Of a stretch of 64,000 bases of DNA, positions 1 through 64,000 are shown one piece after another. The position numbers and the translations under genes were made by a program. Positions within the stretch are counted from its first letter, which is position 1, and every line of letters begins with the position of its first letter. The notes below the pieces were generated by a model. The model did not search any database and was not told the DNA's origin. It saw nothing but the letters and a program-made list of their open reading frames with translations. Source of the DNA: Pseudooceanicola batsensis HTCC2597 (GTDB lineage Bacteria; Pseudomonadota; Alphaproteobacteria; Rhodobacterales; Rhodobacteraceae); NCBI RefSeq assembly GCF_000152725.1, contig NZ_AAMO01000015.1:1-64000 (forward strand), read 5' to 3'.

Positions 1-711
1 CTGAGGGAGAGATCCAGATTGCGCGCCTTGTGCGAGAGGCCCCCGCCGGAAAGAGCTTCTATCGCTACGTGCGCGATGCCCTTGATCGCTGGAAAGCGGG
101 CCACCCGCCAAAAACGCTGCCCCAACGAATTGGTAGTCGAGGGCAAGGTCGATCAGCAGCGACTGAACGCTGCGCTGACCGAGACCCTCGATGTCATCAT
201 CATCGACTATCAGCCTGCGTTGACACTTTTCCAGCTGAATAACGTGATTGCGTCGACTTCGCTGGTCATCCCGCAAACCATGAAGGGGTTTGACATCGCA
301 ACGCTGTCGACCTTTGTGACCGGCCTGCTGGGGATGCTTCAGCATATTCTGGCCCATGAACGGATCGAAATAGGAACTGGTGCCAACATGCTGTTGCCGA
401 CGATCGTCCAACGATCCAATGCGCAGGATCTAAACCACATCGGAAACCTGCTGGAACACTGCCCCACGGAAATTCTGCCGGTGTTTTATCTGCGTTCCGA
501 CGCAATCTCGAATGCGTCGGACGTCTATCAATCCGTATACGAATATGAGCCGGACACGCCGGGAAAACGCAAGGGGATCAACCGGTTCATCACGAATGCC
601 GATGCGGTTAACGACGCCATAGTATCGCGACTCTGGCCGGGCTTCGAACGCGGTTATGCCAATACATGGATGGACGAGTTCTATGAAGATGACGGCGAGG
701 GTGAAGCATGA
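1..711 (+). CDS. repA: ParA/RepA-type partition ATPase, C-terminal part, frameshifted
   Basis: This is the 3' part of a ParA-family partition ATPase; its start lies before the window. The segment with DVIIIDYQPALTL is the Walker B-type part, followed by an IPQTMKGFDIATL stretch typical of plasmid RepA/ParA. Up to about position 115 the coding sense is in the third frame (FYRYVRDALDRWKAGHPP), and from about 130 it continues in the first frame (NELVVEGKVDQQRL). A one-base gain or two-base loss near 115-130 is therefore likely, either real or a sequencing error in a C-rich run. The stop overlaps the repB start (ATGA at 708-711). With RepB it would segregate the plasmid. The family call is secure from the neighbours, but whether the gene is intact cannot be settled here. 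Confidence 0.75.
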   Translation: MRERSRLRALCERPPPERASIATCAMPLIAGKRATRQKRCPNELVVEGKVDQQRLNAALTETLDVIIIDYQPALTLFQLNNVIASTSLVIPQTMKGFDIATLSTFVTGLLGMLQHILAHERIEIGTGANMLLPTIVQRSNAQDLNHIGNLLEHCPTEILPVFYLRSDAISNASDVYQSVYEYEPDTPGKRKGINRFITNADAVNDAIVSRLWPGFERGYANTWMDEFYEDDGEGEA

Positions 712-1730
712 AACGCAGTATTCCAAGGTCGCTGGTCAGCAAGGCTACTAGTCCCGACACATCCAAGGAGCGCACGCCCGGTCCCGAAGGCCGGGCAGAA
801 ACGGGCGACGCTGTTTCTACTCCTTTCAAGGGGGCCGGCAGTGCTTGGAAATCAGGGGCGCTTGCGCAATCGCAAGCCGCTGTGGAGCGAAGCAGAGCTG
901 AGCTTTGTTCGGATATCTTAAACGGCCGCCACGAAATAAGCCTGTCGCCAGACCAGATATCAGATCCGATGGGGACAGACCGCCGTCAAGACTGGATGTC
1001 CCAGGAAGCATTCAGGTCTCTGGTAAACAGCATTGCCTCGAACGGGCAGGACACACCCATTCTGGTGTGGCCCGAGGATCCGGATTGGGAGCCGGATCCG
1101 TTGGAGCCGTCGAACGTCACTGGTGTTCCATTTGTCATGCTTACAGGACGCCGCCGACTGGCGGCCGCGTCGGAGTTGGGTTTACCTCTTCGTGCAATCC
1201 TCGCTTCGCCGGAAGCGCGAAACGCCGAGAACAGCAAGTTTGAGATGTTGTTTCTGCGGTTCCGCGAGAATGAGGAGCGCGAGAATCTTAGCCCATTTGA
1301 GCGTTTGGTTTCGATTGGTGAAATGTATGAAACGTTGGCTTCTGGGGCAGACAAGCTGACAGCTGTGGCCTTCGCAAAGAAAATTGGCGTGCATGAGAGC
1401 CTAGTCTCACGAGCGAGGTCTGTTTTCGCTGCGCAGGATCAGATCTTGAACGCGTTCAAGAATGTCTACGACATGAGCTTTCGTGATTTGCAGGGAGCCT
1501 TAGCGAGCTTGGAGAGGGTGAACAAACCCAAGCTCAAACCGAAGGCAAAGCCCAGAAAGCTCACGGTCAAACGCAAGGTGGGCAACCGAAATCTTTCGGC
1601 GACTTCAGTCGATGGAAACCTATCCATCAAGGTTGCAGGTGTGCCGATAGACCAAGAGCGTCTCGAGAAGCTCGGAGATTTAGTCGCCGACTACTTGAGC
1701 GCCGAAGGTTCGGGGAAGGAAACCGACTGA
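708..1730 (+). CDS. repB: RepB, ParB-family centromere-binding partition protein
   Basis: A 340-residue ParB-like protein. Residues about 75-190 hold the ParB N-terminal nuclease-like region, with a TGRRRLAAASELG motif (the ParB box that holds GxRR in most members) and a following REN-E-RENLSPFE stretch, which is the classic ParB arginine/NTP-binding patch. An HTH follows (KLTAVAFAKKIGVHESLVSRA). The C-terminal part is lysine-rich, then a short acidic tail. It is translationally coupled to repA by a 4-nt overlap. Position between repA and repC identifies it as RepB of a repABC replicon, where it binds parS and works with RepA in segregation. Confidence 0.9.
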   Translation: MKRSIPRSLVSKATSPDTSKERTPGPEGRAETGDAVSTPFKGAGSAWKSGALAQSQAAVERSRAELCSDILNGRHEISLSPDQISDPMGTDRRQDWMSQEAFRSLVNSIASNGQDTPILVWPEDPDWEPDPLEPSNVTGVPFVMLTGRRRLAAASELGLPLRAILASPEARNAENSKFEMLFLRFRENEERENLSPFERLVSIGEMYETLASGADKLTAVAFAKKIGVHESLVSRARSVFAAQDQILNAFKNVYDMSFRDLQGALASLERVNKPKLKPKAKPRKLTVKRKVGNRNLSATSVDGNLSIKVAGVPIDQERLEKLGDLVADYLSAEGSGKETD

Positions 1731-1956
1731 CGACAATGTCAGCGACATATCCTCCAGAACGACGAGGCAAGGAGCAAAAAGGAACGACAATCGAAATAAA
1801 GGCAAAAGAAAAGCCCCCAAGCGGTGTGGCCTGAGAGCTGATCTTAATGGTTTGGTCACCTTCAAGATAAGTCTCGCAGGATTCACTGTCAACGACGAAC
1901 GCTCCTGAGCGAACGGCTTTCTTTTGCCTCCACATAAACGGAGGTGAGATACAGGC
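1731..1956 (+). promoter_or_regulatory. repB-repC regulatory gap, probable antisense RNA locus
   Basis: In repABC replicons the repB-repC gap encodes a small counter-transcribed RNA that represses repC; that is family knowledge. Directly visible is a long inverted repeat, GGCAAAAGAAAAGCC (1801-1815) against GGCTTTCTTTTGCC (1915-1928), enclosing about 100 nt. Inside it sits CGCTC-CT-GAGCG (about 1900-1911). Read on the minus strand, the 1801-1830 end gives a GC-rich stretch followed by TTTTCTTTT, suitable as an antisense RNA terminator. No promoter was assigned with certainty. Confidence 0.6.
1927..1944 (+). promoter_or_regulatory. Hairpin hiding the repC ribosome binding site
   Basis: CCTCC (1927-1931) can pair with GGAGG (1940-1944), with an 8-nt loop. 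The GGAGG belongs to the repC Shine-Dalgarno GGAGGTGA (1940-1947), nine bases before the repC ATG. The CCTCC arm overlaps the last bases of the long inverted repeat, so formation of one structure would exclude the other. This fits the known RNA-switch control of repC, but the folding is inferred. Confidence 0.55.
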
Positions 1957-3237
1957 ATGAAACATACAGGTTGGCGCAAGCCGACACCGGGTCTTGGGGT
2001 TGCTGAGCAACTTGCCCAAGCCGGTGAACGGGTAGCAGTACCCAAAACACGGGCATTCGTGGCACTTAAGCGCGTGGGGGCACATATCGGCTTGAAGGCC
2101 GGAGACATGTTGCTCCTCGACACGCTCGGGGCCTTTACCCAGGCCCAGGACTGGGAGGAGGGGCAGCGTCCGATCGTCTGGGCGTCGAACGCCTATCTGA
2201 TGGAGCAAACGGGTTTTTCGCTGTCTGCCCTCAAGCGCCACGCGCGGCGCCTTGCTGAGATCGGCGTGATCTCCTTCCAGGATAGCCCCAATGGCAAGCG
2301 GTGGGGCCGCAGAGACGTCGATGGCCGCATCGTCGAGGCCTATGGCTTCGATCTGTCGCCGCTCTCAGCCCGTGTCGAGGAGTTCGAGGAGCTTCATGCT
2401 GAGTTGCAGGCTGAACGCGAGCTCTGCCTACGCCTGAAGCGCCAGATCACTGTGGCGCGCCGGATGATCCGAGCCCGGATCGAGGCAGCTCTCAGCAGCG
2501 CTCTGCGTGGGCCCTGGAGGCAATTCACGGGGCTTTTTGAGGAGCTTCTGGAACGACTTCCGCGCCGTCATGAAGCTTCAGAGCAGTTGGAGCGGCTATT
2601 GGCATGGTTCAAGGAACTCCAAGAACGGGTCGAGGCGGCTTATCTTAAGGCGACTGTTGCGACAAAACCTGTGGAAAACACCGATGATAAACACGCCCAA
2701 GTCACGAAGAAGACTCAAGAAATGAACCCCAGGGAGGTCATTTCTGAACCTCATATACTAATTACAAACCAACTTAATCCTGTAACTCGTAATTCCTCAG
2801 AAAATGAGGAAGTCGCAGTCGTGGTGCCCAATGCTCAGCCCGAAGATCAGGTTGATAGGGAGCTGGAAGACTGGGTTGCCGAGGTACGCAAGAAGCGGAC
2901 AGCGCTCGATCTGCCGACAATCATGCAGGCCTGTCCGGAATTCGCATCCTGGGCGCGGAATTTGGGTGGATTCCTGAAAGATTGGGGCGATCTGCACCGG
3001 GTTGCCGGTCAACTCAGGCCGATGATCGGGATCTCTGAGCATGCCTGGAACGTGGCGCAGGACCGAATGGGCACCCAGGTGGCCACGGCCGCGTTTGCCC
3101 TCGTCTTCGAGAAGCACAGTGCGGGCGAGGTTGCCTCGCCGGGCGGCTATCTGCGGGGCATGGTCGAGAAGGCCGGGGCAGGGGAGCTGCATCTCGAGCG
3201 CAGCTTCTATGGTAGGCTCAGTGGGCAGGCGGCGTGA
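1957..3237 (+). CDS. repC: RepC replication initiation protein
   Basis: A 426-residue RepC. The N-terminal winged-helix part (residues about 20-140) includes the family block LLDTLGAFTQAQDWEEGQRPIVW and the HTH-like QTGFSLSALKRHARRLAEIGVI. A coiled, charged middle is followed by the C-terminal region with CPEFASWARNLGG and VATAAFALVFEKH, both typical of RepC. The start is supported by GGAGGTGA nine bases upstream. Expression is probably limited by the RNA structures in the preceding gap. In this family the replication origin lies within repC itself. The gene converges on a tyrosine recombinase gene with only 12 bases between them. Confidence 0.92.
   Translation: MKHTGWRKPTPGLGVAEQLAQAGERVAVPKTRAFVALKRVGAHIGLKAGDMLLLDTLGAFTQAQDWEEGQRPIVWASNAYLMEQTGFSLSALKRHARRLAEIGVISFQDSPNGKRWGRRDVDGRIVEAYGFDLSPLSARVEEFEELHAELQAERELCLRLKRQITVARRMIRARIEAALSSALRGPWRQFTGLFEELLERLPRRHEASEQLERLLAWFKELQERVEAAYLKATVATKPVENTDDKHAQVTKKTQEMNPREVISEPHILITNQLNPVTRNSSENEEVAVVVPNAQPEDQVDRELEDWVAEVRKKRTALDLPTIMQACPEFASWARNLGGFLKDWGDLHRVAGQLRPMIGISEHAWNVAQDRMGTQVATAAFALVFEKHSAGEVASPGGYLRGMVEKAGAGELHLERSFYGRLSGQAA
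1986..2025. repeat. 40-bp imperfect palindrome inside the 5' end of repC
   Basis: Nested arms ACCGG..CTTGGG..GTTGCT / AGCAAC..CCCAAG..CCGGT run symmetrically around position 2005, broken only by a 2-nt and a 3-nt bulge. It lies over codons 10-23 of repC. It could be a protein-binding site (partition or origin) or a strong mRNA hairpin just after the start codon. It does not match the usual 16-bp repABC parS pattern (GTT-N4-GC-N4-AAC). Confidence 0.6.
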
Positions 3238-3249
3238 TAGGGCAGGGGC

Positions 3250-4365
3250 TCAGAGACCGGCGGCTTTGGTCAGGTTCACCCGGAACCGGTCCCGGCGGCG
3301 CTGATAGCGGCGGGTCATCTCGGCGGAAGCGTGGCCGAGGTGTTTCTGGACGTAGCGCTCGTCGACTTCGGCGGAGCTGGCGAGACCGGCGCGCAACGAA
3401 TGGCCGGAGAACAGCGCCAGGCGGTCTTTCTCAGGCAGGTCCGACCGGATGCCGGCGTCGAGCACGGTGCGCTTGATCAGGCGCGCGACGTGTTTGTCGT
3501 TGAGGCGTGTCTCCAGCGCCTTCTTGCCGTCCCGCGAGGTGCCGACAAAGATTGGGCCAAAGTCGATCTTGGCGAAGTGCAGCCATTGTTCGAGCGCATG
3601 GACAGGGCAGGTCTGATCCTTGGAGCCGCGGCCGATCTCGACCTCGCGCCAGCCGGTCTTGGCATTGAGGGTGAGCAGGGTGCCCTTGTCGAACACTTCA
3701 ACCCAGCCGCCCGAGTCCGGCGTGTCGTCCTTGTGGACATCGAGGCTGACGATTTCCGAGCGACGAAGGCCGCCGGCGTAGCCCAGCAGCAGGATCGCGC
3801 GATCCCTGAGGCCGCGCAGGTCAAAAGGCAGGGTGGCCACCATCGCAAGGATGTCATCGGCCAGGATCGCTTCCTTTTGCACCGGCGGACGGGCGTGTTT
3901 GCGTTTGATCCCGGCCAGCACGGTGGCGATATGGCGGTTCTTGCGATCGAGGGCAAAGCCGCGCTGCGCATAGTTCCAGGCAAGGCCCGACAGGCGGCGG
4001 TCGATGGTGCTGACCGATAGGGCAGGGGAGGGGCCCGCTCCGGACGCCAGGTCCGCAAGGTAGAGCCCGATCATTTCGGGCGACGGGGGCAGAGTCTCCG
4101 CGCCCTTCATCCGGCACCAGCGCGCGAAATGCGCCCAGTCTTTCGCATAGGCCTTCAGCGTATTGTCCGAGGCCGCGGCGCGCGCATAGTCGCGCGCGGT
4201 ATCCACCAGCCGATCGAGCGTGCCTGAACCAGCCACAAAGGAAGGAAGGCTCAAAGCCTCGCTGCTGGGATGATCTCTCTCGTTGTTCTCGCTGACCGAA
4301 GGCCCATTTGGCGGCTTTGAGATCGATTTCTCGTTGTTTTCTGACTGTCGTTCTTGTTTCATCAT
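3250..4365 (-). CDS. Tyrosine recombinase/integrase
   Basis: A 371-residue tyrosine site-specific recombinase. The N-terminal SAM-like DNA-binding domain spans about residues 50-170. The catalytic domain follows, with the first Arg in GGLRRSEIV, the HSLRAG box (H-x-x-R), the HLGH box and the nucleophile Tyr in TRRYQRRR near the C-terminus, so all expected residues are present. The start is ATGATG at 4365/4362 with no clear Shine-Dalgarno. It converges on repC and is divergent from tniA. It may resolve plasmid multimers or serve the neighbouring tni module, which lacks a serine resolvase. The role is inferred from position only. Confidence 0.9.
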   Translation of the reverse strand: MMKQERQSENNEKSISKPPNGPSVSENNERDHPSSEALSLPSFVAGSGTLDRLVDTARDYARAAASDNTLKAYAKDWAHFARWCRMKGAETLPPSPEMIGLYLADLASGAGPSPALSVSTIDRRLSGLAWNYAQRGFALDRKNRHIATVLAGIKRKHARPPVQKEAILADDILAMVATLPFDLRGLRDRAILLLGYAGGLRRSEIVSLDVHKDDTPDSGGWVEVFDKGTLLTLNAKTGWREVEIGRGSKDQTCPVHALEQWLHFAKIDFGPIFVGTSRDGKKALETRLNDKHVARLIKRTVLDAGIRSDLPEKDRLALFSGHSLRAGLASSAEVDERYVQKHLGHASAEMTRRYQRRRDRFRVNLTKAAGL

Positions 4366-4427
4366 TGGAATCTAACCCATTGATATTATTATATTCATGT
4401 TTCTGTTTCATTCCCGGATTATAGTTT

Positions 4428-4443
4428 CATTATCGGACATAAG
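4428..4443. repeat. Left inverted repeat of the tni module
   Basis: CATTATCGGACAT (4428-4440) recurs as a perfect inverted copy at 8147-8159, bracketing tniA-tniB-tniQ. With the next three bases it forms TTATCGGACATAAG, which also recurs directly as TTATTGGACATAAG at 8165-8178. These are candidate TniA binding or end sequences. Three ATGAAAC copies (minus strand, at 4356, 4405 and 4424) lie next to it. Confidence 0.6.
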
Positions 4444-4466
4444 ATACCTTTTTGTGGGTTTTGGCC

Positions 4467-6110
4467 ATGGTGGATCGCTCAGACATCAACGCCGTAGATG
4501 ATGCGGCATGGGAACAGGCGGTTGCGCGTGAAGGAGTGATACGAAGGCTGGCGAGCATGGCCAAACCTAATCGCCGCGAATTCCTCTCGGCCTGCCGGGA
4601 ACTTGGTCTCAAACGATCCCGTCTTTACGATCTAATCAGAGCTTATAAGGCGCGGCCGATCACCAGTTCTCTCCTGACAGGCGCGCCGGGGACCCAAACG
4701 GGCAGCAGGCGGTTGCCGGCAGCGATCGAGGCCGTGATTGCAGCGGCAATTGAGGACTTCTTCAAGTCCCGTCAGAAGCCGAGCATCAATGCGTTGTACA
4801 AGGAAGTGCGCAGGCGTTGCGGTCAACAGGGCCTGCGCGCTCCGTGCTGGAACTCTGTCCGCGACCGTGTAGCCGCGATAGACCCTGCCGAATTGGTGGC
4901 GGCCCGCGAGGGGGCCCAGGCAGCCCGTAGTCGTTATCATCCTGTCGCCGGAACCTATCGGATTGAGCGGGCTTTCGAGGTTGTCCAGATCGATCACACT
5001 TTGGTGGATGTCATCGTTGTAGACCGTTCCCACCGCAAGCCCCTGCAAAGGCCTTGGGTGACGCTGGCCATCGACATTGCCAGCCGTATGGTTGCTGGGT
5101 TTTATCTGACACTGGAACCGCCATCAGCCTTGTCGGTTTCTTTGGCGGTCCAACATCTTGTGCAGCCCAAACTGGATTGGCTGGACGGTTTGGGCATTGA
5201 TGCAAACTGGCCGACGTCGGGGTTACCTGAGACCATTCATGTCGATAACGCCAAGGAGTTCCGCTCAAAGGCAATGCGGCGTGGTGCTGAAGAACATGGG
5301 ATTTCGCTGCAGTACCGACCGATCGGATCGCCACATTACGGCGGTCATATCGAGCGGCTGATCGGAACGATGATGGGGGCGGCACATTTGCTGCCCGGGT
5401 CGACATTTAGCAACATCAAAGACCGTGGTGACTATGACTCTGTAGCAAATTCGTCGATGACGCTGGATGAGCTGGAGCGGTGGTTTGCTCTTGAAATCAC
5501 CCGTTATCATGCTGAACGGCACCGATCCTTGGGTATTCCACCGATTGCGGCTTGGCAGGAGGCCGTTCAGAGACGCGATGCGGCCTTGCGACACCCCTAT
5601 GATCCAGAAGGGTTTCGGATCGACTTTCTGCCTGCTGTCGAACGTATGGTGCGCCGCGATGGTATCCACCTGTTCGGCCTAAGATACTGGGACGATGTTC
5701 TGAGTATTTGGGCTGGCAGGCAGGGGCGACAGTTGCGTGTGTCCTACGATCCACGGGACCTGTCCACCGTGTTCGTGCGGGGCCCGGATGGTCAGCGATA
5801 CCCTGTGCGGTTTGCCGATCTGCGGCACCCTCCGATCACTTTGGCAGAGCATCGCCGCGCGCAGACAGTTCTGCGCCAGCGGGGTCGATCGCTAGAGGAC
5901 GAAGAGCTGATTTTCGCAGTGATCGAAGAGCAGCGGGCCTTGGTTGATGCCGCATCAGGCAAAACGCGGGAAGCCAGACGATTTGCGGAACGGCGAGATC
6001 GGGCACTGGCTAACGTCGAGCCTGCCGCGATCGAAGAAAACGACCTTGAACATGCAGAATCTGGTGACATCCTCAATGTGCCCAGTTTCGAAGTGGAGGA
6101 ATGGTCGTGA
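4467..6110 (+). CDS. tniA: TniA/TnsB-like DDE transposase
   Basis: A 547-residue transposase of the TniA/TnsB/MuA-C type. After an N-terminal HTH region the RNase H-fold core shows the acidic triad: Asp in VVQIDHTLVDV, Asp in HVDNAKEF, and Glu in GGHIERLIGTM. The C-terminal beta-barrel (Mu-C-like) follows, with RYHAERHRSLG before it. The length fits TniA. It begins the tniA-tniB-tniQ set; the stop codon overlaps tniB. ATG 4467 was chosen over an upstream TTG (4452). It should cut and join transposon ends with help from TniB. Confidence 0.92.
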   Translation: MVDRSDINAVDDAAWEQAVAREGVIRRLASMAKPNRREFLSACRELGLKRSRLYDLIRAYKARPITSSLLTGAPGTQTGSRRLPAAIEAVIAAAIEDFFKSRQKPSINALYKEVRRRCGQQGLRAPCWNSVRDRVAAIDPAELVAAREGAQAARSRYHPVAGTYRIERAFEVVQIDHTLVDVIVVDRSHRKPLQRPWVTLAIDIASRMVAGFYLTLEPPSALSVSLAVQHLVQPKLDWLDGLGIDANWPTSGLPETIHVDNAKEFRSKAMRRGAEEHGISLQYRPIGSPHYGGHIERLIGTMMGAAHLLPGSTFSNIKDRGDYDSVANSSMTLDELERWFALEITRYHAERHRSLGIPPIAAWQEAVQRRDAALRHPYDPEGFRIDFLPAVERMVRRDGIHLFGLRYWDDVLSIWAGRQGRQLRVSYDPRDLSTVFVRGPDGQRYPVRFADLRHPPITLAEHRRAQTVLRQRGRSLEDEELIFAVIEEQRALVDAASGKTREARRFAERRDRALANVEPAAIEENDLEHAESGDILNVPSFEVEEWS

Positions 6111-7042
6111 GCGGGGCAGGGGAGTTCGCACATCTCGATCCGAACTATCGACGGTTCGCTGCCCTTTCGGACGAAGAGCGTATTGCCTGGATCAGGGCTG
6201 ACCGCTGGATCGGCTTCGATCAGGCGGGATTGGCGCTTGGACGCCTTGAAAACTTGCTTACCTATCCGCCGCGCGACCGGATGCCCTGTCTGCTGATCTA
6301 TGGCGACACAGGCATGGGTAAGACCAAGATCGTGCGCAAGTTTGAACGTGATCACCCGCCAAAGTTCTGTCAGGTAACCGGCGTCGATCATCGCCCAGTG
6401 GTGGTTGCACAAGTACCCTCCGAGCCGATCGAGCGGGATCTTTACCGCGAATTGCTGTCCAGTATGGGCGCGCCGGCAATGGCCGGGGGCACATTGGCCC
6501 GCGAGAAAGATGTCTGCCGCTCGCTGCTGCGAACGGTCGGGGCGAAGATGATCATTCTCGACGAGGTGAACGGCATGCTGGCCGGGACATATAGGCAGCA
6601 GCGGATTTTCCTCAATGCCATAAGATTCCTCGCCAACGATCTGCGGATTCCCCTGGTCTGCGCAGGGACCGACCTCGCCCGCCAGGCATTGCTGACGGAT
6701 GCGCAATTGGCGGAGCGGTTCGAAGCGTTTCACCTCAAGCCCTGGAAGAACGATGCCGTCTTTGCCGGACTTCTGAAAAGCCTCGGGCACATCCTGCCGC
6801 TGCGCGAGCCGTCCGATCTGACGGGCACCGCGACCAGGGCACGGGTCCATGCGCTGACCTCTGGTGTAACGGCGCGCATATTCCGTTTGATCGAGACCGC
6901 GGCGGAAGCAGCCGTTCACTCTGGCCGGGAGAGACTCGACGCCAAGAGTTTCGGAGATGATCTAGTACTGCCGCTGGTGTCGATGACGCAGAGCAATCGC
7001 CGTCGGCCGCGCCAAACCCCGCAACCCCAGGCTTCGGCATGA
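6107..7042 (+). CDS. tniB: TniB AAA+ ATP-binding transposition protein
   Basis: A 311-residue AAA+ ATPase: Walker A GDTGMGKT, Walker B MIILDEVN, and sensor region VCAGTD. TniB/TnsC-type proteins activate the transposase and mark the target DNA. GTG 6107 is preferred as the start because GGAGG (about 6095) has proper spacing to it, and because it overlaps the tniA stop as GTGA. The ATG at 6101 sits too close to the Shine-Dalgarno. The stop overlaps tniQ as ATGA. Confidence 0.9.
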   Translation: MSGAGEFAHLDPNYRRFAALSDEERIAWIRADRWIGFDQAGLALGRLENLLTYPPRDRMPCLLIYGDTGMGKTKIVRKFERDHPPKFCQVTGVDHRPVVVAQVPSEPIERDLYRELLSSMGAPAMAGGTLAREKDVCRSLLRTVGAKMIILDEVNGMLAGTYRQQRIFLNAIRFLANDLRIPLVCAGTDLARQALLTDAQLAERFEAFHLKPWKNDAVFAGLLKSLGHILPLREPSDLTGTATRARVHALTSGVTARIFRLIETAAEAAVHSGRERLDAKSFGDDLVLPLVSMTQSNRRRPRQTPQPQASA

Positions 7043-8106
7043 CAGCAGCGATCCGGCTTCCCGTTGCGCCGCGCCCGTTTCGGGATGAATTGCTCTCCTC
7101 TTGGATGGTCCGGGTCGCCTCTCGCTATGGTTTGGAGGTGCCTGACATGACGGCGTATATGGCAGGGCAGAGGGATACCCTACCGTTGCTACGCCAGATT
7201 GATGACACAGCGCCTGACCCGGAACTACTAAAGATTTGGGCGCGGGGCTGCAGGATCGATCCTGCGCGCCTCGAACGCCTTTCATTGAAATTTAGGCACC
7301 ACAACCGGCCGCGCGATTGGATTTCGAGTGCGAGAGGGGGAGGTGTATCCGTATGTTTTGCCTGCTTTGATGCGGATGTCGCGGTGGGGCGGGACGCCTA
7401 TATTCGGGCTGATTGGAGGTTGGTTGAACGGGTTGTTTGCCCGGTTCACAAAGAGATGCTGCGGGACCGCTGCCTTGAATGCGGTGCCCACCTGCGGACT
7501 TCGTTCAGGTTGCGCACGGGTCTGCTTCGGGTGTTCTGCGCCAAATGCGAGTGTCTTCTCACAGGCAGGGGAGGGGCGCGGGCGGATCGTGCAGACACGG
7601 CATTTACAGAGGGCACTCTAACGTTTCAGCGGCAGGTCGAGCGGATCATCAATGGTGATAAGGGTCACCTGGCTCTCTTGGAGCGGACAATACGCGCGCT
7701 ATGGGCACCGCTTGATCGGGCGGGTGCTGCGCGTCCTGTCTTGGCGCTTTGGTTCGATCAAGAGGGATGGAACTGTCCTTTCGAGGCCCGAGCCGCCGTA
7801 GGCGCGCCGGCCCCGCTCCAGCATCTTTCCGTACGATGGCGTGTCTTGACGCTGGTTATCCTTGGCGATCTCTTTGGAGAACGGATGGTTCCAATGGCGA
7901 CAATGCCTGAGGCGGCCGCGCGGTTGTTCAGACGTGCCGCGCCGATCCCGCGGGCACCCTACGGGCGCAGGGCAGCAATCAGCAAGGGAGAGGACCCGAT
8001 CGACATCGTCACAAGACGAGTCCAGCGATTGAGCAAGAGCCCAGTCCCCCGATGGAATGGAAACTTCGAGGACGAGAGGGCTGATTTTGGGCGAGTCCGG
8101 CCATGA
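7039..8106 (+). CDS. tniQ: TniQ target-site/transposition accessory protein
   Basis: A 355-residue TniQ-domain protein. The N-terminus has the family signature RPFRDELLSSWMVRVA. Two zinc-ribbon-like cysteine groups follow: CFACFDAD and later CPVHKEM..RCLECG..CAKCEC. TniQ/TnsD proteins recognise target DNA and link to the AAA+ protein. It ends the tni operon. No tniR resolvase or integron integrase follows, so the element is not a standard Tn402/Tn5053. Confidence 0.88.
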   Translation: MTAAIRLPVAPRPFRDELLSSWMVRVASRYGLEVPDMTAYMAGQRDTLPLLRQIDDTAPDPELLKIWARGCRIDPARLERLSLKFRHHNRPRDWISSARGGGVSVCFACFDADVAVGRDAYIRADWRLVERVVCPVHKEMLRDRCLECGAHLRTSFRLRTGLLRVFCAKCECLLTGRGGARADRADTAFTEGTLTFQRQVERIINGDKGHLALLERTIRALWAPLDRAGAARPVLALWFDQEGWNCPFEARAAVGAPAPLQHLSVRWRVLTLVILGDLFGERMVPMATMPEAAARLFRRAAPIPRAPYGRRAAISKGEDPIDIVTRRVQRLSKSPVPRWNGNFEDERADFGRVRP

Positions 8107-8146
8107 AACTAAAGCGACACTGACATGGCGTGGAGCATATCTTTTG

Positions 8147-8178
8147 ATGTCCGATAATGCAAACTTATTGGACATAAG
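8147..8178. repeat. Right inverted and direct repeats of the tni module
   Basis: ATGTCCGATAATG (8147-8159) is the exact inverse of 4428-4440. TTATTGGACATAAG (8165-8178) directly repeats TTATCGGACATAAG (4430-4443) with one change. CTTAT..ATAAG makes the second copy itself partly palindromic. No target-site duplication was found. Confidence 0.6.
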
Positions 8179-8251
8179 TAGATCGCGCAAGGCGGGGCGG
8201 TTTTTTTCTAATTCTGTGGTAGAAAGCGCCGTGGTGATATAGGCTTCACGC

Positions 8252-9136
8252 ATGACATTCGCCCGACCGGACCCCATCAGCGACCTTGAAACACTACCCC
8301 GGATGCCCTCGTGGGTCACCTCCGCGCGTGCTGAAACCCTTGAAGATGTTACGTTTTTGTCGGGTGCGGCACTCAACCACCTGCATGTTGTGTTAGGACG
8401 CGCAGAGGTGCCCCAAGCCTTGTTGCGGGAGCGGATGGCGCTGCGCGCGGCGGAGGTTTGCGTTGGGTTTTCGGGTCGGCCGGAGCGGGCAGGGGAGTTG
8501 CGCGACGCGGCGCATCTGTTGCGTCCGGGCGATCTGCCTGGACCGGCGGGGGAAATCTTCCTGGCCTGGCGGCGTGCGGTGGAGCGACCGGTGTCGCTCA
8601 AGGCGCTGTGCCGAGCCGAGCCGACCCTCGAGCAGGCCGCGATCGCAGCATGGCTCGATGCGGGGCAGGGCGCACCGGTAGCCCGTGCCGCGATGGTGCT
8701 GGAGACGGTCCTGACGGAAGCGCCGCGCGCTGACGTGCCGGCGTTTATCCTTGCCGACGCGGCCCTCGCCCAAGCGCTTGGCTGGGAGCATCTTGTGCCG
8801 CTGCTCGCCACAGGCCTGAGACGCGCCGACCTGCGCAAGCAAGGCGATGACCTGCGCCTGGCCTGTCATCGCGCACTCATCTCGTCGGCAGTAGAGGCCG
8901 TGCGTCTCGCCGCCGACCTTGCGCGTCGGGTGGCGCATCTGAAGGCCATTGCGCCCAAACTTCGGGCAAAGGGGGCAAATGATGCGGTCGAAATGTTCCT
9001 GACCCGCGATGCCGTGGCGCCCTCGGCGCTGCCGCTTCCGGATCGCGCGGCGCGGCGGCTCTGCGACCGGTTGGTCGATCTCGGCGCGGTGCGCGAGCTG
9101 ACCGGGCGCGACACTTTCCGGCTCTACGGGGTGTAG
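8252..9136 (+). CDS. DUF1403 family protein
   Basis: A 294-residue, Ala/Leu/Arg-rich helical protein recognised as the DUF1403 family of alphaproteobacterial plasmids. Key stretches are RMPSWVTSARAETLEDVTFLSG near the N-terminus and a C-terminal winged-helix-like CDRLVDLGAVRELTGRDTFRLYGV. There are no catalytic motifs. It lies two bases before the ScpB-like gene, and the two are almost certainly co-expressed. Function is unknown. By position and the ScpB partner it could play a ScpA/kleisin-like or adaptor role, which is speculation. Confidence 0.75.
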   Translation: MTFARPDPISDLETLPRMPSWVTSARAETLEDVTFLSGAALNHLHVVLGRAEVPQALLRERMALRAAEVCVGFSGRPERAGELRDAAHLLRPGDLPGPAGEIFLAWRRAVERPVSLKALCRAEPTLEQAAIAAWLDAGQGAPVARAAMVLETVLTEAPRADVPAFILADAALAQALGWEHLVPLLATGLRRADLRKQGDDLRLACHRALISSAVEAVRLAADLARRVAHLKAIAPKLRAKGANDAVEMFLTRDAVAPSALPLPDRAARRLCDRLVDLGAVRELTGRDTFRLYGV

Positions 9137-9138
9137 CG

Positions 9139-9753
9139 ATGGCGAAGGATCGCTTGGAACCGGAGCTTGATCGCGCGTTGACGGACCTGCCGCCCGAGCT
9201 GCGCTGGCGGGAATGGATGCGCCGGATTGAGGCGGTGCTGTTTGCCTCGGCCACGCCGGTCGCCCGCGAGGATCTGGCGCGGGTGGTGGGGCAGGGGGCC
9301 TCGGTCGATTTGCTGGTGGAGGACCTCGCTGCCGATCTGGAGGGGCGGGCTTTTGAAGTTGCGCAGGTCGCTGGCGGCTGGATGTTTCGCACGCGCGCCA
9401 CCTACGCGCCCGCAATCCGCGCGGCGGCAGATGTCGGGGACCAACTGCTGGACCTAAGCGAATTCGACGTCGCGGTCTTGGCCGCCATCGCCTACCATCA
9501 ACCGATCACCCGCGACGGACTCAAGGACATCTTCGGCAAGGAGATCAGTCGCGATCTGATCGGGCGGCTCCATGCACGCAACCTGATCGGGACAGGGCCA
9601 AGGTCGCCGCGACGAGGGGCGCCCTATACCTTCGTCACCACCGAACAGTTCCTTTTGGCCTTCGGGTTGGAAAGCCTTCGCGATCTTCCCGATCGCGAGC
9701 AGTTGGAGGACGCGGGGGTTGTGGACGAAGTACCACAAGTCGATTTTGGCTAA
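9139..9753 (+). CDS. scpB: ScpB-like segregation and condensation protein
   Basis: A 204-residue ScpB-type protein with two winged-helix units: IEAVLFASATPVAREDLARVVG (first) and LDLSEFDVAVLAAIAYHQPITRDGLKDIFGKEISRDLIGRLHARNLI (second), ending GAPYTFVTTEQFLLAFGLESLRDLP, the usual ScpB C-terminal block. Chromosomal ScpB works with ScpA and SMC in condensin. No scpA or smc is seen here, only DUF1403 directly upstream. It may support plasmid folding or segregation, or tune the tni/recombinase module. Family call good, role open. Confidence 0.85.
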   Translation: MAKDRLEPELDRALTDLPPELRWREWMRRIEAVLFASATPVAREDLARVVGQGASVDLLVEDLAADLEGRAFEVAQVAGGWMFRTRATYAPAIRAAADVGDQLLDLSEFDVAVLAAIAYHQPITRDGLKDIFGKEISRDLIGRLHARNLIGTGPRSPRRGAPYTFVTTEQFLLAFGLESLRDLPDREQLEDAGVVDEVPQVDFG

Positions 9754-9871
9754 GCTGTTGCCGATTTTGTTGGGTGCTAAGACTCTGTGAAAGCACTGTT
9801 TTCTCCCCGATGGTTTCGAGTCTTGCCGGTTTCCGTTGCTGATACCTGATTTAGACTCTGCTGTTCCGCTT

Positions 9872-10080
9872 ATCGTTTCATTCGTCGTGCAACGATTCAT
9901 GTGGAGCCTCAGAAATATTCACTATTTCAAGGCGATAATCGTTTCGTCCTTTTGACGACGTTGGCTTTTGCCTCCTAACGCCTGAATCGTTGCAAAACCC
10001 GTGAAACAAAAACTTGCGCCAAGGAAAAATGTAGGTGTATCAATATCATAATCGTTTCACACTTGCGGGATATCGTTTCA
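9872..10080 (+). promoter_or_regulatory. Six-copy ATCGTTTCA operator-like array before fic
   Basis: The 326-nt gap 9754-10079 holds repeated 9-mers: ATCGTTTCA at 9872, 10051 and 10072; ATCGTTTCG at 9938; ATCGTTGCA at 9986; and an inverted TGCAACGAT at 9888. The last copy ends on the A of the fic ATG (10080). The downstream protein has an N-terminal winged HTH, so self-repression by binding these sites is a plausible reading. Confidence 0.6.
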
Positions 10081-11366
10081 TGGCCTTGTCGGATCAAGAC
10101 ATTCTCGACTTTGTCGGCGAGAACCCGGGTGCCGGACGCGATGCCATCCGGAAGGGCGTTGCAAGGGATGTGAGCGAAACCACTGTATGGCGCCTCTTGA
10201 AGCGCATGGTGGAAGAAGGTCGCCTCGAGGTATCTGGCAAGGGTAGGGCCACGGGATACAGGATCGCCGGGGGTGCGGTCGTTCGGGCGCATTTGTCGAC
10301 GCCGTACAACAGGCGAGCACCGGTGTCCTATCGACCGGAGTTTCTCGATGCATACGTTCCGGGAAAGACCTGGTATCTGTCTGCACCTAACCGCGAAAGC
10401 CTGTTGGAGGCTGGCCGTCCGCAGGGCGGCGCAATTCCGGCCGGAACATACGCGCGCCGGATCCTTGAACAGCTTCTGGTGGATCTCAGTTGGGCGTCGT
10501 CCAGGATGGAGGGGAACACCTACGATATTTTGCAGACCGAGCGATTGATCAGGTTTGGTGAGGAAGCTGCGGGAAAGGATCGGAAAGAAGCCCTGATGAT
10601 CCTAAACCATAAGGAAGCTATCCAGTATGTGGTCGACAATCTCGATGAGATCGGGCTTCGGCGTCCTGATCTGTTCGCGATTCATGCGCTGCTCTCGGAT
10701 GGTCTTCTGGCGGACCCGGCGATGTCGGGCCGATTGCGAGCGATGCCGGTCGGCATCTCGCACTCGAGCTATCGACCGCTCGACGATGCGGTCACGATCG
10801 CAGAGGAGTTCGACATCCTGCTCCACAAGGCTGCGCAGATCACCGATCCGTTCGAGCAGTCCTTTTTCCTCTTGGTGCACATCCCGTACCTCCAGGCCTT
10901 TGCCGACGTCAACAAGCGAACCTCGCGCGTGGCCTCGAACATCCCACTTCTAAAGTCGGATCTTGCGCCGATGTCGTTCACGACGATGGACGACAGCGAC
11001 TATATCGATGGGCTCATCGGGGTTTATGAATTGAACAATGTCGCGCTGCTGCGTGAGGTCTACATGGACGCGTACTTGGCGTCTGCGGAGAAATACCGAA
11101 TTCTTCGCGCTGAGGTGGAGAGCCCGGAAAAGGCTGCGCTTGCCTATCGGGAATTCGTTCGCGCTGCGGTCCGGCGTTGCGTTCTCGAATTCAAGGAGTT
11201 CCGAAACGATGCGGTTGATGAGATGGCTTTGGCTGCTGGCGTGCCCGATGCTGATCGAGCGGATGTTGTCGCTTACGTTCGTGAGCAGATCGCTGGGCTC
11301 CATGAAGGCAACGTAATCCGCTATCGGCTGAAACCAGACGACCTGAAAGGAGTGAACCTGCGCTAG
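10080..11366 (+). CDS. Fic-family protein with N-terminal HTH, altered active site
   Basis: A 428-residue protein. Residues about 1-65 are a winged HTH (AIRKGVARDVSETTVWRLLKRMVEEGRLEV). An N-terminal Fic extension carries the inhibitory-type motif SSRMEGN. The Fic core reads YLQAFADVNKRTSR; the usual catalytic His before A/P-F is Gln here, while Phe, Asp, Asn, Lys-Arg and the last Arg are kept. Fic enzymes transfer AMP or related groups to proteins; the His-to-Gln change may abolish or alter this. ATG 10080 is preferred over GTG 10035 because the operator repeats run up to it. Likely self-regulated. No separate antitoxin gene is seen. Confidence 0.82.
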   Translation: MALSDQDILDFVGENPGAGRDAIRKGVARDVSETTVWRLLKRMVEEGRLEVSGKGRATGYRIAGGAVVRAHLSTPYNRRAPVSYRPEFLDAYVPGKTWYLSAPNRESLLEAGRPQGGAIPAGTYARRILEQLLVDLSWASSRMEGNTYDILQTERLIRFGEEAAGKDRKEALMILNHKEAIQYVVDNLDEIGLRRPDLFAIHALLSDGLLADPAMSGRLRAMPVGISHSSYRPLDDAVTIAEEFDILLHKAAQITDPFEQSFFLLVHIPYLQAFADVNKRTSRVASNIPLLKSDLAPMSFTTMDDSDYIDGLIGVYELNNVALLREVYMDAYLASAEKYRILRAEVESPEKAALAYREFVRAAVRRCVLEFKEFRNDAVDEMALAAGVPDADRADVVAYVREQIAGLHEGNVIRYRLKPDDLKGVNLR

Positions 11367-11417
11367 ATCGTTGATCGAACCGGACCGAAGAACGTCTACG
11401 CATCAAAAGCGCATTCA

Positions 11418-11443
11418 ATCATTGCGATAGTCTTTGCAATGAT
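11418..11443. promoter_or_regulatory. Inverted repeat before the Shango-like operon
   Basis: ATCATTGC (11418-11425) and GCAATGAT (11436-11443) form a perfect 8-bp inverted repeat with a 10-nt spacer, 39 bases before the first gene of the TerB operon. It could be an operator or a weak hairpin ending fic transcripts. There is no T-tract, which favours an operator. Confidence 0.4.
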
Positions 11444-11482
11444 GGGCATCCAAAATAGTGTGGTTCGGAGAGAGTTCCGATA

Positions 11483-14011
11483 ATGTCTTCAATACTCAAG
11501 TTTTTCCGAATTACATTCTTTCTCGCCCTGTATTTTTTCTTATGCATGGTCGTGGTGACCATAATGCTTCAGGGTTGGCCGGTTGGTGGCCAGATGCTGT
11601 TTGCATTTGGTGTTCCCGTCATTCTGGTCTGGTGGCAAGAAAAACGGAGATCGCGGAAAGTCGCTGCAAAGGCGCAAGCTGAGGGGAGTTCCGAAACCCA
11701 CCCCCCCCGACCTGAGCCGGTGCCGCGCCCAAGTGCCAACGACAAGCGTATCGAGCGTGAGCGCGAACGAACTCGCGAAGCCAATGCGTCTCAAGCACCG
11801 GCTGCCGTGCAGGCCTACTCTCCACCAAAGCAGGACTACGCTGAAATCGTTCGGGCTGGAAAGTCTGCGGCGCCGGCACTTGCCGCGGCCGCTGAACGAA
11901 ATCAGCCCTCGCGAATGGCATCGAGCGTATCGTCCCGACCAACGAAAAGCGGGTGGGTCCCGTCTAGCGAAACAGCTAGCGTGGCCGGCCGCAACATCGG
12001 CGGGATGGTCTATGTCGGCACGCCCCCCTTGCTGAACACCTACGGGTATCGTGACAAATGCCGAGCCTATATCGATCCGTCCCTGTCGGTCGCGCGCTCT
12101 GGAGCCGACAAAGCTGGAGAAGGTATGCCCTACTGGCCGGGGTACTCGGATATCTCACCTCAGTGCCGGGCGACCTACCTCGACTGGTTGGCCAGCGGGC
12201 GAAACGATGCCTCCTACAACCCCGGCTACATGTTCCTGTACTTCTACGGGCTGGAGCGTCGCTTCTTCGTTGATCAGTCCAATGAAGACGCAAAGGATAT
12301 CGTCCAGGAAGTTCGGCGGCTGCAGTCACTTTACCCTGACAACCACTCCGTCAGGCGCTATTTGGGTGAGTTCCTCGACATAGCGATGCTTGCCGAAACC
12401 GACCTCGACGCGATCGATCCGATTTTTGAGAAGCAGGGCTGGGAACTTCCGTTCTCACTCAAATACGCAATCGGAGCTCGGATCGACAAAGGCGAGAACC
12501 TGACAGCTGACTGGTTGCTGAGTTGGTTCATCTGCCATCCGGAAACAAATCTGAGAACTCCCGCGACGCGGTGCCGTGACGAGTTCGTTGCTCTTTTCCG
12601 TTTGCGGTTTGATCGGCGTTTTCCTGATGGACTGAAAGTGACCAAACCCCGGAAATCACTCACGGCTTCTTATAGGGCCGCCTCGAGCGAGTTTGAGGGG
12701 TCTGCCAACCCAACCGTTGATGGCAAGCCGGTCCCGGATATTTCCGGTCTGCGCAAACCGGTCGAGATTGCCCAGGAGTTGGCTGACGAGGTGATGAACG
12801 ACCTCGACAAGCTCAGTCGCTTCCTGGGCCGAAACCCTGATGGCCGCGGAAGCGTGGAAGCGCATGCCTTGCTACCCTCTGAACTGTGGGATGCCTTCCC
12901 ATCAGAGGAAATGGACCGCTTGAAATCTTGGGCAAGCACTATCGTCGATCGGGGGGGATTGGTGCCGCTTGAGGAGGTGATCGGACGTCTGGAGGGAGAA
13001 ACGAGCGAGAAGATCGGGAAACGGCAGATGACAGGAGCGGCCGACGCGCTCGCGCGCCTCGGTTTCGGTCTGGCGCCCGACCCTCGGTTTGCGCTCCGGT
13101 CGCCCAAGGCGGAGGAGCCTGTTGTGCTGTTTCGTCTGGGCGAACCCATCGAAAGACTGGAGGACGTTTCCGACAGCTATCGAAGCGCCTTGATCGAATT
13201 GGCACTTGGGTCGTTCGTCGCCCATGCGGATGGTCGCATCGCGGAGCCTGAACGCAGGGCGTTGGAAGAGCAAGTTGCAGCCGCGGCACTCAGCGATCAG
13301 GAACGCCGCAGGCTACGTGCAAACCTTGAATGGTTCCTGGCCGTGCCGCCGGACATGACGCTTCTGCGGCGCAAACTGAAGGAGGTGGGCCAAGACAGCC
13401 AAGCCGCTATGCGAGCAGCGCTGGTCGGTGCAGCACATGCCGATGGCATTATTCACTCCGACGAAGTCGCAAGCATCGAGAATATCTATAAGGCTTTGGG
13501 CCTTGATCCTGCGCTTGCCTACGCCGACCTGCATGCTGGCGAAGTTGCGGATGGTCCACGCACTGTTCGCGCGTCGCAACCGGGTCGCCCGGGCGAAGCG
13601 ATACCCGCGCTTGAAAAAGCCAGCGGACCGAAACTCGACGCTTCGCGGATCGCAGCAATCCGTTCGGACACCGAGCGCGTGTCGTCCGTCCTGGGGCAGA
13701 TTTTCGACGTCGAAGAGGAAGAAAACGGTGCCCCTGGGCCTGCCAGCCAAAGCCAGCTGGCAGGGCTTGACCAGAAACACGGCGCCCTCGTCCTCGAACT
13801 TCTGACTCGGGAGCATTGGTCTGAGACCGAGTTCGAGACGATCTGCGCCTCGCATGGCTTGATGGCGTCCGGGGCTTTGGAAGTCGTGAATGAATGGGCT
13901 TTTGAGACCTACGACGAAGCGCTGCTCGACGAGTATGATGGATATGACGTGTCTCTGGAGATTGCGGAGGCGGTAAAAGAAAAGATGAGTGCGGAGGGCA
14001 GGGATGTCTAA
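11483..14011 (+). CDS. sngA: TerB-domain protein, Shango subunit A
   Basis: An 842-residue protein. Residues about 5-50 hold two hydrophobic membrane segments, then a charged Pro/Arg-rich linker. The TerB N-terminal domain begins around residue 165 (WPGYSDISPQCRATYLDWLASGR and MFLYFYGLERR are hallmarks). A TerB-like helical domain follows around 575-680 (LGSFVAHADGRIAEPE and GAAHADGIIHSDEV, with metal-binding-type Asp/Glu). The TerB C-terminal domain ends it. The gene is followed by a BREX-type ATPase and a DEAD helicase, the order described for the Shango phage-defence system (TerB, ATPase, helicase). Start supported by GGAGAGAG upstream. Probably membrane-anchored. Confidence 0.85.
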   Translation: MSSILKFFRITFFLALYFFLCMVVVTIMLQGWPVGGQMLFAFGVPVILVWWQEKRRSRKVAAKAQAEGSSETHPPRPEPVPRPSANDKRIERERERTREANASQAPAAVQAYSPPKQDYAEIVRAGKSAAPALAAAAERNQPSRMASSVSSRPTKSGWVPSSETASVAGRNIGGMVYVGTPPLLNTYGYRDKCRAYIDPSLSVARSGADKAGEGMPYWPGYSDISPQCRATYLDWLASGRNDASYNPGYMFLYFYGLERRFFVDQSNEDAKDIVQEVRRLQSLYPDNHSVRRYLGEFLDIAMLAETDLDAIDPIFEKQGWELPFSLKYAIGARIDKGENLTADWLLSWFICHPETNLRTPATRCRDEFVALFRLRFDRRFPDGLKVTKPRKSLTASYRAASSEFEGSANPTVDGKPVPDISGLRKPVEIAQELADEVMNDLDKLSRFLGRNPDGRGSVEAHALLPSELWDAFPSEEMDRLKSWASTIVDRGGLVPLEEVIGRLEGETSEKIGKRQMTGAADALARLGFGLAPDPRFALRSPKAEEPVVLFRLGEPIERLEDVSDSYRSALIELALGSFVAHADGRIAEPERRALEEQVAAAALSDQERRRLRANLEWFLAVPPDMTLLRRKLKEVGQDSQAAMRAALVGAAHADGIIHSDEVASIENIYKALGLDPALAYADLHAGEVADGPRTVRASQPGRPGEAIPALEKASGPKLDASRIAAIRSDTERVSSVLGQIFDVEEEENGAPGPASQSQLAGLDQKHGALVLELLTREHWSETEFETICASHGLMASGALEVVNEWAFETYDEALLDEYDGYDVSLEIAEAVKEKMSAEGRDV

Positions 14012-15311
14012 GTTGAAACCACGTGAGCGCGATGCAATTGTACAGGCGCTTCGGGCCGGGGTCGTGCCCAAACTCGGTTTGCGCCATATTCAGGTTGGCC
14101 GCGTCCGAGAGATTGAAGAGCTCGTCAAGGACATGGACCGGATATCCGATGGCGGATCGGCGATCCGGTTCATCATCGGGGAATACGGATCGGGCAAGAC
14201 GTTCTTCATGAACCTGATCCGCCTCGTGGCTCTGGAGAAAGGCCTAGTCGTGATGTTCGCGGATCTAGCGCCAGATCGGCGCATTCACGCGACCGGCGGA
14301 CAAGCCCGAGGGCTGTATGCCGAGATGGCCCGAAACCTCTCGACGCGGACAAAGCCCGATGGTGGGGCGTTGGCCAGCGTCGTGGAGCGTTTTGTCAGCC
14401 AGGCCCACCGAGACGCTGAAGAACGGGATTTGCCAACAGGGTCTGTCATCCGTGAACGCCTTGGCCACTTCGAAGAACTCACCGGGGGGTTTGAGTTCGC
14501 GGAAGTCATCCGTCGATATTGGGAAGGCCATGAAACAGGCGACGACGAGCTGAAATCCGCAGCCCTGAGGTGGCTGCGCGGTGAATTCGCGACACGCACC
14601 GACGCGCGCAAAGCACTTGGCGTACGAACGATCATCGACGACGCCAGTGTCTATGACCATCTGAAGCTGATGTCGGCATTCGTGTGCGAGGCCGGATATA
14701 AAGGATTGCTGGTTGGCCTCGACGAGATGGTGAACCTCTACAAGCTCACATCGTCGCAGGCCCGCAATGCAAACTACGAACAGATCCTCCGGATCCTGAA
14801 TGATGTGCTGCAGGGCAGTGCCGAGAACCTCGGATTTCTCATGGGCGGGACTCCGGAGTTTCTGATGAACACCCGTCGTGGGCTCTATAGCTATGAAGCC
14901 CTTCAGTCGCGTTTGGCCGAGAACACCTTCGCGCGAGACGGATTGATCGACCTTTCTGGACCGGTTGTCCGGCTGGCCAGCCTCACCCCGGAAGACCTTT
15001 TCGTTCTTTTGACCAATGTCCGGCGGATCATGCAGGAAGATGCTGGAGCTTTACAGGACGACGCGCTCGAGGCCTTCATGGCGCATTGTTCTGACCGGAT
15101 CGGTGAAGCTTACTTCCGCACCCCGCGGAACACGGTGACCGCATTTGTGAACCTGCTTTCCGTGCTCGAGCAAAACCCCGGCGTCGAGTGGAGTGATCTG
15201 ATCGAAAAGATCGAGGTGTCCGAAGACCTCGGCGAAGACATGACAGAGGTAGACGAGTCGACTGGCGCCCAAGACCCCGGTGACGATGACCTGATCAGCT
15301 TCAAGCTCTGA
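14004..15311 (+). CDS. sngB: BREX-type ATP-binding protein, Shango subunit B
   Basis: A 435-residue P-loop ATPase of the BREX ATP-binding (DUF2791/BrxD-like) group. Walker A is GEYGSGKTF, Walker B-like acidic stretch is LLVGLDEMVNL, and the C-terminal part includes RLAENTFARDG and FRTPRNTV typical of the group. It overlaps the TerB gene by 8 nt; ATG 14004 is chosen because GGAGG lies just upstream. A single BREX-like ATPase is not a BREX system: no BrxA, PglX, PglZ or BrxC was found. It is better explained as the Shango ATPase. Confidence 0.85.
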   Translation: MSKLKPRERDAIVQALRAGVVPKLGLRHIQVGRVREIEELVKDMDRISDGGSAIRFIIGEYGSGKTFFMNLIRLVALEKGLVVMFADLAPDRRIHATGGQARGLYAEMARNLSTRTKPDGGALASVVERFVSQAHRDAEERDLPTGSVIRERLGHFEELTGGFEFAEVIRRYWEGHETGDDELKSAALRWLRGEFATRTDARKALGVRTIIDDASVYDHLKLMSAFVCEAGYKGLLVGLDEMVNLYKLTSSQARNANYEQILRILNDVLQGSAENLGFLMGGTPEFLMNTRRGLYSYEALQSRLAENTFARDGLIDLSGPVVRLASLTPEDLFVLLTNVRRIMQEDAGALQDDALEAFMAHCSDRIGEAYFRTPRNTVTAFVNLLSVLEQNPGVEWSDLIEKIEVSEDLGEDMTEVDESTGAQDPGDDDLISFKL

Positions 15312-15316
15312 CGCCG

Positions 15317-17488
15317 ATGAGCAGTGCGTTCGACAAACTGGCGAGGCCTGTGCAGAAATGGATACGCCAGAAAGGTTGGCGCGAACTTCGCGACATCCAG
15401 GCGCGATCCATCCGGACGATCTACGAAACCAATGCCGATTTAATCGTTGCAGCTTCTACGGCGGGCGGAAAGACGGAGGCGGCGTTCCTGCCGTTGATTT
15501 CACAGGTGCTTGACGCGCCGTCGGGCGGCACCGGTTTCGACCTGCTCTACATCGGTCCGCTGAAAGCCTTGATCACGGACCAGGCCATGCGGCTGGAGGG
15601 CATGTGCCAGGAAGCAGAGCTACCGGTTGTTCCCTGGCACGGGGATGTCTCGCAATCGATCAAGACGCGCGCGTTGAAATCTCCAAAAGGGATCCTGCTG
15701 ATAACCCCAGAGTCCCTTGAAGCGCTTTTCATTCGTCGCGGTTTGGAAATTGCCCGCCTATTTGGGGCCACGCGGGCGGTCGTGATCGACGAACTGCATA
15801 CGGTTCTGGATAGCGAACGCGGTGTCCAGCTTCGTTCACTGCTCACAAGGCTCGAGCTCGCGATAAAGCGCCCAATCCGTCGGATAGGTCTGTCAGCTAC
15901 GCTAGGCGACATGGACCTCGCCAAGGCCTATCTTCGCCCTGACGCAGCAAGCTCTGTCCAGCTGATCGAAGCAGATGGCGGCGAGGCAGAATTGAAGCTT
16001 CAGCTTCGCGGCTACCTCTCAGGCGATGAGGATGAAAACAGCCCATCCGCAACGGACGCGATAGCAGCCCATCTTTTCAAACACCTTCGAGGCAGCGACA
16101 ATCTGGTCTTCGCCGGAGCGCGCCAACGGGTCGAGATCTACGCAGATCGGTTGCGGGAGCTTTGCGAACGGGAGCACCTGCCACAGGAATTCTATCCCCA
16201 CCACGCGAGCCTCTCCCGAGAACACCGTGACTTCGTTGAGCGGCGCTTGAAGGATCCTGCGAAGCCGACGACCGCCGTTTGCACGTCGACGCTCGAGCTT
16301 GGAATCGACATCGGTGACGTGACTTGCGTGGCCCAAATCGGTGCGCCATTCAGCGTCGCGGCGTTGCGACAACGGCTTGGCCGGTCAGGCCGGCGTGAAG
16401 GACAACCGGCCATTCTGAGGCAGTATGCTGTCGAAGCCAAGTTGGCGCCGGAGAGCAGTTTCGTGGATCGTCTTCGCCTCGGCCTGATCAGGTCTATCGC
16501 GATGATAGATCTGCTGTTGGAAGGCTGGTGCGAACCGCCAAAACCGCAGGCGCTTCATCTCTCGACGCTCGTCCATCAGATACTGTCAGTCATAGCGCAG
16601 CGCGGCGGTGCGACTGCAAGCGTGGTCTACAACGTGCTCTGCCGCGAAGGCCCCTTTCGGAAGGTTACAACCGAAATCTTTGCAGACGTGTTGCGTGCGA
16701 TTGGCAACCCAGAAACCGGCTTGATCGAACAGGCCGGCAGCGGGCTGTTACTTTTGGGACAGACTGGCGAAAAGCTGGTTGAGCATTACAGTTTCTATGC
16801 GGTGTTCCAGACACCTGAAGAATTCCGCTTGGTTGCGGAGGGGCGAGATCTTGGAACCCTGCCAATCGACAATGTTCTTGCTCCCGGGATGCTGCTGATT
16901 TTTTCTGGTAGGCGTTGGATGGTTCAAGAAATCCATGATCGTGAAAAGGTCATCGTCGTCAAACCCGCGAAGGCTGGTGTGCCTCCCGTCTTCGGCGGCG
17001 ATGCAGGGGACATTCATGACAAAGTGATCGACCGAATGTTCGCGGTGCTCGAGGGGAATGCCAGTCCAGCTTACATGGATACAGTCTCTCTGATGATGCT
17101 CGAGGAAGCGCGTGCTCACTATGAACAGCTGGGGTTTAGGGCCAATAACATACACAGCATCGGCGAGCATACATTAGTCATTGCGACGCGGGTCGGGACG
17201 GTGAAGACATCAACCCTCGCGCTCGCACTCAGAAGCGAAGGGTTTTCGGTCGAACAACATGACGGGTTCCTGCTGCTGGAGGCCGGAGACGAAACCCCCG
17301 ATCTTCAAACGGTACTAGTGCATATTCGATCCGGCGAACCTGTCGATCTGTTCTCGGGAGCAGGGAACCTCATGTCGGAGAAGTTTCATCCGTACCTGTC
17401 GCTGCCCCTCTTGGAGTTGGATGCATTATCTTCGAGGCTTGAGCCCGATACTCTTACCGCGATGGTCGGTAGAATCTTCCCGGCATAA
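15317..17488 (+). CDS. sngC: DEAD/DEAH-box helicase, Shango subunit C
   Basis: A 723-residue superfamily 2 helicase. Motif I is ASTAGGKTEA, motif Ia YIGPLKALITDQ, motif II VIDELH, motif III GLSATLGD, and motif VI RQRLGRSGRREGQP; the layout is Lhr-like. The C-terminal third contains winged-helix and beta-rich regions. It starts 5 bases after the ATPase stop, so the three genes form one operon. In Shango the helicase is needed for defence; the exact DNA substrate is unknown. The gene converges on the minus-strand TIR/QueC operon with a 43-nt gap and no clear terminator. Confidence 0.87.
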   Translation: MSSAFDKLARPVQKWIRQKGWRELRDIQARSIRTIYETNADLIVAASTAGGKTEAAFLPLISQVLDAPSGGTGFDLLYIGPLKALITDQAMRLEGMCQEAELPVVPWHGDVSQSIKTRALKSPKGILLITPESLEALFIRRGLEIARLFGATRAVVIDELHTVLDSERGVQLRSLLTRLELAIKRPIRRIGLSATLGDMDLAKAYLRPDAASSVQLIEADGGEAELKLQLRGYLSGDEDENSPSATDAIAAHLFKHLRGSDNLVFAGARQRVEIYADRLRELCEREHLPQEFYPHHASLSREHRDFVERRLKDPAKPTTAVCTSTLELGIDIGDVTCVAQIGAPFSVAALRQRLGRSGRREGQPAILRQYAVEAKLAPESSFVDRLRLGLIRSIAMIDLLLEGWCEPPKPQALHLSTLVHQILSVIAQRGGATASVVYNVLCREGPFRKVTTEIFADVLRAIGNPETGLIEQAGSGLLLLGQTGEKLVEHYSFYAVFQTPEEFRLVAEGRDLGTLPIDNVLAPGMLLIFSGRRWMVQEIHDREKVIVVKPAKAGVPPVFGGDAGDIHDKVIDRMFAVLEGNASPAYMDTVSLMMLEEARAHYEQLGFRANNIHSIGEHTLVIATRVGTVKTSTLALALRSEGFSVEQHDGFLLLEAGDETPDLQTVLVHIRSGEPVDLFSGAGNLMSEKFHPYLSLPLLELDALSSRLEPDTLTAMVGRIFPA

Positions 17489-17531
17489 CGTGTGCGGTAA
17501 TCCTCGTTGGCTGTGGTCATCTCTCTCAGGG

Positions 17532-18797
17532 TTATTGGTTGCTCTGTCTACCTTTGTACGCTGCGCCAGTGGCTAACGCATGGGTTCGTCCCTCCTCAAA
17601 GGTGGCGATCTCCCAGACTGCCGGATCAGAATCACGAAAACGCTTTTCATGATCGGCGGCAGCATCGCTATCGCCAAGGGCATAAAGACAATTGGCCATC
17701 GTGGCGTGGATCCATTTCATGTCACTTCGCTCAGCTGAGTTAGGATCCCTTAGTAGGCGCTCAAGATTGGCAACGATGCTTTCGCGTGTTTTTCGTGCAC
17801 TCATCCTGTCGAATAGCGCTTCGTCTGGATTTGATTGCTGTGCTCCCCGCATATCGTAGCAGGTAGCTAGGTTCTCACCGTTGTAATAATCGCCTCGCAC
17901 TTCAAACCCTCGACGGTAATGACGGATCGCCATATCCAACTGTCCAGGCTGGTTGGTGGCAAGCCACAGTCGCTTATACATTGCCCCCGTAATTCCGCGT
18001 GTTTCTGGATCATTCGATTGGTCTGGATCTAGCGCAGAAATGATTTTTATGCCCTCGATTAGTGCGGAGATGTGATCTGGCTGCGCGGCCTTATAAGTAG
18101 ATAACGCCAATTGCTGCACGATAAAGGGGTCGTTCGGTTTGAGCGTATTTGCTGCATGGAAGGCTGCCGCTGCTCCGGCATGATCGCTTTCCTCGGCCAG
18201 CGTCTCGGCTTGGCGGATCAGGTCTGCTAGTCGTTTTTGATCAGCTTCCATCTCATCGACCAACTCATCAAATTCTTCTTCGGTCAACATAGGGCGCCGC
18301 AATCGCGGAAGAAACGTGTATACGGGACTGTCGGGTTTACCAGAAGCTAGTGCGGCTTCAATAAGAAGCCGGAGCTCGCGTGAGGCTCGGCCAGCTTCTC
18401 GTGCACCGATATCTTCTCCGAGGTGCCGGTACTGGAAAGTACTTATGTGGTCTAGGTCAAAATAGAGCCGACCAGCATCCTCTTTCATAACAATAGTTGA
18501 ATTTGGGCAAAGCGCGTGGCGGACGCCGAGTTCGTAGATGGCATTGGGATTTCCGGTTGAGATGTCTGCAACGACGAGGTCTGATCGCAGCAGCATTTCA
18601 TACATTTCGAGGTCAATTACGCCCGAATGGGTAACTTCGTCGGCTCGTATGCAGCGAAGGCCAGCGTCTTCTACTGCGGGGCGGATGATTGCCTCATACG
18701 TCGCATCCAGGTCGAGGGTCCGACCACTTTCATAGTCGGTCTTCTTCCCGAACCCCATGACAACAAAACAAACTTTACGGTCGTCGGACATCTTCAT
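17532..18797 (-). CDS. Deoxyribosyltransferase-like domain fused to TPR region
   Basis: A 421-residue protein (or 419 from ATG 18791). Residues about 8-115 resemble the nucleoside 2-deoxyribosyltransferase/TIR-like Rossmann group, with VVADISTGNPNAIYELG as the conserved core (Asp, Asn-Pro-Asn, Tyr-Glu-Leu). From about residue 165 the sequence is helical with TPR-like units (AETLAEESDHAGAAAAFHAAN, QLDMAIRHYRRGFEV, HATMANCLYALGDSDAAADH), similar to DUF4071 TRAF-binding-type proteins. It is the last gene of the nine-gene operon, 35 bases after the lipase-TPR gene. It may act as sensor or effector in nucleotide-based immunity; that role is inferred from domains and neighbours. Confidence 0.7.
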   Translation of the reverse strand: MKMSDDRKVCFVVMGFGKKTDYESGRTLDLDATYEAIIRPAVEDAGLRCIRADEVTHSGVIDLEMYEMLLRSDLVVADISTGNPNAIYELGVRHALCPNSTIVMKEDAGRLYFDLDHISTFQYRHLGEDIGAREAGRASRELRLLIEAALASGKPDSPVYTFLPRLRRPMLTEEEFDELVDEMEADQKRLADLIRQAETLAEESDHAGAAAAFHAANTLKPNDPFIVQQLALSTYKAAQPDHISALIEGIKIISALDPDQSNDPETRGITGAMYKRLWLATNQPGQLDMAIRHYRRGFEVRGDYYNGENLATCYDMRGAQQSNPDEALFDRMSARKTRESIVANLERLLRDPNSAERSDMKWIHATMANCLYALGDSDAAADHEKRFRDSDPAVWEIATFEEGRTHALATGAAYKGRQSNQ

Positions 18798-18832
18798 CTC
18801 ATTGGGCCTGTGTCGTTTGTTACCGCCTGCCG

Positions 18833-20254
18833 TTATGACCGCACTATGCCAAAAGCGTGATCGATTTGATCGCGCGCATCAGCTCCATAAATGCGCACAG
18901 TCACAGCTGTCGCTTGGACATACATCGAATTCTTAGCACGTACCGACGTGGCCGCTGCAATTGCGTCACGATATGCCGCGACAGCATCTTCTAAACAGCC
19001 CAGTACAAGCAGGGCCTCACCGCGTGTCGCTAGTCCCCAAGGACTGGGAGGAGCCAACTCTACATGTTCAAGCGCAAGGCGTGCTGCCTCAACTGCGGCT
19101 TGCGGGATTGGATCATGATCGGCGCTTGACGCTAGATGCAAAAAGGCGACGTTAATTCCCTGATAATATGCTTGGGCAAAATTCCCTGCCGAAATGGCCG
19201 CAGCTCGACTTTCATTGTAAAGTGACAACGCTCGATCAAAATCCGTTTGGCGACGCTCCAGCAACCACCGCCGCTTTAACCGACCGGCCAGAACTCCGCG
19301 CGGATCCAGGTGATCCCGACCATCTGCCCAAGTTTCGATAACATTGAGAGCTGCTTGTGATCGACCAAGGCTCTCTAGGGCGAGCGACAAGGTTACAATG
19401 GCGTTGTCGTCGAGTTCAGAAACTATTGGCTCAAGTATGTCGATGGCGCTTTGGAACTCCCGGCGCTCGACTGCGAGCCGTGCTGTATCCGCTACTGAGT
19501 GTAAGGGGGCGTTGCCACGCAGCAACCGCCTTACAATGTCGTAAGCCAAGTCGTCCCGCGTGGCGGGGCGGACAATATCGAGATGGTTCCCCGGGATCGC
19601 GGCTTGTTGACTAACTGGGAACGGGTCGAGCGACGACGTCGACGGAACGAAGGCATCTACCTCGCCAGCAACCGAGATAAATGCGAACGGACTTTTTGCT
19701 CCGAATTGGTGCGCCCAGTCTGTACGTAGTTGGGAGATAAACGCTCCCCCGCTATCCATGTCGCGAAGCTGAAATTTGAGTAGTCGTGCGAGGCCAGCCT
19801 TTGCCAGGCCTGCGCTCGGCGTCCCAAAGAGGACTAGGTGCGATAGACGACCGTCAAAACATGATGAGTCTAGCACTGCGCGTTGCGCGACAAGGCCGCC
19901 CATACTGTGGGCAACGAGTGCGATGCAATCATATCCTGCTAACGTGCGCGAGGTTAGTTTGGTGGCAAGACTGCGCGCGCATAGTCGGATACCGGGATCT
20001 GCTTCCCACAACGGAAAATCGAGCGAGAGCCGCGACGGATATCCAATGCTGAACGCATCCCAATCAGAGAACTCAGGGTCGTCGACGAACAATCTGGAAA
20101 AGTCTGTCCAAGTTCCGTCCGCTGTACCCGAAAAGCCATGTAAGAAGATTACGGCGGCTCGGCGACCTTTCTTGCGCAGCTCAAGAATATGCGGATCGGG
20201 TACTGGACTGCCCCTAGTTGAGAACCAACCTATCAGTCGCCGCAACATTGCCAT
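18833..20254 (-). CDS. Alpha/beta hydrolase (lipase-like) with TPR C-terminus
   Basis: A 473-residue protein. The N-terminal alpha/beta hydrolase (residues about 30-245) shows the oxyanion-loop stretch FLHGFSGTADGTW, nucleophile elbow VAHSMGGLVAQ, and a probable catalytic His in GNHLDIVRP. The C-terminal half is TPR-like (REFQSAIDILEPI, FDRALSLYNESRAAA, LGCLEDAVAAYRDAI). ATG 20254 overlaps the upstream stop as ATGA; a TTG at 20257 is an alternative. Lipase-like or PGAP1-like hydrolases serve as membrane- or lipid-attacking effectors in several defence systems. A similar effector role here is inferred. Confidence 0.75.
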   Translation of the reverse strand: MAMLRRLIGWFSTRGSPVPDPHILELRKKGRRAAVIFLHGFSGTADGTWTDFSRLFVDDPEFSDWDAFSIGYPSRLSLDFPLWEADPGIRLCARSLATKLTSRTLAGYDCIALVAHSMGGLVAQRAVLDSSCFDGRLSHLVLFGTPSAGLAKAGLARLLKFQLRDMDSGGAFISQLRTDWAHQFGAKSPFAFISVAGEVDAFVPSTSSLDPFPVSQQAAIPGNHLDIVRPATRDDLAYDIVRRLLRGNAPLHSVADTARLAVERREFQSAIDILEPIVSELDDNAIVTLSLALESLGRSQAALNVIETWADGRDHLDPRGVLAGRLKRRWLLERRQTDFDRALSLYNESRAAAISAGNFAQAYYQGINVAFLHLASSADHDPIPQAAVEAARLALEHVELAPPSPWGLATRGEALLVLGCLEDAVAAYRDAIAAATSVRAKNSMYVQATAVTVRIYGADARDQIDHAFGIVRS

Positions 20255-20805
20255 CAAGTGCGGCCCATAGTAAGAATCTCGATGATTTTGAGACCCTTGG
20301 CCCCGGCGTGTTCAGCGAGATCAGCCGTGAAGTCGTCTTCTCCGTGTGCGAGCCCTTCCCAAACTACAATAGCGAATTTCTCACGGGCATTTGCCCCTGA
20401 TACGCGTGACACTATTTTTTGATTAACCTCTGAGAACGCGTTCTTGTCTGACCTTTCATAGCCTAATTCAATAAGATCCGATTGCGTTCGAGCCCGTGCT
20501 ACTACTCTATCGAAGCGCGGCCCCCAATCACCAGGACGGTCGGTGACAGACACTTCGCGAAACTCGGCCGCTGCATACGGAAGAATAATGGTGGCGGGTA
20601 TGTCTAGCGCTTGGCAGGCCTCAAGCCCCAAAATATCGGCACCACAAGCAGCTGCGCAAACCAGTCGGGCAATTTTTTGTTCCTTAAGCACAGCCGCGAT
20701 TGCCTCTCCTACTGCAGGAGCACATTGCAGCGGAAAACGCGGCGTTTCGCGGTCATTAGGGTCGATCCGGCGACCGGCGAGACATGCAATCGCTGAAATA
20801 GTCAT
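20254..20805 (-). CDS. SLOG-like Rossmann-fold protein
   Basis: A 183-residue protein starting at ATG 20805, supported by GGAG five bases upstream and an ATGA overlap with the TIR gene. LAGRRIDPNDRETPRFP near the start, VCAAACGADILGLEACQALDIPATIILPY in the middle and VARARTQSDLIELGYERSDKNAF later resemble SLOG-type Rossmannoid proteins linked to nucleotide signalling. SLOG domains bind nucleotides, ADP-ribose or their derivatives and often accompany TIR proteins. The assignment comes from motif resemblance only and was not tested with a profile search. Confidence 0.6.
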   Translation of the reverse strand: MTISAIACLAGRRIDPNDRETPRFPLQCAPAVGEAIAAVLKEQKIARLVCAAACGADILGLEACQALDIPATIILPYAAAEFREVSVTDRPGDWGPRFDRVVARARTQSDLIELGYERSDKNAFSEVNQKIVSRVSGANAREKFAIVVWEGLAHGEDDFTADLAEHAGAKGLKIIEILTMGRT

Positions 20806-21266
20806 TTGATCTCCGGTGCCAGTTTGGACCAAGGGACCATCTTAATTCCGTTTTTCAACCAACTCGGCTGGCGTCCGGTAAACCGGTCGCCAGCGTGCAC
20901 GGCGACCACCTTTTTCCCCAACTCAAGGCTCTTTTGAACCTCCCAACTAACCCATCGGCTTTCTGCTGTTTTATCGGAAACATAAACAACCGTCACAGAG
21001 GAACGGTTGATCCGCTCGGTAATCTTCTGGCGAATATATTCTGCGCGTTCGCTGTCATAAGGAGCACGAACCGAGTGGTCATTGAACTCAATATCACTAT
21101 TCTCGTTCTTAGCCTGAGCGCGTAATAGATTGACCTCGTTGATGTCTTCCGTTGCAAAACTTATGAAAACATTCCGCTTTCCGCTAGTAAGGGCATCGCG
21201 TGCCTTCTGCTCAAGTGCGCTTATGTTGCCTAATTGGCTCCAGCCACCGCCGCCACCGCCGCCCAT
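20802..21266 (-). CDS. TIR-domain protein with poly-glycine N-terminus
   Basis: A 154-residue protein. After Met come seven glycines and Trp (encoded by GGC/GGT triplets), then a short linker and a TIR-like domain of the MTH538/DUF1863 (ThsB-like) type from about residue 28: NVFISFATEDINEV, then SERAEYIRQKITERINRSSVTVVYVS and SRWVSWEVQKSLELGKKVV. The acidic residue in the SERAEYI helix is a candidate NADase Glu. ATG 21266 is chosen because AGGAGG overlaps the last codons of queC and is spaced seven bases upstream; longer starts would overlap queC. The exposed Gly tail beside a QueC-like enzyme is the key oddity. The effector role is inferred. Confidence 0.8.
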   Translation of the reverse strand: MGGGGGGGWSQLGNISALEQKARDALTSGKRNVFISFATEDINEVNLLRAQAKNENSDIEFNDHSVRAPYDSERAEYIRQKITERINRSSVTVVYVSDKTAESRWVSWEVQKSLELGKKVVAVHAGDRFTGRQPSWLKNGIKMVPWSKLAPEIK

Positions 21267-21267
21267 G

Positions 21268-21858
21268 TCATTCCTCCTCAAACTTGAATTCATTGCATGC
21301 GATACATGCGCCGCATGCCTCATCATTGCCTAAGTGACAGGAATAGGTTCCAACGATACCTTTTTGCTGTGCCAGCGCAACGACATCGATTTTATGAAAT
21401 TCTGCCAGCGGAGCAATTACTCGCATCGATTTTCCCATGCTCAATGAAAGCAAGGCCTCTGCTTGGGCTAGGAAATTGTTGGTCTGGTCGGGGAAGAGGC
21501 TGGAATCTTCGTGCAACAGACCAATGGAAACGGCATCAGCTCCACGCTGAACGGCGTAAGACGATGCCACCAAGAGAAATAGCAGGTTGCGTCCAGGGGT
21601 AAAGGCATCTTCCAACACCCGCAGAGATGGATCTGTCAAGCCTGAGCGGATTAAGTCCCCAAAACCTTCAAGCTTGGCTACCTTTGGTTCTGGCAATCCC
21701 AACCGGGCGAGAACGGCTCGACAAGCGGCGAGCTCCTTGTCCTTTGATCGCTGCCCAAAATCGACGAATAATGGATATTGTTCTAGTCCTTCCTCGCGAG
21801 CAAGTACGGCAACCAACGTAGAATCTAGGCCGCCTGATACTAGTGTGACGATGCTCAT
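21268..21858 (-). CDS. QueC-like 7-deazaguanine synthase family enzyme
   Basis: A 196-residue PP-loop ATP-dependent enzyme of the QueC family. The ATP-pyrophosphatase motif SGGLDST is at residue about 9, RNLLFLLVASSYAVQRGADAVSIG is the family core, and the zinc-site cysteines CHLGNDEACGACIAC lie near the C-terminus. QueC makes preQ0 from CDG in queuosine synthesis, but no queD, queE or folE is nearby. It is coupled by ATGA to the OGG-like gene and followed by a TIR gene after one base. The related Cap9 of type IV CBASS is the better guide to function. It is shorter than housekeeping QueC (about 220-235), as expected for a specialised paralogue. Confidence 0.85.
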   Translation of the reverse strand: MSIVTLVSGGLDSTLVAVLAREEGLEQYPLFVDFGQRSKDKELAACRAVLARLGLPEPKVAKLEGFGDLIRSGLTDPSLRVLEDAFTPGRNLLFLLVASSYAVQRGADAVSIGLLHEDSSLFPDQTNNFLAQAEALLSLSMGKSMRVIAPLAEFHKIDVVALAQQKGIVGTYSCHLGNDEACGACIACNEFKFEEE

Positions 21859-22553
21859 TGCGCGTACCTCCTATGTTGCTTGGCGATGCGCATTACGATC
21901 CAAATTGCCCAATCGAGTATGCCCACGGGACATTTAAGTTCTTCCGCGTGAACGCGTAGTACATCCTCAAGCGGCAAATAGTGCTTGAGTGAACTGACTG
22001 CGCTACTTCCCTTCGAATGAAGGCCAGTCAGAGACATATAATCGAGAACGTGTCGATCGATTATCGCCAAGTCATATGTGAGCGCGACATTCCGCAGAAA
22101 CATGCTTGCTTGCTTCGGGCCAATGCCATGTGCGTTTTCCACGAGCCAAGTGCGTGCGTGGCTCGCTGTAGCGAAACCTGCAATTAGGGTCGACAGACTG
22201 TCCGCGTTGTCCAAAACACTGGAATGAATGCGTTCAAGTTGGACAGCTCTGACTGAAGGAAAGCGGTAGAGCCGCTCGCGACCACCAACCTTCAACGGCA
22301 TATGCAGTATGCCGTGGATCGAATTTCCAACGCTGCCGCAGTGATTATTGCAGTACAGAACTCCTGCTTCGTCGATCGCGTCGGCTGCGGCGGTGGCCAA
22401 AGAAAAGGGAACTTGACTACTTAACACACAGGCAGACAACTCCCACCACAACGCACGTTCGTCTGCTACATCTCTGCGTTGGGAGACTCGGCTTTCGATG
22501 TCGGGACAGATACTTGCCACCGCAGACTGCAACTGTCGGCCTTCAAAGCTCAT
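21855..22553 (-). CDS. HhH-GPD DNA glycosylase-like protein (OGG type)
   Basis: A 232-residue protein of the endonuclease III/OGG superfamily. LSSQVPFSLATAAADAI is the early helical part; the helix-hairpin-helix is HGIGPKQASMFLRNV with the catalytic-type Lys in PKQAS, followed by the invariant-type Asp in AIIDRHVLDYM. That Lys/Asp spacing is as in bifunctional OGG and AGOG glycosylase/lyases. Unlike endonuclease III no C-terminal FeS cysteine cluster is seen. It sits between the TGT-like and QueC-like genes with ATGA overlaps on both sides, the same partnership as in type IV CBASS. Its substrate may be a modified base or nucleotide rather than damaged DNA. Confidence 0.78.
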   Translation of the reverse strand: MSFEGRQLQSAVASICPDIESRVSQRRDVADERALWWELSACVLSSQVPFSLATAAADAIDEAGVLYCNNHCGSVGNSIHGILHMPLKVGGRERLYRFPSVRAVQLERIHSSVLDNADSLSTLIAGFATASHARTWLVENAHGIGPKQASMFLRNVALTYDLAIIDRHVLDYMSLTGLHSKGSSAVSSLKHYLPLEDVLRVHAEELKCPVGILDWAIWIVMRIAKQHRRYAQ

Positions 22554-23962
22554 GTCTTAAATACCTCCGGGTTAAGCCGGAGAAGCATCTCTGTTGCTGC
22601 CTTCCCAAGCCGACTGGTGACGAAGCTCTCCAATCTATCTTCTTTTGCCATTTCTCGTAGCTTCACATTGAAGCGTTTGAAATAGTCGATGTTGTGGAAT
22701 GCAACTTTCCCAGCGAATTCGACGCCAGGATCGTCGAGCGCTTGGCTGGCAATCGCCAAGTCGGCGAAACGCGTCTGGTCGGTGAACAGATCAAAATGCT
22801 GGAAGTGATTTAACCTATCAGTTTCGTGGTCAACAACGGTCCGACACCACTCAAGACCATCAAAGCAGTCAGCACCGGCAGAGGCCAATATTCCTACCGT
22901 CCATGGATTGCCAGTACCGAGCAAGTGAATTGGCTGGTAAAAGGACAGCCTGTCAAGTTCACGGCGTACAGCTTGCATTGTTGCGACACGCTGGCGGATA
23001 CCAGCGCCAAGTTCACGCTCTGGAATTCCGATCATAGGCGGATGGAGCGTTTCGGCTACTAGCCGTGTAACCGTTGGTATCAGCTCAGCCTTGTATCCTC
23101 CAGATTTCAAGCGTGGCACATGGATCACCGGCAACACCGGTGCACCCGTCATCGCTTGATCACGTTTTGTGTTCTCAATGATGCCATCGGCCAAGCGCGA
23201 TGCCTTACTGGGCAGTCTCGTTTTAGGTTTGTCGAAGCAAAACGCCCAGTCGAACGGGACCGTACCAAGGACCTCTTCGAAATCACTTGTTGTCCAGCGC
23301 TTGGCTGCAAGCCTGCTAGCCTCATAATTTCCTGAATCCAGCAGGATGAAGCCTCCAGTGTCCTTATATTCATTGAGTGCATCGATCAGCGCATCCGGTT
23401 TGCGCCGTTTGACTAAGTCCCAAGCCGAGACAAGCAACGTTGGCGCTCGTGCTAACGCAAGCGCCTTGACGGCACCATGAGGAACGAGCTGTGTTTCAAA
23501 GGAAGAGACTGAGAGAAAGACGCTAGGCAACGGAAGGCGCCCATTTGCAATATCAGGGGGGCGCCTCGACCGTTTGGTAGGCGGAAGGTTTGCAGTCAAA
23601 CGGTTAAACAGACGCGAAAAAGCTTCGTGATCCTCCCGTTCGTTCCATGAAGAGAGATCGACCGTAGCATACCCACCAAACCCGTATGCCGGGCCGCTCC
23701 CATCAAGACTTGCGCAGATGATTTTTACGTTGTGTTGTTGAGCGAGTCGAACCTCGTCAATCACGGTGTCTTTTGTATTTGATGCTGCTGACCAGAGTAC
23801 GAGGGCACTTCTTGCAGCTGCGAGCTCCGCGTTCATCTCATCTATAAATCGTTGCTTGACGAGCCTATCCCACCACACAGTCCAGCGTCGAGACAATAGC
23901 TCGACCAGCTTCTCGGTGCGGCCTTCGTCTTGACGTCCGTAAATGACATAAATATCCGCCAA
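22550..23962 (-). CDS. TIR domain fused to TGT-like transglycosylase domain
   Basis: A 470-residue fusion. Residues about 1-130 are TIR-like: DIYVIYGRQDEGRTEKLVELL, WTVWWDR, ALVLWSAAS and VIDEVRLAQQHNVKIICASLD. From about residue 145 a TGT (queuine tRNA-ribosyltransferase)-like barrel follows, with FILLDSGNYE, then IHLLGTGNPWTVGILASAGADCFDGLEWCR, matching the GxGxP...GxDxFD pattern of TGT. The start is TTG at 23962, set by AGGAG about seven bases upstream; no better ATG exists. The gene is ATGA-coupled to the OGG-like gene and is 64 bases after the kinase gene. It probably handles a 7-deazaguanine or other base. The TIR glutamate position is not obvious, so NADase activity is uncertain. Confidence 0.78.
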   Translation of the reverse strand: MADIYVIYGRQDEGRTEKLVELLSRRWTVWWDRLVKQRFIDEMNAELAAARSALVLWSAASNTKDTVIDEVRLAQQHNVKIICASLDGSGPAYGFGGYATVDLSSWNEREDHEAFSRLFNRLTANLPPTKRSRRPPDIANGRLPLPSVFLSVSSFETQLVPHGAVKALALARAPTLLVSAWDLVKRRKPDALIDALNEYKDTGGFILLDSGNYEASRLAAKRWTTSDFEEVLGTVPFDWAFCFDKPKTRLPSKASRLADGIIENTKRDQAMTGAPVLPVIHVPRLKSGGYKAELIPTVTRLVAETLHPPMIGIPERELGAGIRQRVATMQAVRRELDRLSFYQPIHLLGTGNPWTVGILASAGADCFDGLEWCRTVVDHETDRLNHFQHFDLFTDQTRFADLAIASQALDDPGVEFAGKVAFHNIDYFKRFNVKLREMAKEDRLESFVTSRLGKAATEMLLRLNPEVFKT

Positions 23963-24026
23963 ACAAATCTCCTAACCTAACCGCTTTCAGTAGAATGTTA
24001 GAAAGAGGATAGATACAAGCTAAACC

Positions 24027-25187
24027 TTAGATTGTTCTGGGTGTCGAGGTCGCCCAAGCCGCTTGGTAGAGAGCACTCGTGAAATCTCTGGCCAGAATGA
24101 CCTTCAGGCGTGGGTTCTCAAGCACCACGGATTGCGCTTCATCGAGTATTATTACTGACTGACCGGCAAGAGAAAGCGCTACAGCATCAGCGATGCAGTC
24201 GCGGGAAAGGCCATCGGCAAGCACCAACAAAGCTGCGTGTTGTTCTTCAGTCGGGGGCGTATGAACATGTTCGGCACGGACGCCCAGCTCCCCCAAGCGG
24301 TGAAGCGTCTCTTCAAGCACGTATTTGTTACCCAACGTGTTCGATGCAGCCAAGACAGCAACAGGGCCTCGCAGCATACCTCCAACCGGTTCTAACATTG
24401 GATGCTGCCGCTCTATCGGAAAGTCGCGATTTTGCACATAGTATGCTACGGCGAGCGACGCCTGTTCTGCCGCTGCCGTTGCATCCTCACCCTCAAGTCC
24501 CCAGTAATGTGCGAAGGTCGCAGAGAAAACGTCACCGGTGCCAATTTTGAAGACGTTAGAAGAGCGAAAGGCTGGTACGAACATTGTCCTCTTCCTGCTT
24601 TCGATGACAAGAGCTCCGCACACGCCTTGCTTTACTATGACAACCGAGGCGGCGCCCGTGTTGACAAGACTACGCGCTGAATCTTCGAGGTCAGAGATTC
24701 CGGTCCCACTAATGAGCTCCCGGGCATTTAGGACGAGCGTTATCTCGTCTGCTTCCGAGCCATTCCGCCTAAAGTGGAGAGACCCCCACGTGCCTTGGGG
24801 GTCAAAGATAGCACGCCGTGCGCGCACCACGGCGTCCCCCTCGACTAGGCCAAACCTTAACACTGTCTCCGCATCCACATGGAACGCTCTTTCTTGCGCA
24901 ATATCGCTCGGTTCAAGGTGGGGGGTGGATAGTGGATGAAAGTAAGCAAACGCTATCGGCGATTGGCGCCTCATCAGCTCCAAGGTGATGCCGCTGTCCC
25001 GATACGGCTCTAAAGCAATCGACTGATCATCTTCAAAATAGCTGTGAAGGATTGTTTTGTCACCAAGAGCGGCAAGCGCCTGTGCCGCGCGTCCACCGGA
25101 GCCAAGCAAGGTGTTCCACGCCGGGTGAAGGCAAATCTCCCGATAAAGCCCTCCAGCTATATGAATTGGCGTGCGTAATCCTGTCAC
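24027..25187 (-). CDS. PfkB-family kinase with deoxyribosyltransferase-like C-terminus
   Basis: A 386-residue protein. Residues about 8-265 are a PfkB/ribokinase-type sugar or nucleoside kinase: GGLYREICLHP, LGSGGRAAQALAALGD (substrate and Gly-Gly region), and FKIGTGDVFSATFAHYW holding the catalytic Asp of the GxGD motif. Residues about 275-386 (GPVAVLAASNTLGNKYVLEETLHRLGELGV ... SVIILDE) look like a nucleoside deoxyribosyltransferase-like Rossmann domain. GTG 25187 is chosen because it overlaps the stop of the upstream TIR-like gene as GTGA. It may make or clear a phosphorylated nucleoside used by the rest of the operon; that is inference. Confidence 0.75.
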   Translation of the reverse strand: MTGLRTPIHIAGGLYREICLHPAWNTLLGSGGRAAQALAALGDKTILHSYFEDDQSIALEPYRDSGITLELMRRQSPIAFAYFHPLSTPHLEPSDIAQERAFHVDAETVLRFGLVEGDAVVRARRAIFDPQGTWGSLHFRRNGSEADEITLVLNARELISGTGISDLEDSARSLVNTGAASVVIVKQGVCGALVIESRKRTMFVPAFRSSNVFKIGTGDVFSATFAHYWGLEGEDATAAAEQASLAVAYYVQNRDFPIERQHPMLEPVGGMLRGPVAVLAASNTLGNKYVLEETLHRLGELGVRAEHVHTPPTEEQHAALLVLADGLSRDCIADAVALSLAGQSVIILDEAQSVVLENPRLKVILARDFTSALYQAAWATSTPRTI

Positions 25188-25657
25188 TTGTAGCCGAGCC
25201 GCTGATAAACTGGCTCCTGATAGTGCCAATCATCCTTGGTTTCCATTGTCCAGTTGGTGAGAGCATGTGCCACAATTCTTGGAGAAAACGGAACAAATAT
25301 GGCCCCAATACCCTTGATAATAGGAGGGCACGTAGCCTCTTCCATGTAACGCGATCCATTGAGATTGATGCCAATGATGCGGCACCCCCTCTCTCTCGCG
25401 ACCTCCATTTCCCAGCGGACGTACTTATGCTTGGATCGGGTGTCCTGACCAATAAGAACGGCAAACGTACCGGCCAAATCAATCCTCTCGCGGCACTTTC
25501 GTTTGATATACGCTTCGTTCTCCGAATTGATCTCTTGAGCAAGCTGGCAGTTCGCGAAGTTGAAGTCGATACGCTCGTGCTGCTTCCATGCGAGCATCAA
25601 GCGATAGTAATGAATGTCGGTGCTGCTGAATCCGACGAAAGTGCGTGGAAGCCCCAT
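25184..25657 (-). CDS. TIR-like (ThsB/MTH538-type) protein, first gene of defence operon
   Basis: A 157-residue protein with RTFVGFSSTDIHYYRLMLAW at the N-terminus, the helix SENEAYIKRKCRERIDLAGTFAVLIG with a possible catalytic Glu, and KYVRWEMEVARERGCRIIGINLNG. This pattern is the MTH538/DUF1863 TIR-like group that includes ThsB of Thoeris. The start ATG 25657 has AGGTGG five bases upstream. It is the first gene of the nine-gene operon and overlaps the kinase gene. No ThsA partner is present, so this is not a standard Thoeris. It could sense infection and make a nucleotide signal, or act as effector. Confidence 0.75.
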   Translation of the reverse strand: MGLPRTFVGFSSTDIHYYRLMLAWKQHERIDFNFANCQLAQEINSENEAYIKRKCRERIDLAGTFAVLIGQDTRSKHKYVRWEMEVARERGCRIIGINLNGSRYMEEATCPPIIKGIGAIFVPFSPRIVAHALTNWTMETKDDWHYQEPVYQRLGYK

Positions 25658-26181
25658 TTAGCCACCTACTTGATGTTGGTCACTTATCGTCGACTATAGC
25701 TGGGCAGCCGGTCAACTGGAAGTCGCGCATCGCTCCGATGCGCCTCAACGGCTTCGTTGACAGGATGGCATAGCTTTAACCGAAATGGTTCCTCTGACCC
25801 ATATTTGCGTCTTTGGAATCGCGTGGCCGCTCAACAACAAGGGTCCGTTTCTCGATATTTAGCTCAGTGAACTTTTTTGCGGAAGAGCGGTTCGGAACGC
25901 TGGTTTCGACTGGCAACGTCTCCCTCAGCTGTTCCCCCATTTCTCAGTCACGGCCACCACACTTCTCCCTTTGTCTGAGTTGCATGACATGCTGGTCGCA
26001 GCTGTCGTCCCGTCCACAAAGGTTGTCGCCGATCTTTTTCCCCTGACCCTGCGGGTCATTCCGCGCGGATCAAAAAGACCGGCGCCTGCCCCTCTCCGCT
26101 GCGCTTCGCCTTCGGTGTGGCCGGGCCTTGGCAAGCTGCATGACCGCACTTCGTGCTGCAACGCAAACATGGAGAAGAGCA
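25658..26181. other. Divergent intergenic region, promoter of defence operon
   Basis: No convincing gene in these 524 bases. The part next to 25657 should hold the operon promoter (minus strand) and includes the inverted repeat at 25725-25743. The part next to 26181 precedes DUF736. No clear -35/-10 pair with correct spacing could be assigned. Confidence 0.5.
25725..25743. promoter_or_regulatory. Perfect inverted repeat upstream of the defence operon
   Basis: GCGCATCG-CTC-CGATGCGC, 8-bp arms with a 3-bp spacer, about 70 bases before the first start codon (25657). Size and place fit an operator for a dimeric repressor. No dedicated regulator is encoded in the operon itself. Confidence 0.45.
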
Positions 26182-26520
26182 ATGACCACGAACTGCATCA
26201 AATTCACCAGCGCCGACATCGAAACCGCCAAGGGCACAGGTTCCATCTCGACCCTGACCTTCGACCTCGACATCACGGTCGAACCCGTCGCGAGCACGAA
26301 CCCGATGGCCCCCACGCACCGCGTCCTCGGCCGCTCCCCGCGCGGCAAGCTGATCGAGTGCGGCGGCATCTGGAAGAAGCAGAACAAGGAGACCGGCGCC
26401 GACTACTACACGCTGACCATCCGCGATCACGGCTTCAACGCCAACCTCGGCAAGGCTGCCAACCAGGACGATCTGTCTCTGCAGGCCGTCATCCCCTGGG
26501 GACCCAAAGAGGCCGCCTAA
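26182..26520 (+). CDS. DUF736 family plasmid protein
   Basis: A 112-residue protein, DUF736 family, common on conjugative plasmids of alphaproteobacteria. It opens with TNCIKFTSADIETAKGTGSISTLTFDLDI and has the C-terminal block DYYTLTIRDHGFNANLGKAANQDDLSLQAVIPWGPKEAA. Start ATG 26182 is supported by GGAG eight bases upstream. A strong terminator follows directly, so it is probably its own transcript. Function unknown; it is usually found near transfer genes. Confidence 0.85.
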   Translation: MTTNCIKFTSADIETAKGTGSISTLTFDLDITVEPVASTNPMAPTHRVLGRSPRGKLIECGGIWKKQNKETGADYYTLTIRDHGFNANLGKAANQDDLSLQAVIPWGPKEAA

Positions 26521-26528
26521 GCCAACGG

Positions 26529-26556
26529 CCAGACCGCTCCGGCGGTCTGGCTTTTT
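26529..26556 (+). terminator. Intrinsic terminator after the DUF736 gene
   Basis: CCAGACCGC (26529-26537) pairs with GCGGTCTGG (26542-26550) with a 4-nt loop, followed by CTTTTT. Confidence 0.85.
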
Positions 26557-27157
26557 CTCGTTCCGAGGAACTGGTCCTGGGCGGGCGCAAGATCAGTGTC
26601 CGAAGAATGCCGCATATTTCGGACTCGGACGTAGTGGCGGGTAGTCAGACGGGATATGTCGCAGTTGCGGCTTCGATCTTTCTGCTCTGTGAGAGGGCGC
26701 ATCGTGGGAACCCGATGCGGAACCGAATGTCCGCAGGGAGAGCTGGCAGCTCGCTGAGCGAGGCAAGCGCACCCCTTCTCTCTTTCGAGCAACACGCGCC
26801 TGGGTCGTGTTGGCGAAGCTCCTAGGGGCGGCGAACTCACCTTGTGGAGCGAGGGTGCAAGCCGCAGATGAACGTCATGCGTCTGGAGGGCATCGTCTCC
26901 AATCCGTGTCACCGCCGCGCGCCTTTCCATCGACCTGTTGGCCTCTCAGATCGCTAGCCCGGGGTCGAGCGGTCGGCAACGCCAGGGACAGGTTTCTGGA
27001 CGGCTGACGCGCTTTACGCGCTGCGGGGCATCGCTCACAACAAACCTGCCCTCGGCGTGCTCCATTTCATTCCGCCCCGTGCCGGGTGCAGCCCGCTCTC
27101 ATGCCCCCGGTCTTTTCCACGATCCGTCCAACGACGATCAACGGAAAGGATCACACC
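26557..27157. other. Intergenic stretch with no recognised gene
   Basis: About 600 bases between the DUF736 terminator and the small 27158 gene. Open frames here look like chance frames in GC-rich sequence, with no family resemblance. AAAGGAT at about 27145 is the likely Shine-Dalgarno for the next gene. Confidence 0.4.
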
Positions 27158-27334
27158 GTGACACTCGAACAATCCATCGACCTCGCCGAACTGCAAGCCG
27201 ACATGGCCTTCGAAGCCTACCTCGCCGCCTTCGAAGAAGACGCCCATCCCGAGACCCTCGACAGCCTCGAGACCGAAGCGCTGATCGCACGCAGCCGCTA
27301 CGACGACCTGCGCTCTCAGGGACTGGGTCACTGA
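27158..27334 (+). CDS. Small acidic hypothetical protein
   Basis: A 58-residue protein from GTG 27158, preceded by AAAGGAT at a suitable distance. The sequence is helical and acidic (TLEQSIDLAELQADMAFEAY ... RSRYDDLRSQGLGH). A strong hairpin terminator follows nine bases after the stop, which supports a real transcript. Function not recognised; similar small genes occur next to DUF736 on alphaproteobacterial plasmids. Confidence 0.5.
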   Translation: MTLEQSIDLAELQADMAFEAYLAAFEEDAHPETLDSLETEALIARSRYDDLRSQGLGH

Positions 27335-27342
27335 CCCAGACA

Positions 27343-27373
27343 CCCCTGCGGGTCTTCGGGTCCGCAGGGGTTT
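27343..27373 (+). terminator. Hairpin terminator after the small gene
   Basis: CCCCTGCGG (27343-27351) and CCGCAGGGG (27362-27370) form a 9-bp perfect stem followed by TTT. The short T-tract makes its strength uncertain. Confidence 0.7.
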
Positions 27374-27746
27374 GACGTCGTCTCTCAGAAGCTTCGTGAC
27401 GCCTTCAGAGGGTGCGACCCGCGCCATCCCGCGCGGGCCGTATTCGTGTTCCTGGTGGCCGATCCGTGACCGGCTCGGGCGCTCGGACTGCTCGTCGTTG
27501 CGTGCTGCTTGAGCGCAAGTTTCGGAAGCCTACTCGACCTGGTTGTCCTGCATCGATGAGGGCGGGACCCGTTCCATGTCGCGCCGCAACGCGGGGTCTT
27601 GATGGTGTCCAATGCCCGCAAAAAAACACATCATGCAAAACGTAATATTGCGCAATGTGATTTATTGAAGTATACGCGAAGGAGAGAAGGAAGACGTTGG
27701 CAGGATATGGCCAATGTTTGCACATTTTGTCCGAGGGGTCTGACCC
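27374..27746. other. Gap before relaxosome genes, candidate oriT
   Basis: The last 150 bases before the relaxosome gene are clearly AT-richer than the surroundings and include ATTGCGCAAT (a palindrome at about 27646-27655) and a run of seven A's near 27619. In mobilisation regions the oriT commonly lies just upstream of the accessory and relaxase genes. No nic site could be assigned. Confidence 0.3.
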
Positions 27747-28367
27747 GTGCCGAGGCCAGCGAAAAACCTGAAGCTTGAAGAGCGCATCGAAGTCGCGCGG
27801 CGCTTTGCGGCGGGCGAAAGCGCGAAGGACCTGGCGGCGGCGTACGGCATCTCTCCACGCCACGTGAACCGGCTCGCGAGGGAGGAGGCGGGCGAGGGCA
27901 TAATGGTGCGCGACCCGAGCGAGACGGTGGCATTCCGGGCAAGCATATCCGAGCTCGATGCCTTCGACGCCGAGTGGCGCGCGCGGGGTTTTGCCAACCG
28001 GTCCCAGGCGCTGAATGCGGTTCTGCGAGGACGGTGCGGATTCCTCGATGTACCCCGTGATCTGGTCGCGGAGTTCTGCGCGGCATGGCGTCAGGCGAAG
28101 GATGTGAGCGACGCCGGATTGGCTCTCGCCAAGGCGGTCCATCGCTGTCGGTTGGAGGTCTCGGAGGCGGATCGCGCGGTGCTGATCGAACTCTTGAATC
28201 TGGCGCAGTCGATGAGCCGTCAAATGGGCCGGATGAAGGATGCGGCGCTGGCGCTGCGTGCTCAGGAGTGGCCTAAAAAGGAAGAAGGGCAGGGGGAGGA
28301 GGGCGCGGTTCTGGAGGATGGCCCGCGCACGATCGGGAGCGGATTGAGGCTCGTCAGGAATGGCTGA
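27747..28367 (+). CDS. Relaxosome accessory DNA-binding protein
   Basis: A 206-residue protein starting at GTG 27747. The N-terminus contains an HTH (ARRFAAGESAKDLAAAYGISPRHVNRLAREEA), and the middle has a ribbon-like FRASISELDAFDAEWRARGFANRSQALNAVLRG, as in MobC/ribbon-helix-helix accessory proteins. It overlaps the relaxase gene by 8 nt. It likely binds oriT and loads the relaxase, in keeping with this placement; the HTH plus RHH-like combination is inferred by eye. Confidence 0.7.
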   Translation: MPRPAKNLKLEERIEVARRFAAGESAKDLAAAYGISPRHVNRLAREEAGEGIMVRDPSETVAFRASISELDAFDAEWRARGFANRSQALNAVLRGRCGFLDVPRDLVAEFCAAWRQAKDVSDAGLALAKAVHRCRLEVSEADRAVLIELLNLAQSMSRQMGRMKDAALALRAQEWPKKEEGQGEEGAVLEDGPRTIGSGLRLVRNG

Positions 28368-30276
28368 TCCGCTCGCCCTCTACGCCTCGGTCATGGGCCG
28401 GCTCTGGGAGGATGAGCGCATCCGGGGGCAGGCCGCGGCGCGGATCGACGCGCGGCTGGCGGGGCGTCGGCAGGGTCGCAGTTTCGCGCGCGTCGGATCC
28501 CTGTCGGCGCGCAACGCGCTGAAGGCGGCGTCGGGGCAAAGCCGCGCGGCGGTCTTCAAACGGATCCGGGCAGGGGGCTGCAAGACGAGGTGTAGCCTCG
28601 GGGCACAGCTCTCCTATATCAACGACAAGGCCGTCTACACCTACTCCACGATGACCAACGCCCTGACCGATGCGGCGGTGCTTTCTGAAGAGCAGAAAGA
28701 GGACATCATCGAGGATTGGGCCGGGACCTGGCGTGGCTCGACCAAGCTAGGCTTCACCTCCCACATGTTGCTGTCCTTCCCGACCGACGTAACCGTTGAC
28801 CAGGTCCGCGACATCGCCATGGACTGGACGGAGCATTTCTTCGAGAGTGGCGAATATGGCGACCAATGGGACTATGTTCTCGCGGTCCATGACGACCGCG
28901 CGCACAAGCACGCACACATCATCCTGAACAATCGCGGCGTCGAAAACGGCACCTGGTTCTCTTGCTGGGCCGAAGGCGTGATGTCGCCGCAGCTCATGCG
29001 CGAGAAGCAGGCCGAAATCGCCGAACGCTATGGCGTGATGCTTGACGCGACCACCCGGCTCGAGCGCGGCATTTTTGAAAAGCCCGCTGGGATCGAGGAG
29101 ATCTACCGCGCCAAGGAAGAGGCCCGCCTGCCGCGCGAGATCGTCATGACGACCCAGGAAACCGCCATCGCCCAGGCGCAGGTGGTGGGCTTCGCCAAGG
29201 ACTACAAGAACCTCGCCGACCTGCTGGACCGGATGGACCAGCGCCACATGGCGCGCGCCCTGCGCGGCATGGCGGACGGGCTTGGCTCGGGCACGCCGTG
29301 GAACTTCACCGAAGGAGAGATAGACATGAAGGACATCAAGACCGTCGGTGATGCAATCGACTATTCCGAGCGCACGATTGAGGCGCTGAGGCTTAAGGCC
29401 GAGGAACTGGATCCAGCCGAGCGGGCCGCTTTTGAAGCCAAGGCCGCTCCGATTATCGCGGACCTCTCGCAAATGGTGCCGGACCCGGAACTGCGCGCGC
29501 GCTTTGGCAAGCAGCTCGAAGAACCCTATCCGCCCGGGGCGGGCAGCGAGGTGCTGATCGCGGCACTGCAATCCGGCAAGGACGAGGGGCTGCGCGACGT
29601 GCTCGAGCGTGCTGAGGAGGTGGGCATGGACAGCGAGGAACTGGTGGCGCGGATCGCGGCGGGTGGCACGCGGAACTACGGCATGGCGCAGGATTGGGTC
29701 GAGCGGGACATGAACGCAGTGCTGGCGAAAGACGGTCTCAGCGTGGAGGCAGCCAACGACGATCAGCTCGATGCCGCGCTCGAAAAGGTCGACGGTGTGA
29801 TGGACGCGTTGATGGAACGCGCCAAGGAACTGGGCGTCGAGATCGGCCGGACTCTCGCGGACGAAGAACAGGAGATCCTGCCACTTATCGACGAGGACGA
29901 CCGGACGCCCAATCCCTACCTGCAGGACCTCGCCGACATGTTGCGGGACGGCAAGCTCACCGAGGCACAGGAAGAGACCATCGAGCGGACTCTGCAATCC
30001 GAGCTCTTCAAAGAACTGGGCGAAGAAGGCTTGGCCGAACTTCGCCGCGGCAACTACGAGGTGCTGGATGCGGCCCTGCCGAGCAAGCTCGATCAAATCA
30101 CCGTCACGCAGGAGTTCCTGGAGATGACCTTCGAGGAAACGGGTGATCAGGTCTTCACCGATCGCGCCGCCGGGTTGCAGCAGGACAAGGCGACCGAAGT
30201 GGCGCGGCTGCGCGGCCAGCAGGAGGCGCAGGAGCTGGGTCGCGACCGCGGTCTCGATGACGAGATGGAATTCTGA
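28360..30276 (+). CDS. VirD2/MobP-like relaxase
   Basis: A 638-residue relaxase. A basic N-terminus is followed by the relaxase core near residues 80-220: probable nicking Tyr in AQLSYINDKAVYTYS, LLSFPTDVT, and the metal-binding His triad in DDRAHKHAHIILNNRG. The C-terminal half is long, acidic and helical (EELDPAERAAFEAKAAP ... DEEQEILPLIDEDD) and probably contacts the coupling protein. The gene overlaps the accessory protein gene and is followed at seven bases by the VirD4 gene. It nicks oriT and pilots the strand through the type IV system encoded at 35885-47010. Confidence 0.88.
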   Translation: MADPLALYASVMGRLWEDERIRGQAAARIDARLAGRRQGRSFARVGSLSARNALKAASGQSRAAVFKRIRAGGCKTRCSLGAQLSYINDKAVYTYSTMTNALTDAAVLSEEQKEDIIEDWAGTWRGSTKLGFTSHMLLSFPTDVTVDQVRDIAMDWTEHFFESGEYGDQWDYVLAVHDDRAHKHAHIILNNRGVENGTWFSCWAEGVMSPQLMREKQAEIAERYGVMLDATTRLERGIFEKPAGIEEIYRAKEEARLPREIVMTTQETAIAQAQVVGFAKDYKNLADLLDRMDQRHMARALRGMADGLGSGTPWNFTEGEIDMKDIKTVGDAIDYSERTIEALRLKAEELDPAERAAFEAKAAPIIADLSQMVPDPELRARFGKQLEEPYPPGAGSEVLIAALQSGKDEGLRDVLERAEEVGMDSEELVARIAAGGTRNYGMAQDWVERDMNAVLAKDGLSVEAANDDQLDAALEKVDGVMDALMERAKELGVEIGRTLADEEQEILPLIDEDDRTPNPYLQDLADMLRDGKLTEAQEETIERTLQSELFKELGEEGLAELRRGNYEVLDAALPSKLDQITVTQEFLEMTFEETGDQVFTDRAAGLQQDKATEVARLRGQQEAQELGRDRGLDDEMEF

Positions 30277-30283
30277 GGGGGAG

Positions 30284-32206
30284 ATGACCACCATGACCAA
30301 GACACTTCCCCTCTGGGCAGCACTCCTCTTCGGTGTGATCTGCGGTGCCGTCATCGGCACCATCGTCGCTGCCTTCTACCTAACCCTGGCCCTGAAAACC
30401 GGGTTTCAGAGTTACGACATGCTGGCGCTCTGGAAGGCGAGCGCGACCACACGTGCAGCGCATCCTGAAGCCTTCAAGGTGGGTTTCGGTGCCGTCGGCT
30501 TCGGGGCGATCGGCCTGGGCGCGCTGGCGCTCGCTTGGACCTGGAAGAAAGAGCGCGACGACTACGGATCGGCACATTGGCAGACCAGGGCGGAGCTGAG
30601 GAAGAACGACATGTTGGAGGCGCCGGGCAAGGGCTTCGTCTGTGGCAAGCTCGGCGCTCCGACCTCGAAGGCGGAGTTCATCTCCTCGACGACCATCCCG
30701 CATGTGATGATGGTGGCGCCAACCCGTGCCGGTAAGGGTGTGGGTTTCGTAATCCCGAACCTTCTGAGCTTTGCAGGCTCAGTCGTGGTGCTCGACGTGA
30801 AGGGCGAGAACTTCGAGAAAACCGCGCGGCTCCGGGCGCTGAACGGCGACGAGGTCTATCGCTTCAGCCCCTTTGACTGGGCCAACGCCACGCATCGCTA
30901 CAACCCACTCGCGCGGATCGCCAAGGCCCCGACGTTCGCGCAGCGTTTCACCGAGGTCTCGATCCTCGCCGACCTCTTCCTCGACAAGGACAACAAGACC
31001 CTCGACACCTTCTCCGAGGCTGGCAAGTCGATCTTTGTCGCGGCCTGTCTACTGGCGATCCAGCGCGGCACGCCGAACCTTGGCGAGGTAAACAAGATCG
31101 TTGCCGGGGGCGAATACAAGAACGCCCAGTACAAGACCTATGCCGACGAGGCCGAGGAAGACATCCTGCGCGAGCTCTGGACCAATGCGGCCTCGGCCTC
31201 ATCGCGGCTGCTGACTTCGAACATCCAGGCGCTGATGACCGCCGGCCTAAAGCAATGGGACAACCCGGCGGTGCGCTCGGCCACGCAAGACAGTGACTTT
31301 GATTTCTCGACGTTCAGGAAGACCCCACAGTCGCTCTATATCGCGGTCTCCGAGGATCACATCGCAACGCTGGCTCCGCTCCTGCGCCTGATGTTCGCCG
31401 ACCTCATCGCCTCGATCCGCCTGAACGAGCCGGGCCCGGATGAGCCCTGGCCGGTCATGATGATGATCGACGAATTCCAGCAGATGGGGGCGATGCCCTA
31501 TCTCGAACGCGCGATCCATTCGCTGGCAAGCTATGGCGGTCGCGTCGCGATGATCGCGCAGTCGCTGGCCTCGCTCGACCGGATCTATGGCCCCGAAGGC
31601 CGGGAGAGCCTCGAGAACGGGGCAGGGCTCAAGCTCTACATCACCCCCCGTGATCAGCGCACGGTGAAGGAGGTCTCCGCCGCCGTCGGCAGCACCACGC
31701 GCGAGGCGGTGACCCGCATGTACGGCCGCAACAAGGGTTTCCTTGGCGCGACCTCGACATCAGCGCGGCTGGAAGAGCGGCCGCTGCTTTCAGAGACTGA
31801 AGCGCGCCTGATGGATCCCGACGAGGTCATCATCCTCGCCTCGCCCCAGCACCCGATTAAGGCGAGCCGGGTCAAGTATTACGACGATCCGTTCTTCAAG
31901 CAGATGCTGGCCCGCCAGGAGGGCAAGCCGTTCCCCTATCCGCCGAGTGTGCAGGGCGTGGGGCCTTGGGGTAGCAACGGCGATGATGAGGCCGGCGCAG
32001 ACGAGCCGGCGAAACCGACCGAACGCGCGCTTGTCCGGGATCGCTCGCAGCGGCGCAAAGCGCGGGCGATGAGCGTCAGGACGATGGAGGCCGGGCGCGG
32101 GCAACCAGAGCCGGAGACGCTCGATCGGGACGCGGCGGTGCCGAAGGAATGGGAGGCAGTGTTGGATGCGCGGGAGGATTTCATCGAGGAGTTGATGGGG
32201 CATTGA
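30284..32206 (+). CDS. virD4: VirD4/TraG type IV coupling protein
   Basis: A 640-residue coupling protein. Two N-terminal membrane segments (residues about 8-35 and 62-85) precede the ATPase domain with Walker A APTRAGKGVGF, Walker B MMMIDEFQQMG and the family segment VVLDVKGENFEKTA. The C-terminus is charged. ATG 30284 is chosen; longer frames overlap the relaxase and lack membrane character. It links the relaxosome to the VirB channel and powers DNA transfer at the inner membrane. Confidence 0.93.
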   Translation: MTTMTKTLPLWAALLFGVICGAVIGTIVAAFYLTLALKTGFQSYDMLALWKASATTRAAHPEAFKVGFGAVGFGAIGLGALALAWTWKKERDDYGSAHWQTRAELRKNDMLEAPGKGFVCGKLGAPTSKAEFISSTTIPHVMMVAPTRAGKGVGFVIPNLLSFAGSVVVLDVKGENFEKTARLRALNGDEVYRFSPFDWANATHRYNPLARIAKAPTFAQRFTEVSILADLFLDKDNKTLDTFSEAGKSIFVAACLLAIQRGTPNLGEVNKIVAGGEYKNAQYKTYADEAEEDILRELWTNAASASSRLLTSNIQALMTAGLKQWDNPAVRSATQDSDFDFSTFRKTPQSLYIAVSEDHIATLAPLLRLMFADLIASIRLNEPGPDEPWPVMMMIDEFQQMGAMPYLERAIHSLASYGGRVAMIAQSLASLDRIYGPEGRESLENGAGLKLYITPRDQRTVKEVSAAVGSTTREAVTRMYGRNKGFLGATSTSARLEERPLLSETEARLMDPDEVIILASPQHPIKASRVKYYDDPFFKQMLARQEGKPFPYPPSVQGVGPWGSNGDDEAGADEPAKPTERALVRDRSQRRKARAMSVRTMEAGRGQPEPETLDRDAAVPKEWEAVLDAREDFIEELMGH

Positions 32207-32331
32207 CAGTATTAGGAGTTGCGACAGGACACGATAGCGAGTGCATCTGCAAGCATTCGGATTTCCCGTTGACAGGATCAGTTCAAACAGTTGAATTTGA
32301 ACGGTAGTTGGCTCTAGAAATGGGAAGACGC

Positions 32332-34692
32332 ATGCCGAGAAAAATTAGTTGTTTTGTGTCGTTCTCAACTGCAGATGGCGATGAAGATGCCATCAAATTT
32401 CTCTTGGCGCATTTGTCAAACATCTGTGAAGAAAAAGTAGACTTCAAAGCATACTTCAATAATCGGAGCGGATCCGACCTAGGGAAGTTCATGAAGGAGG
32501 ATCTACTTTCTGCAGACGCAGTTCTGGCACTTTTCTCCCCAGACTATAAAGTAAAGAGTGACCAACATATTAAGTCGGGGGTACTAACCGAATATATGTT
32601 TATCGTTGATAGGCTGGAAGGGAGACAGGATGGCAAACCCCCCTTGTTCATACCAGTAGTCTGGAAAGCGAACTCCGATCAAGCGTTGCCAAACTATTTT
32701 AATGGTAGAGAGCTAACCCGCGACTTGAGTCAATTCAAGCCGATACAAACAACAGGTCCCGCCTATTTACCAGATAGAACTGCCTCAAAAACAAAGCCAG
32801 ATATTGACGCCATTTGTCGAGATCTTCTCGACTGTTGGCGCGAAAACGATCCGGAACTCGATAGAATCCAAACGGAAGTCGATAGTATATTGTTGGACCC
32901 GGTTGCTATTTCCGAAGTTGATTCAATATCTTGTGAGAAGGGAATGGATGGTGGCATTGAGGTGAGTGACGCCTTTTTCCGAAAAGCAGAACGAACAAGC
33001 TTTACCATAGATGAATTTTCCAACGAATTTTTTGTGAAGACGAGTGCATTTAGAGCTATTGGCAAGTATCACAAAATTGCATTTACAGGTCGAAAGGGCT
33101 CTGGAAAAACGACGCTCCTGAAAGTGTACAAGTTTCAGAACTCGGAACTCTATTTCGATCCCATCGACGTGGAAGTGAACGACTGGAATCTTCACTATCT
33201 ATTGCAAGACTTAACGTTCAAATCCGCCGAGGGCGACTTAACTTACACAGCAGAAGAGTCGAAAGTCTTCGACTATATTTGGCCGGTCTTTCTTTCTCTT
33301 TGCATGGTCAAGAGTGTTATCTCGTGCGTGGGCGACACTTCCTTAGGCAAACTTCTCCCGAAAAAAGCACATGTGGAACGATTTGAATGCGACTCGGGTC
33401 GATATGAGGCGCTCTTCAATATGTCTGTCGGGGTTGTGAGGGAGTTCATAGAAGACTGTATAGCGAAAGCATCTACAGTGAATGAGTCTCGGTTCAAGTC
33501 TGACCTTTTACGATTGATAAACGTACAGTCTTGCACTGAATACCTTCTAGGTACCGCGTACCAAGGGCTGATTGAAACAGTTCAACGAGATCCAAATAAT
33601 CGAAGATTTCTATTTTGCTTGGACAGGTTCGACACCGAAATTCAGAAGTATCGAAAAGATATTAAGGATAGAAATCTCCCGGAAGATCAAAGGCGTAGGT
33701 GGGAGCAACGAGAGATATTCTGGATCCAGGGACTTGTCGAGCTCATCGATCATTTACGTAGCCCAGATAACTCATCCCCGAACCAAGACTTCTATAAGTT
33801 GCTCGGGCCACATTTGGATTTCTGCGTGCCACTTCCGAGAGACAGACTCTATGAGGTGCAACTGCGCCGTAGAGACGCGATCGTTGGGGAGATCAACGAA
33901 GAAATTAGCTGGCAACCCTACGAACTACTCACAATGCTGAGGAAGAGATTGCAGGTGGTCTGGGGAGTTCCAGATTCACGCTTGGACAAGTTAGGAAATC
34001 GAGCTCTCGGTCGCTTCCGACAGGTCCTGAAAGAAAGCGGAAGGAGACTTCCAGATAGTGTTGACGTCAAGATCAATGGCGCGGCCTTTTCTATTGATCT
34101 ATTCTTGAACGTACTCCGACATTCGTTTTTTAGGCCGCGGGATGTACTTTTACACTATACACGGATAGTTGCCCGCGCTGAGCTAGCATACAAAAGAAAT
34201 GAGAAAGTATCTCCGTCATATGTTGCACGTATTATTTCGGAGCAGACGCATCGAATTGTTGAGGAAGAGTTCCTTGGCGAGTTTTCAGATACGTTTACTA
34301 ATTTGCGGGAAATTCTAGATACGTTTAAGGCTTCCCCACAGATTCTTTCATGCGAACAGCTTCGTGAAAAGCTGCAAGGTCTTCGGTTCGAAATGTATGG
34401 CCGTAGTGAGATAAGTAAGCTTGGGCAGAAAGTTAGGTTTCTTTATGAGATCGGATTTTTGGGTATCCGGGCTGACGCCGTTCAGTTAGGGGGGGTATCT
34501 TTAGATGATTTTGATTTCTACTTTTTTAATCCAAGATATGCTCAGAATTTGGAAAGCGAGGATGTGCTAGCGGCATTGATTTTTGCCATTCATCCAATAT
34601 TCATTGAGCACCTTACATTGAAAATGAATTCAAAACAGCCGGTAATGATGCTCAATTGGGATCAAGTTGAAGCAATGGATGTGTTCGACTGA
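32332..34692 (+). CDS. TIR domain fused to P-loop ATPase, probable defence protein
   Basis: A 786-residue protein. Residues about 1-165 form a TIR/SEFIR-like domain (KISCFVSFSTADGDEDAIKF, then FMKEDLLSADAVLALFSPDY and LFIPVVWK). A P-loop ATPase follows with Walker A FTGRKGSGKTTL near residue 260 and a Walker B-like FLFCLDRFDTE. The C-terminal region is long, helical and of unknown type. The gene is visibly AT-richer than the plasmid genes around it. ATG 32332 is chosen for GGGAAG four bases upstream; ATG 32320 is an alternative. It looks like a single-gene anti-phage protein in which the ATPase part senses and the TIR part acts, by analogy with TIR-STAND proteins. Confidence 0.75.
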   Translation: MPRKISCFVSFSTADGDEDAIKFLLAHLSNICEEKVDFKAYFNNRSGSDLGKFMKEDLLSADAVLALFSPDYKVKSDQHIKSGVLTEYMFIVDRLEGRQDGKPPLFIPVVWKANSDQALPNYFNGRELTRDLSQFKPIQTTGPAYLPDRTASKTKPDIDAICRDLLDCWRENDPELDRIQTEVDSILLDPVAISEVDSISCEKGMDGGIEVSDAFFRKAERTSFTIDEFSNEFFVKTSAFRAIGKYHKIAFTGRKGSGKTTLLKVYKFQNSELYFDPIDVEVNDWNLHYLLQDLTFKSAEGDLTYTAEESKVFDYIWPVFLSLCMVKSVISCVGDTSLGKLLPKKAHVERFECDSGRYEALFNMSVGVVREFIEDCIAKASTVNESRFKSDLLRLINVQSCTEYLLGTAYQGLIETVQRDPNNRRFLFCLDRFDTEIQKYRKDIKDRNLPEDQRRRWEQREIFWIQGLVELIDHLRSPDNSSPNQDFYKLLGPHLDFCVPLPRDRLYEVQLRRRDAIVGEINEEISWQPYELLTMLRKRLQVVWGVPDSRLDKLGNRALGRFRQVLKESGRRLPDSVDVKINGAAFSIDLFLNVLRHSFFRPRDVLLHYTRIVARAELAYKRNEKVSPSYVARIISEQTHRIVEEEFLGEFSDTFTNLREILDTFKASPQILSCEQLREKLQGLRFEMYGRSEISKLGQKVRFLYEIGFLGIRADAVQLGGVSLDDFDFYFFNPRYAQNLESEDVLAALIFAIHPIFIEHLTLKMNSKQPVMMLNWDQVEAMDVFD

Positions 34693-34759
34693 ATTCAGTC
34701 AAACCTGAGACCCGACTTCCCTCCAGCCTTTGGGGGAATCCGTCGATTGATTTCTGGCC

Positions 34760-35548
34760 TCATGCGGCCTGGGTTTCCAGTCTCGATTTCATTGCAAATT
34801 CCTCGGGCGTCAGGTTGCGTTGTAGTCATCCCTCCATGTTGTGATCTTTTCGCGGGCCTCGGCCAGTGACGAGAACAGGGTTTTCTTCAAGTGTTCGTCC
34901 CTGAAGCTGCCATTGAAGCTCTCAACAAAACCGTTCTGCATCGGCTTGCCCGGCGCGATGCTATGCCAGTCGATTCTCGTCTCCTGGCACCATCTGAGCA
35001 CCGCCATACTGGTCAGTTCCGTCTCGTTGTCGCTGACAAATGTTCTGGGTCGTTGGCGTCGGGTCATGATCGTGGTCAGTTCCCGCGTGACACGCAGCCC
35101 CGAGAGCGAGGTGTCGGCGACCAGGGCGAGGCACTCCCGGCTGAAGTCGTCGACGATGGCCAAGACACGGAACCTGCGCCCGTCGGTGAAGGCGTCAGAG
35201 ACGAAATCCGAGGCTCCAGCGTTCGTTGGGCTTCTCTGGAACAAACATCGGTCTGAGTGTCCCGAGGGCCCGCTTCCGGCCGCCGCGTTTCCTTACCTGC
35301 AGCTTCTTCTGGTTCACTCGCCAGCCCTGCCGCTCCAGCATAACGTGCACGCGGCGATAGCCGAACCGGCGACGCTCCGCTGCTACGACCTTCATCGCCT
35401 GACGCAAATCCGCATCGTCCGGGCGCACGCTGCGATACCGCACGCTCGACCGGTCAACGTCCAGAACAGAACACGCCCGCCGCTGGCTCACCTGATGCGC
35501 TTCGCACAGATGTGCCACGGCCTCCCGCCTGGCCGCGGGCGTCACCAT
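34760..35548 (-). pseudogene. IS3-family transposase OrfB, frameshifted
   Basis: The DDE integrase part is broken in at least two places. The frame RRACSVLDVDRSSVRYRS ... [11 protein letters not shown] stops at 35195, while the true continuation [27 protein letters not shown] runs in another frame from 35244. A second lesion near 34810 removes a few codons after RDDYNAT, and the end [18 protein letters not shown] continues to 34760 in a third frame. The acidic residues ([22 protein letters not shown]) are present but cannot be joined in one protein. The element is probably immobile unless acted on in trans. Confidence 0.85.
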
Positions 35549-35808
35549 TTTTTTGATGCAACGTCTCGCAGCATCGCGTTGTCCAGCATCTGCTCGGCCA
35601 ACAGCTTCTTCTGCTTGGCGTTCTCGTCCTCCAGCGCCTTAAGCCTCCTGGCATCCGAAACTTCGAGCCCGCCGAACTTCGCCTTCCACTTGTAGAACGT
35701 CGCCGAGCTGATCCCGAGCTCGCGGCACACGTCCGCCGTCGCAACGCCGCTCTCCTGCTGCTTCAGGAGCGAGATGATCTGCTCTTCGCTGAACCGTGAT
35801 CTCTTCAT
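35542..35808 (-). CDS. IS3-family transposase OrfA
   Basis: An 88-residue HTH and leucine-zipper protein: FSEEQIISLLKQQESGVATADVCRELGISSATFYKWKAKFGGLEVSD, then RLKALEDENAKQKKLLAEQMLDNAML. Near the stop an A7 run (minus strand, 35548-35554) overlaps the orfB start. This is the usual -1 frameshift signal that makes the OrfAB fusion transposase in IS3 elements. Confidence 0.88.
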   Translation of the reverse strand: MKRSRFSEEQIISLLKQQESGVATADVCRELGISSATFYKWKAKFGGLEVSDARRLKALEDENAKQKKLLAEQMLDNAMLRDVASKKW

Positions 35809-35884
35809 TCTGTCCGCCTCCTTCGTTGGGACGGACTCTACCTCACAATGGAGGAGGAAACGGGTCTCAAGTCACGAAGTCTAC

Positions 35885-36871
35885 TTATACTGTTTGATTT
35901 GGCAAATAAAACTCGGTAATCCCCCGCTTCCCCTCGGCCCGTCCAAGCTGCACGATCACATCGATGGATTTCCGGATGTATTCCCGCATCTCGGCGAAGG
36001 TCAGCGGTGTCCCCGCCTGCAATACCATGATCGCCAGCCGGTCGATGGCGAGTTCCGCGGTTTCCGCGTGGATGGTGGAGACCGACCCGCCATGGCCGGT
36101 GTTGATCGCCTCGAGATAGGTCAGGGCTTCGGCGCCTCGCAACTCGCCGACGATGATCCGATCGGGGCGCATGCGGAGGGAGGCCTGCAGGAGGGCGTTG
36201 GCACTGCGTTGCGAGCCGGAACCGCGGTCGGCCAGAAGGGCGACGGTATTGGGTTGGCCCGGGAACAGCTCAAAAGCGTCCTCAATGGTGATCAGCCGTT
36301 CGTGCTCGCTGACGTGGGTCAGAAGGTGGCGGGCAAAAGTGGTCTTACCGGTCGAGGTGCCGCCGCTGATCAGGACGTTGAGCCGCGCCTCGACCAGGGT
36401 TTGCAGCGCGGCCTCGAGATTTTCTTCGGCGAGACTGGCAATGTTCTTCATCTTCTCGGCGCGGAGGGCATCGAGCGAGACAGCCTTGCCGAAGAGATAG
36501 GCCGGTGCGTAGTCCCGGACGCTGCCCGAGGCAAAGAGGCGGATGGTGATCGAGGCGCCGCGATCAATGGCGGGCGGCACGGCGACCTGGACCCGGAGGG
36601 GGCGGCCTGCATATTCCACCTTGCCGGAGACGAGCGGGTTCTTTTCAGAGACGCGGGCCTTGGCATCGCCGACGATGGTCTGGGCCATGTTGAGGGCGGT
36701 GGTGCGATCCACGGTCTGGCCTTCATGGCGCATGGTGGCGTCGCCCGCCACCTCGAGCCAGACCTTGCCGTCCGGATTGATCGCGATCTCGACCACGTCA
36801 TCGCGCCGCAGCAGGTCGCGGAACGGGTCGAGATAGCGCTCGAGGTATGAGGCTGGTGACGCCTGATCCAT
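35885..36871 (-). CDS. virB11: VirB11 traffic ATPase
   Basis: A 328-residue hexameric secretion ATPase. Walker A is ISGGTSTGKTTFARH, the Asp box LITIEDAFEL, and the Walker B/His-box region GELRGAEALTYLEAINTGHGGSVSTIHAE. ATG 36871 is used; TTG 36874 is possible. It is the last gene of the virB operon, separated from virB10 by an 82-nt gap that holds a perfect 11-bp hairpin. It drives pilus assembly and DNA transfer at the inner membrane. Confidence 0.93.
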   Translation of the reverse strand: MDQASPASYLERYLDPFRDLLRRDDVVEIAINPDGKVWLEVAGDATMRHEGQTVDRTTALNMAQTIVGDAKARVSEKNPLVSGKVEYAGRPLRVQVAVPPAIDRGASITIRLFASGSVRDYAPAYLFGKAVSLDALRAEKMKNIASLAEENLEAALQTLVEARLNVLISGGTSTGKTTFARHLLTHVSEHERLITIEDAFELFPGQPNTVALLADRGSGSQRSANALLQASLRMRPDRIIVGELRGAEALTYLEAINTGHGGSVSTIHAETAELAIDRLAIMVLQAGTPLTFAEMREYIRKSIDVIVQLGRAEGKRGITEFYLPNQTV

Positions 36872-36898
36872 CAATTCGGTAGTTCCGGTAATATTGAA

Positions 36899-36943
36899 TC
36901 TGGTTTCGCTGCCTCTCGCCTGCGGCTCGAACGCGAAACCAGA
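36899..36943 (-). repeat. Hairpin between virB10 and virB11
   Basis: TCTGGTTTCGC (36899-36909) and GCGAAACCAGA (36933-36943) are perfect inverted repeats with a 23-nt loop in the virB10-virB11 gap. No T-tract follows on the minus strand, so it is more likely an mRNA stabilising or attenuating structure than a plain terminator. Confidence 0.5.
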
Positions 36944-36953
36944 TGCTTCTTTC

Positions 36954-38396
36954 TCATTGTGAACCAGAACCCCCGTAGATCACCACATCCCGGTCCACCA
37001 GCACGGTGACCGAGGCCCCCTGATCGACATAGATCGTCGGCGCGATCGACACCTGGTCGGCGATCACCGAACCGACGGCATCCTGAAGATCGCTGCCGAC
37101 ACCGCCCAGGACGATGCTGGTGGTTTCGTTGTTGGCGCTCTCGGCCACCACGGCCGGCGCGGCCCCGATCACGGAAATCAGTGCCGCCCCGCCGAAGCGC
37201 TCGGCGAACTTCGTATCGACAAGCCCGGTGAGGCCCGAGCGCCCGAGTTGGTCTCCGCCCACGGCCGCAATTTCCATCGAGGTGCCGTCCGGGGTCAGGA
37301 CGCGGGTCCAGACGATCAGGATGCGTTTCTGGTGCATGTCGATGCCGGAGCGATATTGGCCAAAAAGGCGGGAGCCGCGAGGGATCAGGATCTGGTCCCC
37401 GGAAAACGCCGGGACCGGTTCGGAGACGACCGCCACGACAGACCCGGGCAGATCGCTGTTGATGGCGGTCTGAAGCGCCGCCTGGATGACGGACCCTTGG
37501 GTCAGGGTGCGCTCAGGGTAAGCGAGGCGGGCGGCTTCCTGCACCTCGAGCGGGCGGGCGGTCTGCAGGAATTGCTCATTACCGGAAAGCACGGGTCCCC
37601 CGGTGCCAGCGGCAGCAGGATCGGCAACTGCCGCGCCACTTTGGCCACCACGTGGACCATCGGCGTAGACCACGGCGGGGGATTTGATCTGCGCGGTCAG
37701 AAGCTCTTCGGCGACCCGTTCGGCTTCGCGCTGGCGTTGTTCCTCTTCCTGACGGCGGCGTTCTTCGAGAAGGCGTTGATCGGCGATCAGCCCTTCGCGG
37801 TCGAGCTCGGACTCGAGCCCCTCGCGCTGTGCCCGTTCGGCATCGAGCATGGCTTGCAACCCGGCGATACGGGACTCGGTCTGGCGCTGCAGGTTGGCAA
37901 GTTCGGTTTCCTTTGCGGCCAGCATGGCTTCGAGCGCGGCCTTCTGCTCGTCGAAGGCTTCGCGCAGGTCCGCGACGGCGGACTGGATTTCCGAGTTGCG
38001 GGCGGCCTGGCTAGCGGCGAGGGCTTCGCGGAGCTTGGCGATTTCGGCCAGCACCTCGGCACTTGGCTCGGGGGCAGGGGCCGCGGGCACGTCGAGCGCT
38101 TCCTCGACAGCGATCAGCGCGTCATTGACCCGCTGCTCGGTCTCGTCGGGCGGAAACTCCAGTCGCCCGCCGGTGCCAGGGCGGCGGTCCTGGAAGGTTT
38201 CGACATCGGAGGTCTCGAGCGCGCTGTCACTTGTCCGCAAGCCGGTCGCCAGGAAATACGCCACCCCGGCCCCGCCAAGGGCGAGGGCGGCGGCGAGCGC
38301 GCCGACTCCGAGGCTGTTGCCGCGGCGCTTGGATTTGCCGCGCTGGCTGAATTGATCGAGGCGGTCCTGGAGATCGGGAGGGGTTTGATCGGCCAT
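36954..38396 (-). CDS. virB10: VirB10 channel protein
   Basis: A 480-residue TrbI/VirB10 protein: cytoplasmic head, one membrane segment (VGALAAALALGGAGVAYFLA, residues about 31-50), a long Glu/Arg-rich coiled coil (residues about 115-225), then the outer-membrane barrel domain with IPRGSRLFGQYRSGIDMHQKRILIVWTRV and GLTGLVDTKFAERFGGAAL. It bridges inner and outer membranes. Two bases separate it from virB9. The extended coiled coil is longer than in Agrobacterium VirB10 and may span a wide periplasm. Confidence 0.93.
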   Translation of the reverse strand: MADQTPPDLQDRLDQFSQRGKSKRRGNSLGVGALAAALALGGAGVAYFLATGLRTSDSALETSDVETFQDRRPGTGGRLEFPPDETEQRVNDALIAVEEALDVPAAPAPEPSAEVLAEIAKLREALAASQAARNSEIQSAVADLREAFDEQKAALEAMLAAKETELANLQRQTESRIAGLQAMLDAERAQREGLESELDREGLIADQRLLEERRRQEEEQRQREAERVAEELLTAQIKSPAVVYADGPRGGQSGAAVADPAAAGTGGPVLSGNEQFLQTARPLEVQEAARLAYPERTLTQGSVIQAALQTAINSDLPGSVVAVVSEPVPAFSGDQILIPRGSRLFGQYRSGIDMHQKRILIVWTRVLTPDGTSMEIAAVGGDQLGRSGLTGLVDTKFAERFGGAALISVIGAAPAVVAESANNETTSIVLGGVGSDLQDAVGSVIADQVSIAPTIYVDQGASVTVLVDRDVVIYGGSGSQ

Positions 38397-38398
38397 GG

Positions 38399-39121
38399 TC
38401 AGTTGCTCACGTTGATCGCGCTTTCGTCGCGCGCGGCACAGATCGCCTCGTCGCCGATGCGCAGCGTCCAGTAGGTGTTCACCCCGAGCACTCGGACGGT
38501 ATTGCCCTGTTGGGTCCAGTTCACCGTATGCTCGTGGCCCTGGTCATCGGCCTTGAAGAAGGCAGGCTGGCGGGCGTTTTCCGGGAAGACGAAATACGTA
38601 TAGCGCCCGTCGTCATAGATATGGCTGGGGCGGAAATCGCCCTCGCCCGAGACGCGATATGCGTAGTTACGCGGGGCCTCGAACCCTTTGGGCTGGGTGG
38701 CGCCCACCGCGCGGCGTTCCTCGCCGGGGTAGCGGAAGCGGACCTCGAAGAACATGCCGGTGCGGCTCGGGATAGATCCTTCGCGCAGGTGAAAGGAATA
38801 GGTGCGGCGGTTGGTGATGACCGTCATGTTGGTCGAGGCCTGCGCCACATGCGGCTTGATGGTCAGCACATTGCCGAGCTCCGGGATCGGATCGACCTGG
38901 AAGCTCTCGGTGTCACCGACAATCACAGCTTCAAAGCGCTCCCCCGCCCCGAAATGAATCGTGGTTGAATGCTTGAGATCGGTCTCGATACGGTAGACCT
39001 GGTTTTCGTTATAGACGGCGGTGCGGATGCGGATATCGAGCGGGCCGCCTTGCGGCGTGGCCTCGGCGTTTGCGGCAACAGGCATGGCAAGCGCTAGGAG
39101 GAGCGCGGGAAGGGATTTCAT
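38399..39121 (-). CDS. virB9: VirB9 outer-membrane complex protein
   Basis: A 240-residue protein with a signal peptide (KSLPALLLALAMPVAANA) and the TrbG/VirB9 fold: ERFEAVIVGDTESFQVDPI, VLTIKPHVAQASTNMTVITNRRTYSFHLR and the C-terminal NYAYRVSGEGDFRPSHIYDDGRYTYFVFP. It forms the core complex with VirB7 and VirB10. Starts five bases after the virB8 stop. Confidence 0.93.
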   Translation of the reverse strand: MKSLPALLLALAMPVAANAEATPQGGPLDIRIRTAVYNENQVYRIETDLKHSTTIHFGAGERFEAVIVGDTESFQVDPIPELGNVLTIKPHVAQASTNMTVITNRRTYSFHLREGSIPSRTGMFFEVRFRYPGEERRAVGATQPKGFEAPRNYAYRVSGEGDFRPSHIYDDGRYTYFVFPENARQPAFFKADDQGHEHTVNWTQQGNTVRVLGVNTYWTLRIGDEAICAARDESAINVSN

Positions 39122-39126
39122 CTTGG

Positions 39127-39807
39127 TCAGTTCTCCAGGGTCTCGGCGTCGACGCGGTAGGAGGTCACCACGAAGCCCAAAGGGTTGGCCCAGACGTCCT
39201 GAAGGCGCTGGCGGGTTTCGGGTTGGAAGTCGTAGCCGACGGTGGCGACATAGGACCGGGTGACGGTGCGGGTGTCGCGGGGGCGGCGGAGCGTGCGGGT
39301 GAAGCGGACCTGGGCCACACCGCGCTCGATCTGGTTCACCGATTTGATCACCACCTCGATCTTGGCGTCGCGCCCGTAGACAGTGATCGGGTAGTCTTCG
39401 TTGGTGGAGGACCAGAGATCGCGCAGCGTGCGCGCGGCATCTCCGTCCGAGCGGTCGAGGACCGAGTTGATGCGTTGCTCGCCATCGGTCAGGTCATAGG
39501 TTTCACGGTCATCAACATAGGCCACGAGATTGGCCTGGATGATGGCGTCACTTTCCGAGAGTGTGAGTGCCTGAACAGCGGCGACCCGGTCCATCTCGCC
39601 GGTCTCCTTGTCGACCACGACCACGAAGGTCTCGGTCGTCTTGAGCGGAAAGAGGCTTGCGCCCGCGACCATGCCGGCAACACCAACCAGCACGCCGGCC
39701 GCCGCGACGAACCAGGCGAAGCGCTCGCGCCGCCTTGGCCCGTAGATGAAATCCGCCTCGAAAGCGTCGCGATCATGGCTCGCGGAAGGGGTTGTGGTTG
39801 TCTTCAC
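39127..39807 (-). CDS. virB8: VirB8 inner-membrane protein
   Basis: A 226-residue protein with one membrane segment near residues 32-53 (RFAWFVAAAGVLVGVAGMVAGASLFPL), then the periplasmic NTF2-like domain: VRFTRTLRRPRDTRTVTRSYVATVGYDF ending NPLGFVVTSYRVDAETLEN, which is the family's conserved C-terminal block. It nucleates assembly of the transfer channel. Confidence 0.92.
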   Translation of the reverse strand: MKTTTTPSASHDRDAFEADFIYGPRRRERFAWFVAAAGVLVGVAGMVAGASLFPLKTTETFVVVVDKETGEMDRVAAVQALTLSESDAIIQANLVAYVDDRETYDLTDGEQRINSVLDRSDGDAARTLRDLWSSTNEDYPITVYGRDAKIEVVIKSVNQIERGVAQVRFTRTLRRPRDTRTVTRSYVATVGYDFQPETRQRLQDVWANPLGFVVTSYRVDAETLEN

Positions 39808-39824
39808 GTCAGTCGTCTTTCACA

Positions 39825-40838
39825 TCAGGGTTTGCGGAAGGCCTTGGCGGCGGAGAGGAGCGCGCCGGGGCTTTGCCGGATCACCTCACCGGTCTTCACC
39901 ACGCCCGCATTGGCCATCTGGTTCAGCTCATGCGGGGACTTGCCGGTGACGAGGCGCGAGGTTGCGCCCGTGCCATACTCCCGCGTGTTCACGAAACCCT
40001 GACGCGCGAGGCCGGTCAGACCCACGGCATTCGAGGCAATGCCCACCACGCCGGTGAGATTGGACGCGATATAGGGAACGGAAGCCATGATCCCGGCGCT
40101 GAGAATGAGGATCACGAGGAAGGGCAGGATGAGGCTGACGGTCTCGACATCGCCGGGATCGGCGGAGGCGTCGCCGATGGCCTCGGCGATGGCGACGATG
40201 ATGCCCGCAGCCCCGGCTGCGGCGACCGGCATGAGGGCATAGCCGATGGTGGCGCGGGTCCAGGCCTCGAAGAGGGACTGGGTTGGTTTGAAAAGCGAGG
40301 TCACGATCATGAAGGGGGCGATCACGATCATCAGCGCGAAGACGATGCGGGCGAAGGCGATGATGCCGGCAGTGACGGCGGCAAAAACGGCGGAAAGGAC
40401 AAAGAAAATGGCACCCAGGACCGCCCCGAAAACCCAGCCCGCGCGGTCTCCGATCGTGTCGCCATAGGCGGTGATGCGGGCGACCATGTTGTCTAGGCTC
40501 TCATAGACCCCGGCCTCGTCGCCCGAGCCGGTGAGCGCCAGGATCGAGGCGCCAACTGAGTCGGGGACCTGCGTGACGATGTTATAGATGACGCTGAAAT
40601 TGTCCCAGCTCTGTGCGAATATGCCCACGAGCGCGACTTTCATCCCGAAGGCAAAGCCGGTGCCGAAGGGCAGGGGGCGGAGTTGCATCACCACGTTGAT
40701 CCCGAGGAGCACGACGAGGAGCGCGGCCCCGGCGGAGATCACGTCGCCGACCGCGCCCGCCGAGGAGACGAACCCGTCCTGCGCCACGGTATCCACCGCC
40801 GCATCGATCTGGCTCAGGATGTCCCGAATGACGCCCAT
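39825..40838 (-). CDS. virB6: VirB6/TrbL polytopic membrane protein
   Basis: A 337-residue protein with about six hydrophobic segments (GDVISAGAALLVVLLGINVV, WVFGAVLGAIFFVLSAVFAAVTAGIIAF, FALMIVIAPFMIVTSLF, GYALMPVAAAGAAGIIVAIAEA, ILPFLVILILSAGIMASVPYIA). VirB6 lines the inner-membrane path of the DNA. It follows the small secreted-protein gene without a gap, and virB8 follows after 17 bases. Confidence 0.9.
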   Translation of the reverse strand: MGVIRDILSQIDAAVDTVAQDGFVSSAGAVGDVISAGAALLVVLLGINVVMQLRPLPFGTGFAFGMKVALVGIFAQSWDNFSVIYNIVTQVPDSVGASILALTGSGDEAGVYESLDNMVARITAYGDTIGDRAGWVFGAVLGAIFFVLSAVFAAVTAGIIAFARIVFALMIVIAPFMIVTSLFKPTQSLFEAWTRATIGYALMPVAAAGAAGIIVAIAEAIGDASADPGDVETVSLILPFLVILILSAGIMASVPYIASNLTGVVGIASNAVGLTGLARQGFVNTREYGTGATSRLVTGKSPHELNQMANAGVVKTGEVIRQSPGALLSAAKAFRKP

Positions 40839-41276
40839 CTATTCCGCACAGGCCTCCACAACTTGCGCCTCGAGCGCGTCGGCCTGCGCGTAGAGATCGA
40901 GCACCTTGAAGGGCAGGCGCGGGTTGTCCGAGGTCTGGAACCGGGGCAGGGCGTCAAGCGCCTGATCCCAGGTGAACTGATCCAGCAGGCAGGTACAGGT
41001 TTCCGAGGCAAGCGCCTCCTCGGCAATCAGGATGCGCAGGATCGCGCGGTAGCCATTGCGCAGATAGGCAGTCTCGGCCAGATCGGCAGAGGCCTTCGGG
41101 GCACGGCAGGCGTCGGCCTCGTCCCGCGCGATAGCCATCGCGTTGAAGGGCGTGTCGCCGGAAGGGTTCGTGCTCGGGGTCTGGGCCAGCGCGGCACAGG
41201 GCAGGGCACTCACTACAAGTGCTGCGAGACCAAGTGCCCGAACTGAAGCCAAGCTGTGGATCATGGACATTTTCAT
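40839..41276 (-). CDS. Small secreted T4SS-associated protein
   Basis: A 145-residue protein with a signal peptide (ASVRALGLAALVVSALPCAALAQ) and a mature part with several Cys (ACRAPKAS, TCTCLLDQF, VVEACAE). It overlaps virB5 as ATGA and abuts virB6. The position suggests a periplasmic role in the transfer apparatus. No family recognised. Confidence 0.7.
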   Translation of the reverse strand: MKMSMIHSLASVRALGLAALVVSALPCAALAQTPSTNPSGDTPFNAMAIARDEADACRAPKASADLAETAYLRNGYRAILRILIAEEALASETCTCLLDQFTWDQALDALPRFQTSDNPRLPFKVLDLYAQADALEAQVVEACAE

Positions 41277-42040
41277 GGATCCACCGCCATCGAGCGGAAC
41301 TTGCGTTCATCCGCGAGGGTTGCGGCATCGACGACGCCGAGCTGGCCCGCACTGACGCCCTGGGCGGCTTCGAGCCGCCAGATCTGGGTCAGGATGATCC
41401 CGAGCTCGGCGGTGACGCGCGTGTTGAGATCGACGGCGGCCTTCAGCCCGTCCTGATCATCGATCAACCCGACCATGGTCTCGAGCCGCTCGAGGCTTTG
41501 CCCGGCCTCTTCGTGGCTTTCCTGCGCGGCAACCGAGAGCATGGCACTGGCCCCGGCAGAGGCGGCGATGCGATTGTCGGCGGGCTGGTCGGAGCCCGAG
41601 AGTGTTCCCAGTCGTTCCGACGTAAAGCCGCTGCCCGTCAGCACCCGCTCGACCGAGGCCGAGAGTTCCGCGCCCGGATTGAAGCCGCTCAGGAAATCGC
41701 CGCTCGCCAGAGATTGCGCGGTGTTGAGCGGGGCGACCAACTTGCCGCGCAGTGCGCGGAATTCTTCGACCGTGGCGAAGAGCTCACCCAACCCGCTGCC
41801 CTCGATCAGCGAGGTCAGTTGCGCCTCGAGGTTTGTGAGCTGCGACAGTTGGGTTTCCAGTTCCAGCCGCATGGTGGCGAGCTGCTGCATCTGGACGTTC
41901 AGATCTTCGGCCATGTGCTCGAGTTGCGCGACCAGTTGTCCAAGCTGCGAACCATCGAAGGTTGGCACACCTTGGGCCGCTGCGGGCGAGGAAAACCCAA
42001 GCGTGGTGACCGCAGCCACGGTCAGGAGAAGCTGTCTCAT
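41273..42040 (-). CDS. virB5: VirB5-like pilus-associated protein
   Basis: A 255-residue secreted protein. After the signal peptide (RQLLLTVAAVTTLGFSSPAAAQ) the mature part is mostly helical and coiled (QLVAQLEHMAEDLNVQMQQLATMRLELETQLSQLTNLEAQLTSLIEG), as in VirB5/TrbJ pilus-tip proteins. It overlaps the neighbouring genes on both sides by ATGA. Its N-terminus closely resembles that of the preceding transglycosylase gene. Confidence 0.85.
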   Translation of the reverse strand: MRQLLLTVAAVTTLGFSSPAAAQGVPTFDGSQLGQLVAQLEHMAEDLNVQMQQLATMRLELETQLSQLTNLEAQLTSLIEGSGLGELFATVEEFRALRGKLVAPLNTAQSLASGDFLSGFNPGAELSASVERVLTGSGFTSERLGTLSGSDQPADNRIAASAGASAMLSVAAQESHEEAGQSLERLETMVGLIDDQDGLKAAVDLNTRVTAELGIILTQIWRLEAAQGVSAGQLGVVDAATLADERKFRSMAVDP

Positions 42041-43149
42041 TCGGGAACTCCCATTTGCATGAAGTCGCGCTCGGCCAGCCGGTCAGCGACGAGGTGCTGC
42101 GCATAGGCCGCCTCGCGCTGCTGGTTTGCCGCCATCAGCCGGACGCGGAGGTTGAGGATGCGACCGATCTCGGCCTTGGCGTAGGTGTTGAGCTCCCAGG
42201 CCGCCTTGGCATTGGGTTGCGCGTCGATCTGCAGGATGATCGCGCGCAGGCGATTGATGACCTGCTCTGTGGTGGCGGAACTGTCGGCGGCGTAATAGAC
42301 GCCGGCCTCGGAGATGCTGGCATACTCGGCCAGCGCAAAGTCCGAGGGCGAGAGCGTGCCGAGCGCATCGGCGCCGCCGACCACGGCAAGGTATTCGTTG
42401 TAAAACTTGGAGATGTTGCGCACATAGCCTTGGGTCTCGGCAAAGGGCGGCACGCCACCATATTCGATCACGCGTCCCGGACCCGCGTTATAGGCCGCGA
42501 GCGCATGGGGGATGTTGCCGAAGCGATTGAGCTGGGTGGTGATGTAGCGCGCGCCGCCGCGCAGGTTGTCTTTGACATTATAGCGGTCGACGCCAAGATC
42601 GGAGGCGGTGCCGGGCATGAGCTGGGTCAACCCATAAGCCCCGACCGGACTTTCGGCGGCGACGTTGAAGCGGCTTTCCTGCTTGATCAGGGCCTGGAAG
42701 AGACAGCGCCACTGGGTGGCCGAGAGACCTGCTCGGGCCACACCTGGCGCGCCTGCGAATTCGCCCGCCACCTCGACGATCATCATCTCGACCGTCTCGC
42801 GACCGTCGCCGAAGAGGCGGCTGTTCATCGGGCTCGGGTCGGTGTTCGGGTAGACCGCCGCTACTCCGAAATCCGCATTGCCCTCGAGCGCGCGGATATC
42901 GACGCCGGGACCGGTGATCGCTGTGGTCATCTCTTCGAGCACACGCAACTGGTCAGCCTGGACATCGGCCAGGGTCGTCTCGGTGCGATCCTTGTCCTGC
43001 TGGACGCCCAGATCCTCGGCCAGTGCGGCCACCCGGGCGATGGCGCGCCCGATCGCGGAATTGTCCTGCGTCGGCACGCCCTGGGCGATCGCGGGCAGGG
43101 TGCTGAGGCCGAGGCAGAAACCGGCGGATATGATCGCGACGCGGCTCAT
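42037..43149 (-). CDS. Lytic transglycosylase inserted in a VirB5-like frame
   Basis: A 370-residue secreted protein starting at ATG 43149 (ATGA overlap with the lipoprotein gene). After the signal peptide the sequence AQGVPTQDNSAIGRAI...AEDLGVQ mirrors the start of the next gene product, VirB5 (AQGVPTFDGSQLGQLV...AEDLNVQ). Around residues 145-265 lies a SLT domain: ALIKQESRFNVAAESPVGAYGLTQLMPGTASDLGV with catalytic Glu, then [31 protein letters not shown] helical, VirB5-like tail follows. It probably opens peptidoglycan at the pilus site. It is the second transglycosylase in the operon. Confidence 0.85.
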   Translation of the reverse strand: MSRVAIISAGFCLGLSTLPAIAQGVPTQDNSAIGRAIARVAALAEDLGVQQDKDRTETTLADVQADQLRVLEEMTTAITGPGVDIRALEGNADFGVAAVYPNTDPSPMNSRLFGDGRETVEMMIVEVAGEFAGAPGVARAGLSATQWRCLFQALIKQESRFNVAAESPVGAYGLTQLMPGTASDLGVDRYNVKDNLRGGARYITTQLNRFGNIPHALAAYNAGPGRVIEYGGVPPFAETQGYVRNISKFYNEYLAVVGGADALGTLSPSDFALAEYASISEAGVYYAADSSATTEQVINRLRAIILQIDAQPNAKAAWELNTYAKAEIGRILNLRVRLMAANQQREAAYAQHLVADRLAERDFMQMGVPE

Positions 43150-43355
43150 TCCGGACGGGGCAGGGGCTCGAAGGTGCAGTCGGGCTTGGCCATTGCGTGA
43201 GCCGGCGCGCCCATGGTCGAGAAGGACAGGGCGGACCTTGTCACCTGCGGCTCGCCATTGCGTCCGAAGCAGGGCGAGGATTTCTCGGTGTATTTCTCGC
43301 AAGCCGAAAGAAGGCTTCCGGCGGCGCAAAGCGCGAGGAGAGGTTTCGAATTCAT
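43146..43355 (-). CDS. virB7: VirB7-like lipoprotein
   Basis: A 69-residue protein with a lipoprotein signal and lipobox LLSAC (Cys 18), then a short Pro-rich mature part. Size, lipobox and position in the virB operon fit VirB7, which anchors VirB9 in the outer membrane. Both flanks are ATGA overlaps (virB4 before, transglycosylase after). Confidence 0.78.
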   Translation of the reverse strand: MNSKPLLALCAAGSLLSACEKYTEKSSPCFGRNGEPQVTRSALSFSTMGAPAHAMAKPDCTFEPLPRPE

Positions 43356-45745
43356 ATAACATGTCTCCAGAAATCAGGATTGGCGCGCCAATCGGCGGGC
43401 ACACGGGCCTCGCCGGTGGCGCCGCCGCCAAGGATGGGGAGGAGGGTGCCGAGGGCGGAGAGATCGGCATCGACAAAGACGCTGTCGCCCGCCGAGCGCA
43501 CGAGCGCGATGCGCTGGCCGATTGTGGGCTGCACGAGGAGGGCAGCCTCCTTGGCGTTCACGCGCAGAAAGTCGTAATCGGAGATCGTGGCACGGTCGTT
43601 CGGGAAGAGGATCTGGGTCGGGACCGTCTCGACGATGGTCTTGCCGACGCGGCTATCGCGCAGCTGGCTCGGATACTGCGTCATCATGATCACGACGCAG
43701 TTCATCTTGCGCAGCGTCACCAGCCAGTTTTCCAGCCGCGCGCCGAAGTAGGGATCGTCAAGCAGCTTCCAGGCCTCGTCGAGGACGATGATGGTGGGGC
43801 GGCGATCCTCGACCACACGTTCGATCTGGCGGAAGATGTAGGAGAGCACCGCCATCCGCTCGGTGGTCATGTCGAGAATCTCGGTCATGTCGAAGCCGAT
43901 GATGTCGGAGGCCAGTTCGAGCCCGGCACCATGTTCCGGCTCGTCGAAGACCCAGCCATAGCGGCCGCCCGGGGCCCATTCGGCGACGCGGGACTGTAGC
44001 TCGCCATCGTCGTCGAGCGATTGAAACAGCGTCTCGAAACTCGCGAAGCGCCGGAGCGAGCCCTCGGCATAGGCATTTTGCGCGACCGCGCTCTGGATAT
44101 GGCGGGATTGTTCGCCCGTGAGGGTTCCGCCCCGGGAAAGAAGGGTCGCCAGCCAGTCCGAGAGCCAGGCGCGGCCCCGTTCGTCGATCTCGGTCATCAG
44201 CGGGTTCAGGCCCGTCGGCACGCCAGCGCGGATCTCGTTGTAGCGCCCGCCAAGCGCGCGGACCGCCATCTCGAGGCCGCGATCCTTGTCGAAGAAGAAA
44301 AGCCGCGCGCCGACCCGCTGCGCTTGGGCTGCGAGGAAGGCGGTGGTGAGCGTCTTGCCGGTGCCGGTGCGCCCCAGCACGAGCGTATGGCCGACGGTCG
44401 GTTCCTTGCCCGGGTTGCCCGCCTCGTGAAAATTGAACCGATAGCCCGAGGTGCCGACGGTTGGCAGGACCGAGATGGTCTGGCCCCAGGGCGATTGGTT
44501 GGGGCCGCGCCCCTCGACGCTGCCATGCAGGGCGGCGAAATCCGCGAAGTTGATCGAGGAGATCGGAGTTTTGCGAGCGCGATAGCCAAAGTTGCCGGGG
44601 GATTGTGCGAAGTAGGTGGCTTTCAGCGCCATGTTCTCGCGCACGATCACCGACATGATTTCCTGGCCCACGCGCTTGATCTGGGCTGCAGCGCGCTCAA
44701 GCGTATCGCGGTCGGGCGCATAGACGGCGATCGACAGGTGATGATCGCCAAAGGCGATCCGTCCCGCCTCCTGATCGTCGGCGGCCTGGCCCAGTTGTTC
44801 GCGCAGAGAGACGGCGGCATCGTCGGAGGCGTGCATCTGGCGGATGATGCGCTGGATGCGCTCGGCCATGATGTTGTTCGGGATCGGGCTGAAGGAGTTG
44901 GTCAGCACGATGTCGAGAGGCAGGTCGAGCGCGTCGAGCAGCGTGACGTCCGTGAGCGCCGGATAGGTTTTCATCGAAAAGAGTGCGCCGTATTTGACCT
45001 GGCCGGTCACGGCGTCGGTCAGGGTGACGACATCGCCGTCGAAGGTCGCGCGACAGTTGCTCAGGGTGTGCGAGAGGGGTAGGGCGCTTTGGCCGAAGGC
45101 GATGGGGGAGAAGCTGCCGGCGTTCAGCGTATTGAGGTAGCCCAGCCATTCACCGCCCGACTTCGTGAGCCTGACGGGGTTGGCCGAGGCAAGCGCTACC
45201 TCGAAGAAGCCCATGACCTCGTTCAACTCCTGCAGGCGTGTCGCGCGGTCCTTGACCCAGGCCTTGCGGGCCAGCGCACGCAGGAGGGGAATGCGGGCCG
45301 AGATATCGGGCCGCCGGATGACGCTGAGATAGAGTTGGCGCTTGGCCGGGCGCAGGTCTTTGACATGGGCCTGCCAGCGCGCATCGATCGCGGCGGCGAA
45401 GCTGTCCCCCTCGAGGGGGCGCATTCCGAGATCCTGCGGCACGGAGATGCGGTGAATGTAGAAGCCGAAGGCGTTGCCGGTCTGGGCGACGATGGCAGCG
45501 ACTGCACGCTTGAGCGCGTCGAGCCGGGCATCTTCCGTGGTCATCGGGTTGAGCCCGTCGAGGCGGAGGGTCGCCATAAGGTCGCCCTCGCGCAGTACCA
45601 TGACGTCGTCAGCCGCGAGCGCGAAATACGGCAGGTGCTCGGCGAGATAACTCTCCCGCGTGAACTCCCCCCCGCCTGCTTGATGCAGGGCGGCCCCAAA
45701 AGTGGAAAGTGTGCCCGCATCAAGCGCCAAAGCTGTCGCCTCCAT
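43352..45745 (-). CDS. virB4: VirB4 secretion ATPase
   Basis: A 797-residue ATPase, the largest virB product. The N-terminal CagE/VirB4 region includes DDVMVLREGDLMATLRLDGL; the ATPase domain shows Walker A LVLGRTGTGKTLT, Walker B RPTIIVLDEAWKLLDDPYFG and VIMMTQYPSQLRDSRVG. ATG 45745 is chosen: it keeps the VirB4 start motif and overlaps virB3 by 26 nt, while longer frames have no family similarity. It powers pilus biogenesis and transfer. Confidence 0.93.
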   Translation of the reverse strand: MEATALALDAGTLSTFGAALHQAGGGEFTRESYLAEHLPYFALAADDVMVLREGDLMATLRLDGLNPMTTEDARLDALKRAVAAIVAQTGNAFGFYIHRISVPQDLGMRPLEGDSFAAAIDARWQAHVKDLRPAKRQLYLSVIRRPDISARIPLLRALARKAWVKDRATRLQELNEVMGFFEVALASANPVRLTKSGGEWLGYLNTLNAGSFSPIAFGQSALPLSHTLSNCRATFDGDVVTLTDAVTGQVKYGALFSMKTYPALTDVTLLDALDLPLDIVLTNSFSPIPNNIMAERIQRIIRQMHASDDAAVSLREQLGQAADDQEAGRIAFGDHHLSIAVYAPDRDTLERAAAQIKRVGQEIMSVIVRENMALKATYFAQSPGNFGYRARKTPISSINFADFAALHGSVEGRGPNQSPWGQTISVLPTVGTSGYRFNFHEAGNPGKEPTVGHTLVLGRTGTGKTLTTAFLAAQAQRVGARLFFFDKDRGLEMAVRALGGRYNEIRAGVPTGLNPLMTEIDERGRAWLSDWLATLLSRGGTLTGEQSRHIQSAVAQNAYAEGSLRRFASFETLFQSLDDDGELQSRVAEWAPGGRYGWVFDEPEHGAGLELASDIIGFDMTEILDMTTERMAVLSYIFRQIERVVEDRRPTIIVLDEAWKLLDDPYFGARLENWLVTLRKMNCVVIMMTQYPSQLRDSRVGKTIVETVPTQILFPNDRATISDYDFLRVNAKEAALLVQPTIGQRIALVRSAGDSVFVDADLSALGTLLPILGGGATGEARVPADWRANPDFWRHVI

Positions 45746-45998
45746 GCAGGGCCCTGTTCTTCGTCGGACGCACTGATCCATAGGAGACGCGCAGGACCTC
45801 GAAGAAATGCGGCTCGCGGTCGGCGACAAACCAGAGGATCGGATAGGCGACGAGACCAATCAGGAAGAAGACCATCGACTTCGTCCAGATGAACGGCAGA
45901 ACGACCCCGGTCGTCAGCACCACGAGGTATCCGACAGGGAGACCCAGATACTTGGGCGGACGGGCGAGGCCCAGAAAAAGGGGGGATCGTTCTGCCAC
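45720..45998 (-). CDS. virB3: VirB3 membrane protein
   Basis: A 92-residue protein with two adjacent membrane segments (LGLPVGYLVVLTTGVVLPFIW and MVFFLIGLVAYPILWFVADRE), followed by the HFFEVLRVSYGSV tail typical of VirB3/TrbD. It sits between virB2 and virB4 as in all virB operons. Confidence 0.9.
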   Translation of the reverse strand: MAERSPLFLGLARPPKYLGLPVGYLVVLTTGVVLPFIWTKSMVFFLIGLVAYPILWFVADREPHFFEVLRVSYGSVRPTKNRALHGGDSFGA

Positions 45999-46013
45999 TG
46001 CTCTACTCGGATC

Positions 46014-46295
46014 TCAGGAGAAGCCGTCGACGATGGTACCGGCCGAGAAGATCAGCACGATCCCGATGATGACCGAGGCGAACCAGCCCCAGTTGAGCCG
46101 CCCCATCATGCACATGAATCCGGTGCCGATGACCGCGAGCGTGGCAACCGCGATCCCGATGGGACCGGTCAGCGCGGCCTCGACGGTTTCCAGCATGGTC
46201 TGGATCGGTGACAAGTCCTGCGCGAGAGCGGGCGTTGCGAGAGCCGCCAAGGTTGTGGCGATGGGCAAGAGGCGGCTGAGGCAATGTCTGAGCAT
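46014..46295 (-). CDS. virB2: VirB2 major pilin
   Basis: A 93-residue pilin: a signal peptide (LSRLLPIATTLAALATPALAQ), then GPIGIAVATLAVIGTGFMCMMGRLNWGWFASVIIGIVLIFSAGTIVDGF, the two hydrophobic segments of VirB2/TrbC. ATG 46295 is used; longer frames overlap virB1. Polymerises into the conjugative pilus. Confidence 0.9.
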   Translation of the reverse strand: MLRHCLSRLLPIATTLAALATPALAQDLSPIQTMLETVEAALTGPIGIAVATLAVIGTGFMCMMGRLNWGWFASVIIGIVLIFSAGTIVDGFS

Positions 46296-46311
46296 GCGAA
46301 GTTCCCTTGTT

Positions 46312-47010
46312 TTACTGAAGTTCGATAAGGACGGGCGCGCGGGCCGGAACCTGGTTTGCGACACGGATGTCCGGCGCGGAAGCGGGAGGGCCTGCCAGCC
46401 GGGACCGGATCCGGTGGATGCGCGCGATGTAGTCGCGGGTCTCGGTGAAGGGGGGGATGCCGGAATACTCGACCACACGGTGTGGCCCGGCATTGTAGGC
46501 TGCCAGCGCCAGGTCGATGTCCTTGAACGTGGCGAGCTGGGCGAGCAGGTAGCGCGCCGCGCCATCGAGGTTCTGGGAGGGATCGCGCGGGTCGACCCCG
46601 AGTGCGCGCGCCGTGTCGGGCATCAGCTGGCCCAAACCATAGGCGCCCTTGGGGCTGACGGCGGTCGGATTGTAGCTGCTTTCGGCCTCGACCAGGGCGC
46701 GGAAGAGGATCTGCCAGTCGTCCGCATCGAGGTCGACCTGCCGCAGGGCGCGGTTTCCCTTGTGGCGATCTGCCGTGGCGTCGATCAGGGAGAGGATGCC
46801 GTCGCGACCGGAAGGCGGCGTGGCGTCCAACGAGGCCAGAACGACTTCCGCCTCAGCACTATCACCCAGCCTCGCCCAGGCAGGTGGTTCGCCATGAAAG
46901 ATCCAGCCGGATGTCCGGGCCGTGCCGTCACGGCCGAAGGCGATGACGTCAGCCGCGCTCCTCGAGGGTGATGCTGTAATCAGGACCAAAGCGCAGATCG
47001 CGCCCGTCAC
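46312..47010 (-). CDS. virB1: VirB1-like lytic transglycosylase
   Basis: A 232-residue secreted SLT enzyme if started at GTG 47010, which gives a signal peptide ([20 protein letters not shown]). The SLT core is [35 protein letters not shown] with catalytic Glu and then [29 protein letters not shown]. It overlaps the upstream small gene by about 60 nt. The start is not certain, but the product is. It precedes virB2, as VirB1 does elsewhere. Confidence 0.85.
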
Positions 47011-47263
47011 CGAACTCGAAATGATGTTTGAAGAGCCCCGGCCATATGTTGAAATACCGCGGCTCGGGACCGTGTGGGGTGATCCGGGTCGAGACCAGAA
47101 TGGCTTCCGGCTCACCCTCGCGCAGGTAGATGCACTGGTAGCGCGGCTTGCCATCGTCGGTGAACCCCACGAGTTCATACCGGCAGCGGAACGCGATGCC
47201 TTCTTCTTGAAGGTCTTTCACACCATCGATGGTGATCAGGATCTGGTTGCGCGCTATCGGCAT
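46949..47263 (-). CDS. Hypothetical protein, first gene of the virB operon
   Basis: A 104-residue protein ([19 protein letters not shown] ... [23 protein letters not shown]), soluble, acidic, no recognised domain. It is divergent from the 47396 gene and its 3' end overlaps virB1, so it should be co-transcribed with the transfer genes. A structural or regulatory accessory role is possible but not shown. Confidence 0.65.
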
Positions 47264-47357
47264 GTTCGGACTCTCCCCATGAGAGCCCTTCTACTTCACG
47301 ACACTAAGGCCATAAAGTCATATAGAGTCAATACGACATATTGCAGATAAATACATA

Positions 47358-47377
47358 TTGCGCGATAGTCCGCGCAA
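47358..47377. promoter_or_regulatory. Palindrome between the virB operon and the 47396 gene
   Basis: TTGCGCG-ATAGTC-CGCGCAA is a perfect 7-bp inverted repeat with a 6-nt spacer in the 132-nt divergent promoter region. The overlapping ATATTGC/GCGATAG resembles the half-sites of the palindrome before the XRE gene (ATATCGC/GCGATAT). It is a candidate operator for transfer-gene control. Confidence 0.4.
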
Positions 47378-47395
47378 CTTTTGCGGGAGAGTGAC

Positions 47396-47974
47396 ATGAG
47401 ACGACAAGTGATGGCGGCGGCGATGGGGGTGATGGCAGTGTTCGGAGCCCCGGAGAAGGCGCAGGCCTATGACATCGACTGCGCCATCATGCTCTGCATG
47501 GCGGGTGGGTTCCCCCCGAGTGCCGTTTGTGCCCGCGCCTATCGCACCATGATCCGCCGCATCACGCCCTGGCCGAGTCTACCGCCCTTCGGGGTCTGCA
47601 CCTTCGCCCATGTGCCGGTCGAGCTCGGTGGTCCGGGCGGCGAGGGTGAACTCGACACCAACCTGCCGGAATACGAATGGCTGAACCGGACCCATGTGAT
47701 CTGGTTCACCGGGCGCTCCTATGAGCCGCGTGACGAGCCGCGTCAATGGGACTGGTCGATCCGCTCCTGTGATCGCGAGAACCGGACCTGCCGCTACATC
47801 CAGCGGGTCTACGGATCCCACGCGCCCTGGCCCGCGACATTCATCTCGGAAAGCGGGCAGGAGATCGCTTACCCGACCAGCGGTGGCCTATGGCACTTCT
47901 ATTCCCGCAGCATCATGGTCGAATACGGTGACTACGAGGGCAACATGGGTCACTCAGAGTGGTTTTCCTACTGA
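47396..47974 (+). CDS. Secreted hypothetical protein next to the T4SS
   Basis: A 192-residue protein with a signal peptide (RRQVMAAAMGVMAVFGAPEKAQA) and a cysteine-bearing mature part (DIDCAIMLCMAGGFPPSAVCARAYRTMI, later CTFAHVPVE, CDRENRTCRYI). ATG 47396 is preferred for GGGAGAG just upstream. It is divergent from the virB operon. Similar proteins occur next to transfer genes on roseobacter plasmids; function unknown. Confidence 0.7.
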   Translation: MRRQVMAAAMGVMAVFGAPEKAQAYDIDCAIMLCMAGGFPPSAVCARAYRTMIRRITPWPSLPPFGVCTFAHVPVELGGPGGEGELDTNLPEYEWLNRTHVIWFTGRSYEPRDEPRQWDWSIRSCDRENRTCRYIQRVYGSHAPWPATFISESGQEIAYPTSGGLWHFYSRSIMVEYGDYEGNMGHSEWFSY

Positions 47975-48168
47975 TCTGAGCTGTCACTGGGCGTCAGGGA
48001 AAACGGGCGCACGATGGCAAGACTGGCATCAAAGCGTTCCGGATCGACATGCCAACGACGGCTCACCGAGCCATCATTCCAACGGTAATCGGTGAACAGG
48101 TGAATCTTCTGCGTCCCGTCGTTCAGAAACCCTTCCTGGAAAGGCCAGCCTGTCTTTCTCTTCGCCAT
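47968..48168 (-). CDS. Small hypothetical protein
   Basis: A 66-residue protein (MAKRKTGWPFQEGFLNDGTQ ... DASLAIVRPF), converging on and overlapping the 47396 gene by 7 nt. It may be coexpressed with the XRE regulator upstream. No family was recognised; the reading is plausible but weakly supported. Confidence 0.45.
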   Translation of the reverse strand: MAKRKTGWPFQEGFLNDGTQKIHLFTDYRWNDGSVSRRWHVDPERFDASLAIVRPFSLTPSDSSDQ

Positions 48169-48233
48169 GTATCCGCGCCACTCGTACTGTTCTTGCCGTT
48201 CTGTCTTTCGTGTTGGGTGGCGGGATCAAAGCC

Positions 48234-48455
48234 TCAGGAAACGGACTTGCGCTTCGCGAAGAGTTCTTCGGGGTCGACATTGAGCGCCTTGGCGATGCGT
48301 TCGAGAAGGTCGAGGGAGGCCGCGAACTTGGCGTTCTCGACCTTGCCCATATGGCCGCGGCTCACGTCGGCCCGATGAGCAAGCTCCCCCTGGCTGAGGC
48401 CGCGGGCGCGTCTCAAGTCTTGGATGTTCAATGCTACACGGTCCCGCAAGTTCAT
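48234..48455 (-). CDS. XRE-type HTH transcriptional regulator
   Basis: A 73-residue Cro/CI-type regulator. The HTH is LRRARGLSQGELAHRADVSRGHMGKVENAKFAASLDLLERIAKALNVDPEELF, practically the entire protein. A 17-bp palindrome (48483-48499) lies 28 bases before its start, fitting self-repression. By place it may control the virB genes or the small gene downstream. Confidence 0.88.
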   Translation of the reverse strand: MNLRDRVALNIQDLRRARGLSQGELAHRADVSRGHMGKVENAKFAASLDLLERIAKALNVDPEELFAKRKSVS

Positions 48456-48482
48456 GCCCGCGAAACGGACACGCTGCGCGAA

Positions 48483-48499
48483 ATATCGCCACGCGATAT
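48483..48499. promoter_or_regulatory. Palindromic operator before the XRE gene
   Basis: ATATCGC-CAC-GCGATAT, 7-bp arms with a 3-bp spacer, followed by an AT-rich -10-like stretch. Typical size and position for an XRE-dimer operator. Confidence 0.55.
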
Positions 48500-48630
48500 A
48501 TATTACATTCGGAGGCGCGGAGAAGAAATCTTGGAACGGCGCGAGATCGCCGGAATGGGATGCCTGCCGATACGCAGGTCACGGGATGATCCGTCTCGAT
48601 AACATTCTGGGCCGTTCAATCGTTCTTTCG

Positions 48631-48663
48631 GAAAAGGGCGGCACCGGCAATTCCGGTGCCGCC
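48631..48663 (-). terminator. Strong hairpin terminator (minus strand)
   Basis: GGCGGCACCGG (48637-48647) and CCGGTGCCGCC (48653-48663) form an 11-bp perfect stem with a 5-nt loop. On the minus strand it is followed by CTTTTCC. It would stop transcripts coming from the IS30 side before the XRE gene; it may once have ended a gene removed or separated by the IS. Confidence 0.65.
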
Positions 48664-48731
48664 AGTCGGTCGTCCACAGGGAGGTTCGAGAGGACGAATT
48701 CTACAGGGAAATTTGTGATGACTCAAGGGCC

Positions 48732-49786
48732 GTTGCGACAGTTTCCGCTATCTCAGTTTCATCAATTCTTCCCTGAATGCTTCCGTTGGTGTTCGCCAAC
48801 CAAGGCACTTTCTTGGGGTTCCGTTGAGGCGGTCGCAAATCGCCCTCATATTGCGATTTGAGAGCGCCGCGAGCTGGGTGTCACGGGGCAGGTATCGCCG
48901 TGCGCGTTTGTTCAGGTTCTCGACCGAACCCTTTTGCCAAGGTGCCTGGGGGTCACAAAACCAGCTGTCAGTGCCGATGCCCGTCTTGAGCTTTCTCCAT
49001 TCCCTGAACTCGAAACCGCGGTCGAAGGTGATCGATTTGCGGGCCTGTTGGGGCAGGGGTTCCATCACATCCATCAGCTTGCGCATGAAGTGGTTGGAGC
49101 TACGATCGTTGTTGCGGAACAAGACGGCAAACCTCGTTTTGCGCTCGACAAGTGAGGCAACATTCATGTTGCCTTGGGCGCGCTCGAAAATCATCAGGTC
49201 GCCTTCCCAGTCGCCAAATGTCTCGCGCGTGTTCACATGCTCCGGGCGCTGATGAATGGAGCGATCCGGCGGAAACACCTGTCCTCTGGGGCGTCTGGCA
49301 TATCGGGGCCGGCGTTTTTTGCGGCGACTTGGAAGGTATCTGGCGAGTTCTTCGGATTGTCCCTCGGCGCTGTAAACATGGGCGTAGATCGTTTCATGAC
49401 TGACACGAATGGCATGTCCTTCAAATGCAAGCCGACCGGCAATCTGCTCGGGTGACCAGCCTTCTTTCAACTGGGTGATCACGGCCATCCGAAGCTTGGG
49501 GAGACGGATCAATTTGCGCCGTCGCGCACGGCGAGCTTCCGCCTGACGCTGCGCCATCACACAGTAATAGCCATTCAGATACGGCAGTTCGCCATCCGTG
49601 TAGAAGTTCCGTTTTATATCGCGGTAGATCGTGGAACGGTGTCTCCCAAGCTCAGCGGCAATTTTGCTGACCGAAATTTTTGCCTTGAGCATGTCCTCAA
49701 TGATGCGTCTCTCACGCAAATCCAGCTCTGTATGCGCCATGTCTGTTCTCCTTGCTTTTTCAGCAAGATAGAGGAAGTGTCGCAAC
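48732..49786 (-). mobile_element. IS30-family insertion sequence
   Basis: Inverted ends GTTGCGACAGTTTCCGCTATC (from 48732) and the inverse of GATAGAGGAAGTGTCGCAAC (ending 49786) enclose one intact transposase gene; about 1055 bp. It looks intact. No clear target duplication was seen. Confidence 0.88.
48748..49740 (-). CDS. IS30-family transposase
   Basis: A 330-residue transposase from ATG 49740. N-terminal HTH (LDLRERRIIEDMLKAKISVSKIAAELGRHRSTIYRDIKRN), then the DDE core: Asp in FGDWEGDLMI, Asp in ITFDRGFEFREW and Glu in WQKGSVENLNKRARRYLP. Length and motifs are normal for IS30, so it is likely active. Confidence 0.93.
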   Translation of the reverse strand: MAHTELDLRERRIIEDMLKAKISVSKIAAELGRHRSTIYRDIKRNFYTDGELPYLNGYYCVMAQRQAEARRARRRKLIRLPKLRMAVITQLKEGWSPEQIAGRLAFEGHAIRVSHETIYAHVYSAEGQSEELARYLPSRRKKRRPRYARRPRGQVFPPDRSIHQRPEHVNTRETFGDWEGDLMIFERAQGNMNVASLVERKTRFAVLFRNNDRSSNHFMRKLMDVMEPLPQQARKSITFDRGFEFREWRKLKTGIGTDSWFCDPQAPWQKGSVENLNKRARRYLPRDTQLAALSNRNMRAICDRLNGTPRKCLGWRTPTEAFREELMKLR

Positions 49787-49974
49787 GCAGTTTAGAATGT
49801 GCCTTGGGGTCGGCCAATGTAAATCCCATTCAGAAATGTCACCGGCTGTGCAAAGCAGAAAGGTCACCACAGGGCGCTACGGGAGCAAGGCTTTTGAGCC
49901 CGCAGACCCCAATATCGAAGGGCTGAAAAGCCTTGCGGATTGCGGGTCTTTGGTGTCGAGGATAGCGTGGTGAC

Positions 49975-50700
49975 ATGCTTCCGACGGTCAAACTTCACTC
50001 AGATGCTGATGTCCTGAAACACTCGCCGCTGGTTCGTGGGATGACGCTTGCGTTGCGTTATGCCAACGAAACCGGCGGGATCGGGCTGACGCAATCAGGC
50101 GCCTTCAACCGCAAGTTTGTGCATTGGGCGGCGGAACACTTTGAATGGCCCGATTTCACCGCCACCGAGTTATTCGAAATGAACAAGGTGCTGGATGAAT
50201 ACAAAATGCCACCTTTGTTCCCGGTGCATGGGTTGCTGCGTCATCTGAAGCTTCTTCGTCGTTACAAGGGTAAGCTGGTTGCGACTAAGAAAGGACGGGA
50301 GATGGCGGAAGCATCTGACGTCTTTTTTGATCTGACCGCTCCGGTTTATCTTTATCGGTTCATCCATGATGAACGGATCGAAGCCCGGGGTGGCCCCTTG
50401 GGCAACTGGGACATCTTTCTGAACGTGATCAACGTCGAGGCGCGGGTAGGGTGTACCTTAGCACATCTTCTCAAAACGCTTTACGGGTGGGAAGAAAAGG
50501 ACCGCTACGATCCGGAGCACAGCGACATGCGGTTTGCGCTGAAATTCTGCGTCTTGCAGCCACTGTGTTGGCTCGGCCTGCTTTGGGAAGATCGGGAGGG
50601 GCTGAGGATTTGGGACGACGGCACATTTTACAAGACGCCACTCTGGCACGCAGCCCTTAAACTCGAAACCGATGGTCAGGCCGCTTTACGCCTTGTCTGA
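49975..50700 (+). CDS. Passenger gene of the ISNCY element, hypothetical
   Basis: A 241-residue soluble protein (SPLVRGMTLALRYANETGGIGLTQSGAFNRKFVHWAAEHFEWPDF; later RRYKGKLVATKKGREMAEASDVF and a C-terminal tryptophan-rich half). It is inside the inverted repeats and converges on the transposase gene. The middle segment resembles a winged-helix tail, but no family could be named. The intact reading frame within the element suggests it is kept by selection, as a transposition helper or a cargo gene. Confidence 0.75.
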   Translation: MLPTVKLHSDADVLKHSPLVRGMTLALRYANETGGIGLTQSGAFNRKFVHWAAEHFEWPDFTATELFEMNKVLDEYKMPPLFPVHGLLRHLKLLRRYKGKLVATKKGREMAEASDVFFDLTAPVYLYRFIHDERIEARGGPLGNWDIFLNVINVEARVGCTLAHLLKTLYGWEEKDRYDPEHSDMRFALKFCVLQPLCWLGLLWEDREGLRIWDDGTFYKTPLWHAALKLETDGQAALRLV

Positions 50701-50769
50701 TGCCACAGCTGCCGCATCCTGCTCGGCGTGTTTGCGCTCGTAATAGGCGTCCATGTCAGCAGTCTTGAG

Positions 50770-52101
50770 TTATTCTGCCGCGCGCGCAATCTTCTTCTTG
50801 GCCCGTGATCCTGGCGGTCTGCCTGGCCGACGCCCGTTCGGCTTGTAGCCCATCTTCTCTGAGTTTGTCCGCACCTTCGGCTTAGGCGGTGCGGCATCCT
50901 GCATCTCTTTGACATAGGCCAGAACCGCACCGAGCCGCTTGTTCTCGGTGACGGCTGCATGGGTGACGCGCTGGTCCATATCAAAGATCCTGTAGGGCAG
51001 GGCTTGGCCTTTCCAGCGTACCTCGAACCGCCCATCCACAAAGACATAGGTGTCCACATATTTGCCGACCAGAGCGCGTGACAGCTCGTTCTCTTCGAGC
51101 ATGATCCGCTTGCGGTCATAGGAAAACGTGAGCTGCTTGCCGACATAACGGTTCTCACGCCAGCACAACACTTCCGCCAACCGATCCGGCTCCACATTCA
51201 ACGCCCGGTGCAGGTTGTCCGGTTTGGCAGGGGCCTTGGCAAATTTGGCGTTAAAGCGGCTCTTAAAGCCTTCAAGAAAAGCGTTTCCGGCTTTCATGTC
51301 CGAAACGCCTGCCAGCCTCAGCTCTTTGACAAGCCGGTCCTGAAGCGTGCGGTTGGCCCGTTCTACGCGGCCCTTGGCTTGAGAGCTGTTGGCGCACAGG
51401 ATCTCGATGTTCAACTCATTCAACGCACGCCCGAACTGGGTCATGCCTGCACCATTCCTTGCGTCTTCTTTGGCAACTCGGAATACCGAATGCTTGTCGC
51501 TGTAAAAGGCCACTGGGCGGCCATGCTGAACCAAATAACTGTCCAACGCCTCGAAATAGCTGAACGTGCTCTCGGACTTCACAAACCGCAGCTCCATCAA
51601 GGTGCTGGTGGCATCATCGATGAAAACGAGCAGGGTGCAGGGATCACCCCGATCCTCAAACCAACGGTGATCGGAACCATCAATCTGGATCAGCTCACCA
51701 TAGCATTCGCGCCGTAAGCGAGGTTGATGGAAGGTCCGGCGCTGTTTCCGCGAGAGCCAGATGCCGTCTTCGATCATCCATTTGCGCACGGTCTCGCGAG
51801 ACACTGTGAACCCGTGATGCTCAGCCAGCTTCTCAGCTGCCAGTGTTGGGCCGAAATCCGGGTAATTCTCTTTGATCAGGCTCAGAGCATAATCGCGCTT
51901 TGCATGATGGATACGATTGTTTGGAGGTTTGCCGCGCGCCTTATGTCGGATCGCTGAGGCGCCATCCTGCCGGTATCGCTTGAGAAGCCGGAACACTTGC
52001 CGCCTTGTCAGATCCAGCAGGTTTGCCGCATTGTCTACCGTCAGCCGACTATCATCGACCTGCGCCAAAACCTCAACGCGGTTCAAATCGCGCTCGCTCA
52101 T
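50770..52101 (-). CDS. ISNCY-family transposase
   Basis: A 443-residue DDE transposase. N-terminal HTH (LTVDNAANLLDLTRRQVFRLLKRYRQDGASAIRHKARGKPPNN), then the integrase core: Asp in ELIQIDGSDHRWFEDRG, Asp in AFYSDKHSVFRV and Glu in GRVERANRTLQDRLVKEL. The C-terminus is basic and proline-rich (RRPGRPPGSRAKKKIARAAE). ATG 52101 is chosen; ATGs at 52104 and further upstream are possible. Confidence 0.92.
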   Translation of the reverse strand: MSERDLNRVEVLAQVDDSRLTVDNAANLLDLTRRQVFRLLKRYRQDGASAIRHKARGKPPNNRIHHAKRDYALSLIKENYPDFGPTLAAEKLAEHHGFTVSRETVRKWMIEDGIWLSRKQRRTFHQPRLRRECYGELIQIDGSDHRWFEDRGDPCTLLVFIDDATSTLMELRFVKSESTFSYFEALDSYLVQHGRPVAFYSDKHSVFRVAKEDARNGAGMTQFGRALNELNIEILCANSSQAKGRVERANRTLQDRLVKELRLAGVSDMKAGNAFLEGFKSRFNAKFAKAPAKPDNLHRALNVEPDRLAEVLCWRENRYVGKQLTFSYDRKRIMLEENELSRALVGKYVDTYVFVDGRFEVRWKGQALPYRIFDMDQRVTHAAVTENKRLGAVLAYVKEMQDAAPPKPKVRTNSEKMGYKPNGRRPGRPPGSRAKKKIARAAE

Positions 52102-52250
52102 CATAACCCATCCCATGTCCACTCATCCTCGCTATCGTATGCGAGGAGAGTGACACTTCTGAATTGCTCATGGGTGACATTATCGCTTTGCGCGTACAGC
52201 CAAAAGTCGCATAAGAGAACTTATGTTAGTTTTGTGGTTGTCGCGGCACC

Positions 52251-53450
52251 TCAGACAGCTTCGAGCGCGATTGCAATCCCCTGTCCCACGCCAATACACA
52301 TGGTCGATAACGACTTTTCTCCAGGTTTGAGGTCCAGCATCGCTGAACCAGTGATGCGGGCACCTGACATGCCAAGCGGATGGCCGAGAGCAATAGCGCC
52401 GCCGTTCGGGTTCACGCGGGCGTCATCATCCGCGATCCCCAGGTGCCGTAGTGTGGCCAGACCCTGCGAAGCAAAGGCTTCGTTAAGTTCGATTACCGAG
52501 AAGTCTTCTTGTTTCAGTCCAAGTCGCGCCATCAGCTTTTCCGACGCCGGTGCCGGCCCGAAACCCATGATGCGCGGTGCGACGCCCGCGGTTGCGCCGC
52601 CCAAGACCCTTGCGATCGGTGTGAGGCCAAATTTTTTTGCGACGTCGCTGGTGGCAAGGATCAATGCTGCGGCACCATCGTTCACGCCCGAAGAATTCCC
52701 AGCGGTTACAGTGCCGTCCGCTTTTACGAAAGTTTTCAGTTGGGCGAGCGCTTCCAAAGTCGTACCCGCGCGAGGGTGTTCATCCTGTACGACGATCTTT
52801 GGCTCCCCCTTTCGCTGAGGAATCTCTACCGGGACAATTTCACGGGCCAAACGACCGTTCGCCATGGCATCTCTCGCCTTTCGCTGCGAACGCATGGCGA
52901 AGGCATCTTGGTCGGCGCGGTTGATGCTGAAGTCTTCCGCTACGTTTTCGGCCGTTTCAGGCATGCTGTCGACGCCGTATTGACTCTTCATCTGTTTATT
53001 GACGAAGCGCCAGCCGATGGTGGTGTCTTCAGCAGAATTTTCGCGCGAGAATGCAGTTGTAGCTTTTGGCATCACAAACGGAGCACGAGACATGCTTTCC
53101 ACACCGCCAGCAACAATGAGATCGGCTTCTCCAGCTTTGATCGCGCGGGCGGCTGTGATTACGGCGTCCATACCCGATCCGCACAACCGGTTCATCGTCG
53201 TGCCAGGGACACAATCCGGAAATCCCGCGAGTAGCAGCGACATGCGTGCGACGTTGCGGTTGTCCTCGCCCGCCTGGTTGGCGCAGCCGAAAATCACTTC
53301 GTCAATGGCCGCTAGATCTAGCTTCGGGTTTCGGCTGGCCAGGGCCCTGAGTGGGATTGCACCAAGATCGTCGGCTCGCACAGAAGAAAGCGCGCCGCCA
53401 TAGCGACCAATTGGTGTGCGGATGTAATCGCAGATGTAGACGTTTGTCAT
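52251..53450 (-). CDS. pcaF: Acetyl-CoA acyltransferase, probably 3-oxoadipyl-CoA thiolase
   Basis: A 399-residue thiolase. It starts NVYICDYIRTPIGRYGGALSSVRADDLGA; the nucleophile Cys lies in NRLCGSGMDAV (about residue 90), the catalytic His in GGAIALGHPLGMSGAR, and the second Cys in STMCIGVGQGIAI. The N-terminal form is PcaF/PaaJ-like, which cleaves 3-oxoadipyl-CoA to succinyl-CoA and acetyl-CoA. That would finish adipate breakdown in this cluster. The gene is two bases after etfA, and may be in one operon with etfA and etfB. Confidence 0.88.
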   Translation of the reverse strand: MTNVYICDYIRTPIGRYGGALSSVRADDLGAIPLRALASRNPKLDLAAIDEVIFGCANQAGEDNRNVARMSLLLAGFPDCVPGTTMNRLCGSGMDAVITAARAIKAGEADLIVAGGVESMSRAPFVMPKATTAFSRENSAEDTTIGWRFVNKQMKSQYGVDSMPETAENVAEDFSINRADQDAFAMRSQRKARDAMANGRLAREIVPVEIPQRKGEPKIVVQDEHPRAGTTLEALAQLKTFVKADGTVTAGNSSGVNDGAAALILATSDVAKKFGLTPIARVLGGATAGVAPRIMGFGPAPASEKLMARLGLKQEDFSVIELNEAFASQGLATLRHLGIADDDARVNPNGGAIALGHPLGMSGARITGSAMLDLKPGEKSLSTMCIGVGQGIAIALEAV

Positions 53451-53452
53451 TC

Positions 53453-54373
53453 TTAGAGTGCCTTTGTCATATCCGGGACGGCGTCGAGCAGGTCTGCGAC
53501 CAGGCCGTAGTCGGCGACCTGGAAGATCTGGGCCTCTTCATCCTTGTTGATGGCGACGATGACCTTGCTGTCCTTCATGCCTGCAAGGTGTTGAATTGCC
53601 CCGGAAATCCCGACCGCGATGTACAGCTCGGGCGCCACGACCTTGCCGGTCTGGCCGACCTGCCAGTCGTTCGGTGCGAACCCGCTATCCACCGCCGCGC
53701 GCGAGGCGCCGACCGCCGCGCCCAGCTTGTCGGCCAGGCCCTCGATGATCGCGAAGTTCTCCTCGGAACCGACGCCGCGACCGCCCGAGACCACGATCTT
53801 GGCCGAGGTCAGTTCCGGACGATCCGACGCCGCGACCTTGTCCTCGACCCAGGCGCTCAGGCCCGCGTTGCCGGCCGCTGCGATGGCCTCGACGGCGGCC
53901 GAACCACCCTGGCCAGCCGCGTCGAAGGCGGTGGTGCGGACGGTCAGTACCTTCTTGGAATCGTTGGACTTTACCGTCTGAATCGCGTTGCCCGCGTAGA
54001 TCGGGCGTTCGAACGTGGACCCGTCCACGATGGCGGTGACGTCCGACAAAACCATCACGTCCAGCAGCGCCGCGACGCGCGGCAGGATGTTTTTCGCGCT
54101 CGCCGTGGACGGAGCAACGATATGTTCATAATTGCCTGCCAGGCTGACCACCAGATCGGCGACCGGCTCGGCCAGGCCGTTGGCATAGGCGGCGTCATCC
54201 GCCACCAGAACCTTTGCCACGCCGTCGATCTTCGACGCGGCCTCGCCTGCGGCAGCGGGGCCCGCAACCAGAACGGTCACATCGCCCAGCGATTTGGCAG
54301 CGGTCACCGCCTTGGCGGTGGCGTCCAGCGCCAGTGCACCACCGGCGATTTCTGCAAGGAGAAGAACAGCCAT
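53453..54373 (-). CDS. etfA: Electron transfer flavoprotein alpha subunit
   Basis: A 306-residue EtfA/FixB. The N-terminal half is Rossmann-like; the C-terminal FAD domain has VVSGGRGVGSEENFAIIEGLADKLGAAVGASRAAVDSGFAPNDWQVGQTGKVVAPELYIAVGISGAIQHLAGM, the family hallmark. It starts where etfB stops. It takes electrons from acyl-CoA dehydrogenases, here probably during adipyl-CoA oxidation. Confidence 0.95.
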   Translation of the reverse strand: MAVLLLAEIAGGALALDATAKAVTAAKSLGDVTVLVAGPAAAGEAASKIDGVAKVLVADDAAYANGLAEPVADLVVSLAGNYEHIVAPSTASAKNILPRVAALLDVMVLSDVTAIVDGSTFERPIYAGNAIQTVKSNDSKKVLTVRTTAFDAAGQGGSAAVEAIAAAGNAGLSAWVEDKVAASDRPELTSAKIVVSGGRGVGSEENFAIIEGLADKLGAAVGASRAAVDSGFAPNDWQVGQTGKVVAPELYIAVGISGAIQHLAGMKDSKVIVAINKDEEAQIFQVADYGLVADLLDAVPDMTKAL

Positions 54374-55131
54374 TACACGATCCCCTTTTCTTTCAGCTTC
54401 GACACCAGCTCGTCGACCGAGCCAACCATTTCCCCGGCCGAACGCGCGGCGGGCTCTGCCGTCTTGACGACGGTCAGGCGCGGCGTGACATCGACGCCGA
54501 AATCGGCGGCGGTCTTTTCGTCCAGCGGTTTCTTCTTGGCTTTCATGATGTTGGGCAGCGAGGCGTAGCGCGGCTCGTTCAGGCGCAGGTCGGCGGTGAC
54601 GATCGCCGGCAGCTTCACCTTGATGGTCTGCAGACCGCCGTCCACTTCGCGGGTCACGACGGCATGCTCGCCCTCGATCGCAACCTCAGAGGCATAGGTC
54701 GCCTGACCCCAGCCCAGCAGCGCCGCCAGCATCTGGCCGGTCGCGTTCATGTCGTTGTCGATCGCCTGTTTGCCCGCGATCACCAGGCCCGGCGCCTCGG
54801 CGTCGATCACGGCCTTTAGGATCTTGGCCACCGCCAGCGGCTCGATATCTTGGTGCACGTCGTCGGCGGCCACGACGAGGATCGCCCGGTCCGCGCCCAT
54901 CGCCAGCGCCGTGCGCAGCGTTTCCTGCGCCTGTTTCACGCCGATCGACACGACGACAAGCTCGTCCGCCTTGCCCGCTTCCTTCAGACGGATCGCCTCT
55001 TCAACCGCAATCTCGTCGAACGGGTTCATCGACATCTTCACATTCGCGAGACCAACTCCGCTACCGTCCGCCTTAACGCGAACCTTCACGTTGTAATCAA
55101 TTAGGTGTTTTATAGGTGCAATTATTTTCAT
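54373..55131 (-). CDS. etfB: Electron transfer flavoprotein beta subunit
   Basis: A 252-residue EtfB/FixA ([30 protein letters not shown]; the loop [41 protein letters not shown]). Full length and well conserved. Forms the heterodimer with EtfA. Confidence 0.95.
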
Positions 55132-55207
55132 TGGCGTTTATCGTCTTGGAAATTTGCAATGGCAGTAACGGCCCGGGTTCCAGGCCGTTACTTGGGATGT
55201 GTCTCTG

Positions 55208-55963
55208 TCAATTCGCAGTATAACCGCCATCTACTACAATCTCTGCTCCGTGAACGAACGATGACTCATCCGATGCGAGGAACAGGACCGCATTCGAAAC
55301 CTCTTCAGGTTTGCTTGGCCGCTTGAGCAGCGTGGCCCCCAGAATTGCCTGCCGGGTCTCTTCGTCGGCGTGTAGCAGATCTTTTGTCATGGGAGTATCG
55401 ATGACACCGGGATGGATCGAATTGACACGTATGCCACTTTCGGCCAGGTCGACTGCGCAGGATTTGGTCAACATCCGTACGGCGCCTTTGGATCCAATGT
55501 AGGCTCCCGCCGAAGCGGCACCAACAATCCCATAGATTGAAGAAATATTGATAATTGATGCTTTTTCGGTCTCTTTCATCAATGGAACCGCGGCTCGGAT
55601 ACCGAGATAAACACCGCGTACATTGACGTTGATCGTCATGTCAAATTCGTCAGGCGAGGTTTCGTGGAGCGGCTTCAGAATGAGAATGCCAGCGTTGTTC
55701 ACTAGCACATCAAGTCGACCAGCACTTGATTGCACCGTGGAGATGACATTCTTCCAATCTTCTTCAAGCGTCACGTCATGCTGAATGAATTCCGCCTTCC
55801 CTCCGGCTCCAATGATACCTTTTACTACGCTTTCACCCGCTTCCGTATCACGGTCGGTTACAAATACATGCGCGCCTTCACGTGCCAGCGTTTCACAATG
55901 GGCTTTTCCCATGCCCATGGCGCCACCTGTTACCAGTGCGACTTTTCCGGATACCCGTCCCAT
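55208..55963 (-). CDS. chnA: SDR alcohol dehydrogenase, probably cyclohexanol dehydrogenase
   Basis: A 251-residue short-chain dehydrogenase: cofactor motif TGGAMGMGKA, NNAG, the Ser of NISSIYGIVG, and the catalytic Tyr-Lys in GAYIGSKGA. ATG 55963 is set by AGGAGAGA just upstream. The gene precedes (on the minus strand, follows) the Baeyer-Villiger monooxygenase gene, the typical setting for oxidation of cyclohexanol to cyclohexanone. Substrate is inferred from context. Confidence 0.85.
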   Translation of the reverse strand: MGRVSGKVALVTGGAMGMGKAHCETLAREGAHVFVTDRDTEAGESVVKGIIGAGGKAEFIQHDVTLEEDWKNVISTVQSSAGRLDVLVNNAGILILKPLHETSPDEFDMTINVNVRGVYLGIRAAVPLMKETEKASIINISSIYGIVGAASAGAYIGSKGAVRMLTKSCAVDLAESGIRVNSIHPGVIDTPMTKDLLHADEETRQAILGATLLKRPSKPEEVSNAVLFLASDESSFVHGAEIVVDGGYTAN

Positions 55964-56035
55964 AGTTCTCTCCTGAGTGTTCATGAACAAATTTAATTGT
56001 TTCCGCCGGGTTTTCTTAATGCCCGACGGAATTCT

Positions 56036-57673
56036 TTACACCTTCTCGGCAGTGCGGTCGCGGATCAGGGATGTATAACCTTCCTCCTTAACCGCACTAA
56101 TGGCATTGCGATAATTGCCAATCCCGGCCATGTAGAACATCACCGCATTCTTCTTTCCGGGGATATTTGCGCCGAAGATCCAGCTTTCAGCTTTGGGGAA
56201 GAGTGTCATGTCGGCGATTTCACGGCAGGTGCCAACCCAAGCGTCGCGCGCCTCCACGGTTGGCTCCACACTTTGAACCCCCTCTTCTTCCATTGCGCAA
56301 ATCGTGTCAGCGATCCATTCAACTTGCGTCTCAATGCTGGGGGGCAGGTTAGTGAAGGGGCCATTAGGGCCAAGGATCATGAAGAAGTTAGGGAAGTCTA
56401 CCTCCATCATGCCGAGGTAACCGAGTGGGCCTTCCTTCCAAGTGTCGCGCATGGTCACGCCTCCGCGTCCGCGGAGGTCCATTTTGACGTAATTGCCGTC
56501 GACCGCATCGAAACCAGTGGCAAAGATTACGATGTCAAGCTCATGCTCCTCGCCGCTTTCGAGACGAATGCCGTTCGGAGTGAACTCTGCGATCGGATCG
56601 GCCTTCACGTCGGCGAGGGTCACGTTGTCTCGGTTGTAGACCTCGTAATAGTTGTTTCCGCAAAGCGGGCGCTTGGCGTAAAGGTCCTTCGGCGTCAGTT
56701 TCTCTGCGACCTTGGGGTCCTTCACGATTTGCTTGATCTTGCCCTTGATGAAGTCAGCGGCCGCATCATTGGCCACTTGGCTGGTCGCAATATCGCAAAA
56801 GGTGCCAAACATGAAATAGAAACCACCGCCGCGCTGCCAGGCGGCTTCGAAGACCCGCTCCCGTTCCTCGGGCGAGGCGGTTTCGGCGGGTTCGGCGCTT
56901 TCTTCGAAGCCGAAGGCCACAACAGAATTCTTCACTTGATTCCAGATATTATCGTAGTTCGCCTTTTGCTCGGCGATGGTAGCATCGTCTTGCGGGGTGT
57001 TCCCAATCGGCACGACATATTGTGCAGAGCGCTGAAAAACAGTCAGGTGTTTTGCAATTGGTGCCGTTGCAGTGATAACCTGAACACCCGTCGAGCCGGT
57101 GCCGATAATGCCCACGCGTTTGTTGCTCAAGTCCACTCCCTCGGGCCAGGCACCTGTGTGTAAGATACGGCCTTTGAAATCATCGATGCCCTTGAATTTT
57201 GGAACATTCGTTGCGGACAAGAGACCGAGGCCAGTGACAAGGTATTTTGCGGTAACTGTCTCACCACTATCAGTGATCACGTTCCAGAGACCGGTTTTTT
57301 CATTATAGTGCGCGCCATCCACTTTGGTGTCGAACTTGTAGCTGCGTCGAAGATCGAGATGATCCGCTACCTCGTTCATGTATTCGAGGATCTCGGGCTG
57401 GGTCAGATACCGGGTTTTCCAGCGGCCTTTTCGAAGCAACTCTTTGTCAAAAGAATAGCGATAGACATAGCTTTCCGTGTCTGACAGCGCACCGGGATAT
57501 CGGTTCCACCACCAGGTGCCGCCAACGTCACTGGCGCTGTCATAGCCCCGGACGTTCAGTCCCTGCTCGTTGCGAAGTTTGTGGACAGCGTAAAGCCCGC
57601 CGAAGCCCGCGCCAATGACGACTGCGTCAAAATCCGCTCCGACCGTTTTAGTATTCTCAGTCTGAATGTTCAT
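56036..57673 (-). CDS. chnB: Cyclohexanone monooxygenase (Baeyer-Villiger)
   Basis: A 545-residue flavoprotein. FAD motif GAGFGG near residue 20, NADPH motif GTGSTG near 185, and the BVMO fingerprint FKGRILHTGAWPE at about 160. Long stretches (e.g. HLTVFQRSAQYVVPIGN; FIKGKIKQIVKDPKVAEKL; DLYAKRPLCGNNYYEVYNRDNV) closely follow cyclohexanone monooxygenase of Acinetobacter. ATG 57673 is set by GGGAGGAG. It inserts oxygen into cyclohexanone to give caprolactone, using NADPH and O2. Confidence 0.93.
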   Translation of the reverse strand: MNIQTENTKTVGADFDAVVIGAGFGGLYAVHKLRNEQGLNVRGYDSASDVGGTWWWNRYPGALSDTESYVYRYSFDKELLRKGRWKTRYLTQPEILEYMNEVADHLDLRRSYKFDTKVDGAHYNEKTGLWNVITDSGETVTAKYLVTGLGLLSATNVPKFKGIDDFKGRILHTGAWPEGVDLSNKRVGIIGTGSTGVQVITATAPIAKHLTVFQRSAQYVVPIGNTPQDDATIAEQKANYDNIWNQVKNSVVAFGFEESAEPAETASPEERERVFEAAWQRGGGFYFMFGTFCDIATSQVANDAAADFIKGKIKQIVKDPKVAEKLTPKDLYAKRPLCGNNYYEVYNRDNVTLADVKADPIAEFTPNGIRLESGEEHELDIVIFATGFDAVDGNYVKMDLRGRGGVTMRDTWKEGPLGYLGMMEVDFPNFFMILGPNGPFTNLPPSIETQVEWIADTICAMEEEGVQSVEPTVEARDAWVGTCREIADMTLFPKAESWIFGANIPGKKNAVMFYMAGIGNYRNAISAVKEEGYTSLIRDRTAEKV

Positions 57674-57788
57674 ATCACTCCTCCCAGAGTAAGACCGCTC
57701 CGCCCCGCAGATTGCGGGTGAGATGCTAGATGAATGTTTCGTAGGGGTTTGTCTCGCACCGCACCGCAATGCAGTGCGAGTACAGGTC

Positions 57789-58691
57789 TCAGAGGGCCCG
57801 ATACCATGCGGCGATGCGACCAAGTTCCTCGTTTGCCTCGGGCGCGCGTCCCGAAAGCGCGGGAAAGACATGCTGCATGCCTTCGACGATAGACAGGGTC
57901 ACGTTTACGCCCTGTGCCTTGGCCTTTTCGTGCAACCGTTCGGCATCGCTCTTAAGCGTCTCGGCCCCTCCGGCATTGATATAGAGCGGCGGGTAACCGG
58001 TGAAATCGTTCTCCAGCGGGTTGGCCAACGGATTAAGCGGATCCGTGCCTTCACCGAGGAACATCCCCGCCATCGCTTCGAGGATCGGTTTGCCGACTAG
58101 CGCATCGGTTTCCGCGTTGGTTTCCAGTGTTTCCCCGCGCATCGCCATGTCGAGCCAGGGCGAATAGGCGATGACCGCTCCGGGCAGTGGCAACCCAAGT
58201 TCGCGTAACTTCAGCACGCTGGCGATGGCAAGATTGCCGCCAGCACTGTCGCCAGCCGTCAGAATATTTCTTGCCTTGAAACCCTTATCCAGCAGCGCTT
58301 TGTATGCGGCTACTGCATCTTCGATCTGCGCCGGAAATGGGTGCTCGGGTGCGCGCCGATAGTGCAGGATCACCGACGTAACCCCAAGCACCTTAGCGAG
58401 GTGCCCTGCCATTTTTCGATGACTATCGGCTGAGCCGACGGCAAAGCCGCCACCATGAGTGTAAACAATTACACGCGAGGTATCTGCCCCGGCTGGTAGG
58501 GCCCAGATAGCCTCAACTCCTCCGACATGATCGCTTTTGTAGCTAACGTTTTCCGGCTCTAGTGCGGGCTGCCCCCATTCATCGAACATGCTGCGCAGGT
58601 TCGCGATCGTCAGGTCTGGGTTCTCGACCATCTGATCGGTCCAATTCTGATAAAGCGCCCGCAGCGTATCCGCTTCTCTACTGATTTCCAT
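57789..58691 (-). CDS. chnC: Lactone hydrolase (ChnC-like alpha/beta hydrolase)
   Basis: A 300-residue HSL-type alpha/beta hydrolase: HGGGFAVGS oxyanion motif, GDSAGGNLA nucleophile, Asp/His near the end (GMQHVFPALSG). It is next to the monooxygenase, so its likely job is to open caprolactone to 6-hydroxyhexanoate. ATG 58691 follows GGAGG. Confidence 0.88.
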   Translation of the reverse strand: MEISREADTLRALYQNWTDQMVENPDLTIANLRSMFDEWGQPALEPENVSYKSDHVGGVEAIWALPAGADTSRVIVYTHGGGFAVGSADSHRKMAGHLAKVLGVTSVILHYRRAPEHPFPAQIEDAVAAYKALLDKGFKARNILTAGDSAGGNLAIASVLKLRELGLPLPGAVIAYSPWLDMAMRGETLETNAETDALVGKPILEAMAGMFLGEGTDPLNPLANPLENDFTGYPPLYINAGGAETLKSDAERLHEKAKAQGVNVTLSIVEGMQHVFPALSGRAPEANEELGRIAAWYRAL

Positions 58692-58978
58692 GTTTATCCT
58701 CCCAAGCATAACATTTGGCAAAGCCACCAACTGACGTCGCCAATCTCGAAGACGTCAAACGGTCAACGGCATACGCCAATTATCTCAGAGTAAGGGCGAA
58801 AAATGCGCCATGTATTGAACAAACCTGCTTTGGAAATAGTATGATCGTGCTCAGCCTGTCGTGAGGCAGATATGCCCGTTACTAGGCTCTGTTGATGGCG
58901 TGGATACCCCCTCCCGACGGCATCGCAATGTGCCACTATGATGAGCGTTAAAAGCCATCACAGAAGGAAGGAGCATCT

Positions 58979-60006
58979 ATGTCCGAAATTAAAATTATCG
59001 GTGTCGACTTGGCAAAGCGCGTTATCCAGTTGCATGGTGCGTACAATGATGGGTCAGTCGCGTTTCGCAAAAAGCTTTCACGAGGCCAGTTTCTCGCGTT
59101 CGTGGCACAGCAACCCAAATGCATGATCGCCATGGAGGCGTGGCCACGGCGTATGGCTGGGGCCGCGAATTTGAGAAGCTGGGGTGCGACGTGCGGTTGA
59201 TACCGCCGGTCTATGTGAAGCCGTTCGTCAAACGCCAGAAGAATGATGCGACCGATGCAGAGGCCATCTTGGAGGCTGCATTGCGTCCAACCATGCGCTT
59301 TTTCGCAGTGAAGACGGAAGATCAGCAGGCCCGTGCCATGCTGTTTCGCACGCGGCAGATGTTTGTCGGCCAGCGCCCCCAGATGATCAACGCTTTACGC
59401 GGCCACCTCGCCGAACACGGATTGGTCGCGGCCCGCGGGCCTGCCCATCTCAAGCGACTCGCGGACGCAATCGCAGGTGATGACACCGCGCTGCATGCTG
59501 AGGTTCGTGACCTCGGCCGGATGTATCTGGGGCAGATTGAGGGGCTGAATACGCGTGTTGCAGAGCTTGACGCGAAGATGCGATGTGCCGCCAAGAAAGC
59601 CGACTTGGTGCGCCGAACACAAACCATGCCGGGCGTGGTTCCTGTCACGGCGCTTGCGATCGAGACATTTGCCCGTGACCTGGCCACCTTCCGGCGCGGG
59701 TGCGATTTTGCCGCCTGGCTTGGGCTTGTGCCGAAGCAGCACTCGACGGGCGGCAAAGCCCGGCTCGGGAAGACCTCGAAGATGCGACAGCGCGACTCCG
59801 GACACTCTTGGTCTCTGGCGCTATGGCTGTCCTCCAGGCTGTCGAGCGGTTTGACACACCGAATAATGGCTGGCTGAAACGCCTACTAACCCGCAAGCCG
59901 CGCATGGGTCGCCGCGATTGCGCTGGCCAACAAGATGGCGCGTGGCCTCTGGGCCATCATAATGAAACAAGAGGATTACCGGAATCCGGTGGCGGCGATG
60001 GCATAG
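58979..60006 (+). pseudogene. IS110-family transposase, frameshifted
   Basis: It begins SEIKIIGVDLAKRVIQLHGAY (RuvC-like Asp) but the frame breaks near 59140 (one base lost in the stretch reading MEAWPRR; the true frame MIAMEA continues as ATAYGWGREFEKLG). It runs on in a second frame through PPVYVKPFVKRQKNDATDAEAI to about 59790, then a third (LLVSGAMAVLQAVERFDTPNNGWLKRLLTRKPRM), and a fourth (ANKMARGLWAIIMKQEDYRNPVAAMA) to the stop at 60006. At least three frameshifts make it inactive. Confidence 0.88.
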
Positions 60007-60330
60007 CGAAGACGGCATGCCACGACGTCCCGGTAAGTTGGGAGTGTGAGGAGGTCACTGAAAAGTAAGGGCAAAGGATCGATCAGATCCGGGTCAGAGA
60101 AAGCAGCATTTGTGCAGGAGCCACCGAGCTCGGTTTGTTGATATGCCTCTGGTCCGCGCATCGCCATACCGGCCCGCGGTTACATCAGCGCCGCACACAG
60201 AGGCCTGATACATGACCGCACCCGATCACACGCTCGCGCCGTTCAAAAAATCACTTGCACCAATGGGGGCATGCATGCACAAATCCCGTGTCGGACTCAT
60301 CTTATGAATCCAGCGTGGTAGCTGAGGTGC
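60007..60330. other. Gap between two decayed insertion sequences
   Basis: 324 bases with no recognised gene or clear structure; probably IS-derived or leftover flanking sequence. Confidence 0.4.
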
Positions 60331-61075
60331 ATGAGCAGACCGACAACCCCGACATACAAGACCATGAACTGGCCCGCTTATAACGAAGCGCTCAAGCGCC
60401 GTGGCTCGCTGACGATCTGGTTTGACCCCGAGATGAGCTGGGAGGCCGTGCCGACAGGCAGAAGAGTTACAGCGACGCCGCGACCCAGACCTGTCTTTCG
60501 ATGAAGGTCCTGTTCGGCATGGCCTTGCGACAGGCGACCGGGTTCGTCGAGAGCCTGTTGCGGCTGATCGGTCTCGACTGGACGGTGCTCGACTTCAGCA
60601 CCCTGTCCCGGCGCCAGAAGACCCTGGCCGTGAACATCCCGTATCGCGGCTCCAAAGGGCCGTTGCACTTGTTGGTGGACAGCACGGGGATCAAGCTTGA
60701 AGGTGAGTGGCATGCCCGCAAGCATGGCGGCCCCAAGCGACGGGTCTGGCGCAAGATCCACCTCGGGATCGACGAGCAAACGTTGGAAGTGCGCGCTGTT
60801 CAGATCACCGGGAGCCACATCGGTGACGCTCCAGTGTTACCCAACCTTCTTGAACAGATCCCGGCAGACCAGCAGTGTCACGGCTGACGGTGCGTATGAC
60901 ACACGAAAATGCCAGGACGCGATTGCGGACCGTGGCGTCCACGCCGTTATCCCACCAGGTAAGAACGCAAAGTCTTGGAAGACCATCACCGCCTAAGCCG
61001 CGTCGAGACGAAGATGCACTGTGTTAAGTTGCTGGGGCAGCGCCTTATGGCGCGGGACTTTGACCGTCAGGTCGC
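60331..61075 (+). pseudogene. IS5-family transposase remnant, multiply deleted
   Basis: Starts SRPTTPTYKTMNWPAYNEAL ... IWFDPEMSWEAVPTGR, then a small deletion shifts the frame to SYSDAATQTCLSMKVLFGMAL and DFSTLSRRQKTLAVNIPYRGSKGPLHLLVDSTGIKLEGE, later HARKHGGPKRRVWRKIHLGIDEQTLEVRAV. Two more lesions follow (ADQ..CHG; and a larger deletion before HRLSRVETKMHCVKLLGQRLMARDFDRQVA). The element meets the 3' end of the next gene at 61067-61075. Inactive. Confidence 0.88.
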
Positions 61076-63106
61076 GAAAACCCTTTCTAAATAACGAGGC
61101 ACCCTCCAGTCGCAAGGGTCCTCTTTGACAAGCGCGCTAAACAGCGCGGTCAACCGATCCTTGCCGATATTTTTGGCGTGGTGCATCAGGCCTCCCCGCC
61201 AGCGGGGAAATCCGTAGCCGTGAATCATTACTAGGTCGATGTCTTGCGGTTTTTCTGCTACGCCTTCGTCAAGGATATCGCAGGCTTCCGCCACCATTGT
61301 GAGCAAGAGCCTTTCTACGATTTCGTCAGCTGAGAACTCGCGGCGAGTGAAGTTCATTTCTTCTGAGACACGGAGTATTTCGCTAGCGACCAGCTCCGAA
61401 TGTGAGGGTTTGCCGTCTGGCCCATAGTCGTACCATCCGGCGCCCGATTTGCGTCCTAGGCGTTTGTGCTTTTCGACCAGCCGCTCGACCAAGGGCACGT
61501 GACCACAGCAGTTCCCTTCGGCAACTGCCTTGCGACGGATATTCGCGTAGGCGATGTCCAGCCCCGACATGTCCTGTGCAGCATATGGACCCATCGCCAT
61601 ACCGAATCCGCGCATAGCCGCGTCGATCTCGTCGACATTAGCCCCCTCCACCAGAAGGCGATTAGCGGCGCGACGGTAGCTCGACAAAATTCGGTTTCCG
61701 ATGAAGCCATCGCAAACACCAGACAGTACCGGGATTTTACCAAGCCTGTGCGCCAGCACAAGTGCTGCACCTAATGTTCCGTCTGACGTTCGGTCGCTCC
61801 TGACGACTTCCAGAAGTTTCATAATATGCGCAGGACTGAAGAAATGCATCCCTACAAAGCGTGCCGGGTGTTTCAACCCATCAGAGAGCCGATTTACATC
61901 GAGATAGGATGTGTTTGTGGCAATGATGGTCTCGGGTGGCAGTGCGCCTTCGAGTTCGGTCAGGATCGCGGTCTTAACCGCAAAATCCTCGAAGGCCGCC
62001 TCGATTGCTAGATCGGTTGGTGGCAGAGCGTCATAGCCTGAGACCGTAACCAGCCGGTCTTCAACCGTCTTTGCCGCATCGACGGACAGAATACCGCGAC
62101 TGATACCCTGATCAATCAGCTTTTGCAGGTTTTTACTGGCCCACTCGGCGGACGAGGCACTACGTTCGACGACAGTCACCGAGATCCCTGCGGTCGCCAG
62201 CGTGTACGCAATAGCTGCGCCCATATTGCCACCACCGACCACGATGGCGGTTTCAGCATCTCGGGAAGGTCGGGGGTAGGCGCGCCCCTTGTTGGTTGCG
62301 GTACGCTCGGTGAAGAAAACGTGCCTAAGGGCCCGCGCCTGATCCGAGGTACGAAGGTCCAAAAACGCAGAGCGCTCGCTGGCTAGTGCGTCGTGCAGCG
62401 GCGTCGTCGCACTGGTCGCGACTAGGTTCACCGCAACCTGCGGGGCATTCTGGCCAGGCATACGCCGCGCTACATGCGCTCGGGCGACTTCCGCTGCGAC
62501 GTGGTTTGGCTTTGGTGAAGGAAGATTGTCGGGTGCCTGTGCCGCCTCAAGTACATCGTCATCGAGAGCTATGGCCGCGCCAAGCGGGTCATCGGCTAGC
62601 AGCTGGATCAGTCCCATTTTCAGTGCCTGCTCGGCGGAAACAGCCTTCCCGGTGACAATCATGTCAAGCGCAGCTTCAATACCGATAAGTCGCGGCAGTC
62701 TTTGGGTTCCCCCTGCGCCAGGCACGATCCCCAAGTTTACCTCTGGCAAGCCCAGTTTGGCAGAAGTTGAGGCGATGCGATAGCAGCAAGCCAGAGCAAT
62801 CTCTAGTCCCCCACCAAGCGCAGCCCCGTTGATTGCTGCGATAGTAGGAATCGGGAGGTGTGCAAGTTGCATCAGCACATCATTTAGTTGTGGATCAACA
62901 GGCAACTTACCGAATTCCTTCGCATCCGCGCCCGCGACGAAGGTCGTTCCTGTGCCGGTGATAATCAGCCTGGTAGCCCCAGTTTCGAGGACTTTGAAGA
63001 TACAGTGTTGTATTCCAGCCCGAACCTCCGCGTTGATTAGGTTAAGCGGCGAATTGTCTATGGTCAGAATTGCTGCGTCATTTGAGAAGCTTAATTCAAC
63101 AGGCAT
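61067..63106 (-). CDS. Bifunctional enoyl-CoA hydratase/3-hydroxyacyl-CoA dehydrogenase
   Basis: A 679-residue FadJ/FadB-type protein. Residues about 1-190 are the crotonase domain (TFVAGADAKEFGKLP, NGAALGGGLEIALACCYRIA, LGIVPGAGGTQRLPRLIG), and about 290-650 the dehydrogenase with NAD motif VVGGGNMGAAIAY and MHFFSPAHIMKLLEVV. It would perform two steps of adipyl-CoA beta-oxidation. ATG 63106 is preferred for TGAGGA upstream; GTG 63118 overlaps the previous stop as GTGA. The stop lies in sequence derived from the IS5 remnant, so the last few residues may be altered. Confidence 0.88.
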   Translation of the reverse strand: MPVELSFSNDAAILTIDNSPLNLINAEVRAGIQHCIFKVLETGATRLIITGTGTTFVAGADAKEFGKLPVDPQLNDVLMQLAHLPIPTIAAINGAALGGGLEIALACCYRIASTSAKLGLPEVNLGIVPGAGGTQRLPRLIGIEAALDMIVTGKAVSAEQALKMGLIQLLADDPLGAAIALDDDVLEAAQAPDNLPSPKPNHVAAEVARAHVARRMPGQNAPQVAVNLVATSATTPLHDALASERSAFLDLRTSDQARALRHVFFTERTATNKGRAYPRPSRDAETAIVVGGGNMGAAIAYTLATAGISVTVVERSASSAEWASKNLQKLIDQGISRGILSVDAAKTVEDRLVTVSGYDALPPTDLAIEAAFEDFAVKTAILTELEGALPPETIIATNTSYLDVNRLSDGLKHPARFVGMHFFSPAHIMKLLEVVRSDRTSDGTLGAALVLAHRLGKIPVLSGVCDGFIGNRILSSYRRAANRLLVEGANVDEIDAAMRGFGMAMGPYAAQDMSGLDIAYANIRRKAVAEGNCCGHVPLVERLVEKHKRLGRKSGAGWYDYGPDGKPSHSELVASEILRVSEEMNFTRREFSADEIVERLLLTMVAEACDILDEGVAEKPQDIDLVMIHGYGFPRWRGGLMHHAKNIGKDRLTALFSALVKEDPCDWRVPRYLERVFAT

Positions 63107-63114
63107 GGGCATCC

Positions 63115-64000
63115 TCACAGCACTGGCGCGCGATTGCGCGAGATAAATTTGGTAATGAGATAGCCTTCGAAGGTTTCCGTCCCGCCTTCAGTCCCATAGC
63201 CGCTGTCTCTCACGCCTCCAAACGGAGTCTCGGGCAGAGCGAGGCCGAACTGGTTGATGCTTACCATACCTGCCTGCAAACCCGCAGCTGCTTTATCTGC
63301 ACGCTCTAACGAATTGGTAAAGACATAGGACGCCAGCCCGAAGGGTAGCCCGTTGGCCCGCGACAGTCCGTCCTCTATGTCACGAAAAGACGAGACGACA
63401 GCAATCGGGCCGAAGGGTTCTTCGCGCATCAAGTCAATGTCGTCGTTGGGCGTATCGACGATTGTCGGGGCATAGAAGTTACCATGATTTCCAAGCCTTT
63501 TGCCTCCCGTCAACACCCGTGCGCCGTTTTCGCGGGCATCCTCGACGAGCTTTTCCATCGCATTCACGCGTCCGCGATGACACAATGGCCCCATCTGTGT
63601 GCCCTCGGTTAAACCATCGCCCACCTTTACGCTCTCAAATGCTGAAACTAGCTCGGACAGAAATCGGTCGTAGATGCCTTGTTGTACGTAAAACCGGGTT
63701 GGGGCGATGCACACCTGGCCTGCATTGCGCAGCTTGTTGCCCGCCAAGGCGCGCGCCGCGGCCGTGGCATCGGCGTCGTCGAACACCAATACGGGCGCGT
63801 GACCGCCGAGTTCCATCGTCGCCCGCTTCATGTGGCGGCCAGCCAATTCTGCCAGATGCTTGCCCACCTCGACCGAACCGGTGAAGGTGATCTTGCGCAC
63901 CTCGGGGCGCGCAATAAGAGTTTCCGAAATGAAGGCCGCATTACCCCAGACAAGGTTCAGACAGCCTTCGGGCAAGCCTGCATCCAGCAGATAGCGCGCA
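63115..64000 (-). CDS. chnE: Aldehyde dehydrogenase, C-terminal part (window edge)
   Basis: The C-terminal 295 or so residues of an NAD(P)-dependent aldehyde dehydrogenase: FTGSVEVGKHLAELAG, catalytic Glu in MELGGHAPVLVFDDAD, catalytic Cys in NAGQVCIAPTRFYV, and FGLASYVFTNSLERAD. The start is past position 64000. By place it may oxidise 6-oxohexanoate to adipate (ChnE), but the sequence is also close to succinate-semialdehyde dehydrogenases, so the substrate is inferred. It overlaps the next gene's GTG start and is probably co-transcribed with it. Confidence 0.85.
   Translation of the reverse strand, partial: ARYLLDAGLPEGCLNLVWGNAAFISETLIARPEVRKITFTGSVEVGKHLAELAGRHMKRATMELGGHAPVLVFDDADATAAARALAGNKLRNAGQVCIAPTRFYVQQGIYDRFLSELVSAFESVKVGDGLTEGTQMGPLCHRGRVNAMEKLVEDARENGARVLTGGKRLGNHGNFYAPTIVDTPNDDIDLMREEPFGPIAVVSSFRDIEDGLSRANGLPFGLASYVFTNSLERADKAAAGLQAGMVSINQFGLALPETPFGGVRDSGYGTEGGTETFEGYLITKFISRNRAPVL

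Follow-up and report, generated by a model that had tools for sequence, protein, structure and literature searches.

The 64,000-nucleotide stretch of Pseudooceanicola batsensis HTCC2597 DNA analysed here (contig NZ_AAMO01000015.1, positions 1 to 64,000; hereafter the window) carries a nine-gene operon that probably encodes a CD-NTase-free form of deazaguanylation immunity, in which the QueC-like product of gene 5 is predicted to ligate 7-deazaguanine to the N-terminal glycine of the TIR protein encoded by gene 6. In type IV CBASS, Cap9 (QueC) conjugates 7-deazaguanine to the N-terminal glycine of the CD-NTase and this modification is needed for defence, according to two reports (PMC11996544, PMC13279940). 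Conjugation of a nucleobase to a protein was reported in 2025 for a type IV CBASS CD-NTase, and by analogy it has been argued for QatB. The known acceptor so far is a cGAS-like enzyme, and the TIR acceptor predicted here would be new.

Results

Organization of the operon

Nine genes on the minus strand occupy positions 17532 to 25657 of the window (Table 1). They are as tightly packed as the preliminary description had it, each junction being either a 4-nt overlap or a gap no longer than 64 nt. Gene 2 was assigned the GTG start at 25187, which yields a 4-nt overlap with gene 1 (the longest open reading frame begins at 25229), and gene 7 the ATG at 20805, which yields a 4-nt overlap with gene 6 (longest frame from 20832). 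The domains that had been read from the sequence, namely TIR, PfkB, TIR-TGT, OGG, QueC and poly-Gly TIR, were likewise found by Pfam and PADLOC profiles. A promoter scan returned 6 sites versus 6.4 in shuffled sequences, and hence no excess, and a terminator scan (14 versus 8.9) gave no usable signal. The convergent Shango locus, which lies outside the system, is separated from gene 9 by 43 bp.

Table 1. Genes and features of the operon and its neighbour, in positions of the window.
Feature	Position	Strand	Evidence
Gene 1: ThsB-type TIR, 157 aa	25184..25657	-	ThsB_TIR 4.2e-15; PADLOC ThsB 1.4e-41
Gene 2: PfkB (ribokinase-fold) kinase-like, with C-terminal Rossmann-like part	24027..25187	-	PfkB 3.5e-8
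Gene 3: TIR-TGT fusion, TGT domain of Cap10 type	22550..23962	-	TIR_2 2e-11; PADLOC TGT 1.3e-18
Gene 4: OGG-type HhH glycosylase/lyase	21855..22553	-	Ogg-HhH 1.4e-23; PDB N-glycosylase/DNA lyases
Gene 5: QueC-like ligase, 196 aa, predicted Cap9 counterpart	21268..21858	-	QueC 4.2e-40
Gene 6: poly-Gly ThsB-type TIR, 154 aa, predicted base acceptor	20802..21266	-	ThsB_TIR 1.1e-23
Met-Gly-Gly at the N-terminus of gene 6, predicted acceptor motif	21258..21266	-	Start context, alignment, type IV CBASS CD-NTases
Gene 7: SLOG-fold protein (predicted structure)	20254..20805	-	AlphaFold2 and structure comparison
Gene 8: alpha/beta-hydrolase (lipase-like) with TPR-S, likely effector	18833..20257	-	TPR-S 2.3e-14; PGAP1 1e-4, below cut-off
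Gene 9: deoxyribosyltransferase/TIR-like domain with TPR-S	17532..18797	-	TPR-S 3.9e-22; PADLOC TIR effector model 4.3e-10
Shango (SngABC), complete, convergent	11483..17488	+	SngA 5.2e-103; SngB 1.2e-176; SngC 3.4e-271

The TIR protein next to queC begins with a glycine tail

Gene 6 begins M-GGGGGGG-W at an ATG (21266) that has its own Shine-Dalgarno sequence, AGGAGG, and lies 1 nt past the queC stop codon. The resulting glycine-rich tail extends for about 30 residues ahead of the TIR fold and, taken alone, could be a linker. The start is a conserved trait of the family. Of 44 aligned TIRs, 43 have MGG ahead of the core, as does L069 (44/45); among the database matches listed, 115 of 120 relatives begin with MGG at their source-predicted starts, and 119 have it within 40 residues. 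When the first in-frame start is considered, MGG is found in 15 of the 44 TIRs, and within 60 residues in 42, as compared with none of the 219 rows for the eight remaining families, a single one of which has it within 60 residues. The family of gene 1, which constitutes the second TIR of the system and is present in 18 of 45 loci, lacks an MGG start throughout (0/18). Both TIRs retain an invariant glutamate, Glu 109 in gene 6 (44/44) and Glu 83 in gene 1 (18/18 aligned), which we take to be the catalytic Glu of TIR domains.

The same type of start is seen in the CD-NTases of two of three type IV CBASS loci, which begin MGGSGGGSY (L055) and MGGGGGGGGY (L067). The third (L068) seems to start with MASS, and the motif is therefore not absolute.

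The QueC, TGT and OGG proteins retain their key residues

As judged by alignment, gene 5 retains the ATP, zinc and base-reading residues, namely SGGxDS, F122/D124 and four cysteines. F122/D124 align with the base-reading Y115/D117 of Cap9, both of which have been lost by QatC; the base-stacking Tyr of Cap9 is a Phe in gene 5, and YxDC reads FPDQ. In comparison with PDB entries gene 5 scored 71 and 55 bits for canonical QueC and 51 bits (1.7e-12) for Cap9 (9nto), and in the QueC tree it groups with neither. Supported branches (99/97, 98/94) separate the QueC proteins of TIR loci from those of CBASS, the TIR rows being set off with 99/97 and the canonical rows (n=8) with 99/95; since the tree is unrooted and has long branches, the sister pair among the three groups is undecidable. 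L077, a candidate canonical QueC, is not represented in this tree.

The TGT domain of gene 3 has a single PDB match at E 0.1, Cap10 (9ntn, 2.6e-12), and its Asp residues 209, 244, 365 and 368 are each conserved in 43 or more of the 44 rows, one of which is from type IV CBASS. In the TGT tree, from which the split TGT of L007 was excluded, the canonical rows (n=4) stand apart with 100/100. No single branch sets the TIR rows apart (2 changes; one change in 22% of bootstrap trees), so that this tree supports the canonical and CBASS groups only. A canonical preQ0 or tRNA pathway was considered as well and is unsupported by the QueC and TGT trees. Gene 4 keeps K147 and D166 in 43 of 43 rows, presumably the catalytic pair of the OGG family; the PADLOC OGG model gave no match at E 0.1, which marks it as a divergent OGG.

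As to further proteins of the operon, gene 2 contains a GTGD motif with Asp 233 in 32 of 32 rows and is modelled with a ribokinase fold (AlphaFold2/Foldseek). Gene 7 is predicted by AlphaFold2 and structure comparison to be a SLOG fold standing alone; its profile drew from the PDB what seem to be chance matches only, the best being a serine dehydratase. The gene 7 family occurs in 3 of 45 loci, always together with gene 8.

These data also bear on the reading of the operon as a Thoeris-type TIR system with a travelling base-modification cassette, in which the substrates of QueC, TGT, OGG and PfkB would be DNA, RNA or free nucleotides, with the TIR itself left unmodified. That genes 1 and 6 are ThsB-type is what such a system would contain, as are SLOG and SLATT partners, which are typical of TIR systems; the MGG start, however, is a property of the TIR that adjoins queC and is missing from gene 1, and in type IV CBASS the counterpart of the MGG-bearing protein is the known acceptor. 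Likewise, OGG and TGT belong to families of enzymes that act on nucleic acids, their residues are conserved, and the top score of gene 5 is to canonical QueC, but the TGT is of the Cap10 and not the tRNA type, and no SIR2 or macro-domain ThsA is found among the nine proteins. We consider this reading unlikely.

Base supply in the host genomes

QueE, the enzyme that makes 7-carboxy-7-deazaguanine (CDG), would be expected in every host, yet searches for it, with 36 putative TIGR04508 matches of which many are weak, detected none in 8 of the 43 host genomes, one of them the window's own. In these hosts the base would have to be imported or be a different one. Canonical TGT is kept by 7 of these 8 genomes.

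The core recurs with probable exchangeable effectors

Of the 45 loci examined, 44 share the order TGT-OGG-QueC-"poly-Gly TIR"; 38 of the 45 were retrieved with the TIR as query, so that its presence there is by construction. The loci are assigned to Pseudomonadota, Thermodesulfobacteriota, Nitrospirota, Bacillota, Bacteroidota and Minisyncoccota, all named loci outside Pseudomonadota being metagenome-assembled. Loci reached through the TGT also hold the TIR: this applies to all four non-CBASS matches in genome draws, centres excluded, and a full-length TIR-TGT match is present on 13 rhizobial plasmids, of which the two inspected both hold the TIR. The core is a recurrent system: the 44 loci and the 13 plasmids show that the gene order is not unique to this element, an outcome that would have refuted the preliminary description's interpretation had it been otherwise. 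In the genome draws the TIR form and type IV CBASS occur at similar frequency (4 versus 3 among 1146 genomes, drawn from three groups with three centres left out), as counted with a model built from CBASS proteins and with two of the four TIR-form matches sharing one genus. Near-identical copies of the operon were absent from the plasmid and E. coli collections, which may omit entries close to the window's own genome, and the phage collection yielded distant TIRs only. One IMG/VR contig carries a relative (L080). A type I methyltransferase adjoins L033 and, like the Shango locus beside gene 9, provides a defence context.

The gene 9 family occurs in 31 of the 45 loci. Counting effector matches above 100 bits, a double-SLATT gene is present in 25, the lipase-TPR-S family of gene 8 in 4, never together with a SLATT gene, and a trypsin-TPR-S family in 4, one of which (L017, 134 bits) also has SLATT; 13 loci contain no recognised effector. 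The double-SLATT, lipase-TPR-S and trypsin-TPR-S proteins are likely to be exchangeable effectors. The earlier proposal of lipase- and TPR-type effectors holds for gene 8 as a likely effector, which is nevertheless one of several options, since 25 of the 45 loci use double-SLATT instead.

In 32 of 45 loci a PfkB-type gene lies ahead of the core. This frequency would suit a metabolic 7-deazapurine salvage module with TIR and TPR-S genes as hitchhikers; salvage is what Libby et al. 2026 suggest for their QueC cluster 4, which adjoins PfkB-PF05014 genes. Yet 13 loci lack PfkB, the loci reached through the TGT (the four draw matches and two plasmids) hold the TIR as well, the motif reads CH-x6-CxxCxxCxE here as opposed to CH-x5-CxxCxGCxK in cluster 4, and effector genes and defence neighbours are present, all of which makes salvage improbable.

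The operon and its relatives lack a CD-NTase

The preliminary description had noted that no CD-NTase is encoded in the operon. Indeed, Pfam and PADLOC found none among the nine proteins, and no match at E <= 1 was obtained in the window or in 44 related loci; a CD-NTase hidden in the operon is ruled out by these profile and locus searches. The three type IV CBASS loci found each contain a CD-NTase, in agreement with what the preliminary description says of that type. Two SMODS proteins are encoded on other contigs of the window's own genome, but a type IV CBASS whose CD-NTase is supplied from another place in the genome is very improbable, given that 29 of 39 host genomes lack a SMODS match at E <= 0.001, no CD-NTase was found at the loci, the TIR bears the tail of the CD-NTase, and the branches cited above separate the QueC proteins of TIR loci from those of CBASS.

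Discussion

On our best reading of these comparisons, a TIR protein would have replaced the CD-NTase as base acceptor. The earlier idea of a separate, TIR-partnered deazaguanine system is supported and can be sharpened to one TIR, gene 6, through its MGG tail, with deazaguanylation as the inferred modification. By analogy with Cap9, removal of the methionine would expose the glycine of gene 6, to which gene 5 would couple CDG. The TGT domain, usually fused to a second TIR, may hold or further process the base-tagged tail instead of acting on tRNA, as suggested by Cap10, and editing or recycling of the base is the probable task of OGG and PfkB. Upon infection, the licensed TIR would convert NAD into an ADP-ribose-type signal, as in Thoeris. 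TPR-S and SLOG proteins might then sense this signal and trigger the exchangeable effector, which would be the lipase in this operon and the double-SLATT membrane protein in most relatives; the infected cell would presumably stop growing or die. Several observations weigh against this reading: gene 5 scores higher with canonical QueC than with Cap9 and differs from Cap9 at the base-stacking Tyr, QueE was not detected in 8 host genomes, the type IV CD-NTase of L068 seems to start without MGG, and 13 loci show no recognised effector.

With somewhat more reserve, we favour the view that these loci represent a third class of deazaguanylation immunity beside type IV CBASS and Qat, with a TIR in place of the cGAS-like enzyme. 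As part of this view, the glycine tail together with QueC, TGT and OGG would be a portable licensing device fitted to two unrelated second-messenger synthases. A base from outside may even act as the trigger: where hosts are unable to make the base, its source could be, for instance, a phage that makes 7-deazaguanine.

If the TIR carries the tag, base-tagging would not be peculiar to CBASS but would license immune signalling enzymes in general, and would link two large families of bacterial nucleotide-signal immunity, those of CD-NTase and TIR. Moreover, the occurrence of one tail and three enzyme families on two unrelated folds would separate the parts that belong to the tag from those that belong to the enzyme.

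Among the open-access papers listed by our searches, no title or beginning of an abstract joins QueC or deazaguanylation with TIR; Wassarman et al. 2025, Millman et al. 2020 and Burroughs et al. 2015 may hold an earlier mention. In the passages checked of papers combining QueC with TIR or CBASS terms, QueC is named for Qat, type IV CBASS or phages only.

Comparison with known systems

The two-gene TIR and SLATT loci of staphylococcal phages (Iyer et al. 2022) likewise place a ThsB-type TIR beside a SLATT membrane protein. No deazaguanine module is described for them, however, and the identity of 32-34% covers part of the TIR only. Cluster 4 of PF06508 (Libby et al. 2026), a QueC-like protein with PfkB-deoxyribosyltransferase and HTH, shares with the present loci a QueC-like protein beside a PfkB fusion gene and its occurrence mostly in Proteobacteria. 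It differs by the Cys/His spacing and the end motif, and its description in the main text is without TIR, TGT or OGG partner; an overlap between the two is possible.

Qat shares a QueC-family enzyme and a partner whose N-terminus bears a glycine motif (MGTS in QatB, where it is essential). In contrast, the QueC protein here has 196 aa compared with about 400 and keeps the base-reading Asp lost by QatC; none of QatA, QatB and QatD was called among the nine proteins (no Qat ATPase or TatD), and the PADLOC QatC model reached 11.1 bits.

In common with Thoeris, the operon encodes ThsB-type TIRs with the catalytic Glu, and the predicted SLOG fold of gene 7 resembles the sensor domain of ThsA. In contrast to Thoeris, no SIR2-SLOG or macro-domain ThsA was found among the nine proteins, the effectors are of lipase, SLATT or trypsin type, and the TIR has an N-terminal MGG tail with QueC, TGT and OGG as partners.

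Type IV CBASS differs in its CD-NTase, in place of which a ThsB-type TIR is found here, together with a TGT that is usually fused to a TIR and an additional PfkB-type gene. The gene order differs likewise, TGT-OGG-QueC-acceptor as opposed to QueC-TGT-CD-NTase-2TM-OGG (in the three type IV loci found). What both have in common are the QueC, TGT and OGG families, effector genes of the 2TM/SLATT class, and a Gly/Ser-rich MGG N-terminus on the signalling enzyme.

Layout and genomic setting of the operon

The preliminary description had claimed nine minus-strand open reading frames arranged as an operon, and all nine are present on the window sequence, with start codons picked by junction spacing. 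Structure prediction gave a ribokinase fold with an additional Rossmann-like part for gene 2, and gene 7 was predicted to adopt a SLOG fold. The roles that we cite for the catalytic residues of the TIR, OGG, PfkB and TGT proteins are those of their protein families.

Features of the operon, its surroundings and compared loci (genes 1 to 9 assigned by Pfam and PADLOC)
Feature	Sequence	Position	Content	Junction with next gene
Gene 1	window		ThsB_TIR	4-nt overlap
Gene 2	window		PfkB	64-nt gap
Gene 3	window		TIR_2-TGT	4-nt overlap
Gene 4	window		Ogg-HhH	4-nt overlap
Gene 5	window		QueC	1-nt gap
Gene 6	window		ThsB_TIR	4-nt overlap
Gene 7	window		no match over cut-off	4-nt overlap
Gene 8	window		weak alpha/beta hydrolase, TPR-S	35-nt gap
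Gene 9	window		TPR-S, front part TIR-like	
Fic-domain protein	window	10035-11366	upstream of Shango; matches PADLOC PDC-S04 and SoFic	
Shango locus	window	11483-17488 (+)	complete SngABC; convergent, end 43 bp from operon	
Conjugation genes	window	28360-32206; 36954-45859	relaxase, coupling protein, Trb/VirB	
TIR-ATPase gene	window	32308-34692	794 aa; SEFIR-like TIR, ORC/CDC6-like ATPase	
Interrupted TIR-TGT gene	L007	4745-8717	insertion with two ORFs; QueC, OGG and TIR genes open	
MGGG-TIR	L039	1260-3053	distant TIR with a 166-aa and a 295-aa protein	
CD-NTase	L068	8543-9508	apparent start MASSKDTYF	

The conjugation genes make it likely that the operon is carried by a conjugative element. 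The TIR-ATPase gene is likely an additional defence gene; in a phmmer search (E 0.001) of the ORFs called in the 45 loci, its product matched only itself.

A conserved core with exchangeable effectors

The set of 45 loci is made up of the window, 38 loci from one scan of genome contigs with a TIR alignment, two plasmid loci out of 13 full-length matches, and four reached via TGT. Duplicates were left out (L001, L054, L062, L065 and L066, as well as L050-L053, L063 and L064, for which longer stretches were preferred). L080 was also kept out of the set; it is an IMG/VR contig (82.7 kb) bearing a poly-Gly TIR at 69% identity. The order TGT-OGG-QueC-TIR is found on a single strand in 44 of the 45 loci, with gaps below 150 nt except at L007 with its interrupted TGT gene. 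As the TIR was the query for 38 of the loci, its presence there follows from the search itself, which does not hold for the partner genes. The core order is therefore not peculiar to this element, in line with the earlier proposal of a separate immune system. All six relatives reached via TGT, the two plasmid loci included, also carry the TIR. The other exception, the 4.2-kb contig L039, is without QueC, and its TIR adjoins two proteins, one of 166 aa with hydrophobic segments and one of 295 aa; it is perhaps a minimal relative. Upstream of the core, PfkB is encoded in 32 of 45 loci, and the gene 9 and gene 1 families occur in 31 and 18, respectively.

The TGT is longer than 430 aa and fused to a TIR in 35 of 44 aligned rows, 34 of these 35 retaining Glu 70; the other rows include one type IV CBASS yardstick and the split gene of L007. 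In eight loci from Bacillota, Bacteroidota and some Proteobacteria (L030, L033, L035-L038, L056, L069), the TGT has 319-341 aa and no TIR, and the TIR fused to TGT is therefore dispensable.

The genes around the core vary (bit score >100, up to 10 kb per side, 45 loci). A double SLATT protein is encoded in 25 loci (two profiled, SLATT_3 plus SLATT_1), a lipase-TPR-S protein in four, three of them with SLOG, and a trypsin-TPR-S protein in four, three of them strong matches (>1200 bits); at these thresholds, none of the three was recognised in 13 loci. Neither the lipase loci nor those with a strong trypsin match contain the SLATT gene; the fourth trypsin match (134 bits) lies inside the SLATT locus L017. 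A constant core with interchangeable effectors is a mark of signalling immunity. SLATT proteins beside TIRs have been predicted to be membrane effectors regulated by ADP-ribose derivatives (PMC9503650). In L024-L026, a gene for a CAP12-type TIR effector (one of the three profiled) separates the gene 9 homologue from the core, a possible further effector class. Moreover, a gene family is found near the TIR-QueC core in L033, L035 and L038, of which the L033 member, the only one profiled, is a type I methyltransferase.

The gene 6 TIR starts with a glycine tail

The longest reading frame of gene 6 begins within queC. In the window DNA, the queC stop and 1 base are followed by an ATG preceded by AGGAGG, and the protein opens M-GGGGGGG-W. 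Among the 120 relatives listed, of 1528 database matches, 115 start with MGG and 119 have it within 40 residues of the start. MGG stands ahead of the TIR core, mostly at 32 residues, in 43 of the 44 TIRs of the locus set, their starts being hand-picked as the MG closest to the core and the ribosome-binding site being inspected in the window. The sole exception, in L029, has a broken ORF; the TIR of L069, a later addition, likewise carries the motif. When the first in-frame start was used throughout, 15 of 44 TIRs began with MGG and 42 had it within 60 residues, as compared to 0 and 1 of 219 rows, respectively, in the other eight families. Of 640 ORFs called in the first loci, 15 start with MGG, 13 of them poly-Gly TIRs. 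The motif is not part of the locus-finding patterns KRNVFISF and EFNDHSV. In the TIR fold, Trp 108 and Glu 109 are kept in 44 of 44 aligned proteins.

No CD-NTase was found at the loci

SMODS matches were obtained in 10 of 39 host genomes, nine over the cut-off. Eight CD-NTases used as queries gave no match at E ≤ 0.01 in the window and the first 39 loci, one of which is a piece of the window. Likewise, eleven CD-NTases and a profile of three type IV CD-NTases, which as a circular control recovers its own three source sequences, gave no match at E ≤ 1 in the 45 TIR loci. In these searches, the claim that no CD-NTase is encoded at the operon is borne out for the window and extends to its relatives.

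Host supply of the base

A search with TIGR04508 for QueE yielded matches at E ≤ 0.001 in 36 of 43 hosts, nine over the cut-off; the 43 include G161, which carries type IV CBASS instead. An alphaproteobacterial QueE, searched against the seven hosts without a match and G026, which had only a weak one, matched none of these eight and found three of three positive controls, one being the genome of the query itself. The hosts without detectable QueE are thus G000, G016, G022, G026, G027, G028, G038 and G157. They include the window's own genome (92% complete) and G157 (99% complete); G027 and G038 are genomes of ~1 Mb, and G038 has only the distant TIR. Judged by these searches, eight of 43 hosts seem incapable of making 7-carboxy-7-deazaguanine (CDG), which is the main result against a simple CDG-ligation model. 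A canonical TGT was found in seven of the eight, so that these hosts probably live by salvage. The base may be supplied from outside, a different base may be used by the enzyme, or the system may be idle in these hosts. Since folE, queD, queE and queC are carried by some phages (PMC10002423), one may speculate that a phage could bring in the base.

Comparison with type IV CBASS

In type IV CBASS, the QueC-like Cap9 couples CDG onto the N-terminal glycine of the CD-NTase, which has the motif MGGS; the modified end is bound by Cap10, and defence requires the tag (PMC11996544; PMC13279940). As a yardstick, three loci were located with the PADLOC TGT model, L055 from the window's class and L067 and L068 from the phylum of G029, host of a Bacteroidia locus. 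Each of them is arranged as QueC-TGT-CD-NTase-2TM-OGG. The CD-NTases of L055 and L067 start with MGGSGGGSY and MGGGGGGGGY, respectively. Given the apparent L068 start, glycine may not be the acceptor in every type IV CBASS.

Gene 5 proteins retain SGGxDS and four zinc cysteines. The Cap9 residues that read the base, Tyr 115 and Asp 117 (PMC13279940), correspond in the alignment to Phe 122 and Asp 124 of gene 5; this Phe/Asp pair is kept across the family, whereas QatC has two threonines there. By score alone, gene 5 is closer to canonical QueC than to Cap9 in the PDB comparison. In the QueC tree, TIR-associated (44 rows), CBASS (3) and canonical (8) proteins are each set apart by a supported branch (99/97, 98/94 and 99/95, respectively); with three groups and long branches meeting, this unrooted tree carries no readable sister relation. 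In the TGT tree, the canonical (4) and the CBASS (3) rows are each set off by a branch with 100/100 support, and the 43 TIR rows do not resolve as one group.

In the literature searched, we found no publication linking the QueC-TGT-OGG module with TIR, though an earlier mention elsewhere is possible. In the map of QueC clusters by Libby et al. (2026), cluster 9 (Cap9) adjoins a CD-NTase in 67% and cluster 4 accompanies PfkB fusions; the word TIR is absent from the main text.

Gene content and order, the gene 6 start site, motif and residues, effector exchange and the lack of any CD-NTase match at the loci are observations, beside which we set the following model. The base would be ligated to the TIR, with TGT, OGG and PfkB presumably acting on the base or the tagged end; a NAD-derived signal would then be formed and the effector fired. 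The nearest alternative, a Thoeris-like system accompanied by an independent nucleic-acid cassette, appears unlikely. By analogy, the gene 6-type TIR is probably the acceptor of a deazaguanine-type base, a confidence slightly reduced by the canonical-QueC score of gene 5 and by the way the loci were found. As compared to type IV CBASS, the TIR loci present a matching MGG tail on an unrelated fold beside the same three enzyme families, and for this reason the motif points to a tag.
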